NCBI RefSeq assembly: GCF_900187365.1
Contig: NZ_FYDG01000018.1
Location: forward strand, 1 to 41,107
Length of the DNA stretch: 41,107 nucleotides
Origin: Rhodoblastus acidophilus
GTDB taxonomy: Bacteria; Pseudomonadota; Alphaproteobacteria; Rhizobiales; Beijerinckiaceae
Direction of reading: 5' to 3'
Both the position numbers and the translations under genes were made by a program. The number at the start of each line of letters is the position of its first letter. The first letter of the stretch is position 1. Below, one piece after another: positions 1 to 41,107 of the stretch. Under the pieces are notes generated by a model, which was not told the origin of the DNA, made no database searches, and worked only from the letters and a program-made list of their open reading frames with translations.

Positions 1-3000
1 GTTCAGCTCAATCTCGACAATCTGGTCGAGAAATTTGTTTTTTACGACAACACCTCGGATCATCCGAACTACCTCACAGTCGCCGATATCGAGCAGATGC
101 TGCAAATCGCCGGCGGCAATATTGGCGACAACGAGATCCATGGCGTCACCGACCAGCCCAATGTGCTGGACGGCGGTCCTGGCGACGACAAGCTTTATGG
201 CGGCGCGGCCGCCGATTCCTACGCCTTCTCAGCAGGCTACGGCTTCGATCTCATTCAGGAGACCCAAGACAAGCCGGGCGTTGTCGACAAAGTCGTATTT
301 GGGGCGTCCGTGCATCCGGACGCGCTCAAATTCAGCCCCGGAGCGAATGGATCCGATCTTCTCATCGATCTCGGCGACGGCTCGGATGTTCTGACCATTG
401 CGAATGGTTTGGGCGACGCCAGCGTCGAGCAATTCACTTTCGCCGACGGCTCCTCGTTGTCGATCGACCAAATCAAGGCGAAACTGCTGGTCGGAACGGC
501 CAATGACGACAATCTCGTCGGGTTCGACGGTCGCAATGACGCATTTGACGGCGGAGCCGGCTCAGACGCGATGAGCGGCGGAACGGGCGACGACGTTTAT
601 AATTTCGGCTTCGGTGACGGCGAAGACAGTATTTTCGACACGAGCGGAACCGACACGGTCCGATTCGGAACCGGAGTAACCGCCGACAAGGTCGCGTTCT
701 CGGTCATCAACAATGACCTTGTCGCAACCCTGTCGGCCACGGACAATCTTGTCATCATCGGCGGGGCCGGCAACACCCCGGTAGAGACTTTTGTCTTTGA
801 TGGCGGCGCGAGTCTGACGCTCGCGCAGATCAGGGCGCAAATCGCCGCGCAGCGCACTCTCACGGGCCAGGACGTCATTGACCTGACCACGTATGGCCAG
901 ACGGATTATGCCCAAGCCTCGACCGGGAATGACCGGATCAAGGTTGCGCCGGGCGAGACTCTGGTGTTCTCGTCCGGCGACGGCGTCGATGAGTTGCAAT
1001 ATGTGAACCGGGGCCAGAGCGACACCGTCCAGTTCTCTGACCTCGCCGCGAGCGCGGCGCTGGTGCGTCCATCCGGCAATGACGTGGTCATCAGCTTCAC
1101 CGAGACTGGCGACAGCATTCGTATCGACGGCGCTTTGAACGGCGAACGTCAGACCACGATCCAGTTCGCGGACGGCGTTCGCTGGACGCCCGCGCAACTG
1201 GCGCAACAAGCGGTGCTGAGCCAGGAAACTTCCGGCGCTGACGTGATCATCGGCGGAAATGTCGCCGAAACGATCCAGGGCGGACTGGGCGACGATTTCA
1301 TTCAGGGCGGCGCTGGAGACGACACCTATCTGTTCGCGCGCGGCGATGGCCGCGATGCGATCCTCGACACGACTGGCGGCGTGGACACGCTAAACCTGTC
1401 CGGCTACGCTCTGGCCGATCTGCGTGCGGCCTGGCTGGCGCCCGGCGAGAACGCCATCGTGCTGCGCTTCGCCGACAGCGCCGACTCCGTGACGCTCGCC
1501 TATGAGAGCGCGTTCAACGGAGTTGACTCCATCGTGTTCAGCGACGGCGCGCTCACGCGCGACCAGCTGCTGGCGCGACTGCGCGGGCAAGGGAGCGACG
1601 GCGATGACCGTCTGACCGGGACGACGGCGTCCGAGACATTCGCCGGCGGCAAGGGCAATGACACCATAGTCGGCGGCGGTGGCGCGGACGTCTATCTCTT
1701 CAGCCGTGGGGACGGTCGCGACCTCATTACCAGCAGCGGCGCGCCTGACGGCCAAGGCGTATTGAAACTCGGCGCCGGCATTTCGCGCGACGACCTCATT
1801 CTCTACCGCGACGCCTCCGGCGCCATCACCATCGCCTTGGCCGGAACGCAGGACAGCGTCACTGTGGCGGCGCCGACGGGATCAATCGACCCGCTGCTGT
1901 CGAAAATCATCTTTGCCGACAACTCCTCCTGGTCCTTCGCCGATCTCGCCGCGAGCATCCCGCAGACCTCTGGCGACGACACGATCATGGTCCCCTCGGG
2001 TGGATCGACCGGACGCGCCTCGACGGAGATCTTTGGCGGGCTCGGCAATGACATACTGCAAGGCGGACGCGGCAATGACATTCTCGAAGGTGGCCTCGGC
2101 GACGACACGCTGACAGGCGGCCCTGGGGCCGACGTCTATAGTTTCGGGCCGGGCGACGGCCAGGACGTGATTGTAGAAAATGGCGACGACGACGCAAACG
2201 TGATCGACCGCATCCATTTCGGACCCGGCATCGCCGAATCTGACGTTCGCTTGGTCGAGCGCGGCAGTGATGTCGTCGTGCTAGTTGGCGCAGGCGACCA
2301 GCGCATCACGATCCGCAACATGCTTGCGAACGGGGCGCAGGGCGTCGAGCAAATCGATTTCGCGGACGGCGGCGTTGTCTGGACGCGCGCTGACGTTATC
2401 GCGCGCCTCGCCACAGGCGGCGACGGCGACGACCGCATCGACATGAGCGCCTTTGGTTCGCGCTCCAACACCATTGCCGGCGGCAAGGGCAATGACACGC
2501 TGATCGGCGGCGCGAATTCCGACACCTATCTGTTCAACAAGGGCGACGGCCGCGACACCATTTACGAAGGCAACGAATACTGGTCCAACGCCGACGTCCT
2601 GAGGCTTGGCGGCGGTCTCTCAATCAACGATCTCGTGGTCACCCGCAACGGAAACGACCTCACCCTGCATTTCCGTGGCGTGGACGACGCCGTGACGATC
2701 AAAGACGAGACCGCGCCGAATTGGTGGAACGCACCAATCAATCAGGTGGTCTTCGCGGATGGTACCCTGACCGCAGACCAGCTCGTCGCTTCTGTCGTCA
2801 GCTCTGAACAGGCCGCCGTTCTCCTCGATTTGCTCCCGTCGCAGTCCTTCAATCCCGAAAACGTGACGAAGACGTTCGACGCCGTGGCGGATTTCACCAA
2901 CGCGAATCCAAACGGCCCCTGGCAATATGGAGAAGGCGTCGCCGGAAGCAGTTTTACTGCGTTCACCAACTATTCGGTTGGGTCAAATGGCGTCAACGTT

Positions 3001-6000
3001 TGGGTTTCAAACGACGGGACGCCTTTGATCGGCGAGAATTTCTCCGGACAGACGCAGTCCGGGGGCAGCTGGGTGAACCCCACCGGCGTCCTTGTGGTCC
3101 ATCCCGGTTCCTCGCGAGACGCCATTTTGCGCTTCGCCGCGAAAGACAGCGGGACATATCATTTTACGACCAGTTTCGCGCTTGAGGATCTCTCTCCGAC
3201 CGGCATCGTGGGTGAAGTCTTCAAGAACAACACGCAGCTTTATTCCGGCGTGCTGACCGGCGCCGGCGCCACCGTCTCGAAGCCGGGCGCGTCCGAGAGT
3301 TTCTCCGGAGACGTTCATCTTTTCGCCGGAGAGACGCTGGATTTCGTCGTCAATAACTACGGTTGGTACGGCTACGACACCACAGCCTTGACTGCCAGGA
3401 TTGATTTCACGCCGGACATCGATCCCAATGCGTTGACGGGTACGGCGGGGGCCGATGTCATCACCGGCGGAGCCGGCGATGACGTCATTTCAGGGATGGG
3501 TGGCGACGACACCCTTAGAGGCGGCCTCGGGAATGATACGTACATCTATAATGCGGGCGACGGCGAAGACACGATCGAAGAAGCGGGCGGCGTCGACAAA
3601 CTAGCGTTCGGCCCCGGCATTTCAGCGACTGACATTGCGGTCCACGAGATCAACGGAACCGACATCGCGCTGCGGGTCAAGGGCGGCGGCGTTCTCATCA
3701 AGAACGCGCTCATCAAAACTGAAAGCCGCTTGGAGACCATCGCCTTCGCCGACGGCGCGCAATGGTCGTGGAGCGATGTCGTCACGCGAGCCATGCGGGG
3801 CGGCTCTGGCGACGACGCCATTTCAATGCTCAGCGCGCGTCAGCAGACGCAGTCTGAGAATCTCGTCCTCAACGGCAGTTTCGAGCTTTTCGACACCTCA
3901 CGAGGTTCAAAGCAATCGTGGGGATGGTCGCAGCCTAACGGAACGGTGCCCGGCTGGACCGACGCCAATGGGGCGAATTTCGAAGTTCAGCCGAGCGGCA
4001 TGGATGGGCAGTCGTCCAGCGACGCCACCTATTGGCTGGACATGGTCAGCTCGCGACCCATGGACATTTCGCAGACCATCGCCGGGCTCACCGATGGCGA
4101 CAAGCTTGTTCTGAGCTTCGATCACGCCAACAGAACAGGCGCCAGTTACGGCGGCAACTGCGACGTATACTGGAATGGTCAGCTTGTCGGATCGGTGTCC
4201 GCGCCTTCGACAAGCTATGTGACGGATCAATTCGTCGTCACGGCGCAACAAGGCGACAATGTGCTGGAATTCAAGGAGACCGGCACGGTCGGTTGGGGCG
4301 GCGCCACGCTGGACAACGTTCGCCTTGTGCGCATAGCTGGAGGAACGGCGGATTCGGCGTCGATGACTGCTGACGGTGGAGCCGGCGACGACACAATCAC
4401 GGGTTCCTCGGCCGCAGATATTCTGATCGGCGGAACCGGCGACGACCTGCTGCAGGGCGGCGGCGGCGATGACATTTACCAATTCCGTCTCGGCGACGGT
4501 CAGGACGTCATTGTCGATAGCCAGGGCGCCAATCGCCTGGTCTTCGACGCCAGCATAACTGCGGAGATGGTGAGCCTGGTTTCAGGCAAGCCGAATATCA
4601 TCCTCCAGATCGCTGGAACCGGCGACCGCATTGATCTTGGCGCGCCGACGGCGGCGCAGACGCTCAGTATAGCGGAAGTGGACTTCGCAAGCGGCGAAGT
4701 CTGGACGGCGGCGCAGCTGATCGCGCGAGCGCGCGCGGCCACGCCGGGCAATGACGCGATCTTTGGCGACGCCGGCGCCAACGCGCTGTCGGGAGGCGCT
4801 GGCGACGATGTGATCGTCGCCCTCGCGGGCGATGACACGCTCGCCGGCGGCCTTGGCGCCGATATGCTGGAGGGCGGCGATGGCGACGACCGCTACGACT
4901 TCGCTCGCGGCGATGGCCAGGACGTGATCAGCGACGCCGGCGGCGCCGACACGATTTGGTTCGACGCCTCGATCGCCCAAGGCGATGTCTCGGTCAGCCA
5001 GAGTTCCGACGGCGCCAATCTCGTCATATCCGTCGTTGGAACCAGCGACCGCATCACGATCCAGAATGCGCAGGGCGACGGACGGGTGGAAACCATCCAT
5101 TTCGCCTCCGATGGCGCGAATTGGACCGAGAACGACATTCTGGCTCGACTTGGATCGTCCGGAGATGATGTGATCTATGGCGACGACGGCTCCAATACGC
5201 TGGCTGGCGGCGCTGGAAACGACACGCTGATCGGCGGCGGCGGCGCCGACGAATATTGTTTCACCAAGGGCGACGGCCAAGATCGCATCATCGACGCTTC
5301 CGAGTGGAATAGCGGCGATGTCCTGAAAATTTACGGCTACGCGAGCACGGACGCCATTTTCTCCCGCGCCGCGCCAGGCAGTTCTGATCTGGTCATTCGC
5401 TTCACGGGTTCAACCGACTCGATTCTGATTCAGAACGAGTTCAACACGTCGCTATTTGGCGTTGAATCCGTCTATTTCGACACAGACAAGGTCTCTTTCG
5501 ATCCGGCGGCGCTGCGCTCGCGCGTACTCGCCTGTGACGCCGCCGGCGGCGCGCAAACCCTGACGGGCCTGCCGGGGAACTCCGTCGCCGAAACCTTCGT
5601 GGTCGCGCCCACGGTCAGGGAGATCGTCGGTAGCGGCTGCAATGACCGCTACGAATATCATAAGGGCGACGGAAACCTTAGGATCGATCTCAGCGCGGGA
5701 AGCGACCTACTGAAGCTCATCGACTATGACGCCGGCGACGTTGCTTCGGTGCTGCGCGCTGGTCCCGACAGCTTTGATGTGATCATCACGTTCAAGGATT
5801 CGACCGATCGAGTCACGCTGGCGAACGCGCTTCACAATGACAATGGCGGTTGGTTCAACGCCCATATCGAATTCAAGGATCACAAAGACGCCGACGGCAA
5901 GATCGTAGCGACCGCCTGGAGCCGCGACGACCTGCGACGTATGGAACTCGCCTGCGTCGATACGGCGGGGAACGACAATGTCCTCGGATTCGACGGGGAC

Positions 6001-9000
6001 GACACGCTGACCGCGGCGGCCGGAGACGACTACATGGCCGGCGGCGCCGGCAACGACACCTATGCATTTACGCGCGGCAACGGCGCCGACACGGTGGATG
6101 ACGCCGATGGAAACAGCTGGAGCGACAAGATCGTCTTCGGCAACATCAACTCGACCGATGTGTCCGTCTCGCGCCTGTTCAAAGGCAGCACAAGCGTCGT
6201 CTTCACCTTTGTCGGCGACGCCTCCGACAGTGTGACCGTTTACAACGCGCTCAGCAATGACGGGCGCGGTGTCGAAACTTACGTTTTCGCCGACATTGAC
6301 CCGGCCACCGGCAAGCCCGTCACTTGGACCAAGGCGCAAGTTCAGGCTCGTCTCGCCAATGGCGCGCCGACCGCCGTCGACGACGACGGTTTCAGCGCAA
6401 CGTCAGGCGTTGCGGCGACGCTGTTAGCCAACAAGCTGCTGGTCAATGATTATGACCCCAACAACGACAAGCTCAAGATCGTCTCGGTCGACGCTGGCGC
6501 TTCCGGCGCGGCGAGCCTGAACGCGGCGGGGGATGTGGTGTTCACCGCTAATAGCGGTTTCACCGGAGTTGCGACGCTCATCTACACAATTTCCGACGGT
6601 CAGGGCGGCTTCGCCGAAGCCAATGTTTCCGTTCGCGTGCGCCCCGTAGCCACCGCCGTGGACGACAACGGTTTCTCAGTCGCCGAAGACGGCTCGATCT
6701 CGATCAAAGCCGCGAGGCTCCTCGCCAACGATCCGGATGGCGACCGCATGGTGATCGCCAGCGTGCTCGACGCGCAACATGGCGCCGTCACCCTGTCGAG
6801 CGACGGGTCGATCACTTTCACGCCCGAGCTTTATTATCGCGGCCCGGCGCAATTCTCCTATGTCGCCAACACGCCGGAGGGCGGGCGCGCCCAGGCCACG
6901 GTTTATCTGACGGTCACCCCCGTGAACCACGCGCCCCAGGCGCAGAATGACGGCGCCTATGTTACGCTCGAGAACCAAGCGTTTTCCATCGACGCGCATG
7001 AATTGCTCGTCAATGACGGCGACGTCGATCATGACGTTCTCACGCTTACGAGCGTAACTTCGTCTGCCGACATTCAGGTCGCTATCGCCGACGACGGCTC
7101 GATCATCGTGACGCCTGTCGATTATTTTTACGGGTCGAGCTATTTCGACTATACGGTCGCCGATCCCTCTGGCGCGACCTCCACCGCGCGCGTGACGGTC
7201 AATGTCACGGCGCGCAACCTGCCGCCGGTGGCGCGCGACGACGCGTTTACAGCCTATCAGGACAAGCCAATCCTCGAAAACGAAGCGGTGATCATCTCCG
7301 CCTCTGAATTGCTCGCCAACGACTCCGATCACGAGAACGATCCGATCCGTCTGATTTCCGTTGGCGGGGCATATGGCGGCTCCGCCCGGTTGCTCGACAA
7401 CAACACGGTCCAATTCACGCCCTGGACCTATTTTAACGGGGCAGCCTCGTTCAACAACACGATCAGCGACGGAATCGGCGGTCAGGCGACCGCCACGGCG
7501 ACGCTCACCTATCAATGGGTCAACCAACCGCCGGTCGCGGCGGACGATTCTTACAATAGCAACGATCCTGAACTGCAACGCGTCTTGGTCGGAACGGAAG
7601 GCCAGCCGTTGGAAATCGCCATAAGCGAACTGCTGAAGAACGACTACGACATCGAGGACGATGACGTGGTGTTCAAGAGCGTCGGCGGCGCCGACCATGG
7701 AAAGCTGACTATCACCGACCACGGCACGATCATCTACACGCCGGACGCGGGATATTACTCCTACGCCCAGTTCGCTTACGAGGTTCAGGATCCGCAAGGC
7801 CTGCCGGCGGCGGCGCGCGTCTTCCTTTACTTCAATCCCAGCTCGGAAGATGCGCCGCCGATCGCCAATACGGACCAGCTTGTCTCCCAAGAAGACGTTC
7901 CGCTGACGATCAAAATTTCCACGCTACTCACCAATGACGCGAGCGCCGACCGTGCGCCGCTGACCTTCCTCGGCTGGTCGCCGCCGAACGGATTCTCCGA
8001 GCGCCTGCACGGAACGCTTAAGACCGACGCCAACGGTGACCTGCTGTTCACGCCAGACGCCAATTGGAACGGGTTGTCGGTGTTCTACTACACCATTGGC
8101 GACGACAGAGGGCATACGGCGACGGGTAAAGTCACGATCGACACCAGCGCCACGGCCGATGATCCCACGGTGGTGGACGACGAGGGGTTCGTAACGCCAC
8201 TCGATGTGCCTATGGTGATCCGCGTTTCCGACATTCTCAAGAACGATTATTCCGTCGACTATTTTAACTTGCAGTCCGGCGAACCAATCGTTCCCAACGA
8301 TCTTCTGACCTTCGTCAGCGTCGATTCCATTGACCATGGCGCGGCGGAGGTAATGACCGTCGGCGGCCAGCAGTACATTGTGGTGCGCGAGGCGGACGGC
8401 TTCACCGGCAAGGTCACCCTGAAGTATCGCATTAAGGATTCGAACGGGCTGGAAGGCGCGGGATACGTCGTCGGAACCGTGCTCGACAGCTATTCCGGCG
8501 AGTTGAACGGAACGATCGTCAATGATCTCCTGATCGGCAACGGCCGCGACGAACTGATCAAGACTCTGACCGGCGACGACTATGTCGAGGCCGGCGACGG
8601 CGACAACGTGATCTTTGGCGGCGCGGGCGTCGACACGATCCTGTCCGGCTCGGGCGCGGACATCATTCACTCCGGGGTCGATCGCGGCTCTTACGCCGCC
8701 AATACCAGCAAGGCCGGCGTGATCTCTTCCGGAGGCGGCGACGATCTGGTCTTTGACGGCGCCGGCGCGGATTCGATCGACGGCGGGGCGGGCTTCGACA
8801 TCGTCGATTATTCCGCCTCACACACTTTCGTCGTCGCCAGCCTGGAGGCGCGTCTCGGACGCAGCGGCGACGCCCAGGGCGACGTCTATTTGAATATCGA
8901 GGGCCTGACGGGTTCCAAATTCAACGACACGCTTACCGGCGACGCCAAGTCCAACCTGCTTGACGGCGGCGACGGGGACGATCTGCTGTCCGGCGGCGCG

Positions 9001-12000
9001 GGCGACGACACATTGCGCGGCGGCGCCGGCGACGACACGCTGATCGGCGGCGCGGGCGCGGATGTTCTCGACGGCGGCGCCGGCGTGAACACGGTTGATT
9101 ATTCCGCCTCCTCGACAGCGGTGCGGATCGACCTTTCGCAGCAAACGGCCACGGGCGGCGACGCCGCCGGCGACACGCTCATCAACATTCGTAACGTGAT
9201 CGGCACGCTCTACAATGACCGGATCGTGGCGAGCGACGCCGGCGGGCTGCTGTCGGGCGGACGCGGGGACGATACGTTGATCGGCGGCGCCGGCGACGAC
9301 ACGCTGATCGGCGGACGCGGCGCAGACCTGCTGCAAGGCGGCGGAGGCGTCAACACCGTTGATTATTCCGGCTCCGACGCCGCCGTCGTGGTAGATATGA
9401 TGGACGCCGCAGCGGAGGGCGGCGAAGCCGCCGGCGACGTGTTCAGCAATATCCAGGTCGTGATCGGCACCGTGTTCGCAGACACATTGCGCGGCGATGA
9501 CGCCGACAACGTCTTCGTCGGCGGTCCCGGCGCTGATGTCATCGACGGGCGCGGCGGCTTCGACGCGGTGGATTATTCCGATGCGACGGGCGCGGTCCAG
9601 ATTGATCTCGCGGCGGGAACAGGCAAGGGCGGCGAAGCCGAAGGCGACACGCTCACCAACATCGAAAAGGTGATCGGGTCCCACTACAACGACCAACTCA
9701 GCGGCGGCGACGGCGCGCAGACCTTCGACGGCGGCTGGGGCGACGACGCGCTCGCTGGCGGCGACGGGTCCGACAGCTATCTGTTCGGCTTTGGCGACGG
9801 TCAGGACACAATCGTGGAGGCAGGCGAGGATTCGGACATCGACCGCCTCGTCCTCAAGCCTGAGGTCACGATCAAGGATGTGTCGATCCTGCGCCAAGGC
9901 GACGACCTGCTGGTCGAACTGGAGAACAAGAGCGGTTATATCAATGATATCGTCACGGTGAAGGCTCACTTCGCCGGCGCGTCGAACGGGGTCGAGCAGA
10001 TCGTCTTCGCCGATGGGACGGTTTGGGACCGTGCGACAATCGCGGCGCTGGCCCGTGAAGGCCAGTTCAACGCGACCGATGACACGTTCCATTATGGCGT
10101 CGAGAACGAGACCTCGGTGATCGATCCGGCCAGTCTGCTCGTCAATGACGTGAGCGGCTCGACCGACGGCCTGAAACTGGTTTCGGTGCAGGACGCCGCG
10201 GGGGGCGTCGTCGCCCTCGACGGCAATGGCAAGATCGTCTTCACGCCAGACCACAATTTCCGCGGCGACGCCTATTTCTTCTATACCGCCGCGGACCAGT
10301 TCGGACGCGAATCGACCGCGCGCGTGCGCGTTCAGGTCAATCCGGTCGACCAGCCTCCGGTCGCCGCCGACCATTCCGGGCTTTACGGCTACGAGAACAC
10401 CATTCTCAAGATCCCCGTCAGCTACCTGTTGAACGGCGCGACCGATCCGGAAAACGATACGCTGGCCGTGGTCGGCGGCGAGCCGCTGGTCGACGGCAAT
10501 GGCGAAGCCGTCATGCGTTACAGCGAAACCGGCTATACCTCAGGTACGAATGTCGCCTTCAAGATTGAGGACGGCTACGTCTACATCAAGCCTGCGCCCG
10601 ACTATTTCGGCTATGCCGGCTTCCAGTACATTGTCGCCGATCCGAGCGGCAAAAAGGGCGAGGCCAAGGTCGAACTCTACATCAAGCCCGTCAATCAGGC
10701 GCCGCGCAGCGGCAGGGATGAATATACGGTCCGCCTCGAGAAGACGACGACCATCTCACTCGCCAGCCTTATGGCCAACGATTATGACGTGGAAGGCGAC
10801 GCCATCACGTTCACGGGGGTGAGCGATCCGACCAATGGATCGATCGCCTACGACGCGGAAGCGAAGAGCGTGAGCTTCACCCCGACCGAACTGGGCGAAG
10901 CCACTTTCTCGTACGGCCTCAAGGATGCGCTTGGCGCGACCTCGACCATCACGGTCAGGCTGAATGTCGTTCCGCTCAACGATGCGCCAGTCGCGCACGA
11001 TGACAGCGGGTTCATGACTGACGAGAACCAGACGCTGGTCATAGATGTCGCGCGCCTGCTGGCCAATGACAGCGATCCTAATAAAGACGCGCTCACGCTA
11101 ACGAGCGTCTCCCGTTTCGCGATCGATGGCGAGGTTACGCTCCGCGACGACAAAATCTTCTTCGTCCCGCGCGCCGACTACAATGGCGAGGCCGGATTCG
11201 ATTACACGATCGATGACGGCCATGGCGGCGTCGCGACGGCCCATGTCTCCATCGACATCCTGCCGATCGACAAGGGTGCGACGCTACGCGACGACATTGT
11301 CCATGACGTGCAGGACACCCGCCTGACCATTCTGGCGGCGGAAGCGTTCGGGAACGATTCCGATCCGGAAGGCGACGTTCAGTTCTTCAAAACGGCGACC
11401 GTGCTCGGCGCGCTCGACGTGAAATATCTGTCGAAGAACGCGACGTTTTCGGCCCTCACCACACGCGGCGAAGCCCTTCCCTCCTGGCTGAGTTTCGACG
11501 CGCAAAGCCTGACCTTCCGCGGCGTAGTTCCGACGGACGTGACGACGCCGATCACGATCGAAGTCCGGGTTTTCGACCCTTATGACGCCGATCGCCCTAA
11601 CGCCTTCGTGCGTTATTTCACCTTCGGCTCCGGCGACGCAAAGGCGCTCGCCGACGGCTTCAACGTGCGCGACGCCGTGCTCAAGGGCTACGCGATCCGA
11701 GGCGACTTCAGCCAGATCGACGCCTTCGGACCAGGCGATTTTGACGCCGCAACCAGCGTTCGCGCGACGCTCGCTGACGGCTCGGAGCTGCCGTCCTGGC
11801 TGAGCTTCGACGCCAGCGCGCTCAGACTGCAAGGCGTCGCGCCCGAGGGGTCGCCGTCCTTCGACGTGGTCTTAACTTACTCTCACGCCGGGACGACTCC
11901 AGCGGAAACAACAAGCTACGCTCAAACCTTCGCCGTGGACCCCGCAAAACTGGCGGGCGGCGTCACACTGAACACCGGTATTGTCGCGCTGGCGCTCGGC

Positions 12001-15000
12001 GGAGGCAAGTTTACAGCCAGACTGAGCGGCAACCAACCGCTACCGTCCTGGATCGCTTTCGATCCCGATCGCGTTTCTCTCAGCTTGTCCGGCGTCGCGC
12101 CGGCGTCCGACGCCCAAACCGCGCATGTGCAGGTCACGTTTACGCCAAAAGCGAAAGTGCTGCAGCCGGATGTCTACGCAGCCGCGACGGGCGCTTTCAC
12201 ACTTGAATTCTTGATTGATCCCAATGCGCCTTTCGATCCTGCGATCAATGCAGTTCTGTCAAATGCCGCCTTTTTCGCGTCGGAAGGCCTGTTTGGGCTC
12301 GACCTCAACAAGGCTGCTTCCGTCACGCCGATGGCAGCCAATGACAAGCCTCTGCCCTCGTGGCTGCATTTCAACGCCGCGACCCTCACCTTTTTCGGCT
12401 CGCCGCCGCCCGAATTCGTCGGCGCGCTGCCGGTCCGCTTGGGTGTCGTCGGAAAGGACTCGTTGCCGAGCTTCAGCATCCTCACGGAGGTCGTGGTCGA
12501 CCCGACCTACAAGGTTATCGACGCCGGCGCCTTCTCTGCGACCGCGTCGCCGAAAGAAATCGAGCTGACGGCGCCAAGCCATTACAATGGCGAAGTGGCG
12601 GTGACCTATACCTCAGTCGACGACAAGGGCTTCGCCTCGGTCAATTCAGCGATCGACGTCGTCAATATCGCGCCGCGCGCCGTGCCTGTGCGCCCCGTCA
12701 ACGATACCTTCACCTTGCTGCAGGGGCGCAGCGTGACGTTCACGCTGGACGAACTTCTGGCGAACGACCGCGACGACAATGGCGATTTCTTCCACGCCAT
12801 CAGCATCGCGCGGCCGGAGCACGGCTCGCTGGTGATGATCACAGACAGTATCGATCTGGCGCCGCCACAGGCTCTCGCCGGGCTGAACGGAGGAACCTTC
12901 TCCGCTACGCTCGTCGACGGTTCGGCGCTGCCGGACTGGATGGTTCTCGACGCGGCCACGGGGCATATCTCCGCACGTCCGCCATTTGCTATCTCCGGCA
13001 ATTACACGTTCGCCTTCGGCTGGACGGATGGGACAGCCCAGAAGCAAGGCAAGGCGACCTACGCGCTCGACGGCAACGACGCTGTTCGTTTCATCTATCG
13101 GCCGGACGCCGATTTCTATGGCGTCGACACGTTCGCCTATGCTGTCAGCGACGACAAGCAGACGCCTGTCACCGCGACGGTGGCTCTACAGGTGACGCAA
13201 GCGCTTCAGGCCAATGACGACACGTTCTCGACGCCGAGCGACACCGAACTCGTCATTGATCCGGCGACGCTTTTCTCCAATGACGTTAGCGGCGAAAAGC
13301 TCTCGCTGACCTTGGTCGGCGTCGGCGACGCCGTTAATGGCGCCGTCAGCTTTGACGGATCGAAGATCGTCTTCACTTCGGCGCATTATTTGGATGGCGA
13401 GGCCAGCTTCGCCTACCAGGTGACCGATGGCGACGGCCACATCTCGACCGCCCATGCAAAGCTGAACGTCACCTCAATCGACCACGCGCCGATTGCCGAG
13501 GATGTGAAATATTTATCGACAGAGGACGCGCCGCTGACGATCAGCGTCGCTGATCTGCTCAGCAAAGCCAGCGATGTCGACGGCGAGACGCTGCAATTGG
13601 TGCGCGTCGTTGCTGACGACGCCGCAAACGCGCGCGTTCTGACGCTGCCCGGGGACTTGATCCAGTTCGTTCCGAAGCAATATTTCAACGGCGACGCCGG
13701 CTTCACTTACTTTGTCTCGGATGGCTACAAGAGCGCCAGTGGCCACATCGTTGTGAATTACGCGCCTGTGAACGACGCGCCCATAGCCAATGTCGACGGA
13801 GTCTTCACCGGCGACGAAAACTCAACCCTGCGCATCAGCCTCGCCACGCTGGCGGCCAATGACGTTGATATCGAAGGCGACAGCTTCAGCGTTGTCAGCG
13901 TGATCAACGGCGTCAACGGATCGGTCGCGATCGATGGAAATGACGCCGTGTTTACGCCGCGCGCAGGCTATTATGGCAACGCCGGCTTTGAATATGTGGT
14001 GGAGGACAGCAAAGGAGCGCAAAGCCTCGGTCAGGTGAACCTGCAAATTAAGCCGGCTCATACCCCGCCGATTGCGGTGTCGGATTCCGGTTACACCATG
14101 TTGCAGGATACGACGCTCGACCTCGACCCGAAGGCGCTGCTTGCCAATGATATTGATCCTGATGGCAAGGGGCTCGTCTTCCTTGGCTTCACGGACTACC
14201 CAGTAACCAAGCTAGATAGCGGGCTCTACCGCGTCACGCCTCCGTTCAATTATTCCGGAAAGCTGAATCTCACCTACGCCATAACAAATGGCTCTGGCCT
14301 GGTGGCGACAACCGTCGTGAGCATCGACGTGCAGCATGTCGAACATGCGCCTGTTGGTGTCGACGACGCGTTCGCCATGGTTGAAGACCAGCCGCTGACA
14401 GTTTCTGTCAAGGATTTGCTCGCTAACGATTTCGATCTCGACTCGCAGGCGCTTTCGTTCGATGGGGTCGCGGACGCCTACCATGTCACTGCTACGGACG
14501 ACGGCGCCGGCCATCTCGTGGTCACGCCCGACCTCAATACCGACGGCAAGGCGTGGTTTGACTATCGCATCGTCGATTCCACCGGCCGCACAGCGACGGC
14601 GCGGGTCAATCTCGACATAGCCCATGTCAATCACGCGCCAACCATTGGCGAGGCTCCTCTCCTCCAAACCGACGAGGAGCAGAGCTTCTCGATCACACTC
14701 GCAAACAGCGTGTTTGCCGACGTCGATGAAGATGCGCTGCTGGTCGACGTTCAGGGCCTCAATGGCGCGGCGCTGCCGGAATGGCTGCGTTTCGACCGCC
14801 AGACCCTGACGCTCAGTGGGACGCCGCCGAAGGGTTATTATGGCGAAGTCACGCTCGAACTGATCGCCGACGATGGCCAGGCGCGCGCGGTCAAAGCGAC
14901 GACGTTCACCGTCAACCGCATCTTCACCGCCCCAACCGCCAGCGATGGCGTACTGATCGCGCCGCATGGCCAGTCAGTCGATATCAGCGAACTTGTCCGG

Positions 15001-17340
15001 TCTCTGTTCACGCCAGGACAGAACGGGGACGCCGCAACGATCGTCGGATTGACCTCGGCTAATGGCGTCGTTTCTCTCGTTGACGGCCACGCGCGCTACA
15101 CGGCGCCGCAAAGTGGAGAGGACACACTCACCTTCACGGTTGAGGACAGTCATCTCCAGACAGCCCGCGGAACCATCTCTGTAACCGTTGATCCTGGTCC
15201 AAGCGTCGCCAACGGCGTCTTGACCGTTGGGCACGATCAGAGCCGGGATATTTCCACCCTGCTCGAAAGCCTCGTCGCGCCGGGCCTGCCCGGCGACAAG
15301 CTGTCGCTCGTCGGGGCGTCGGCCTCAAATGGGATGGTCGCCATCGTCGATGGCAAAGCGTCCTACATATCTCGCACCGGCGGAACAGACACGATCAGTT
15401 TCACCTATGCCGACGAACACGGCGACATCGCCACGGGCGTAGTGAATGTGGCCATCGACCCCGGCCCCACGCTGGCGTCGGCGAACGTGACCAAGATAGG
15501 CCATGGTCAGGCCACAACGATCGCCGCCGCCGCTCCGGGCCTGGCAGGCGACACCCTGACGCTTGTCGTCGCCACGGCGCCGGCCTTGGGAACGCTGAGC
15601 CTCATCGATGGCGCGGTAACCTACACGGCGCCCGCCAATGTTCCCGCGAGCGGCGCAACTGTGAGTTTCGCTTACAGAATTCAGGACGAATATGGCGACC
15701 TGTCCCCGCTCGTCACGAGCAGCCTTCAACTGGACCCCGGCCCGACGGCGGCCAACGCCAACATCAGCGTTGGTCACAATCAAACGCTGAACGAGACGGC
15801 TCTGGTGAAGAGCCTGATCACAGCAGGCCTTTCCGGAGACGTCGAAACCATCACCGACGTCAGCGGCGCTCATGTGTCTCTCGTCGATGGCGTGGTGAGC
15901 TATGCCTCGCCGGCATCTGGAACAGACTGGTTCACCTATACGGTCGCCGATCAACTTGGCGAAATGGCCGCCGGCATGTTGCAGATCAAGATCGACCCCG
16001 GCCCAACCGCCGCTGCGGTCAACGCTTCGGTAAATCTGGGACAGAGCCTCGATCTAACCAGCGCGATCCTCGCTGCAGCGAAGCCGGGGCTCCCCGGCGA
16101 TACGCTCACCATTATCAGCGAGAACGCGACCGGCGCGCGAGGATCTGTGATGCTCGCCAATGGCGCACTGACGTACTCCGCTTCGGGCGCCGGACTTTCC
16201 TCGATGCAGGCGGGAGCGACGCTGAGCGATAGCTTCAGCTTCACCATCGCGGACCAGTATGGCGACACCTCCACCGCTGTCGTGACCATCACCGTATCCA
16301 ATCCGGTGACGATCATCTCGGGCCCGCAATATGGAGGCGGGACGATCCAAGGCACGGGCGGCGTAGAAACCATCAACGCTTATGGCTATGGCAATATAAT
16401 CTACGCCAACGGCGGCAGCGGCGCCATTAACGCGGGCCTCGGAAATGCAATGGTTTACGCAGGCAGCGGCAATCTCACGATCAATCTCGCCGGTTATTAC
16501 GACACGGTCAAAGGTGGAGATGGCGATGACATCGTGATTGGTTCCGCCGGCAATGCAACAGTGACGCTGGGCAATGGCGCCAATACAATCAAAACTGGGG
16601 GTTATTACAATGTCGTCGTCCTTGGCGACGGCGCAGACGTGGTCAATCTTGGTCTCGGCAATGGGCGCCTCACTCTTGGCAATGGCGACGACAAGATCAC
16701 TATTGCCGGATATGGAAATATCGTTGTCGCCGGCAATGGAAGCGACGTGCTGCAGGGCGGCGACGGAAACAGTACGCTGACGTTCGGCCAGGGAAATAAC
16801 GCGATCTCAACGCAGGGCTATGGCAACATCATCAAAGTGGGAGATGGCGCGAATACGATTGTCGCCGGCAGCGGCAACGAAACCGTCAATGCAGGGAATG
16901 GCGACAACACCATCACCCTGTCCGGCTACAACAACGTCGTAACGGTCGGTTCGGGAAGGAACATCGTCAAGGGCGGCGCCGGCGGCGACAAGGTCACCGT
17001 CGGCGGTGGAACGGCGACGCTCACCTTCAACGGGTGGAGTGACCACGCCATCCTGAACAGCGGCGTAGGCGCGACCATCTACGACAACGGCTACGGATTG
17101 GAGGTTGATATCGGTTCAAGCGCCGGCGCGACCACAATCTATGGATTCGATCACGACTATTACGGAGTCATCGACCTGCTGAACAATGCCGGCGGTTTCA
17201 CAAGCGCCAGCGCCGCCGTCGCCGCGCTCACGAGCGACGGTCATGGCGGAAGCCTGTTGTCGCTTGGAACGAACGGATCAATCGACCTCGTCAACGTCGC
17301 TCCCAAGCAATTGACGACCGCTAATTTCAAGATTGGGTAA
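1..17340 (+). CDS. Giant RTX / cadherin-like repeat protein, 5' end outside the window
   Basis: The frame is open from base 1 to the TAA at 17338-17340 (5779 residues visible), so the true start and any N-terminal anchor lie to the left. Order by visible residue: 1-2120, about 13 RTX modules with GGxGxD nonapeptides and a GDGxD loop, interrupted by two non-RTX domains (about 960-1140 and 1285-1450); 2125-2835, seven cadherin-like repeats; 2840-3340, an RTX block with recurring VDYS motifs; 3355-3760, five cadherin-like repeats; 3810-4190, CADG-type segments marked by LPSWLxFD; 4230-4870, six more cadherin-like repeats; 4880-4975, another CADG domain; 4977-5435, PGPxxA-type repeats; 5462-5677, glycine/asparagine-rich beta-roll repeats; then a tail like those of type I secreted proteins. 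RTX families are calcium-binding and leave the cell by a type I secretion system, none of which is in the window. Role inferred: surface adhesin or matrix protein. Confidence 0.93.
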   Translation, partial: VQLNLDNLVEKFVFYDNTSDHPNYLTVADIEQMLQIAGGNIGDNEIHGVTDQPNVLDGGPGDDKLYGGAAADSYAFSAGYGFDLIQETQDKPGVVDKVVFGASVHPDALKFSPGANGSDLLIDLGDGSDVLTIANGLGDASVEQFTFADGSSLSIDQIKAKLLVGTANDDNLVGFDGRNDAFDGGAGSDAMSGGTGDDVYNFGFGDGEDSIFDTSGTDTVRFGTGVTADKVAFSVINNDLVATLSATDNLVIIGGAGNTPVETFVFDGGASLTLAQIRAQIAAQRTLTGQDVIDLTTYGQTDYAQASTGNDRIKVAPGETLVFSSGDGVDELQYVNRGQSDTVQFSDLAASAALVRPSGNDVVISFTETGDSIRIDGALNGERQTTIQFADGVRWTPAQLAQQAVLSQETSGADVIIGGNVAETIQGGLGDDFIQGGAGDDTYLFARGDGRDAILDTTGGVDTLNLSGYALADLRAAWLAPGENAIVLRFADSADSVTLAYESAFNGVDSIVFSDGALTRDQLLARLRGQGSDGDDRLTGTTASETFAGGKGNDTIVGGGGADVYLFSRGDGRDLITSSGAPDGQGVLKLGAGISRDDLILYRDASGAITIALAGTQDSVTVAAPTGSIDPLLSKIIFADNSSWSFADLAASIPQTSGDDTIMVPSGGSTGRASTEIFGGLGNDILQGGRGNDILEGGLGDDTLTGGPGADVYSFGPGDGQDVIVENGDDDANVIDRIHFGPGIAESDVRLVERGSDVVVLVGAGDQRITIRNMLANGAQGVEQIDFADGGVVWTRADVIARLATGGDGDDRIDMSAFGSRSNTIAGGKGNDTLIGGANSDTYLFNKGDGRDTIYEGNEYWSNADVLRLGGGLSINDLVVTRNGNDLTLHFRGVDDAVTIKDETAPNWWNAPINQVVFADGTLTADQLVASVVSSEQAAVLLDLLPSQSFNPENVTKTFDAVADFTNANPNGPWQYGEGVAGSSFTAFTNYSVGSNGVNVWVSNDGTPLIGENFSGQTQSGGSWVNPTGVLVVHPGSSRDAILRFAAKDSGTYHFTTSFALEDLSPTGIVGEVFKNNTQLYSGVLTGAGATVSKPGASESFSGDVHLFAGETLDFVVNNYGWYGYDTTALTARIDFTPDIDPNALTGTAGADVITGGAGDDVISGMGGDDTLRGGLGNDTYIYNAGDGEDTIEEAGGVDKLAFGPGISATDIAVHEINGTDIALRVKGGGVLIKNALIKTESRLETIAFADGAQWSWSDVVTRAMRGGSGDDAISMLSARQQTQSENLVLNGSFELFDTSRGSKQSWGWSQPNGTVPGWTDANGANFEVQPSGMDGQSSSDATYWLDMVSSRPMDISQTIAGLTDGDKLVLSFDHANRTGASYGGNCDVYWNGQLVGSVSAPSTSYVTDQFVVTAQQGDNVLEFKETGTVGWGGATLDNVRLVRIAGGTADSASMTADGGAGDDTITGSSAADILIGGTGDDLLQGGGGDDIYQFRLGDGQDVIVDSQGANRLVFDASITAEMVSLVSGKPNIILQIAGTGDRIDLGAPTAAQTLSIAEVDFASGEVWTAAQLIARARAATPGNDAIFGDAGANALSGGAGDDVIVALAGDDTLAGGLGADMLEGGDGDDRYDFARGDGQDVISDAGGADTIWFDASIAQGDVSVSQSSDGANLVISVVGTSDRITIQNAQGDGRVETIHFASDGANWTENDILARLGSSGDDVIYGDDGSNTLAGGAGNDTLIGGGGADEYCFTKGDGQDRIIDASEWNSGDVLKIYGYASTDAIFSRAAPGSSDLVIRFTGSTDSILIQNEFNTSLFGVESVYFDTDKVSFDPAALRSRVLACDAAGGAQTLTGLPGNSVAETFVVAPTVREIVGSGCNDRYEYHKGDGNLRIDLSAGSDLLKLIDYDAGDVASVLRAGPDSFDVIITFKDSTDRVTLANALHNDNGGWFNAHIEFKDHKDADGKIVATAWSRDDLRRMELACVDTAGNDNVLGFDGDDTLTAAAGDDYMAGGAGNDTYAFTRGNGADTVDDADGNSWSDKIVFGNINSTDVSVSRLFKGSTSVVFTFVGDASDSVTVYNALSNDGRGVETYVFADIDPATGKPVTWTKAQVQARLANGAPTAVDDDGFSATSGVAATLLANKLLVNDYDPNNDKLKIVSVDAGASGAASLNAAGDVVFTANSGFTGVATLIYTISDGQGGFAEANVSVRVRPVATAVDDNGFSVAEDGSISIKAARLLANDPDGDRMVIASVLDAQHGAVTLSSDGSITFTPELYYRGPAQFSYVANTPEGGRAQATVYLTVTPVNHAPQAQNDGAYVTLENQAFSIDAHELLVNDGDVDHDVLTLTSVTSSADIQVAIADDGSIIVTPVDYFYGSSYFDYTVADPSGATSTARVTVNVTARNLPPVARDDAFTAYQDKPILENEAVIISASELLANDSDHENDPIRLISVGGAYGGSARLLDNNTVQFTPWTYFNGAASFNNTISDGIGGQATATATLTYQWVNQPPVAADDSYNSNDPELQRVLVGTEGQPLEIAISELLKNDYDIEDDDVVFKSVGGADHGKLTITDHGTIIYTPDAGYYSYAQFAYEVQDPQGLPAAARVFLYFNPSSEDAPPIANTDQLVSQEDVPLTIKISTLLTNDASADRAPLTFLGWSPPNGFSERLHGTLKTDANGDLLFTPDANWNGLSVFYYTIGDDRGHTATGKVTIDTSATADDPTVVDDEGFVTPLDVPMVIRVSDILKNDYSVDYFNLQSGEPIVPNDLLTFVSVDSIDHGAAEVMTVGGQQYIVVREADGFTGKVTLKYRIKDSNGLEGAGYVVGTVLDSYSGELNGTIVNDLLIGNGRDELIKTLTGDDYVEAGDGDNVIFGGAGVDTILSGSGADIIHSGVDRGSYAANTSKAGVISSGGGDDLVFDGAGADSIDGGAGFDIVDYSASHTFVVASLEARLGRSGDAQGDVYLNIEGLTGSKFNDTLTGDAKSNLLDGGDGDDLLSGGAGDDTLRGGAGDDTLIGGAGADVLDGGAGVNTVDYSASSTAVRIDLSQQTATGGDAAGDTLINIRNVIGTLYNDRIVASDAGGLLSGGRGDDTLIGGAGDDTLIGGRGADLLQGGGGVNTVDYSGSDAAVVVDMMDAAAEGGEAAGDVFSNIQVVIGTVFADTLRGDDADNVFVGGPGADVIDGRGGFDAVDYSDATGAVQIDLAAGTGKGGEAEGDTLTNIEKVIGSHYNDQLSGGDGAQTFDGGWGDDALAGGDGSDSYLFGFGDGQDTIVEAGEDSDIDRLVLKPEVTIKDVSILRQGDDLLVELENKSGYINDIVTVKAHFAGASNGVEQIVFADGTVWDRATIAALAREGQFNATDDTFHYGVENETSVIDPASLLVNDVSGSTDGLKLVSVQDAAGGVVALDGNGKIVFTPDHNFRGDAYFFYTAADQFGRESTARVRVQVNPVDQPPVAADHSGLYGYENTILKIPVSYLLNGATDPENDTLAVVGGEPLVDGNGEAVMRYSETGYTSGTNVAFKIEDGYVYIKPAPDYFGYAGFQYIVADPSGKKGEAKVELYIKPVNQAPRSGRDEYTVRLEKTTTISLASLMANDYDVEGDAITFTGVSDPTNGSIAYDAEAKSVSFTPTELGEATFSYGLKDALGATSTITVRLNVVPLNDAPVAHDDSGFMTDENQTLVIDVARLLANDSDPNKDALTLTSVSRFAIDGEVTLRDDKIFFVPRADYNGEAGFDYTIDDGHGGVATAHVSIDILPIDKGATLRDDIVHDVQDTRLTILAAEAFGNDSDPEGDVQFFKTATVLGALDVKYLSKNATFSALTTRGEALPSWLSFDAQSLTFRGVVPTDVTTPITIEVRVFDPYDADRPNAFVRYFTFGSGDAKALADGFNVRDAVLKGYAIRGDFSQIDAFGPGDFDAATSVRATLADGSELPSWLSFDASALRLQGVAPEGSPSFDVVLTYSHAGTTPAETTSYAQTFAVDPAKLAGGVTLNTGIVALALGGGKFTARLSGNQPLPSWIAFDPDRVSLSLSGVAPASDAQTAHVQVTFTPKAKVLQPDVYAAATGAFTLEFLIDPNAPFDPAINAVLSNAAFFASEGLFGLDLNKAASVTPMAANDKPLPSWLHFNAATLTFFGSPPPEFVGALPVRLGVVGKDSLPSFSILTEVVVDPTYKVIDAGAFSATASPKEIELTAPSHYNGEVAVTYTSVDDKGFASVNSAIDVVNIAPRAVPVRPVNDTFTLLQGRSVTFTLDELLANDRDDNGDFFHAISIARPEHGSLVMITDSIDLAPPQALAGLNGGTFSATLVDGSALPDWMVLDAATGHISARPPFAISGNYTFAFGWTDGTAQKQGKATYALDGNDAVRFIYRPDADFYGVDTFAYAVSDDKQTPVTATVALQVTQALQANDDTFSTPSDTELVIDPATLFSNDVSGEKLSLTLVGVGDAVNGAVSFDGSKIVFTSAHYLDGEASFAYQVTDGDGHISTAHAKLNVTSIDHAPIAEDVKYLSTEDAPLTISVADLLSKASDVDGETLQLVRVVADDAANARVLTLPGDLIQFVPKQYFNGDAGFTYFVSDGYKSASGHIVVNYAPVNDAPIANVDGVFTGDENSTLRISLATLAANDVDIEGDSFSVVSVINGVNGSVAIDGNDAVFTPRAGYYGNAGFEYVVEDSKGAQSLGQVNLQIKPAHTPPIAVSDSGYTMLQDTTLDLDPKALLANDIDPDGKGLVFLGFTDYPVTKLDSGLYRVTPPFNYSGKLNLTYAITNGSGLVATTVVSIDVQHVEHAPVGVDDAFAMVEDQPLTVSVKDLLANDFDLDSQALSFDGVADAYHVTATDDGAGHLVVTPDLNTDGKAWFDYRIVDSTGRTATARVNLDIAHVNHAPTIGEAPLLQTDEEQSFSITLANSVFADVDEDALLVDVQGLNGAALPEWLRFDRQTLTLSGTPPKGYYGEVTLELIADDGQARAVKATTFTVNRIFTAPTASDGVLIAPHGQSVDISELVRSLFTPGQNGDAATIVGLTSANGVVSLVDGHARYTAPQSGEDTLTFTVEDSHLQTARGTISVTVDPGPSVANGVLTVGHDQSRDISTLLESLVAPGLPGDKLSLVGASASNGMVAIVDGKASYISRTGGTDTISFTYADEHGDIATGVVNVAIDPGPTLASANVTKIGHGQATTIAAAAPGLAGDTLTLVVATAPALGTLSLIDGAVTYTAPANVPASGATVSFAYRIQDEYGDLSPLVTSSLQLDPGPTAANANISVGHNQTLNETALVKSLITAGLSGDVETITDVSGAHVSLVDGVVSYASPASGTDWFTYTVADQLGEMAAGMLQIKIDPGPTAAAVNASVNLGQSLDLTSAILAAAKPGLPGDTLTIISENATGARGSVMLANGALTYSASGAGLSSMQAGATLSDSFSFTIADQYGDTSTAVVTITVSNPVTIISGPQYGGGTIQGTGGVETINAYGYGNIIYANGGSGAINAGLGNAMVYAGSGNLTINLAGYYDTVKGGDGDDIVIGSAGNATVTLGNGANTIKTGGYYNVVVLGDGADVVNLGLGNGRLTLGNGDDKITIAGYGNIVVAGNGSDVLQGGDGNSTLTFGQGNNAISTQGYGNIIKVGDGANTIVAGSGNETVNAGNGDNTITLSGYNNVVTVGSGRNIVKGGAGGDKVTVGGGTATLTFNGWSDHAILNSGVGATIYDNGYGLEVDIGSSAGATTIYGFDHDYYGVIDLLNNAGGFTSASAAVAALTSDGHGGSLLSLGTNGSIDLVNVAPKQLTTANFKIG
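2878..3420 (+). other. Non-RTX domain 1 inserted in the RTX array of the giant protein
   Basis: About 180 codons rich in Trp, Tyr, Ser and Asn and without GGxGxD motifs separate two RTX modules. The segment begins near an F-x-A-V-A-D-F motif and ends just before the next RTX module. Its composition suggests a beta-sandwich such as a carbohydrate-binding domain. That fold is inferred; I recognise no specific family. Confidence 0.5.
3855..4340 (+). other. Galactose-binding-like domain inserted in the RTX array
   Basis: About 160 codons start with an L-N-G-S-F-E motif, followed by a V-P-G-W motif and ending with T-L-D-N-V-R-L. This order is typical of DUF642/CBM-like galactose-binding beta-sandwich domains of surface and secreted proteins. 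It suggests the giant protein binds polysaccharide. No ligand residues can be assigned by eye. Confidence 0.6.
6370..8500 (+). repeat. Cadherin-like tandem repeats, array 1 (7 copies)
   Basis: Seven repeats of about 95-105 codons, beginning near 6375, 6660, 6950, 7235, 7545, 7864 and 8175. Each has a D-D-x-F start, an E/D-x-x-x-x-I-x-x-x-x-L-L-x-N-D core and a Y-x-V-x-D-x-x-G calcium-type motif, as in tandem-95 and Cadherin_5 families. These modules usually act as rigid extension rods of adhesins. Confidence 0.8.
8520..10020 (+). repeat. Second RTX block with VDYS motifs
   Basis: Consecutive GGAGDDTLIGG-type nonapeptides alternate with V-D-Y-S segments at about 8806, 9097, 9358 and 9568 that recur every 210-290 bases. 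The nonapeptide DNA near 9000-9060 and 9280-9320 is close to identical, so this is the most recently homogenised part of the gene and a likely site of copy-number change. Confidence 0.8.
10060..11290 (+). repeat. Cadherin-like tandem repeats, array 2
   Basis: Four clear repeats begin near 10080, 10370, 10717 and 11000, with a fifth beginning near 11287 that merges into the CADG segment. They carry the same D-D, L-L-x-N-D and D-x-x-G signatures as array 1. Confidence 0.75.
11440..12510 (+). repeat. CADG / He_PIG-type domains
   Basis: Four segments carry L-P-S-W-L/I-x-F-D/N followed by a short beta strand and G-x-x-P, near 11476, 11790, 12045 and 12352. Single related segments occur in other parts of the protein near 12930 and 14775. 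This is the signature of dystroglycan-type cadherin-like (putative Ig) domains. Confidence 0.75.
14930..16305 (+). repeat. Array of about 90-residue PGPxxA repeats
   Basis: Four copies start with D-P-G-P at 15190, 15457, 15733 and 15994, spacings of 267, 276 and 261 bases. A related first copy starts near 14930 without the D-P-G-P. Each contains a G-H-x-Q-like turn, a PGLxGD motif and a Y-T/S-x-x-x-x-G-x-D-x-F-x-Y strand pair. I do not recognise a named family; it resembles a short Ig-like module. Confidence 0.7.
16384..17031 (+). repeat. Six exact 108-bp (36-residue) beta-roll super-repeats
   Basis: A glycine followed by an aromatic residue and usually Asn or Asp recurs at bases 16384, 16492, 16600, 16708, 16816, 16924 and 17032, each exactly 108 bases apart. 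Every 36-residue unit splits into four nine-residue turns of the form G-x-G-N-x-h-x-h-x. This is one RTX-type beta-roll with a fourfold nonapeptide superperiod and no indel. The seventh glycine opens the degenerate capping segment before the secretion tail. Confidence 0.9.
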
Positions 17341-17352
17341 TTCATGCCAACC

Positions 17353-17381
17353 GGCTGCGCCGCCGTGACGCCGGCGCAGCC
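17353..17381 (+). terminator. Hairpin after the giant gene
   Basis: A perfect 10-bp stem (GGCTGCGCCG with CGGCGCAGCC) and 9-base loop lie 12 bases after the stop codon. No T-tract follows, so it may be a weak intrinsic terminator or a 3'-end stabilising hairpin. Confidence 0.55.
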
Positions 17382-17535
17382 AGCTACGGAACAAACACGC
17401 CGAGGAGCGGCAACGACACCCCCATGAAATTTCCGCTCGTCGTCTTTCAAGCCGTCGGTGGGTCGGGTTCACATATGGTTGCAACGCCACGGGGTGCTGT
17501 CGTGATCAAACGGCCCAAGATAAGCCAACAAGAGC

Positions 17536-17568
17536 CCTCGCCAACAACCGCGAAGGTCGTTGGCGAGG
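17536..17568 (-). terminator. Hairpin after the Lys/Ala-rich gene
   Basis: A perfect 10-bp stem (CCTCGCCAAC with GTTGGCGAGG) and 13-base loop lie 12 bases beyond the stop of the leftward gene at 17581. A short T-containing stretch follows in that direction. It could also terminate read-through from the giant gene. Confidence 0.55.
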
Positions 17569-17580
17569 TGCAAGCCTCCG

Positions 17581-18339
17581 TTAGAAGATCTCAACCTTGA
17601 GCTTGTTGTGAAAAGTCCTGCCGCGAAACTTCTCGAAGATTTCGACGGCGGCGAGGCTTTCGGCGTCGTTGTGAAGCGGCGTGCCCGGGCCGCGATCGCG
17701 AATGAGATCGCCGTTTGAGCCGCGCAGATTCGCGACGATGACGTCCACCTTGAACTCCTTGGCGGGGCCGCGGCCGATGCTGGCGGGCTTGGCGACCGTC
17801 GGCGTGAATTCAATGATCAGGCCGGCCTTGCGGGCGGCGCTGTTCAATTCGTTCGTCGTATAGCGGGCAGTGTCGCTACGTCCGCGCGAACCGGTCGCGG
17901 CGGGTTTTTTGGCGGCGACAGCGGCGGCGGCCTTGGTCCGCTTGCTCGCCGCGTTCACCACCTTGGCCAGCCTCGACGCCTTTTCGGGTTTGGCGCGCTT
18001 ACCGCGACCGGACTTGACCGCAGTCGGGGCCTCGACCGTGTCCGTCACCTTGGCGGGCTTGGCCGCCTTCGCCGCCCGCACAGGGCTTCTTTTCTTCGTC
18101 GGCATCGCGACAGGCTCGTTGATTTCTTCCGAGACGGGCGTCACCGCTTGCTTCGCTTTCGCCCCTTTGCGCTCGCTTGTCGTCTTGGCCGGCTTCGTCG
18201 CCTTCGCGCCGCCGCGTGCTGCCCGCCTCGTCTTGACCGGAGCCGTCGTGGTTGAAGTCTCGACCGTTTCCGACGGCGTCGTCACAGTGGTCGGTTCAAC
18301 GTCAGAAGTTGGGGCGGTGGCCTGCGTGTCGTCCGTCAT
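17581..18339 (-). CDS. Lys/Ala-rich protein with a conserved C-terminal domain, function unknown
   Basis: 252 residues starting at an ATG. Residues 1-45 are rich in Thr, Val and Glu. Residues 46-160 are low-complexity Lys/Ala/Pro with K-P-A-K and A-A-K-K motifs, like bacterial histone H1-like or AlgP-type tails that bind DNA or RNA non-specifically. Residues 160-252 are ordinary sequence: an ARYTTNELN segment, then two beta-rich stretches ending in KVEIF. I recognise no named fold in that part. The gene is single, faces away from the RecD2 fragment and ends at a hairpin. A nucleoid- or RNA-binding role is inferred from composition only. Low complexity favours length variation. Confidence 0.75.
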   Translation of the reverse strand: MTDDTQATAPTSDVEPTTVTTPSETVETSTTTAPVKTRRAARGGAKATKPAKTTSERKGAKAKQAVTPVSEEINEPVAMPTKKRSPVRAAKAAKPAKVTDTVEAPTAVKSGRGKRAKPEKASRLAKVVNAASKRTKAAAAVAAKKPAATGSRGRSDTARYTTNELNSAARKAGLIIEFTPTVAKPASIGRGPAKEFKVDVIVANLRGSNGDLIRDRGPGTPLHNDAESLAAVEIFEKFRGRTFHNKLKVEIF

Positions 18340-18375
18340 GCGTCTGTCTCGCGCTTCAAGTATTCAGATGAGCAA

Positions 18376-18406
18376 ATCATCGGCTACAGACGATCTTGCT
18401 TGTCAA
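18376..18406 (-). promoter_or_regulatory. Possible promoter of the Lys/Ala-rich gene
   Basis: On the minus strand a perfect TTGACA (18406-18401) is followed 19 bases later by GATGAT (18381-18376), about 37 bases upstream of the start codon. The -35 matches consensus fully; the -10 is weak and the spacing long. Confidence 0.35.
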
Positions 18407-18598
18407 GGGGCTCGGCGGGTCAGTCGCCATTGAAACTCGCCACGCATCCTTCAATCTCCCCCTCGAAGAGACTACGACCGCTGGCCGTCGACGCACGCGC
18501 GGCGCCCATTCGACCGGTTACGTCGACACGGACCGAAGTGGGCGGTGAAGCAACGGTGAGTTCGCGTCTTTCGGTCCTGCGTAGCGCCCCCTCGCCCG

Positions 18599-19075
18599 TC
18601 ACACCATGATGTCGCGCACCGCCTTCTGCTCGGCCCAGCCAGCGGCGATCCGAGTCGCGCGCATTTCGCCGATGCCCGACACCTCGCGCAGCCGCGCCGG
18701 CTCTGCTTCGATGATCTCGAAGGTTCCCTCGCCGAAGGCGGCGACGATGCGCTGGGCGAACTTGGGGCCGATGCCGCGCACCATGCCGGAGCCGAGGTAT
18801 TTCTCGATCCCCTCGGCGGTCGTCGGCGGCGTGGTCTTGAGGAAGTCGGCCTTGAATTGCAGCCCGTGCATCCGGTCGGTGAACCAGACGCCGACGGCGT
18901 GGATGAACTCGCCAGCCGAAATCGACGCCGCATGGCCCACCACGGGAACGAGGTCGCGGTGGCCGCGCGCCTTCACCTTCAGGACGGCGAAGCCGTTGTC
19001 CTCGTTGTGGAAGGTCACGCGCTCGACCGAGCCGACAAGAGTCTCCCTGTGCGGTGGCTCCTGCGGGTCGGCCAA
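18599..19075 (-). pseudogene. recD2: RecD2-like helicase, N-terminal fragment
   Basis: 158 residues match the start of RecD2/RecD-like ATP-dependent helicases: an OB-type N-terminal domain with the V-x-F-x-N-E-D-N-G-F-x-V-L motif (about residues 20-35), then helix-hairpin-helix segments around G-M-V-R-G-I-G-P and V-S-G-I-G. The family is normally 700 residues or more. The frame stops just after the Q-K-A-V-R-D-I-M segment, before any Walker A motif, so all helicase motors are missing. The 18340-18598 gap shows no remainder. Likely a relic of a recombination event. It could still make a small OB/HhH protein, but I see no evidence for that. Confidence 0.75.
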
Positions 19076-19215
19076 TCCCTAAAACCTTTCCTGTGCGTTG
19101 TTGCGGCGCCTCATAGTTCGCGTCGATCCGCGGCAATTGCGAATTGATCTCCGACAAAACGCCCGGCGCAAGATCGCGGGTGTAGGCCTCGCTTCGATTT
19201 TATACGGAGCTTCGA

Positions 19216-19419
19216 ATGGCGCGGAAAGCATTGGAACTGGCGGGAATCGCCGCCGCCAAATTGCAGACGGCGAAAAACGAGATCATCGCCGCCGGCGACC
19301 CCGAAACCATTTCGTGGGCGCTCGATCGGTTCCGCGAGGTGGAAGAGATGCTGCGTGGGGTCGTGGCGTATGACGACACCTCGCCGGGCGAGGTCGAGGC
19401 GAAATCCGAAGCGGCGTGA
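19216..19419 (+). CDS. Small conserved-looking hypothetical protein
   Basis: 67 residues from an ATG, predicted mainly helical (many Ala, Glu, Leu and Lys) with an acidic C-terminus. No domain is recognised and there is no membrane segment or signal peptide. Codon composition fits the neighbouring genes, which favours a real gene. No strong ribosome-binding site is visible. It stands alone between the RecD2 fragment, which is divergent, and a long gene-poor stretch. Confidence 0.5.
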   Translation: MARKALELAGIAAAKLQTAKNEIIAAGDPETISWALDRFREVEEMLRGVVAYDDTSPGEVEAKSEAA

Positions 19420-19969
19420 GAGTTGCCGGGGGCATGGTCGCTTGGTAGGCGAACCCGCATCCAGTTTCCCCACGCTTTTGCTGTCGCCAAACGCGGGAAT
19501 TCTGGTTCGGATTTCTGAAAAGATAAATTATTCTAGAACTGAACCGCTCCGGTCCTTAAAAAAAGCAATGGCCCCGTCGACAGTTGTGATCGGGGCCTAA
19601 GAAGTCGCACTTTGGCGCTTGCCGATGAAGATCAGCATCTTATGCGGCATACGACCGCGTAAAAATAGAGGTGTGTTGTCTGATCTGCTTCTCCCTACGT
19701 TGGCGTGACCTCCTAAACGTGCAGAAGAGTCGCGCACGTTGCGGCCTATCCTGGGCTGGAAGTCATCACTGATGAGGTGGAGTCATGCTCCCCGTCCATC
19801 TTTTCCGGGCGCTCCTGTGGCCCAGAGCTTCAGTTTGGTAGAAGTCTATTCGCTTCACGGCCTTTGCCCAAGCGCGCCATCCCTCCACATGGAGCAGGTG
19901 CGTGGATCAAAACGCCAAGCGCCAACAGGAAGGAAGCATTACCGGAGCTTCGCGCACAATAGCGCTGCC
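19420..19969. other. Gene-poor stretch
   Basis: About 550 bases with no convincing reading frame on either strand. The only recognisable element is the leftward terminator-like hairpin at 19558-19597. The rest may be decayed mobile-element DNA, but I could not match it to a family. Confidence 0.5.
19558..19597 (-). terminator. Intrinsic terminator-like hairpin on the minus strand
   Basis: A GGCCCCG/CGGGGCC stem (19570-19576 with 19591-19597, 14-base loop) is followed on the minus strand by seven T residues (19564-19558). The form is that of a Rho-independent terminator, yet no leftward gene is visible just to its right. Confidence 0.5.
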
Positions 19970-20007
19970 TTGCTATTGCGTTCAACGAGTTTTATATATT
20001 GTTGAAC
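19970..20007 (+). promoter_or_regulatory. Promoter and operator of the VapBC-like pair
   Basis: TTGCTA (19970-19975), 17 bases, then TATATA (19993-19998) form a plausible sigma-70 promoter. A perfect inverted repeat, GTTCAAC (19980-19986) and GTTGAAC (20001-20007), brackets the -10. That is where an antitoxin-toxin complex would bind to repress its own operon. AAGGAG follows at 20008-20013, 6 bases before the ATG. Confidence 0.6.
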
Positions 20008-20019
20008 AAGGAGCAAGCC

Positions 20020-20316
20020 ATGCCGCATCAATCCGTGAAATCCGAGCTTTCGGGCGTCGAGATGACGAAGAGGCGCAACCAGTTGGTGCTGGATCAGGCG
20101 AAATCCGTCGGCCTCATTGGCGCCGCCAAGGACGCGCGCGTCTCCGGCCGTGTTTCCGGCCATCTGCTCGCGGCGGCCAAGGCGCGCGCCCAGGTCAGTT
20201 CCGACACCGACCTGATCGAACTCGCCTTGTCACGTCTCGCGCTCGAAGACGATTTCGGGGTCAAGCTGCTTCGTCGTGAGGGCTCCGTTCCCAAGGGCCT
20301 CGACCTTGAGTTTTGA
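20020..20316 (+). CDS. VapB-like antitoxin
   Basis: 98 residues from the ATG at 20020, chosen because AAGGAG lies 6 bases upstream; the earlier TTG at 19999 precedes that site. The N-terminus is basic. Residues around 40-75 contain a V-S-G-R-V-S-G-H-L-L segment and an S-D-T-D-L-I-E-L-A-L-S-R-L-A-L-E helix, as in antitoxins paired with PIN toxins in Rhizobiales, and the C-terminus is KGLDLEF. Antitoxins of this kind bind DNA through the N-terminal part and cover the toxin active site with the C-terminal part. The stop overlaps the toxin start, indicating translational coupling. Assignment rests on the pairing and the helix pattern. Confidence 0.7.
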   Translation: MPHQSVKSELSGVEMTKRRNQLVLDQAKSVGLIGAAKDARVSGRVSGHLLAAAKARAQVSSDTDLIELALSRLALEDDFGVKLLRREGSVPKGLDLEF

Positions 20317-20878
20317 GCTTTCAAGCGCCCTCAACCGGATCAAGCCGCAAAAACAAAAAGCGGTTCTCATGCGCCGAGCGGATGGCGACCTGCCGTTTGT
20401 CGACGACGAGCCTCTTGTCGGCGGCCCCCTGCTTTACGACACCACCGTCTATATCGATGTGTTGCAGGGCAACGCTCCGGACGCGCTCAAGAGCCTCATC
20501 GCCATGCGCATCTGTGAGCATTCGGCTGTCTGCCTGTCCGAGCTCACGCATGCTTTCGGCCGCCTCGATCCCGGGCATGCCGACACGAAAAAGAGTTTGG
20601 CGGCGATCAAGGGTGTCGTGGACGACATCCCCGCCCATCGGCTGCATGCGCCGATCGCTAGGACATGGGGCGAAGCGGGCATCCTGGCCGGCCTCCTCAT
20701 ACGCCTTGCGGGAACATCGCCGTCGCAAGGCCAGGACCGCAAATTCCTCAACGACGCGCTGATCTATTTGCAGGCGCAAGCGCTGGGCGCGACCGTCCTG
20801 ACCCGTAACATTCGCGATTTCGATTATCTCAGTCAAATTGCGCCCGGAGGTCGTGTCCTCTTCTATCGCAAACTTTGA
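20306..20878 (+). CDS. PIN-domain (VapC-like) toxin
   Basis: 190 residues if translation starts at the TTG at 20306, which overlaps the antitoxin stop; an ATG at 20369 is the alternative. PIN-type acidic residues are visible: Asp45 in LLYDTTVYID, Glu79 in C-L-S-E-L, Asp150 in F-L-N-D-A-L and Asp171 in TRNIRDFDYL. PIN toxins are Mg-dependent ribonucleases that cleave tRNA or rRNA. All four acidic positions are present, so it is probably active. The N-terminal extension before the first strand is longer than in typical 130-residue VapC proteins. Confidence 0.75.
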   Translation: MSFELSSALNRIKPQKQKAVLMRRADGDLPFVDDEPLVGGPLLYDTTVYIDVLQGNAPDALKSLIAMRICEHSAVCLSELTHAFGRLDPGHADTKKSLAAIKGVVDDIPAHRLHAPIARTWGEAGILAGLLIRLAGTSPSQGQDRKFLNDALIYLQAQALGATVLTRNIRDFDYLSQIAPGGRVLFYRKL

Positions 20879-21015
20879 TCGGAACAACGCGCGCGGTGCG
20901 CTGAGAGGCGCGAGGCGGAGCCGCTGGCGTAGGAGCGGAGGCGGCGGGTGGCCGTGAGAAAATGATCAGCAAACGGTTCTTCTCAAGATCGATAACCCGC
21001 CCCTTATCGATAGTG

Positions 21016-21125
21016 AGGAGGCCTGCCCGCCGCGCGAGGAGCGCAGCGGAGAAGCCAAGGTCACGTCGATATTGCTTGCGGGAGAGCACCCTGGCTTCCC
21101 CCTAACGACCGCAGGCAGGCCGCCT
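21016..21125. repeat. Nested inverted repeats, about 110 bp
   Basis: Outer arms 21016-21027 and 21114-21125 match at 11 of 12 positions (AGGAGGCCTGCC against AGGCGGCCTGCC). Inner arms 21048-21060 and 21089-21101 match at 11 of 13. Together they could fold into one long stem-loop. It may be a miniature mobile element or a structured RNA. The rest of 20879-21266 holds no gene that I can support. Confidence 0.5.
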
Positions 21126-21266
21126 AAAAACATCAGCGTCAGCGGATGGAAGCCCGAAGGGGCCGAAACTACCTGCGGGTTACGATTCCGTGCTCGGACT
21201 TCGTTTCTGATCGTCGACGTTCGCAATTCCATTTCTATTGAAAGATTATTGTGGTATTAATTTCTC

Positions 21267-21656
21267 ATGAAAGCTGCGTCAAAGTCTCCCAAGACCCCGT
21301 CCCCATCGAAGGAAACCGCTGTCATTGCAAAAGCGACGCTTCGCGCCGCCGAGCGGCTTGGCCTGACCGCCAAGATGCTCGGCAAGGTGATCGGCGTTTC
21401 CGAACCGACGGTTTCGCGGCTCAAGACCGGCGCCACAGTTCTGGAGCGGGATGGCAAGCCGTTCGAACTTTCGGTGCTGTTCGTGCGATTGTTCCGGGCT
21501 CTGGACGCGATGACCGGCGGCGACGAGGCCGTGGCCCGCGTTTGGCTCACCAGCCCGAACCTTGTGTTCAACGATGCGCCGATCAATCGGATCATGACGA
21601 TCGCCGGTCTGGTGGACGTCATCGCCTATCTGGACGCCCGTCGTGCGATCGTTTGA
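21267..21656 (+). CDS. Xre/MbcA/ParS-type antitoxin of a RES toxin
   Basis: 129 residues from the ATG at 21267. Residues about 25-65 form a helix-turn-helix region with the V-I-G-V-S-E-P-T-V-S-R-L-K-T-G recognition helix. The C-terminal 45 residues (from V-W-L-T-S-P-N, then P-I-N-R-I-M-T-I-A-G-L-V-D-V-I-A-Y-L-D-A) match the ParS/MbcA toxin-binding domain. In RES/Xre systems this protein binds the toxin and the shared promoter. Its last 14 bases overlap the toxin frame. The promoter was not identified with confidence; the 25 bases before the ATG are AT-rich. Confidence 0.85.
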   Translation: MKAASKSPKTPSPSKETAVIAKATLRAAERLGLTAKMLGKVIGVSEPTVSRLKTGATVLERDGKPFELSVLFVRLFRALDAMTGGDEAVARVWLTSPNLVFNDAPINRIMTIAGLVDVIAYLDARRAIV

Positions 21657-22392
21657 TGTTCGACTATACGAAGGCGTCGGTTGGAGATTGGTCGAAGCGC
21701 AACATAAGGTTTCAACTCTCAAGCTGACGGATGATCTCGAAGAACAGGAGATTCTCGAAAGCCTGATAGAGCAGACCAAGCCGGATATGCCCGCCGAATG
21801 CCGCACGCTCGATTATTTGCTGGCGACGCCTTTTCGCTATGGGGCGATCTACCCGCACGGCTCGCGGTTTCGCCGCGCGGGCAAGACGCCCGGCGTATTC
21901 TACGCTGCGGAGCAGCCGGAAACCGCCATGGCGGAACTCGCCTTTTATCGACTGCTGTTTTTCGCGGAGTCGCCCCAGACGCCTTGGCCAGTCAACCCGT
22001 TTGAGTTCACCGCCTTTTCGGTGGCGTTGCGGACGGAGCGCAGCCTGGACCTCACCGCGGCGCCCCTCTCCGATGAGCGGGCGACCTGGACGCACCCAAC
22101 CGACTATTCCGCTTGCCAAGCGCTGGCCGACGACGCGCGCGCCGATCATATCGCGCTGTTGCGCTATGAATCCGTGCGTGATCCGCAACACGGCAAGAAC
22201 CTCGCCGTGCTCGATCGCGCCGTCTTCGCCGAGCCGCGCCCGCTGGAGCGCCGCACGTGGCGGCTAAAAGTCGGCCCGGCCGGCGCCCATGCGATCTGCG
22301 AATTTCCCGTCGGGAAGATTGGTTTTGATCGCGCCGCCTTCGCCGCCGATCCGCGCATCGCGGGGTTTGTCTGGGAGCGGCCGGGAGGGTGA
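21643..22392 (+). CDS. RES-domain toxin
   Basis: 249 residues from the GTG at 21643, inside the 3' end of the antitoxin. The RES domain lies in the middle: an Arg-rich G-S-R-F-R-R segment, then P-G-V-F-Y-A-A and E-T-A-M-A-E-L-A-F-Y, which supply the Arg, Tyr and Glu of the NAD-binding site. RES toxins resemble ADP-ribosyltransferases and deplete NAD+ by phosphorolysis or hydrolysis, or modify target proteins. At 249 residues it is longer than the 160-residue short RES form and fits the longer class. It appears intact and complete with its antitoxin. Confidence 0.85.
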   Translation: MRSFDVRLYEGVGWRLVEAQHKVSTLKLTDDLEEQEILESLIEQTKPDMPAECRTLDYLLATPFRYGAIYPHGSRFRRAGKTPGVFYAAEQPETAMAELAFYRLLFFAESPQTPWPVNPFEFTAFSVALRTERSLDLTAAPLSDERATWTHPTDYSACQALADDARADHIALLRYESVRDPQHGKNLAVLDRAVFAEPRPLERRTWRLKVGPAGAHAICEFPVGKIGFDRAAFAADPRIAGFVWERPGG

Positions 22393-22452
22393 TGGCTCCG
22401 AGACCGCCGCTTTCGAAGCTTTGACCTATGGCATTCATTCAGGGTAGTTAAT

Positions 22453-22533
22453 GATCATCCCTGCGGATGCGGGGCTGAACTGCCCGCCGAGCCGTGGCGG
22501 ATTACAATGGTCCCCGCTCCAGCGGGGCTCGCA
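22453..22533 (+). CRISPR. Relic of a type I-E CRISPR array (two repeat-like units)
   Basis: Bases 22453-22480 and 22506-22533 each carry a C-C-C-x-G-C...G-C-G-G-G-G palindrome. The second, CCCCGCTCCAGCGGGG, differs by one base from the palindrome of the E. coli type I-E repeat. The first ends in GGGGCTGAAC, like many I-E repeats. About 25 bases separate them, shorter than a normal 32-33-base spacer, and the copies differ from each other. A broken cas1-like sequence follows 37 bases on. Alternative: unrelated hairpins. Confidence 0.45.
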
Positions 22534-22569
22534 TCTATTTGGCCGAAAGGAAATGTCGTACCTTCAGCC

Positions 22570-22696
22570 ATGCTTGGACTGGCGCCGCCCAGTCCCATCC
22601 CATGAAAGAAGGTTCCTCGATCGTTTTCATCGAATATGGCCAGATCGACGTGATCGACAGCGCCTTTGTCGTCATCGACAAGATCGGAATCACGCC
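22570..22696 (+). pseudogene. cas1: Fragment of the 5' end of type I-E cas1
   Basis: The ATG at 22570 opens MLGLAPPSPIP and then meets a stop. One frame over, starting at 22602, follows M-K-E-G-S-S-I-V-F-I-E-Y-G-Q-I-D-V-I-D-S, continuing A-F-V-V-I-D-K-x-G-I. Joined by a single-base frameshift, they align with the first 40 residues of Cas1 from type I-E systems, whose E. coli member has NPIPLKDRVS followed by a Y-G-Q-I-D-V-I-D-G-A-F-V segment. Similarity ends near 22690, exactly where the leftward nitrogenase-like K gene stops. The remaining 250 or so residues of Cas1 are missing. This looks like a CRISPR-Cas locus cut off at a recombination junction. Confidence 0.7.
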
Positions 22697-23991
22697 CGCG
22701 CGGCCGCGCGCTTCGTCTCCACAACCGGCGTCTGCGCCGCCGTGAGTGCGGCGAGCAGGCGAGCGACGCCGCGCGCGCCGGTAAAACCGCCAGACAAGGC
22801 GGCGCGGCCGCCGAGATCGGCGATCGGCGCGAAAGGGATGGCCAGTTCGCCGGCCAGCGCGCCGTAACGCGCGCCCGCGATCAGGAAATCCGGTTCGGCG
22901 TCGCGGATCGCCGCCTTGACGGCTGCCCCATCGGCCGTCGAGATCACCCGCCCGGCGAAAGCGGAAAGGCCGGAGTCGCCCGTGGGTTCGTCGGTCAGCA
23001 CCAGCGCCCGCCCGTCCCAGCCCAGGTTCGTGACCAGGAAGCGGGCGATCGGCCCCGCGATCACGCTGTTGCCGGCGATGGCGACACGGCGCCGGCCAAG
23101 ACGGCTCAACGCCAAAAGCGTTTCGTCGAGCGCGAAATCCTCGAAGCGCCGTTCGGAAATCAGCAGGCGCTCGACCGCCGCATCGTCGATCAGCGAAGTC
23201 GCCGCGGCGAGGCGGCGCAGCAGATCTTGGACGGCGTCGGCGCCGACCGGCAGTCCCTCGACCGCCACGATGGGAACGCCGGCCTTGGCCTTCAACGCCT
23301 CGGCGGGCGCCAGCCCCCAGGGCGACAGCACGAGGCTCGCCACGGCCTTGGGCAGAGCCGCCAGGGAAGACAGGCCTCCGCCCGGCCCGAAAATCGGATT
23401 GGCGACGAGGCCGACCGCAGCCAGCAGCCGGCTGATTTCGTCGAGATCGGACGCCCAGGTCTCGTCATAACGGGGAACGACGCCGAAAATATTGACCAGT
23501 CCCGGCGCTGCCGGCGCGGCCGGCAATCGAAGTTCGTCCACCCGCGCCGCCAGGGCGGCGAGAACCCGTTCGTAGCCGCCATGGGCGGAGCCGAGAAAAC
23601 CGGCGGCCCCGACATCGATCACCGACTCGCCCTGCGTGACGGCCTCCCGCACCATGGCGGGAACGTCGTCGCCGATCATTTCGGTCGGGCATCCCGTGAT
23701 CACCACCAGCAGACCGCGCGGCAGCACGCTCAGGGTGTTCTTGATCTGCTCGCGCAGCCGCGAGGCGCCGCCGAACACAATGTGCTTCTCGGCCAGATTG
23801 GTGGAGGAAATCGGCGACAGATGGATCGGCGCGCCGCGAAACCCTTGCGCGCCCGCCGTGGCGAAAGCGCCGCGCAAGGCGCAGCCCGGCGTCGAGTGCA
23901 CCAGAGGCGTCACGCCCTCGATCGCTGCGACCGTGGCCAGCGCGCCATGCAGGGCGCAGCCGTCATGGAATCCGACCAGCGGACGGGACAT
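22690..23991 (-). CDS. Nitrogenase-like component 1 subunit, K/N-type (three cluster cysteines)
   Basis: 433 residues. The start ATG (23991-23989) overlaps the preceding gene's TAA by one base and has a full GGAGGTG site 5 bases upstream. Cysteines occur only at 12 (H-D-G-C-A-L-H-G), 37 (S-T-P-G-C-A-L-R-G) and 101 (I-T-G-C-P-T-E-M-I-G-D-D). Their spacing of 25 then 64 is close to the three cluster ligands of BchN in dark-operative protochlorophyllide reductase. An S-T-N-L-x-E-K-x-I-V-F-G-G motif at 63-75 is typical of NifK/E/N relatives. NifK is about 520 residues; this is shorter. By homology it is one half of a catalytic heterotetramer receiving electrons from the NifH-like protein. Its 3' end abuts the cas1 relic. 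Confidence 0.85.
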   Translation of the reverse strand: MSRPLVGFHDGCALHGALATVAAIEGVTPLVHSTPGCALRGAFATAGAQGFRGAPIHLSPISSTNLAEKHIVFGGASRLREQIKNTLSVLPRGLLVVITGCPTEMIGDDVPAMVREAVTQGESVIDVGAAGFLGSAHGGYERVLAALAARVDELRLPAAPAAPGLVNIFGVVPRYDETWASDLDEISRLLAAVGLVANPIFGPGGGLSSLAALPKAVASLVLSPWGLAPAEALKAKAGVPIVAVEGLPVGADAVQDLLRRLAAATSLIDDAAVERLLISERRFEDFALDETLLALSRLGRRRVAIAGNSVIAGPIARFLVTNLGWDGRALVLTDEPTGDSGLSAFAGRVISTADGAAVKAAIRDAEPDFLIAGARYGALAGELAIPFAPIADLGGRAALSGGFTGARGVARLLAALTAAQTPVVETKRAAARA

Positions 23992-25349
23992 TACTTCACC
24001 TCCAGCTTGACGTGCCAGTCCGGGCTGCGGCGCAGCCAGCCGGCGGAATAGCGCGCCGAGCTGCGCGCGAGCCGCGCCGCCAGCGCGGCGCCGGCGAGGG
24101 CGTCGTCCACGGCCTTGGCGAGGGCGCGCGCGCCGGGAACGCCTATCACGGCGGCGGGGTCGAGCCGCGCGGCGGGGACGCCGAGCCGCAACGCGGCGGC
24201 GACCGCGTCGGCGGAGCCGACGACGACGTCGGGCGCGAGACGCTGCAACACATTGGCGAGTTCGAACCCCTGGGCCTCGCCGACATGGATCTGCGCCCGG
24301 GGACGGCGCGCGGAGAAGCGCGCGAGATTTTGGGCGTGAGAGCGGTCGAGATGCGGCACGGTCAAGCCGACCACCTCGCCGCCGGCCTCCTCGACGAGAT
24401 CGGACAGCGCGAAGGCGAAAGCCGAGGGTCCCGCCAGAACGACGCGCCGGCTCCGCAGGCTTTCGATCGGCGGCGACGACCCGTCGACATGGATTTCTCG
24501 GCCAACGAGATCGGCGAGGCCCGTAAGGGCCGTGGCGGTGGCCATCGGCCCGACCGGCGGCGGCGTTTCGAGAACGGGGACGCCGAACCGTTCCGCCAGG
24601 CCGGAAGCGAGCGCGTCCAGACCGTCGGGATCGAGCACGACGCTCGCGCTGGCGCGCGCCGCCCGTCGAAGGTCGGCGACATGGGCGCCGGCGGGCAGCA
24701 GGTTGACGCGCAAGCCAAGAGAATCCAGTGCAGCCACGAAATCGTCCACGGCGGCGCCCGTCCAGCATGTCAGGACATTGACGAGGTCCGGCTCGCGTTC
24801 GCCCTCCGGCGCCCCGATCAGATTGAGAAGGGCGTCGGCGGCGGCGTCGGCGCCGGTGGCGGCGATGTGGGAGCGGAACCCGTCGGTGCGCGCCCAGACC
24901 ACGGGCTTGCCGATCTGGTCGGCCACTTCGGCGACCACAGCGCGAATTTCATCGTTGTTGATCGCGACCACCGGCGATCCCAGCACCACAAGGGCGGCGG
25001 GACCGGCGGTTTCGTCCAGGCGCAGGAGCGCGCGGGCGAGGGCGTCGCCGGCGCCGAGCACGGTGTCGCGCTGGTCGAGATCGGTGACGGCGATGCGCTC
25101 CAGGGGCGCGTCGGCGCCCACCGCGCAGCCGCGCGGGCCGTGGACGACGAGACCGAGGTCTTCGACGAGTCCGAGCACATGCAGGGCGACGCTGAGATCG
25201 TCATGCGCGGCTTCCGAAAAGGTGCGGATGCGCTTTTGCGGCAGGTCGTCGCCGGCGAAATCGGCGGCCACGGCTTCGGCGTCGGCCAGACGCGCGCCGA
25301 GCGCGCCCAGGCGGGTTTCGCGGGGGAGCAGACGGGAGCGGCGCGCCAA
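23991..25349 (-). CDS. Nitrogenase-like component 1 subunit, D/B-type (single cluster cysteine)
   Basis: 452 residues from a TTG at 25349, two bases after the NifH-like stop; no better start lies near. The only cysteines are 75 (V-V-H-G-P-R-G-C-A) and 195 (N-V-L-T-C-W-T-G). Cys75 aligns by eye with NifD Cys88 and with the Asp that ligates the cluster in BchB. The usual T-G-C-P-x-E-x-I-G-D-D motif is replaced by V-L-G-S-P-V-V-A-I-N-N-D-E, so that cysteine is Ser125. The region of the NifD cofactor ligand Cys275 (around residues 235-245) has no cysteine. P-cluster and FeMo-cofactor binding of the nitrogenase type are therefore unlikely. I infer a single [4Fe-4S] cluster held with the K-type partner. 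Noticeably GC-rich. Confidence 0.8.
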   Translation of the reverse strand: MARRSRLLPRETRLGALGARLADAEAVAADFAGDDLPQKRIRTFSEAAHDDLSVALHVLGLVEDLGLVVHGPRGCAVGADAPLERIAVTDLDQRDTVLGAGDALARALLRLDETAGPAALVVLGSPVVAINNDEIRAVVAEVADQIGKPVVWARTDGFRSHIAATGADAAADALLNLIGAPEGEREPDLVNVLTCWTGAAVDDFVAALDSLGLRVNLLPAGAHVADLRRAARASASVVLDPDGLDALASGLAERFGVPVLETPPPVGPMATATALTGLADLVGREIHVDGSSPPIESLRSRRVVLAGPSAFAFALSDLVEEAGGEVVGLTVPHLDRSHAQNLARFSARRPRAQIHVGEAQGFELANVLQRLAPDVVVGSADAVAAALRLGVPAARLDPAAVIGVPGARALAKAVDDALAGAALAARLARSSARYSAGWLRRSPDWHVKLEVK

Positions 25350-25351
25350 GG

Positions 25352-26221
25352 CTAAAGCCTCGCCTCGTTGTTGGCGTCGCGCTCGACGCCGAAGATGCGG
25401 TCGCCCCAGCTCCTGGCCCAGTCCTTCAACTCCGGGCCGTTGAGCGGCCTGGGCAGGCGCGTTTCGTGATCGCCGACCACCCGGCGCGCCAACGCGCGAT
25501 AGATTTCCGCCTGCTCCGAATAGGGCTGCGCCTCGATCACCGTCTGCCCATAGAGTTCGGACTGCGCGACCGCCTGCGAGCGCGGCACATAGCCGACGAT
25601 TTCCGTTCCCGTGCGCGCGGCGAAATCGTCGAGCAACTCGCGGGCGTAGGGCGTCTGGATGCTGTTGGCGATGACGCCGCCGAGCCGCGCGCCGCCCGTG
25701 GCGGCGTATTTGTCGATGGCCTTGAACAGGTTATTGGCGGCGAACACCGCCATGAAATCCGACGAGGCCACCACGAAAGCGCTTTCCGCGATGCCGTCGC
25801 GGATCGGCACGGCGAAGCCGCCGCAGACCACGTCGCCGAGCACGTCGTAAAGCACGTAGTCCGGCTTGAATTTCTCGAACACCTGCAGTTCGTCCAGGAG
25901 GTCGACCGCGGCGGCGATGCCGCGCCCGGCGCATCCCACGCCGGGCACCGGGCCGCCGGCCTCGATGCACAGCACGCCGCCGAAGCCGATGGTCGAGATC
26001 TGCTCCAGGCTGGGCCGCGCGCGGTCGCGCAGGCTGTCGAGCACGGTGGGCAGTTCGGCGCCGCCGCGCAAGATCACGGTGGAATCGCTCTTGGGATCGC
26101 AACCGATCTGGATGACGCGGCGCCCCGATTCCGCGAGGGCGGCGCTGATGTTCGAGGTCGTGGTGGACTTGCCGATGCCGCCCTTGCCGTAAATGGCGAT
26201 ATGCTTGGGTGTCGAGCTCAA
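25352..26221 (-). CDS. NifH/BchL-like ATP-dependent iron-sulfur reductase
   Basis: 289 residues from a TTG at 26221, with GAGGAG 7 bases upstream; no ATG or GTG precedes the P-loop, so the TTG is needed. The Walker A motif Y-G-K-G-G-I-G-K-S-T is at 11-20. The [4Fe-4S] ligands Cys97 (P-G-V-G-C-A-G-R-G) and Cys133 (D-V-V-C-G-G-F) match NifH Cys97 and Cys132. Arg100, the ADP-ribosylation site of some NifH proteins, is conserved. It is the electron donor that couples ATP hydrolysis to reduction of the D/K-like component. NifH, BchL, BchX, CfbC and others share these features, so the motifs alone do not fix the pathway. It lies 38 bases after the radical SAM gene, in one operon. Confidence 0.92.
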   Translation of the reverse strand: MSSTPKHIAIYGKGGIGKSTTTSNISAALAESGRRVIQIGCDPKSDSTVILRGGAELPTVLDSLRDRARPSLEQISTIGFGGVLCIEAGGPVPGVGCAGRGIAAAVDLLDELQVFEKFKPDYVLYDVLGDVVCGGFAVPIRDGIAESAFVVASSDFMAVFAANNLFKAIDKYAATGGARLGGVIANSIQTPYARELLDDFAARTGTEIVGYVPRSQAVAQSELYGQTVIEAQPYSEQAEIYRALARRVVGDHETRLPRPLNGPELKDWARSWGDRIFGVERDANNEARL

Positions 26222-26259
26222 GAAATTTCTCCTCGCGCTGCTGAAAGAGGCCGGTCGAA

Positions 26260-27483
26260 TTACTCGGCGGCGGCGGCGAACTTGCTTTGCTTGAAGATCG
26301 GCAGCGTCTCGCGCTCGATGCGCCAGATGTCGTGCTGCAACGTTTCAACGCCCGCATTGGAATCGTAAAGATTGGCCCAGGTGAAGCCCGCCTTGCCCCA
26401 GATCGACGCGATCTGGTGGGCGAGGTCGATGTACCAGGCCGGCTCCGGCGCGCGATGGCCGTAAAGCTCGGAACCCGGATTAGGGCACCAAACGCTCGCG
26501 GTGGCGACCACGCCCTTGTTGGACAAATATTCGACGCCCTTGAGCGTCGAGCGCTTCGGCTCGATGCCGGCGACAATGTTCGAGCGCACATGGCCGTGGC
26601 CGAACACCTTGACCGCATATTCCAACGCCGCGCGCCAATGGTCCCAGCCGCCGCTTTCGCGCGACTTGCCGGGGCAGATCACGTCGTAAATGCCCTTTTC
26701 CCAGATTTCGATGTTCATCGCCGTGGTGCGGAAGCCGGCCTCCTTGAAGCGGTCGATGTTGCGCAGGTCGATCGGCGCGGCGACCACGGCGGTTCCGTTG
26801 AAATCCTCGACGCCGCCATAACGCTGGATCGCCTCGGCCACATCGTTGTAATATTCCAGCTCGCGCCGCTCGGGGATGACGCCGCCGGAGATGGTGACCT
26901 TGTCGACGAGGTTGAGGCGGCGCGCCTCGGCGTAAACCTCGCCGATCTGCCGGGCGCTCTTCCAGAAAACGCCCTCACGCTCGCCATAAGTGTCGGCGGT
27001 GAAATTGATGTTGCAGAACAGGCAGTCTTCGCCCTTCTCCTTGTAGGAGCATTCGTTGGAATAGGCGACGAACAGCTGCCGCTCGGCGCCGAGCAGGCCG
27101 ATGGTCTCCATGGCGGCGCCGTCGCTGGTCTTCTTGCCGTAATAGCCGGGGCGCTCGGGGAAGGTCGCTTCGGAAAGCTCATGATCGCCGCGCGCGACAA
27201 TGACGCGCCCGCCATCGAGCGTCAGGCGGTTCTGCGCCTTGGGATTCCATCGGAACGGCACGACAAGGCCGAGCGGCAGCCGGCAATACGCCGGAAGCTG
27301 GCCCTTGTAGACCTCGAAATCCATCGCGAACAGGCAGTGCACCGCTTCCTGCGTCTTCACGCCCGGCGCGATGGATTGCAACGTCTGCGAATCGATGGCG
27401 AGGCCATCGGTCTGCAATTCGGCTTTCAGGGCAAGTTCCTGATACAGGCGGTCTTTCAATCCGATTTCCGATGTCGCCATCAT
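26260..27483 (-). CDS. Radical SAM protein of the nitrogenase-like operon
   Basis: 407 residues from an ATG at 27483 (a second ATG follows directly), with AGGAGA upstream. Cys145, Cys154 and Cys157 form C-x8-C-x2-C (E-C-S-Y-K-E-K-G-E-D-C-L-F-C), an unusual spacing for the SAM-binding [4Fe-4S] site, normally C-x3-C-x2-C. An I-S-G-G motif near residue 199 fits the GGE position, and a barrel follows. A roughly 140-residue N-terminal extension precedes it. No extra cluster-binding cysteine set is evident at the C-terminus, unlike NifB. It is the first gene of the operon, so it may build or modify the substrate or a cofactor of the reductase; this is inference. Confidence 0.8.
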   Translation of the reverse strand: MMATSEIGLKDRLYQELALKAELQTDGLAIDSQTLQSIAPGVKTQEAVHCLFAMDFEVYKGQLPAYCRLPLGLVVPFRWNPKAQNRLTLDGGRVIVARGDHELSEATFPERPGYYGKKTSDGAAMETIGLLGAERQLFVAYSNECSYKEKGEDCLFCNINFTADTYGEREGVFWKSARQIGEVYAEARRLNLVDKVTISGGVIPERRELEYYNDVAEAIQRYGGVEDFNGTAVVAAPIDLRNIDRFKEAGFRTTAMNIEIWEKGIYDVICPGKSRESGGWDHWRAALEYAVKVFGHGHVRSNIVAGIEPKRSTLKGVEYLSNKGVVATASVWCPNPGSELYGHRAPEPAWYIDLAHQIASIWGKAGFTWANLYDSNAGVETLQHDIWRIERETLPIFKQSKFAAAAE

Positions 27484-27528
27484 GTCTCTCCTGTTCTGGA
27501 AAAAGGGTGGCGACGCCTAATGCCGCCT

Positions 27529-27571
27529 CTATATCACTATAAATCCGATCGATAATATGTTATTTAAAGCC
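27529..27571. promoter_or_regulatory. AT-rich divergent control region, nitrogenase-like operon / SDR
   Basis: The 160-base gap between the radical SAM start and the SDR start contains about 43 AT-rich bases in otherwise GC-rich DNA. It carries TCTATA and, read on the minus strand, GATCGGAT, which recurs on the plus strand in the 29651-29697 control region. No clear -35/-10 pair was found. Confidence 0.4.
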
Positions 27572-27643
27572 ACACGGTCGCGAGCGCAAGCGGTTTGATC
27601 GCGCGCCTGCCGGCGCCGCCAGACTTTTGTTCGGAGAGCATTC

Positions 27644-28408
27644 ATGAGTTTCGAAGGAAAGGTCGCCCTCGTCACCGGCGCGTCATCGGGCATTGGCGAG
27701 GCGATCGCCCTCGCCTTCGCCGCGAGGGGCGCGGCGGTCGTCGTGAACGGCCGCGACCCCGACCGCATCGAGCGCGTGGTCGGGCGCATCAAGGCGGCGG
27801 AGGGCGCGGCCATCGGCGTCCGCGCCGACGTCGCCAGCCGGTCCGAGGTCCAGCGCCTGGTGGAAAGCGCGCTCTCCGCCTTCGGCCGCATCGACATTCT
27901 CGTCAACAACGCTGGCGGCGACGGCGGCGCAAAGCGGGTCGAGGACATATCCGAACAGGAATGGGACGCTGTTTTCGCCACCAATCTGAAAAGCGTGTTC
28001 CTGGTCACGCAGGCGGTTCTGCCCGTGCTGAAACGGCAGGGCGGCGGCAAGATCGTCAACATTTCGTCGCAAGCCGGACGGGCCATGACCATTCTCGCCG
28101 GCCCCGCCTATTCGGCCGCCAAGGCCGGCGTCCAGGCGTTCAGCCGGCAGGTCGCCCGCGAGGCGGCCCCATTCGGGATCAATGTCAATGTGGTCGCGCC
28201 CGGAATCATCCGGTCGAGCTCGCGTCTCGATGCGGTCTGGGACGATTTGCCCGACGACCTGAGAGCGCGCATCCTGTCCGACATACCGGCCGGACGCTTG
28301 GGCGAGAACGCGGAAATCGTCGCCGCGGCGCTGTTCCTGGCCTCACCCGACGCCAGCTATCTCATCGGTGCGACGCTCGACGTGAACGGCGGGCGCTGGA
28401 TGCTGTGA
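27644..28408 (+). CDS. Short-chain dehydrogenase/reductase (SDR)
   Basis: 254 residues from the ATG at 27644, with G-G-A-G-A-G upstream. A classical SDR: cofactor motif T-G-A-S-S-G-I-G at 11-18, N-N-A-G at 88-91, and catalytic Asn114, Ser142, Tyr156 and Lys160 (Y-S-A-A-K). It reduces a carbonyl or oxidises an alcohol with NAD(P). Basic residues after the second strand (N-G-R-D) favour NADP(H), by inference. It is divergent from the nitrogenase-like operon and shares its control region. A role in the same pathway, handling a ketone or alcohol intermediate, is plausible but unproven. Confidence 0.9.
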   Translation: MSFEGKVALVTGASSGIGEAIALAFAARGAAVVVNGRDPDRIERVVGRIKAAEGAAIGVRADVASRSEVQRLVESALSAFGRIDILVNNAGGDGGAKRVEDISEQEWDAVFATNLKSVFLVTQAVLPVLKRQGGGKIVNISSQAGRAMTILAGPAYSAAKAGVQAFSRQVAREAAPFGINVNVVAPGIIRSSSRLDAVWDDLPDDLRARILSDIPAGRLGENAEIVAAALFLASPDASYLIGATLDVNGGRWML

Positions 28409-28418
28409 GCGCCGCCCG

Positions 28419-29621
28419 CTAAGCCGTTTCCGGAGCCTCGTCTTCCTCCAGCGGGACGTCCGCCCGTCGGCTGGCGGTATAGGCCGCCAGTAGCAGGCAG
28501 GTCGGAACGAAGGCGATGAAGACGGCGCGACACCCGCAGAAAGTGGCGACGATTCCGGCGTAAATCGGCGCGACCACGATGCCGACGCTCACCGCCGTGG
28601 AAAACAGCGCCGCCACCTTGCCCTTTTCGCCGGGCAGCGTGGCCGCGCGGGTCGCGGCCGCCAGATTGAGCAGGCCGAGCCCGACGCCGAGCAAAGCGGA
28701 AAAACCGATCAGGACCTCTTCGCCCGACGACAGCGACACGCCGGTCAGCGCCAGCGACAGCAAGGCGAGTCCGGACAACGCGACGGCCCGGTAGCCATGG
28801 CGCTGCGCGAGCCGTCCGAGCAGGAACAGCGCGAAAATATAAGCGACGCCTTCGGCCCCGACGAACAGGCCGGCTTTCCAGGCCGGCATGGCCAACTCCG
28901 TTGTCACGGCGACGCCGATGAAGGCGTTGAAGATGTTGAAACAGCCGGCGCTGATCGCCTCGGCGCCCAGGGCCGCCGGCACGTCGCGATGCGCGAGCAG
29001 GCCGGCATAGGCCCGCGCGGCGCCGCGCACGCCAAGGCGTTCCGGCGCCGATGCGCCTTTGCGCCGCATCGGCGCCAGCCGCGCGAAGATCAGGCTCGGA
29101 ACGAGCTGGATCGCCGCCGCCAGGAAGAACACGACGGCGAAGTCGCCGCGCCCGACCAGCGCCCCTCCGAGCAGCGGCCCGACGAAGCCGAGCCCGATTG
29201 AAAAGGACGCGCGCGACCAGCCGACCTTGTCGACGCCGATCAACGGCAAGGCGCGATAGAACGAACTGCTCAGCGCGTTGAACTTGACCGAACGCGCGAC
29301 GCCCTCCGCGCCCAAGGCAAACAGCAGCAACGACAGCGCCTGGATCGACGGCAGCATGAGGCAACAGAGAATGCCCGCGACATTGCCGATGTGAAACATG
29401 GCCTGCGAGCCGAACCGGTCGTTTAGCAAGCCGGCGGGAATGGCGGTGAGCAGCAGGCCGGCCCCGGCCACGGCGCGCATCACGCCGATCTCGGCGGGCG
29501 AGGCGCCGAGATGAAACGCGAACAGCGGCAGCGCCAACTGCGTCATGCCGACGGCGATTCCGATCGAGGCGTTGAGAAGGAGATAGCCCAGGAGCAGGCG
29601 GCGGGCGTCGGAGGACTGCAT
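28419..29621 (-). CDS. Major facilitator superfamily transporter
   Basis: 400 residues from the ATG at 29621. About twelve hydrophobic helices are visible, with an MFS loop-2-like segment, A-G-L-L-N-D-R-F-G-S, near residue 63 and a central cytosolic loop (R-R-K-G-A-S-A-P-E) near 190. It is an inner-membrane secondary transporter, drug- or metabolite-efflux type by overall look; substrate unknown. It converges with the SDR (10-base gap) and diverges from the substrate-binding-protein gene across an AT-rich region. It may export the product or a toxic by-product of the neighbouring reductase pathway. Confidence 0.85.
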   Translation of the reverse strand: MQSSDARRLLLGYLLLNASIGIAVGMTQLALPLFAFHLGASPAEIGVMRAVAGAGLLLTAIPAGLLNDRFGSQAMFHIGNVAGILCCLMLPSIQALSLLLFALGAEGVARSVKFNALSSSFYRALPLIGVDKVGWSRASFSIGLGFVGPLLGGALVGRGDFAVVFFLAAAIQLVPSLIFARLAPMRRKGASAPERLGVRGAARAYAGLLAHRDVPAALGAEAISAGCFNIFNAFIGVAVTTELAMPAWKAGLFVGAEGVAYIFALFLLGRLAQRHGYRAVALSGLALLSLALTGVSLSSGEEVLIGFSALLGVGLGLLNLAAATRAATLPGEKGKVAALFSTAVSVGIVVAPIYAGIVATFCGCRAVFIAFVPTCLLLAAYTASRRADVPLEEDEAPETA

Positions 29622-29650
29622 GGGGATCTTTCTGGCGCGGCGGAGCGGTC

Positions 29651-29697
29651 TTGCAATGTTATAATCTATATTTATGATCGGATAACAAGATAATTAG
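29651..29697. promoter_or_regulatory. AT-rich divergent control region, MFS / ABC importer
   Basis: Contains a perfect -10-type TATAAT (29660-29665, plus strand) and arms GTTAT and ATAAC separated by 19 bases. It also has TCTATA and GATCGGAT, both found in the 27529-27571 region. No good -35 lies at the right distance, so an activator may be required. Confidence 0.4.
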
Positions 29698-29717
29698 GCC
29701 GCAATCGGAGACTTCAC

Positions 29718-30827
29718 ATGGTCGCACGCCGTCCTTCCCTGGCCGCCCTCATCCTTCTCGCCCTTTTTCCGGGCGCGCTCGCCGCCGCCGGGGCGGGCGC
29801 CGAGACGCAAATTCGGATCGGCATCCCCGGAACAGGGCTCGAAGGCCGGCCCTTCGTCCCCAACAGCCTGGTCGCGGTGGCGCATTCGGAGAAATTCGTC
29901 GAGGCCGAATTCAAGGACGAGCCGGACGTCAAAATCAGCTACACCCTGTTCCGCGGCGCCGGCCCGGCGGTCAATGAATCGCTCGCGGCGGGGCGACTCG
30001 ACTTCGTCGCGCTGGGCGATCTTCCCGCGCTGGTCGGCAAATCGCGGGGGCTGCCGACCAAGCTGGTGCTCGGCGTCGGCGTGCGCGAACCGCTCTATCT
30101 GGTGACGCTCGCCAATTCCGACATCAAGTCCATTGCGGATTTGAAGGGGCGAAAAGTCTCGCAATTCCGCGGCACCAACCTCCAGATCGCCATGGATCGC
30201 GCCCTTGAGGCGCATGGTCTGAGCGAGAAGGATGTCCGCTTTGTCAGCCTGGACCAAGCCGCCGCCATATCCGCCCTGCTGTCCGGCAATGTCGAGGCGG
30301 TGTTCGGCGCCGCCGAATATCTTGATCTCGTCCGCCGCGGCTTGGTCAAAGTCGTCTATTCGACCAAGAGCGAAGCGAACGAACTGGGCCGCAGCGCCGC
30401 GGTTCTGGTGACCGACGCGTTCGAAGAGGCCCATCCCGAGGCCACCCAAAAGGTCGTAACCGCACTGGTCAAGGCGGCGCGCTACACGTCGGACGAAGCC
30501 AATCGCGACAAGGTGTTCGAAATCTGGGCCAAATCCGGCATTCCCGTCTCCAGCTTCGTCGTCGATCACGAGGGCGAACGTCTGGCGGATCGAAGCACGC
30601 CCCTGCTCGACGCCTACGCCATCGCCCGCCTGAAGTCGCAGGCCGGGCGCGGCAAGGCATACGGCCTGCTGAAAAAGGACATCGACTTCGATGCGTGGAT
30701 TGAGACGAAATATCTCGACAAGGCGCTGAAAGATCTTGGCCTGGAGCATTTTTGGCCGGTCCATGACGCCAAGGGCGAAAAGATCGCCGACGGCGAGGTG
30801 GAAAAATCCCGCGACGCCAGCAATTAG
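29718..30827 (+). CDS. ABC transporter substrate-binding protein (NitT/TauT/SsuA family)
   Basis: 369 residues from the ATG at 29718, preceded by G-G-A-G. A signal peptide of about 28 residues ends near A-G-A-E. The mature part is an NMT1/SsuA-type periplasmic binding protein: early I-R-I-G-I-P, N-E-S-L-A-A-G-R-L-D-F-V-A-L-G-D in the first lobe, D-L-K-G-R-K-V-S-Q-F-R-G-T-N at the hinge region, and L-L-S-G-N-V-E-A-V-F-G-A. Relatives bind sulfonates, taurine, nitrate or similar small anions and organic compounds. The substrate cannot be read from the sequence. It heads the importer gene set but is separated by 118 bases and a separate promoter from the permeases. Confidence 0.88.
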   Translation: MVARRPSLAALILLALFPGALAAAGAGAETQIRIGIPGTGLEGRPFVPNSLVAVAHSEKFVEAEFKDEPDVKISYTLFRGAGPAVNESLAAGRLDFVALGDLPALVGKSRGLPTKLVLGVGVREPLYLVTLANSDIKSIADLKGRKVSQFRGTNLQIAMDRALEAHGLSEKDVRFVSLDQAAAISALLSGNVEAVFGAAEYLDLVRRGLVKVVYSTKSEANELGRSAAVLVTDAFEEAHPEATQKVVTALVKAARYTSDEANRDKVFEIWAKSGIPVSSFVVDHEGERLADRSTPLLDAYAIARLKSQAGRGKAYGLLKKDIDFDAWIETKYLDKALKDLGLEHFWPVHDAKGEKIADGEVEKSRDASN

Positions 30828-30868
30828 CCCGCGCCGGGCGCAGGCGTCGGCCTGCGGCGACAAAGCGC

Positions 30869-30912
30869 TTGACGCGCTCTCTTAACAGTCTATAAAATAC
30901 ATCAGTTTTATA
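30869..30912 (+). promoter_or_regulatory. Promoter with palindromic operator upstream of the permease genes
   Basis: TTGACG (30869-30874), 16 bases, then TATAAA (30891-30896) form a near-consensus sigma-70 promoter. The -10 lies in a perfect inverted repeat, TATAAAA (30891-30897), 8 bases, TTTTATA (30906-30912), so a bound protein would block RNA polymerase. The form recalls Mo-responsive or sulfur-responsive operators, but no regulator can be named. Confidence 0.6.
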
Positions 30913-30945
30913 TATTTTAACGGACTGCGCCGGGAGGCCTTGCGC

Positions 30946-31788
30946 ATGAGCTTTGGATGGACCCTCGCCCCGCCCGCGCCGGTCGCGGGCGGGACCGCCA
31001 TTGCAGCCGGTCTGCGCCAGTTGCGGACTTTCGCCGCCTCGGCGGGTCTTGCTCTCGCCGTCCCGCTGCTGTTGGCGGCGCTCTGGATCTTCTGCGCGCG
31101 TTATAGCTGGATTCCGGATCAAATCCTGCCCGCGCCCGCCGCCGTCTGGCAGACCCTGCGCGAGGGCTGCGCCGATGGCTCCCTCCGGGACGCGACATTG
31201 ATCAGTCTGCAGCGCGTCCTAGCGGGCTTCGGCATCGGCGCTGGCGCCGGCGTGCTGGTCGGGGGCCTGCTCGGGGCGTCGCGGACGTTGCGCAGCTATA
31301 TCGAACCGTTCTTCCTCGCCTTCAACCAGGTCCCTCACATCGCGTGGATGCCCGTGCTGATGGTGCTGTTCGGGATCGGCGAGGCGCTGAAGATCATCCT
31401 GATCGCCTGGGCGGCGTTCATGCCCGCGGCGCTCTACGCCTTGCAGGGCGTCCGCGATGTTCCCGAAGGTTTTCGCGAGCTTGGCCGCGCGCTGATGCTC
31501 GACCGCCGCGCGACTTTTTGCACCATCATCCTGCCCTCGGCGCTGCCCTCGATCTTCACGGGCCTGCGCGAGGGCCTCGCCCATGCCTGGCAGGCGCTGG
31601 TGGCGGCCGAACTGCTCGCCTCGTTCGAGGGGCTCGGCTACCTGATGGCTTATGGCCGGCAATTGTTCCAGTTGGATGTCGTGCTGGCGGCCATGGCGAT
31701 CATCGCGCTGATCGGCGTCGCGTTCCACGTCCTGCTGAGCATGGCTGAAACCCGGCTGCGCCGCTGGCGGTTGGAGGGCGCGCAATGA
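30946..31788 (+). CDS. ABC transporter permease 1 (NitT/TauT/SsuC type)
   Basis: 280 residues from the ATG at 30946, which has GGGAGG 8 bases upstream; the TTG at 30940 is too close to that site. An N-terminal helix is followed by the permease core with about five further membrane helices. The cytoplasmic EAA-type loop lies around V-P-E-G-F-R-E-L-G-R-A-L-M-L-D (about residues 170-185), where the ATPase docks. It pairs with the next permease as a heterodimer, since the operon encodes two different permeases. The stop overlaps the next gene's ATG by four bases. Confidence 0.88.
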   Translation: MSFGWTLAPPAPVAGGTAIAAGLRQLRTFAASAGLALAVPLLLAALWIFCARYSWIPDQILPAPAAVWQTLREGCADGSLRDATLISLQRVLAGFGIGAGAGVLVGGLLGASRTLRSYIEPFFLAFNQVPHIAWMPVLMVLFGIGEALKIILIAWAAFMPAALYALQGVRDVPEGFRELGRALMLDRRATFCTIILPSALPSIFTGLREGLAHAWQALVAAELLASFEGLGYLMAYGRQLFQLDVVLAAMAIIALIGVAFHVLLSMAETRLRRWRLEGAQ

Positions 31789-32600
31789 ACTTGACCGCCG
31801 CTCTCCGCGCCACCCGCTCCCGTTCAACTTATCTTCTCGCGCTGCGGCCTAATGCAAAGAGCTGGCGCCCCTGGCTCGCCCCCCTGGCGGCGCTGCTGAT
31901 TTGGGAGGCTTGCGCGCATCTTCCCGGCGTCGACCCGCGCTTTCTGCCGTCGCTGGAGGCGGTGGCGGCGCGGGCGTGGGAGGGTTTCGTCCATGACGAT
32001 TATCTCGGCCATCTGCTCGCGAGCCTCGGTCGCGATCTCGCCGGTTTTTTCCTCGGCGGCCTCGCCGGCGTCGCCACGGGACTCGCCCTCGGCTTTTCCC
32101 CCTTGCTGGCGCGGGTCGTGGGGCCGACGCTGATGACCTATCGCCAGATTTCGCTGTTCGCCTGGATCCCGCTGGTCTCCATGTGGTTTGGCGGCGGCGA
32201 GGCCGGCAAGATCGCCTTCATCGCCATGGCCGCGTTCCAACCAACGCTGGTCAACAGCTGGCGGGGCGTCGCCGAAATTCCCAAAAGCTATCGCGAGCTT
32301 TCCGATGTCCTGCTGCTGGGGCGGTTGGGCTTTGTCGCGCTGATCGCCCTGCCCTGCGCGCTGCCGCAGATTTTCACCGGGCTGCATTCCGCGCTGATCT
32401 GCTCCTGGGCGGCGACCGTCGGGGCCGAACTGCTGTTTAACCTCGCGCCGGGGCTGGGCGGCCAGATGAACGAGGGGCAGCAGATGTTCCTGATGGACAA
32501 GCTGCTGCTGTGCATCCTGCTGCTCGGCAGCGTCGGGGTCGTCTTCAACCTGCTGGCCCGCGCGGCCGAGCGCCGCTGCTTGCGCTGGAGGACTCTGTGA
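31785..32600 (+). CDS. ABC transporter permease 2 (NitT/TauT/SsuC type)
   Basis: 271 residues from the ATG at 31785, inside the ATGA overlap with permease 1. A basic N-terminus is followed by about six membrane helices, with the EAA-type loop around E-I-P-K-S-Y-R-E-L-S-D-V-L-L-L-G (about residues 165-180). It is diverged from permease 1 along its length, so this importer has a heterodimeric channel, less usual than the single SsuC/TauC permease. The GTG start of the ATPase overlaps its TGA. Confidence 0.88.
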   Translation: MNLTAALRATRSRSTYLLALRPNAKSWRPWLAPLAALLIWEACAHLPGVDPRFLPSLEAVAARAWEGFVHDDYLGHLLASLGRDLAGFFLGGLAGVATGLALGFSPLLARVVGPTLMTYRQISLFAWIPLVSMWFGGGEAGKIAFIAMAAFQPTLVNSWRGVAEIPKSYRELSDVLLLGRLGFVALIALPCALPQIFTGLHSALICSWAATVGAELLFNLAPGLGGQMNEGQQMFLMDKLLLCILLLGSVGVVFNLLARAAERRCLRWRTL

Positions 32601-33418
32601 TCGACTCTCTTGCGCCTTCCGCCACGAACGCGCTGGAAATCTCACGTGTCAGCAAGCGGTTTCTGGTCGCGGGGCGTCCTTCGCCGGTGCTCGGCGGCAT
32701 TGACCTCCGGGTCCGCGACGGCGAGTTCGTCAGCATTGTCGGCGCTTCCGGTTGCGGTAAGTCCACCCTGCTGCGGCTGATCCTCGGGCTGGACACGGAC
32801 TATGACGGCGACATCCGGATCGATGGCGCGCAGGTGGCGGGTCCCGGCCTCGACCGCGCCATCGTGTTCCAGGACCATCGGCTGCTGCCATGGCTGAACG
32901 TCCGCTCCAACATCGCGGTCGCCTTGCGGCATAGTGCGCTCGGTAAGGGTGAAAAGGCCGGACGCGTCGACGAGTTGGTCAAGCTCGTCGGTCTCGAACG
33001 TTTCGCCGAAGCCTGGCCCGCGCAACTGTCTGGCGGCATGGCGCAGCGGGTCGCGATCGCGCGGGCGCTGGCCAACCGGCCGCGCTTCCTGCTGCTGGAC
33101 GAACCGCTTGGCGCGCTCGACGCTCTGACCCGTTTGCGCCTGCAAAACGAACTTCTGCGCATCGTCCGCCAGGGCGGGACCACAGCGATCCTGGTGACCC
33201 ATGATGTCGATGAGGCGATCTATCTCGGCGATCGCGTCGTGGTGATGCGGCCTGATCCTGGCCGGATCGCCGCCGTGATCGCCGTTTCCGGCGCCGAATC
33301 GCACGACCGCTCGGCGCCCGAATTCATCCGCTTGCGGGACCGTATCCTGGCGCTGCTGGGCGTGGTCAGGAGCGAAGCCGACGCCTCGGCCGGCCACGGC
33401 TTGGCGCCCGTCGCCTGA
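32597..33418 (+). CDS. ABC transporter ATPase (NitT/TauT/SsuB type)
   Basis: 273 residues from the GTG at 32597, overlapping the permease 2 stop and preceded by GGAGGA (32587-32592). Walker A G-A-S-G-C-G-K-S-T at 48-56, Q-loop in F-Q-D-H-R-L-L-P-W, signature L-S-G-G-M-A-Q-R, Walker B L-L-L-D-E-P and the H-loop in V-T-H-D are all intact. The L-L-P-W form is typical of the SsuB/TauB/NrtD group. It powers import through the two permeases. It is the last gene of the tightly overlapping operon. Confidence 0.92.
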   Translation: MIDSLAPSATNALEISRVSKRFLVAGRPSPVLGGIDLRVRDGEFVSIVGASGCGKSTLLRLILGLDTDYDGDIRIDGAQVAGPGLDRAIVFQDHRLLPWLNVRSNIAVALRHSALGKGEKAGRVDELVKLVGLERFAEAWPAQLSGGMAQRVAIARALANRPRFLLLDEPLGALDALTRLRLQNELLRIVRQGGTTAILVTHDVDEAIYLGDRVVVMRPDPGRIAAVIAVSGAESHDRSAPEFIRLRDRILALLGVVRSEADASAGHGLAPVA

Positions 33419-33517
33419 TTTCGCCCCCTCGGACGGCGTCGCTACTCGCGAAGGAGAGCGTAAAGCGCCTGCGGCAATCCGCGAAGCGACAGCGGCAGTT
33501 TAACGGGGCGGCCGACC

Positions 33518-33904
33518 ATGACCGTCGTGGACAGCGGTTCCTTCTGGCTGGCCGGCTATTTCGAAGAAACCCAGATCGCCGGAATCCGCGACGGCGACGC
33601 CGTCGATTTCGTGCTGATGGGCTATCCGGGCCGCACGCTGCATGGCCGGGTGGACAGCATGAGCCAGGGCATCGCCGACCAGAACGGCGACAGCTCCGGC
33701 GCAAGCCTCGCCTCCGTCAATCCGGTCTTCACCTGGGGGCGCCTGGCGCCGCGCATTCCCGTGCGCGTCGCGCTCGACGCCATCCCCGGCGACGTGAAGT
33801 TGGCGGCGGGCATGACCTGCACGATCACGATCGGTGCGCAATCCGGATTGCTGGCCGACCTCAAATATGCCGTGCGTTATTGGACAACGGGCTGGCGCGG
33901 TTGA
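33518..33904 (+). pseudogene. C-terminal fragment of an HlyD-family membrane-fusion protein
   Basis: 128 residues matching the C-terminal third of HlyD/AaeA-type efflux adaptor proteins: L/M-T-V-V-D-S-G-S-F-W followed by G-Y-F-E-E-T, then V-D-F-V-L-M-G-Y-P-G-R-T-L-H-G-R-V-D-S and L-A-P-R-I-P-V-R-V-A-L-D. The family is about 280-300 residues; the N-terminal membrane helix, barrel-sandwich and coiled coil are missing. The 100 bases upstream do not supply them in any frame. A relic of an efflux gene, possibly cut when the importer operon was inserted. Confidence 0.75.
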
Positions 33905-33911
33905 CGCCCCT

Positions 33912-34817
33912 TTAACCCAGTCGCCCGAGCGCGGCATGGGCGACCAGCCGATCGACCACGTGACGCACACGCGGGTTGAGCTGTTTGCCGCGCGGCCAGA
34001 CGGCGTGGATTTCCACCGTCACATCCGAAACCTCCGGAAGCACCCGCAGCAGCGCGCCGCGCGCCAACGCCTCGCGCACCATGAAAATCGGCAATTGGCA
34101 CAGTCCAAGGCCGGCAAGCGCCGCATCGATCATGGCTTGACCGTCGCCGAACTGGTGGGTGACCGGAGGCAAAAATCGCTTTTCGGCGCCATTCTCCCGT
34201 ACGAACCAGGCCAACGGCGGGCCCTTGGTCGAGCCCAGAATGCAGCGATGCTCATGCACGGCCGCAAGCGAGGCCGGCGCGCCATAAGCGCTGAGATAGT
34301 CCGGCGAGGCGCAGATCACCCGCTCCTGGGTCGCCAGACGCCGGGCGATCAGCGTGCTGCTGTCCTTCAAGGCGCCGAAGCGAATGGCCAGATCGACATC
34401 GTCTTGCAGCAGATCGCTCTTGGCGTCGGTGAAATTCAGCCCAAGGCTCAGGCCGGGATGGGTCCGCACGATGTCGAAAAGGATCGGCAGCAGGACCTTT
34501 CGTCCAAACACCACGGGCATGTCGATGCGCAGACGCCCGCTCAGTTTGCGGGCGCCGGACGCCAGCGCGTCCCGCGTCGCCACGATCTCGTCGAGCGCGG
34601 CGGCGCAGGTGGCGAGATAGGCCTCGCCGTCGGCGGTCAGACGCGAGATGCGGGTGGTGCGGTGAAACAGCTTGAATCCGAGCTGCTCCTCCATCTTGGC
34701 GATGGTTTTGCCAACGGCGGATTTGGTGAGGCCGAGCCGATCCGCCGCAAGGGTGAAACTGCCGGCGCGGGCGGCGGCGACAAACACCGTGACGCCCGCC
34801 AGCGGATCTTGCCCCAT
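33912..34817 (-). CDS. LysR-family transcriptional regulator
   Basis: 301 residues from the ATG at 34817. The N-terminal winged helix-turn-helix lies at residues 8-65 (F-V-A-A-A-R-A-G-S-F-T-L-A-A-D-R-L-G-L-T-K-S-A-V-G-K). It is followed by a linker helix and the effector-binding domain (P-D-Y-L-S-A-Y-G near 195). The length is standard for the family. It is divergent from the operon starting at 34927, with a palindrome just upstream of its own start, so it most likely controls that operon and itself. The effector is unknown. Its 3' end faces the HlyD fragment, eight bases away. Confidence 0.92.
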   Translation of the reverse strand: MGQDPLAGVTVFVAAARAGSFTLAADRLGLTKSAVGKTIAKMEEQLGFKLFHRTTRISRLTADGEAYLATCAAALDEIVATRDALASGARKLSGRLRIDMPVVFGRKVLLPILFDIVRTHPGLSLGLNFTDAKSDLLQDDVDLAIRFGALKDSSTLIARRLATQERVICASPDYLSAYGAPASLAAVHEHRCILGSTKGPPLAWFVRENGAEKRFLPPVTHQFGDGQAMIDAALAGLGLCQLPIFMVREALARGALLRVLPEVSDVTVEIHAVWPRGKQLNPRVRHVVDRLVAHAALGRLG

Positions 34818-34830
34818 TATTGTAGCCTCT

Positions 34831-34846
34831 CACTCTATCAAGAGTG
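34831..34846. promoter_or_regulatory. Likely LysR-type operator
   Basis: CACTCT-ATCA-AGAGTG is a perfect inverted repeat 14 bases upstream of the LysR gene, in the 109-base gap to the divergent operon. The position suits autoregulation and control of the divergent genes. Confidence 0.55.
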
Positions 34847-34926
34847 GCATAATACCGGCTTTATCAATCCTCGGGCAATATTACATTCGACAAATACAAT
34901 TGAAGCCAGATCGAGAGGCGCGCCCC

Positions 34927-35280
34927 ATGCATGCGGACATCATCACGCAATATCACCTTAGCGTAGACCCCGCCGATTTTGATCGATTTCATGATCTGGT
35001 CAAGGCAATCGTGGCGGAGGCCCGAAAGGAAGCGGACACGCTGACCTACCAATACATGGTGGATGAGGCCCGTTGCGTCGTTCACATCGTCGAAGGCTAT
35101 CGCATGAGCGGCGTACTGCCGCATATCGACCAAACGTTCGCGCCCTATGCCGAAACCTTTTTGTCTCTGGCCAAGATCGAGAAGCTCTATGTCTACGGCG
35201 AGCCGACGCCGGAGATCCGCGCAAGGCTTGACGGGTTCGGCGCGATCTATCTCACGCAGTTCGAAGGTTTCGAGATATGA
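34927..35280 (+). CDS. Antibiotic-biosynthesis-monooxygenase (ABM)-like small protein
   Basis: 117 residues from the ATG at 34927, with G-A-G-A-G-G about 10 bases upstream. A ferredoxin-like alpha+beta barrel pattern (Y-H-L-S-V then F-x-x-L-V-K-A-I-V-A-E-A-R-K-E) and a central T-Y-Q-Y-M-V-D-E fit the YgiN/ABM family, whose members are cofactor-free oxygenases or stress proteins acting on quinones and other aromatics. The last four bases overlap the next gene's start (ATGA). First gene of the LysR-linked operon. Confidence 0.65.
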   Translation: MHADIITQYHLSVDPADFDRFHDLVKAIVAEARKEADTLTYQYMVDEARCVVHIVEGYRMSGVLPHIDQTFAPYAETFLSLAKIEKLYVYGEPTPEIRARLDGFGAIYLTQFEGFEI

Positions 35281-36308
35281 AATCCCGGTTGCGAGGCGGC
35301 GCGCTTATAAAGACGCTGGCCGCCAGCGCCCTGAGTCTGGCGACGACCGCCGCCACGCTCGCGCCGGCGCGGGCCGAACCGGCAATCAGCGTGCTGGGCG
35401 CGGACTTCGTCTTTCCCAACAAAATCCAGGGCTTTCCGTCTCGCCTCAGTGAGTTCAGCGAACTTCAGATCCATCATTTCACCACCAACGACGGGGTGAA
35501 GCTCGCCTATTGGGAGGCGGGTCACGGCGAGCCCCTGATCTTCGTTCCGGGCTGGTCCGGAAACGGCGCGGAATACGTCAACGTGATGTTCCTGCTGGCG
35601 AAAAACCATCGCGTGATCGTGCTCGACCCGCGCAACCAGGGGCTCTCGCAGAAGGTCGCCTATGGGACGCGGATCGCGCGGCTCGCGATGGACCTGAAGC
35701 AACTGGTCGATCATCTGGGCGTCGAACGCGCCGACCTTTGCGGCTGGTCGATGGGCGCTGCCGTGATCTGGAGCTACATCGATCTGTTCGGAACCAAGAG
35801 CATACGCAAGCTTTGTTTCGTCGATGAGCCCATCGCCATCGTCGGCCACCCGGACTGGTCGGCGCAGGAACGCAGCGAGGCCGGCGCCATGGCGTCGGCG
35901 CCCGATCAGGTTCTGGCCGCGCTCAACCAGCCGCCGCCTGCAGCGCCGCGCGCCGACGACACCAGCCTGCTCGCGCGTTTCATGCTGCGGGATTCGCCGT
36001 GGTTCGCGAACTCGGAAGCCTTCGCGCAACAGGTGATCCGCAATGACCCGAAGGCCATGGCGCTGGTTTTGTGGGATCACGCCAACAACGATTGGCGCGA
36101 TGTCGTCCGCGCCAAGATCGACAGGCCAACGGCGATTTTCACCGGCGAATTCAGCGCGAATGCGCCGAGCCAGCGTTGGGCGCACTCCGTCATCCCCAAG
36201 GCCGAGCTTCATGTTTACGGCAAGTCCGAGCAAGGCGATCATTTTCTGATGTTCAAGAACCCGGTGAAATTTGCACGTGACCTGGAGGTGTTTCTTGGCG
36301 GAAATTGA
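35277..36308 (+). CDS. Exported alpha/beta-hydrolase
   Basis: 343 residues from the ATG at 35277, coupled to the upstream gene. A signal peptide ends near A-R-A-E (residues 1-34), so it acts in the periplasm or beyond. The fold signature is clear: the oxyanion region P-G-W-S-G at 91-95, D-P-R-N-Q-G near 117, nucleophile elbow G-W-S-M-G with Ser158, and the catalytic His in Q-G-D-H-F near the C-terminus. Resembles haloperoxidase/esterase-type hydrolases. The substrate is unknown. An insertion around residues 195-240 forms a lid. Confidence 0.85.
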   Translation: MKSRLRGGALIKTLAASALSLATTAATLAPARAEPAISVLGADFVFPNKIQGFPSRLSEFSELQIHHFTTNDGVKLAYWEAGHGEPLIFVPGWSGNGAEYVNVMFLLAKNHRVIVLDPRNQGLSQKVAYGTRIARLAMDLKQLVDHLGVERADLCGWSMGAAVIWSYIDLFGTKSIRKLCFVDEPIAIVGHPDWSAQERSEAGAMASAPDQVLAALNQPPPAAPRADDTSLLARFMLRDSPWFANSEAFAQQVIRNDPKAMALVLWDHANNDWRDVVRAKIDRPTAIFTGEFSANAPSQRWAHSVIPKAELHVYGKSEQGDHFLMFKNPVKFARDLEVFLGGN

Positions 36309-36329
36309 ACGCTCTTGTGGAGACGACAT

Positions 36330-36776
36330 ATGAAAACATATCACCTCGCAACCGCCGCGCTCATACTCGCGGCGATCTCGATCGCCGCATCGGCGGAAGC
36401 CCCCCAACCCGCTGTGAAGGCTGACGTGCTGGTCAAGAGCAGCGAGGCCTGGAACGGACGGCCCTATGGACGCTATCCCGAGGGCCAGGCCGAACTGACC
36501 GTGCTGCATCTGACCATTCCCGCCCACACCACCCTGCCCTGGCACAAGCATCCCATGCCGAACGCCGCCTATATCCTTTCCGGCCACCTGACCGTTGAAG
36601 ACCGCGCCACAGGCGAAAAGCGCGTCGTCAAGGCGGGCGAGGCGCTGGCCGAACAGGTTGGAACCGAGCATCGCGGCGTCACCGACGATGAGCCCTGTTC
36701 GGTTATCGTCACCTATGCGGGGACGCCGGGCCTGCCGACGTCGATCTCCGCGCCGGGCGAGAAGCAGGAATATTGA
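36330..36776 (+). CDS. Exported cupin-domain protein
   Basis: 148 residues from the ATG at 36330, with GGAG 7 bases upstream; an upstream TTG at 36315 lies before that site. A signal peptide ends near A-S-A-E (residues 1-23). The single cupin barrel shows the metal-binding H-x-H motif in P-W-H-K-H-P-M-P and a second-motif histidine in G-T-E-H-R-G. It probably binds a divalent metal in the periplasm. It sits between the hydrolase and the broken SDR. Reaction unknown. Confidence 0.85.
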   Translation: MKTYHLATAALILAAISIAASAEAPQPAVKADVLVKSSEAWNGRPYGRYPEGQAELTVLHLTIPAHTTLPWHKHPMPNAAYILSGHLTVEDRATGEKRVVKAGEALAEQVGTEHRGVTDDEPCSVIVTYAGTPGLPTSISAPGEKQEY

Positions 36777-36823
36777 ACACGGATCCGTGAGTTCATGATC
36801 AACCCAAATCCGAGGACGACGCC

Positions 36824-37612
36824 ATGCAAATCGAGTTCAAGGGTAAAACAGCGATTGTGATGGGATCGACCTCGGGCATCGGCTTCGCGATTGGCCTTGG
36901 CCTGGTGCGATCGGACGCCCGCGTTATTCTCAATGGCCGCAAGGAAGCCCGCTTGAACGAAGCCGTGGCGCGCATGCGCGCGCTGGCTCCGGGCGCCGAG
37001 ATCAGCGGCCCCGCCGCCGATCTGGCGACGACGAAGGGCGTCGACGCCTGTATCTCGGCCGCGGGATCGGCCGACATTGTCGTCAACAACCTCGGCGCCT
37101 TCAAACCAAAACCGTTCGGCGAAATCACGGACGCCGACTGGCTGCGGTTTTTCGAGACCAACGTCCTGAGCGGCATCCGCCTTTCGCGCCACTACCTGCT
37201 AGCAATGATCTAGAAAAACTGGGGCCGGATCATTTTCCTCTCCAGTGAATCGGCTCTGAACATTCCGCCGGAAATGATCCATTACGGCAGGACCGAGACG
37301 GCGCAACTCGCCATCTCGCGCGGCCTTGCGGAGTTCACGGCCGGAACCGGCGTCACGGTGAATTCCGTCCTGCCAGATCCGACCCGTTCGGAAGGCGTCC
37401 GCGATTTCTTCGGCGAAATGGCCCAGGCCCAAGGGATTTTCCAGCAGGAAATGAAAACGCGTTTCATCGCGGAGCACCGGCCCAGTTCATTGCTGCGCCG
37501 TCTCGCCGGGGTCGAGGAAGTGGCGAACATGGAGGTTTATCTCTGTTCGGCGCAAGCCTCCGCCACCAATGGCGCTTGGGTGCGCGGCGGCGTGGTCAAA
37601 ACAATCGCCTGA
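36824..37612 (+). pseudogene. SDR oxidoreductase broken by an amber codon
   Basis: The frame opens at the ATG at 36824 with the cofactor motif G-S-T-S-G-I-G and N-N-L-G, and is interrupted by a single TAG at 37211-37213 (codon 130). It continues in the same frame with K-N-W-G-R-I-I-F-L-S-S and runs to 37612. The catalytic motif reads Y-G-R-T-E (Tyr154, Glu158), so the active-site Lys is Glu. A lone nonsense change with a lost catalytic residue indicates real decay rather than a sequencing error. Last gene of the LysR-linked operon. Confidence 0.8.
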
Positions 37613-37642
37613 TCATCGCCGCCTGGAGGCGCGTGTTCGACC

Positions 37643-38949
37643 TATGCGCATTCACGCTCGATGATGTGAAAGCCGATGTCGAGGATTCGGTCGTCAAGCG
37701 GTCTGCCGTCGAGGTCTGCCAGGATCGCTTCCGCCGAGATCCGTTCAATCTTGCGGCGGTCGAAATGGACCGTTGAAAGCGCGGGAAGCGCCGTCGCGCT
37801 GTACGGTAACCCGCACAGGAAGATGAATATGCCGCCGAACAAGCCCGCTATGCCAATCCCTGATGCAAGTCCGCGCCGCTATGGAGCGCGGCCAGCCGTT
37901 TCAACACGAAAGCGCCTCGTCGCGCCAATGCAGCATCTCCAGATCGAACGCGGCAAACCGGCGTGGGCCATTTTCATCGGGCTGGAACGCGAACAGGGCG
38001 ATGTCGCCATGATCGCGGCGCCGCCAGGGGCGCGTCGTCACGTCGAGTTCGAACAGGTCGGGTCGCCATTCGAGACGCGCGCGTTGTCCCGCGAGAAAAT
38101 GGCGCCGCCGAAAATCAGGAGTCCGGTTTCGCCGATCCGCTCGGCGCGATGACGGGAAATCCAGTCCGGAACCTCGCCCGAGGTCTCGACGGTTTCGACG
38201 TGAAAATCGCGCGTGTCGAGGCGAAGCGCCTGAATCGCGGCGCCGCGCTCGAAATGATAGCCATAGGATCCGACGAGATAGATCGCCTCGCCGATCAAGG
38301 TGGCGGTGTGGAAATCGGTCGGCGGGAAAAGCTCGCGCGGGTAGAGGTAGAAGTCGACCTATCCATCGGGATGTTCGACGATGACATCGTTATAGATGTA
38401 AAAGTCGGGGTCGTACTAATCCTCGTGTTCGCCTGCGACGTGGACCAGACGGCCGTCCGGCAGGCGCGTCGAGGTGCGGCTGAAACGGTCGAAGCTCCAG
38501 AACGGGCTGTTGCCGTCGAACATGCCCCGACTTTCGCAGGTTTGGCTCAACCGCCAGCCGGTCCAATTTTCACGGAAGGCTTCGAGCCAAAGCGGATTGT
38601 CCACCTCTCCGGATTGGAAACGCCGAAGCGCAGGTTCACTGAAGCTGAGGAGATACGATTGGTCATCAGATACGATATGGGGAAAAGTCGATAAGGTGTT
38701 CACGCCACCATTCTCTCTAGGCAAGGATTTCGAAATCGTTTGCAGCGTGAAAGCGACGTCGCGGGAATCGAAGCGCCAACACGGCGCCGGTTCTGACTTG
38801 GGCAACGCGACGGTCTGCTTCGGTCTATCTATCAGCCGTTCGTGGATTGAGCCCGCAATGTCGCAAATAAGCCGGCAAGGGTCCAAGGCGACAGTCACTC
38901 GGTTCTCGCCACGACGCGGGACGCCCGCGTTGCGCGAAGCGCCAACCAT
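37643..38949 (-). pseudogene. Decayed kelch-like protein gene
   Basis: On the minus strand a long frame reads through W-S-F-D-R-F-S-R-T-S-T-R-L-P-D-G and H-V-A-G-E-H-E-D, meets TAG (38418-38416), continues with Y-D-P-D-F-Y-I-Y-N-D-V-I-V, meets a second in-frame TAG (38361-38359), and continues L-F-P-P-T-D-F-H-T-A-T-L-I-G and further. Near 38060 the frame shifts, giving D-L-F-E-L-D-V-T-T-R-P-W before another stop near 37900. The fragment at 37643-37842 may be its far C-terminus. The motifs resemble kelch-type bacterial proteins, sometimes annotated with ankyrin repeats, of unknown role. Confidence 0.7.
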
Positions 38950-39332
38950 TTATCGCGAACTTCCATGAATAGCGCGCGCGGGAGCAGGCCAAACGCGACG
39001 CTGGATGCGTCTCCCCTTGGCGCCGGCCTCAAGTCTGGCCCAGGCCAAATGAAGCGATTGCTTTCCGTTAAGACAATCCACGAACGTTCATGATCGAGAC
39101 CGAGACGCAGTTTGGTCGCGGGCGGGATCTCGACTGCATGGTCCGATTCGGAGGGCGGCGTGTGCGTGATCGGTAGCACTGTTACGCGCTGCTCACCGCT
39201 TTCATCCGCCAATGCAAGCAGCACAGCGCAGGGCCTATCCTTCACCCCTTCTTCTTGCCCGCGCAAAAATTCGCTGAGCCAAAGATATGAGTAACGAATG
39301 ACCAGGCCGGGCGTCGGCTTCGTACAAGTCAC
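38895..39332 (-). CDS. PemK/MazF-type toxin
   Basis: 145 residues from a GTG at 39332, three bases after the antitoxin stop. The N-terminal P-T-P-G-L-V-I-R-Y-S-Y-L-W and K-D-R-P-C-A-V-L-L-A fit the MazF/PemK barrel, as do V-T-V-L-P-I-T-H-T-P-P and L-D-H-E-R-S-W-I-V-L-T-E further on. Most members are mRNA interferases; this form with the S-W-I-V-L-T-E segment is common in Alphaproteobacteria. Its 3' end overlaps the decayed kelch gene by 55 bases in another frame. Confidence 0.8.
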   Translation of the reverse strand: MTCTKPTPGLVIRYSYLWLSEFLRGQEEGVKDRPCAVLLALADESGEQRVTVLPITHTPPSESDHAVEIPPATKLRLGLDHERSWIVLTESNRFIWPGPDLRPAPRGDASSVAFGLLPRALFMEVRDKWLALRATRASRVVARTE

Positions 39333-39335
39333 GTG

Positions 39336-39599
39336 TCAGCGCTGCAGTTCGCTGTCGAAATTCGCCGCGTCATCCGGCGCGACAGCGCCGCGCACAGCTT
39401 CCACTTCCGCCTCCGTGAAATCGTCGATGCTCAAAACCTCACGCGCCCGCCTCTGTAGGCGCCGGTATTCCTCGGTTGAAAGCAGGACACAGCTTTCGCG
39501 GCCGTTTCGGGTGACAGCGACCGGTTGGCGCAAAGCGAGGTCTTGATACCGACCAATGTTGCGCTGAAATTCAGCTGCAGAGACCTTAAGCACGTCCAT
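39336..39599 (-). CDS. Phd/YefM-type antitoxin
   Basis: 87 residues from the ATG at 39599, with GGAGGG 5 bases upstream. N-terminal S-A-A-E-F-Q-R-N-I-G-R-Y-Q-D-L-A and P-V-A-V-T-R-N-G-R are the DNA-binding core of Phd antitoxins; the acidic C-terminal half would wrap the toxin. The frame is open much further upstream, but only this start has a ribosome site and conserved sequence. Antitoxin first, toxin second, with a 3-base gap. Confidence 0.85.
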   Translation of the reverse strand: MDVLKVSAAEFQRNIGRYQDLALRQPVAVTRNGRESCVLLSTEEYRRLQRRAREVLSIDDFTEAEVEAVRGAVAPDDAANFDSELQR

Positions 39600-39938
39600 G
39601 TGCCCTCCATTGCATGGCTTGCATAAGATATATGATCCGCATGAACGTCGCCAGTCTGATTTGACGGTCAAGTCATCGCCGCTCTTTGCCAAGCGCTCGC
39701 CGTGAACATGGCGGGTGGCGGCCCGACGGCTTGGCGCGCCCCCATCAAATCGCTTGCTGCTTGCCGTTGCCGCGCGGCCAAGAAGGAAAATAACAAAAAA
39801 GAGAGCAAAGGAATTCCCGCTACCGCATCGCGGTCGCCCGCCGCAAGGGTCAAGCCCGGCGCTTCGCGCCCTTGCGGCGGTCTCCGGGATGCGAAGCGCA
39901 GAGGCTGTTTTCGGACCAGAATATGGAAAGGACAGCCG
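39600..39938. other. Intergenic stretch between the Phd gene and the ArdC chimera
   Basis: No gene is supported. On the Phd side it has an AT-rich segment (about 39620-39640) where that operon's promoter would lie. On the ArdC side it holds the perfect inverted repeat described separately. Confidence 0.5.
39838..39880. repeat. Perfect 12-bp inverted repeat before the ArdC-type gene
   Basis: CCGCCGCAAGGG (39838-39849) and CCCTTGCGGCGG (39869-39880) are exact reverse complements around a 19-base loop that contains a smaller GCG-CTT-CGC hairpin. It ends 58 bases before the ATG and could control transcription or translation of the gene. Confidence 0.7.
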
Positions 39939-41078
39939 ATGAAAAAGTTCAGCAACGCCAGCACGCGCCGCGACCACTGCGAAGAACTCACCCAAACCAT
40001 CATCGCCAAACTCGAAGAGGGCGTCATGCCCTGGCGCAAACCGTGGGACGCCTCGAAATGCGCGGCGGCCAACAGCACGATGAACCCGACCACGGGGCGT
40101 TTCTATCGCGGCATCAACGCGCTTGCGCTCGCCATGGCTCCGTTCAGCTTCACCTCCGGCGATCCGCGCTGGTGCTCGTACAAGCAGGCCGACCAACGCG
40201 GCTGGCAGGTGCGCAAGGGCGAGAAGGGGACCATCGTCTTTTTCTACAAGAAGCTGAACATCAAGGACGAGAACCAGGAAGACCGCACGATCCCGTTGCT
40301 GCGCGCCTATACCGCGATGCTTTCCGCAGCCCTGACGCGCGCCCTGACCAAACCGGCCTTCAGCGCCGGCGATTTTACTCCGACCAAATGGAATTCCGCC
40401 AAGGACAAGGCGGACTTCGCCAACGCCCTGATGAAATTCGTCGCGCAGGATTTTCCCCGCACGAAATTCCACAATGCCTTTTACCGCAGGCTGTCAAACA
40501 CCTTCGGGAATATAGCTCACTATGACCGCGACGTCTTCTACGAGACGTTTTTTCTGAGCGCGAAAGGCAAAATCACGGCTCTGGAACAATGCGTGAGCCG
40601 GCCCTGCTTCGGCGATCCGACCTATACCTATCGCGACGTCGAGCGCGCCGTGATCGCGCGCCTGCGGAACGCCAACATCCTCACCCTCCTGCGCCAAATT
40701 CAAATCGGCAAAGAAGATCCCTACCGCCCGTCATGGATTTTCCATCCGGCCGTCCGGGCGAGGACGCCGCCGAATCCTGCAACCTTTGCGGAGGCATTCA
40801 AACAGATCGGCAAGCCGCCGCCCTCGCCGAACGCGGCGGGACCGGTCACGCTCTACTGCGGCAATCTTGGCTCGGGCGTTCTGTTCCTGCGTGCGACGCC
40901 GCTGCAGATCGAGCGCGAGAACCACAAATTCGTCGACCTCGAAGTCACCGGCGCTTGTTCCGACGTCGATCTCGCCCTGATCGATCGCCTCGCCCACGCG
41001 GAAAGCGCCGAACGCGTCGGCGCGCGCCGGCGCGGCGCCGAAATCGGCAATGCCCCGGAAAATCAGGAGGCGGCATAG
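39939..41078 (+). CDS. ardC: Chimeric protein with ArdC-type N-terminal domain
   Basis: 379 residues from the ATG at 39939, with AAAGGA 6 bases upstream. Residues 1-125 are the ArdC single-strand-DNA-binding domain (Q-T-I-I-A-K-L-E-E-G-V-M-P-W-R-K-P-W, P-T-T-G-x-x-Y-R-G-I-N, C-S-Y-K-Q-A, V-R-K-G-E-K-G). Normal ArdC proteins continue with a metalloprotease-like part; here similarity ends at L-L-R-A-Y-T, and a different sequence follows: residues 127-265 resemble a separate plasmid-borne protein family, with a third segment from about 285. The HExxH motif is absent. ArdC is an antirestriction protein of plasmids and other conjugative elements. Confidence 0.75.
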   Translation: MKKFSNASTRRDHCEELTQTIIAKLEEGVMPWRKPWDASKCAAANSTMNPTTGRFYRGINALALAMAPFSFTSGDPRWCSYKQADQRGWQVRKGEKGTIVFFYKKLNIKDENQEDRTIPLLRAYTAMLSAALTRALTKPAFSAGDFTPTKWNSAKDKADFANALMKFVAQDFPRTKFHNAFYRRLSNTFGNIAHYDRDVFYETFFLSAKGKITALEQCVSRPCFGDPTYTYRDVERAVIARLRNANILTLLRQIQIGKEDPYRPSWIFHPAVRARTPPNPATFAEAFKQIGKPPPSPNAAGPVTLYCGNLGSGVLFLRATPLQIERENHKFVDLEVTGACSDVDLALIDRLAHAESAERVGARRRGAEIGNAPENQEAA

Positions 41079-41082
41079 AAAT

Positions 41083-41107
41083 ATGCCCGCCTATCGGCAG
41101 AGAGCGG
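41083..41107 (+). CDS. Possible start of a further gene, cut by the window edge
   Basis: An ATG at 41083 lies five bases after the ArdC chimera stop and opens M-P-A-Y-R-Q-R-A. An AGGAGG site lies 12 bases upstream, rather far. Too short to assign. Confidence 0.2.

Follow-up and report, generated by a model that had tools for sequence, protein, structure and literature searches.

A probable Isr-type sulfonate assimilation cassette with a two-permease importer and an MFS transporter in Rhodoblastus acidophilus

We find that a ten-gene cassette of Rhodoblastus acidophilus, located in the window (the whole stretch of 41,107 nucleotides that was analysed), probably encodes an Isr-type sulfonate assimilation system. 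This reading builds on the gene order, the Cys pattern, the loss of cofactor ligands, the clade of the component-1 subunits, the kind of radical SAM protein and the sulfonate-type importer. It is also favoured by the likely phototrophy of the host and by the cassette genomes themselves, none of which has an Xsc over the cut-off and three of which have no SsuD. Points against it are Asp50 of D where IsrD has a reported Arg, BciD as the nearest Swiss-Prot relative of IsrB, the MFS, second permease and SDR genes, and an SsuA-family score below the curated cut-off. The reading spans any Isr-type sulfonate reduction and, for sulfonates other than isethionate, overlaps with the two Isr-related alternatives weighed below. 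The preliminary description had seen here a candidate new pathway fitting no known set of nitrogenase-like genes. The second part of this claim stands for nitrogenase, DPOR, COR and methylthio-alkane reductase (MAR). It fails, together with the claim of a new pathway, for IsrBHDK with SsuCAB (PMC11423573), which matches the cassette in gene order, Cys pattern, kind of radical SAM protein and importer. The kind of system is already described (Isr, 2024, PMC11423573); the MFS transporter and the two-permease importer are additions.

All ten genes were confirmed at 22690-33418 and named by curated models (Table 1). As had been proposed from the letters of the sequence, the radical SAM, NifH-like (H), D-like and K-like genes form one contiguous operon (22690-27483, minus strand), and the SDR, the MFS transporter and a complete two-permease importer of the NitT/TauT type, all named by curated models, adjoin it. 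The K-like gene is the frame at 22690-23991 and not a 692-codon frame; it starts at 23991, where it overlaps with the 3' end of the D-like gene. The ABC ATPase frame as listed (from 32510) runs into permease 2; its start more likely lies at 32597. The two component-1 proteins score 163 and 211 bits on Oxidored_nitro (curated models), and NifD, NifE, BchN, Ni-sirohydrochlorin cyclase and similar models match D and K only far under their cut-offs.

Table 1. Features of the cassette, in coordinates of the window.
Feature	Position	Strand	Remarks
K-like component-1 subunit (IsrK-like)	22690..23991	-	433 aa; Cys12, Cys37, Cys101 retained
D-like component-1 subunit (IsrD-like)	23991..25349	-	452 aa; Cys75 sole retained ligand Cys
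NifH-like ATPase / electron donor	25352..26221	-	289 aa; GKGGIGKS motif; Cys97, Cys133
Radical SAM protein, NF045502 'variant' family	26260..27483	-	CX8CX2C at 145-157
AT-rich intergenic region, radical SAM operon / SDR (divergent)	27484..27643	.	promoter-like site
SDR oxidoreductase	27644..28408	+	254 aa; restricted to 2 Rhodoblastus clusters
MFS transporter	28419..29621	-	MFS_1; 400 aa; present in 4/4 clusters
AT-rich intergenic region, MFS / importer (divergent)	29622..29717	.	promoter-like site
SsuA-family periplasmic substrate-binding protein (SBP)	29718..30827	+	369 aa
ABC permease 1	30940..31788	+	BPD permease
ABC permease 2	31785..32600	+	BPD permease
ABC ATPase, NtrCD/SsuB/TauB type	32510..33418	+	frame as listed

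The block has a G+C content of 0.67, compared with 0.61-0.62 on either flank, in a host genome of 4.71 Mb. Three gaps within it are AT-rich (G+C 0.46-0.57 vs 0.63-0.73 for the genes) and each holds one of the three sigma-70-like sites of the block, for a mean of 0.8 in shuffles. The gaps had also been said to share AT-rich motifs. Their AT-richness is borne out, but the candidate shared motif (at most one mismatch) occurs 3 times in the window vs 1.83 times in shuffles, which is no better than chance.

Ligand positions were read from an alignment of the four window-type D/K pairs, 14 MAR-type pairs and the host's own nif, anf, vnf, two nifEN, bchNB and bchYZ pairs. Own-genome nif, anf, vnf, nifEN, bchNB and bchZ were assigned by model scores over the cut-offs, and the K/N partners and bchY by position. 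'MAR-type' is a label of this analysis; for 2 of the 14, the D subunit was compared with the PDB and scored 948 and 587 bits against 9FMG. At the sites of NifD Cys62, Cys88, Cys154 and Cys275, window-type D carries Asp50, Cys75, Pro126 and Asp240, respectively, with identical letters in all four rows; Cys12, Cys37 and Cys101 of K are likewise present in 4/4. MAR-type D has Cys in 14/14 rows at each of the three P-cluster positions and at the cofactor position, and the Cys columns of MAR-type K are filled in 11, 13 and 14 of 14 rows, the misses being gaps in N-terminally shortened rows. The cofactor Cys is therefore found in none of the four window-type D vs all 14 MAR-type D, and the same counts (0/4 vs 14/14) were obtained for the Arg-His pair, which PMC12552129 proposes as a MAR hallmark. 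The subunit bearing three Cys is E, N and Y in own-genome NifEN, DPOR and COR, and the K-like subunit in the window type. Features of a nitrogenase (Nif/Vnf/Anf), that is, the full P-cluster and cofactor Cys in D and NifD/NifK scores above the cut-offs, were absent from the window pair. From the geometry, we take the remaining four Cys (three of K, one of D) to match those that bind the K-side half of a P-cluster. Read with the tree rooted on BchNB/BchYZ, the pattern describes a lineage that probably shed the D-side P-cluster ligands and retained the K-side ones.

Among solved structures, 9D9U and 9FMG come closest by sequence (K 247 bits, D 176 bits), the latter being a MAR structure according to PMC12552129, followed by NifEN (K 120, D 96 bits). 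A tree built from 47 D and K rows places window-type K together with that of the MAR type (support 100/99), and window-type D forms a separate clade without a resolved neighbour. A joined D+K tree (24 rows, root BchNB + BchYZ) recovers the window type at 100/100, the MAR type at 99/98 and both together at 97/94, values to be read with caution given long Bch branches and the unusual letter composition of the window-type rows. In the joined tree, the window D/K pair is a clade of its own beside MAR. The expectation that the subunits fall outside clades of known function is thus borne out for the clades in the tree (Nif, Vnf, Anf, NifEN, BchNB, BchYZ and MAR-type), from which CfbD and IsrD are absent. 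In the H tree, window-type rows stand apart from MAR, with weak deep forks and one MAR-type H (Treponema) grouped with nifH. The window H is 62% identical to its counterpart in the MAR-type operon of the own genome, and scores 370 bits on the nifH model, under the equivalog cut-off of 394.

The radical SAM protein scores 423 bits on variant_rSAM NF045502 (cut-off 125) and matches none of the curated NifB models. It also scores on the MSMEG_0568 model. A role shared with MSMEG_0568 (Nit1C-type) radical SAM proteins was considered and dropped, because those adjoin nitrogen-starvation genes in the three plasmid regions examined, two of which list a nitrilase. Around six other radical SAM relatives (L083-L088) we found no H, D or K gene (blastp, E 1e-5). 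AlphaFold models, with a mean pLDDT of 36 for the radical SAM protein and 38 for D, were too poor for use, and PADLOC returned no match for the two proteins submitted.

The importer is of a two-permease, sulfonate/taurine-like NitT/TauT type. Its SBP reaches 143 bits on the SsuA_fam model, short of the curated cut-off of 163.5, and the solved structure nearest to it is 3UIF (180 bits), whose deposition describes a sulfonate-binding SsuA. An imported organic substrate is likely for the cassette, in agreement with the exogenous small organic substrate that the importer had been taken to imply.

Window-type clusters are rare. Among 11 Rhodoblastus genomes, the cassette is present in two, the host and Rhodoblastus sphagnicola DSM 16996, the best K match in the remaining nine being about 55 bits or lower. 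R. sphagnicola has all ten genes in the same arrangement at 71-92% identity to the window. Two genomes of another family in the same order (G172 and G065) carry nine of the ten genes together on one strand, the SDR missing, in the order SBP-permease-permease-ATPase-radical SAM-MFS-H-D-K; identity to the window is 61% for the radical SAM protein, 78% for H, 44-45% for D, 38-39% for K and 44% for the SBP. With at most four candidates scored per genome in the order, class and phylum samples, K matches at E <= 1e-30 were found in 11 of 397 genomes of the order, of which three are window-type (own, G172 and G065), and the samples of the class (372 genomes) and phylum (398 genomes) gave the own genome alone. 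In four of the eight other genomes with K matches (G412, G313, G400, G297), a NifB-like radical SAM gene and a NifX-like gene adjoin at least one copy; G275, G336, G363 and G423 were set apart from the window type on score only. Within the family of G172, the cassette occurs in 2 of 8 genomes, judged by the radical SAM protein. A scan of genome contigs with D by two short peptide patterns, which reach near relatives only, returned R. sphagnicola alone, and no viral contig was confirmed in scans with K and the radical SAM protein. In plasmids, the top K match has 32% identity among the best 20 of 26 records, and all 482 radical SAM records stay below 60% (25-28% in the best 15), compared with at least 61% shared by window-type members.

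The importer and the MFS transporter accompany the operon in all four window-type clusters, and in G172 and G065 the MFS gene sits between radical SAM and H, that is, within the operon. With ten genes together in R. sphagnicola and nine in G172 and G065, this co-occurrence is not due to chance. The view of the block as a single functional unit that includes its importer and exporter, and the co-occurrence of importer and operon in other genomes, are both upheld. In the stretches compared, similarity ends at the cassette edges, the R. sphagnicola contig stopping near one of them and G172 and G065 having one unrelated downstream gene in common. Patchy presence, rearrangement and composition suggest that the cassette is a transferred unit. 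In none of the four cassette genomes did an Xsc match pass the curated cut-off, weaker matches occurring also in all 14 controls, and SsuD was found in one of the four (G065). The host's own genome carries DPOR and COR genes, and the host is therefore likely a phototroph like Rhodobacter capsulatus.

The isrBHDK genes encode the isethionate reductase of R. capsulatus SB1003 (Morimoto et al. 2024, PMC11423573). Mutation of B, H or DK abolishes anaerobic growth on isethionate, ssuCAB is essential, and isrBHDK with ssuCAB lets R. sphaeroides grow (PMC11423573). Isethionate lyase substitutes for D/K, so that sulfite release belongs to the Isr function (PMC11423573). The authors themselves presumed a reductive reaction and an ethanol product, and settled neither the carbon product nor what the radical SAM protein does (PMC11423573). 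The main text of PMC11423573 makes no mention of Rhodoblastus or Blastochloris. In excerpts of other papers, PMC11659671 cites PMC11423573, PMC13067680 has the Isr work in its reference list and PMC12330013 includes IsrBHDK among its models.

By analogy, the importer would take up a small sulfonate, most likely isethionate. The NifH-like protein would pass electrons to D/K with ATP hydrolysis, as expected from its family. D/K may bind one [4Fe-4S] cluster at the former P-cluster site, with three Cys ligands from K and one from D, and would work without a FeMo-co-like cofactor, the known ligands tested for it (the cofactor Cys, and the Arg-His pair of MAR) being absent. Together with the radical SAM protein, D/K would cleave the C-S bond and free sulfite for cysteine synthesis; cleavage with sulfite release has genetic support in R. 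capsulatus (PMC11423573). For the MFS transporter our guess is that it clears product or surplus.

Among the alternatives, the cassette may be a sister of Isr that imports and reduces another small compound, organosulfur or not, and whose MFS transporter exports the reduced product; we regard this as unlikely, and if that compound is a sulfonate it coincides with the Isr-type reading. It draws on the MFS gene, which occurs in all four clusters and in two of them lies within the operon, on the two different permeases, on Asp50 in place of the reported Arg, on the SDR adjoining the cassette in Rhodoblastus, and on the deep split between the two genera in D (44-45%) and K (38-39%). Against it, the Cys pattern, gene order and importer type closely fit Isr. 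A further reading, which we consider similarly unlikely, is a second, unassigned Isr branch in which an imported non-isethionate sulfonate or other organosulfur compound would be reduced, a dedicated MFS pump would export the carbon product and Asp50 of D would perhaps replace a Cys as cluster ligand.

That the cassette encodes a MAR is highly improbable, even though its nearest solved relatives are 9FMG and 9D9U and several MAR-type clusters also contain window-like ABC importer genes. The cassette has no NifB/MarB-like radical SAM, NifX or sulfhydrylase gene, and its D lacks the Arg-His pair as well as the P-cluster and cofactor ligands (six P-cluster Cys and Cys270 in MAR), a loss that rules out this reading unless an unrelated cofactor acts. 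The window type also falls in a separate clade, and another operon of the own genome has a D at 948 bits to 9FMG. We give hardly any credence to a tetrapyrrole reductase (DPOR, COR or CfbCD-like) either. Such an enzyme likewise has a single [4Fe-4S] site and lacks ligands for a cofactor, but the three Cys of the window type are on the K-like and not on an N/Y-like subunit, the tree, from which CfbD is absent, groups the window type with MAR and away from BchNB and BchYZ, DPOR and COR are encoded elsewhere in the own genome by genes of their own, and the importer would go unexplained.

The Isr-type reading places a compact, probably transferred cassette with importer and MFS transporter in two genera of the order, one of them Rhodoblastus. 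The conserved MFS transporter and two-permease importer give clues to product and substrate range that can be tested.

Compared with R. capsulatus Isr through published descriptors, the window has the same order of radical SAM, H, D and K genes, which are consecutive in isrBHDK (PMC11423573). IsrD has one Cys (Cys74), unlike all other NifD homologues, and IsrK has Cys12, Cys37 and Cys99 (PMC11423573); their counterparts in all four window-type pairs are Cys75 of D and Cys12, Cys37 and Cys101 of K. At the Cys154 site, Pro126 agrees with the Pro/Ser of IsrD, whereas at the Cys62 site window D has Asp50 and a conserved Arg is reported for IsrD (PMC11423573). The cofactor ligands are lost in both, with Asp240 at the Cys275 site in 4/4 window-type rows. 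The IsrD and IsrH clades lie near MAR (PMC11423573), and the window clade is near MAR as IsrD is to MarD. IsrB is unlike NifB, its nearest Swiss-Prot relative being BciD (PMC11423573), and the window radical SAM protein matches no NifB model. Both systems have a sulfonate-type ABC importer; that of the window differs in having two permeases instead of one and in being joined directly to the operon. The MFS transporter, the second permease and, in Rhodoblastus, the SDR are outside the minimal set of R. capsulatus. MAR (MarBHDK, 9FMG) is the closest solved relative and has a proposed C-S cleavage, but according to PMC12552129 it carries P-cluster and [Fe8S9C] ligands, a NifB-like MarB and Arg428-His429, all of which the window type lacks. 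COR (BchXYZ), DPOR (BchLNB) and NifEN, as represented by own-genome sequences, resemble the window type in one cluster site with Cys split 3+1 across the subunits, and differ in that their alpha-type subunit (Y, N, E) supplies the three Cys, which in the window type come from the beta-type subunit.

The cassette, which spans the radical SAM-H-D-K operon, the SDR and MFS genes and the two-permease NitT/TauT-type importer, is abutted by gene fragments on both its left and its right, a Cas1e-like piece identified by a weak match and part of an AaeA-type adaptor, respectively. The arrangement looks as if broken genes flanked the cassette on either side, with the Cas1e-like match being weak. The repeat-like sequence next to this piece is one that we take to resemble a type I-E CRISPR repeat, and a search across the window allowing up to 3 mismatches found no second copy of it.

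Features of the window and of the loci compared (L numbers)
Feature	Position	Location	Match or size
Open frame	window 97-17340	occupies left part of window	5747 codons
Xre/MbcA-type antitoxin and RES-domain protein pair	window 21267-22392	near cassette	
CRISPR-repeat-like sequence, single	window 22455-22481	adjoins Cas1e-like piece	
Cas1e-like piece, N-terminal	window 22602-22691	left cassette edge	14 bits, E 0.018 (weak)
AaeA-type efflux adaptor, C-terminal third	window 33518-33904	right cassette edge	68 bits
Radical SAM, NF045502 family, distant relative of the cassette's	L086 9789-11102	own genome	191 bits
MAR-type operon with two D genes in tandem	L048 5908-8976		both D genes 509 aa
NifH and two component-1 genes, another operon type	L091 8998-12270; L092 8992-12165	plasmids	

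Elsewhere in the R. acidophilus genome lies another, distantly related radical SAM protein of the same NF045502 family (L086), about 25% identical to that of the cassette. The K-like subunit used by itself as a query gave 13 matches in this genome.

The plasmid-borne operons belong to Sporomusa termitida and Treponema saccharophilum and adjoin iron-type ABC importer genes; no radical SAM gene is annotated in their surroundings. As a group, loci L019, L023, L024, L025, L026, L027 and L099 of the R. acidophilus genome carry Mo-, V- and Fe-nitrogenase genes, together with two nifEN pairs, DPOR, COR and an HDK operon of the MAR (methylthio-alkane reductase) type.
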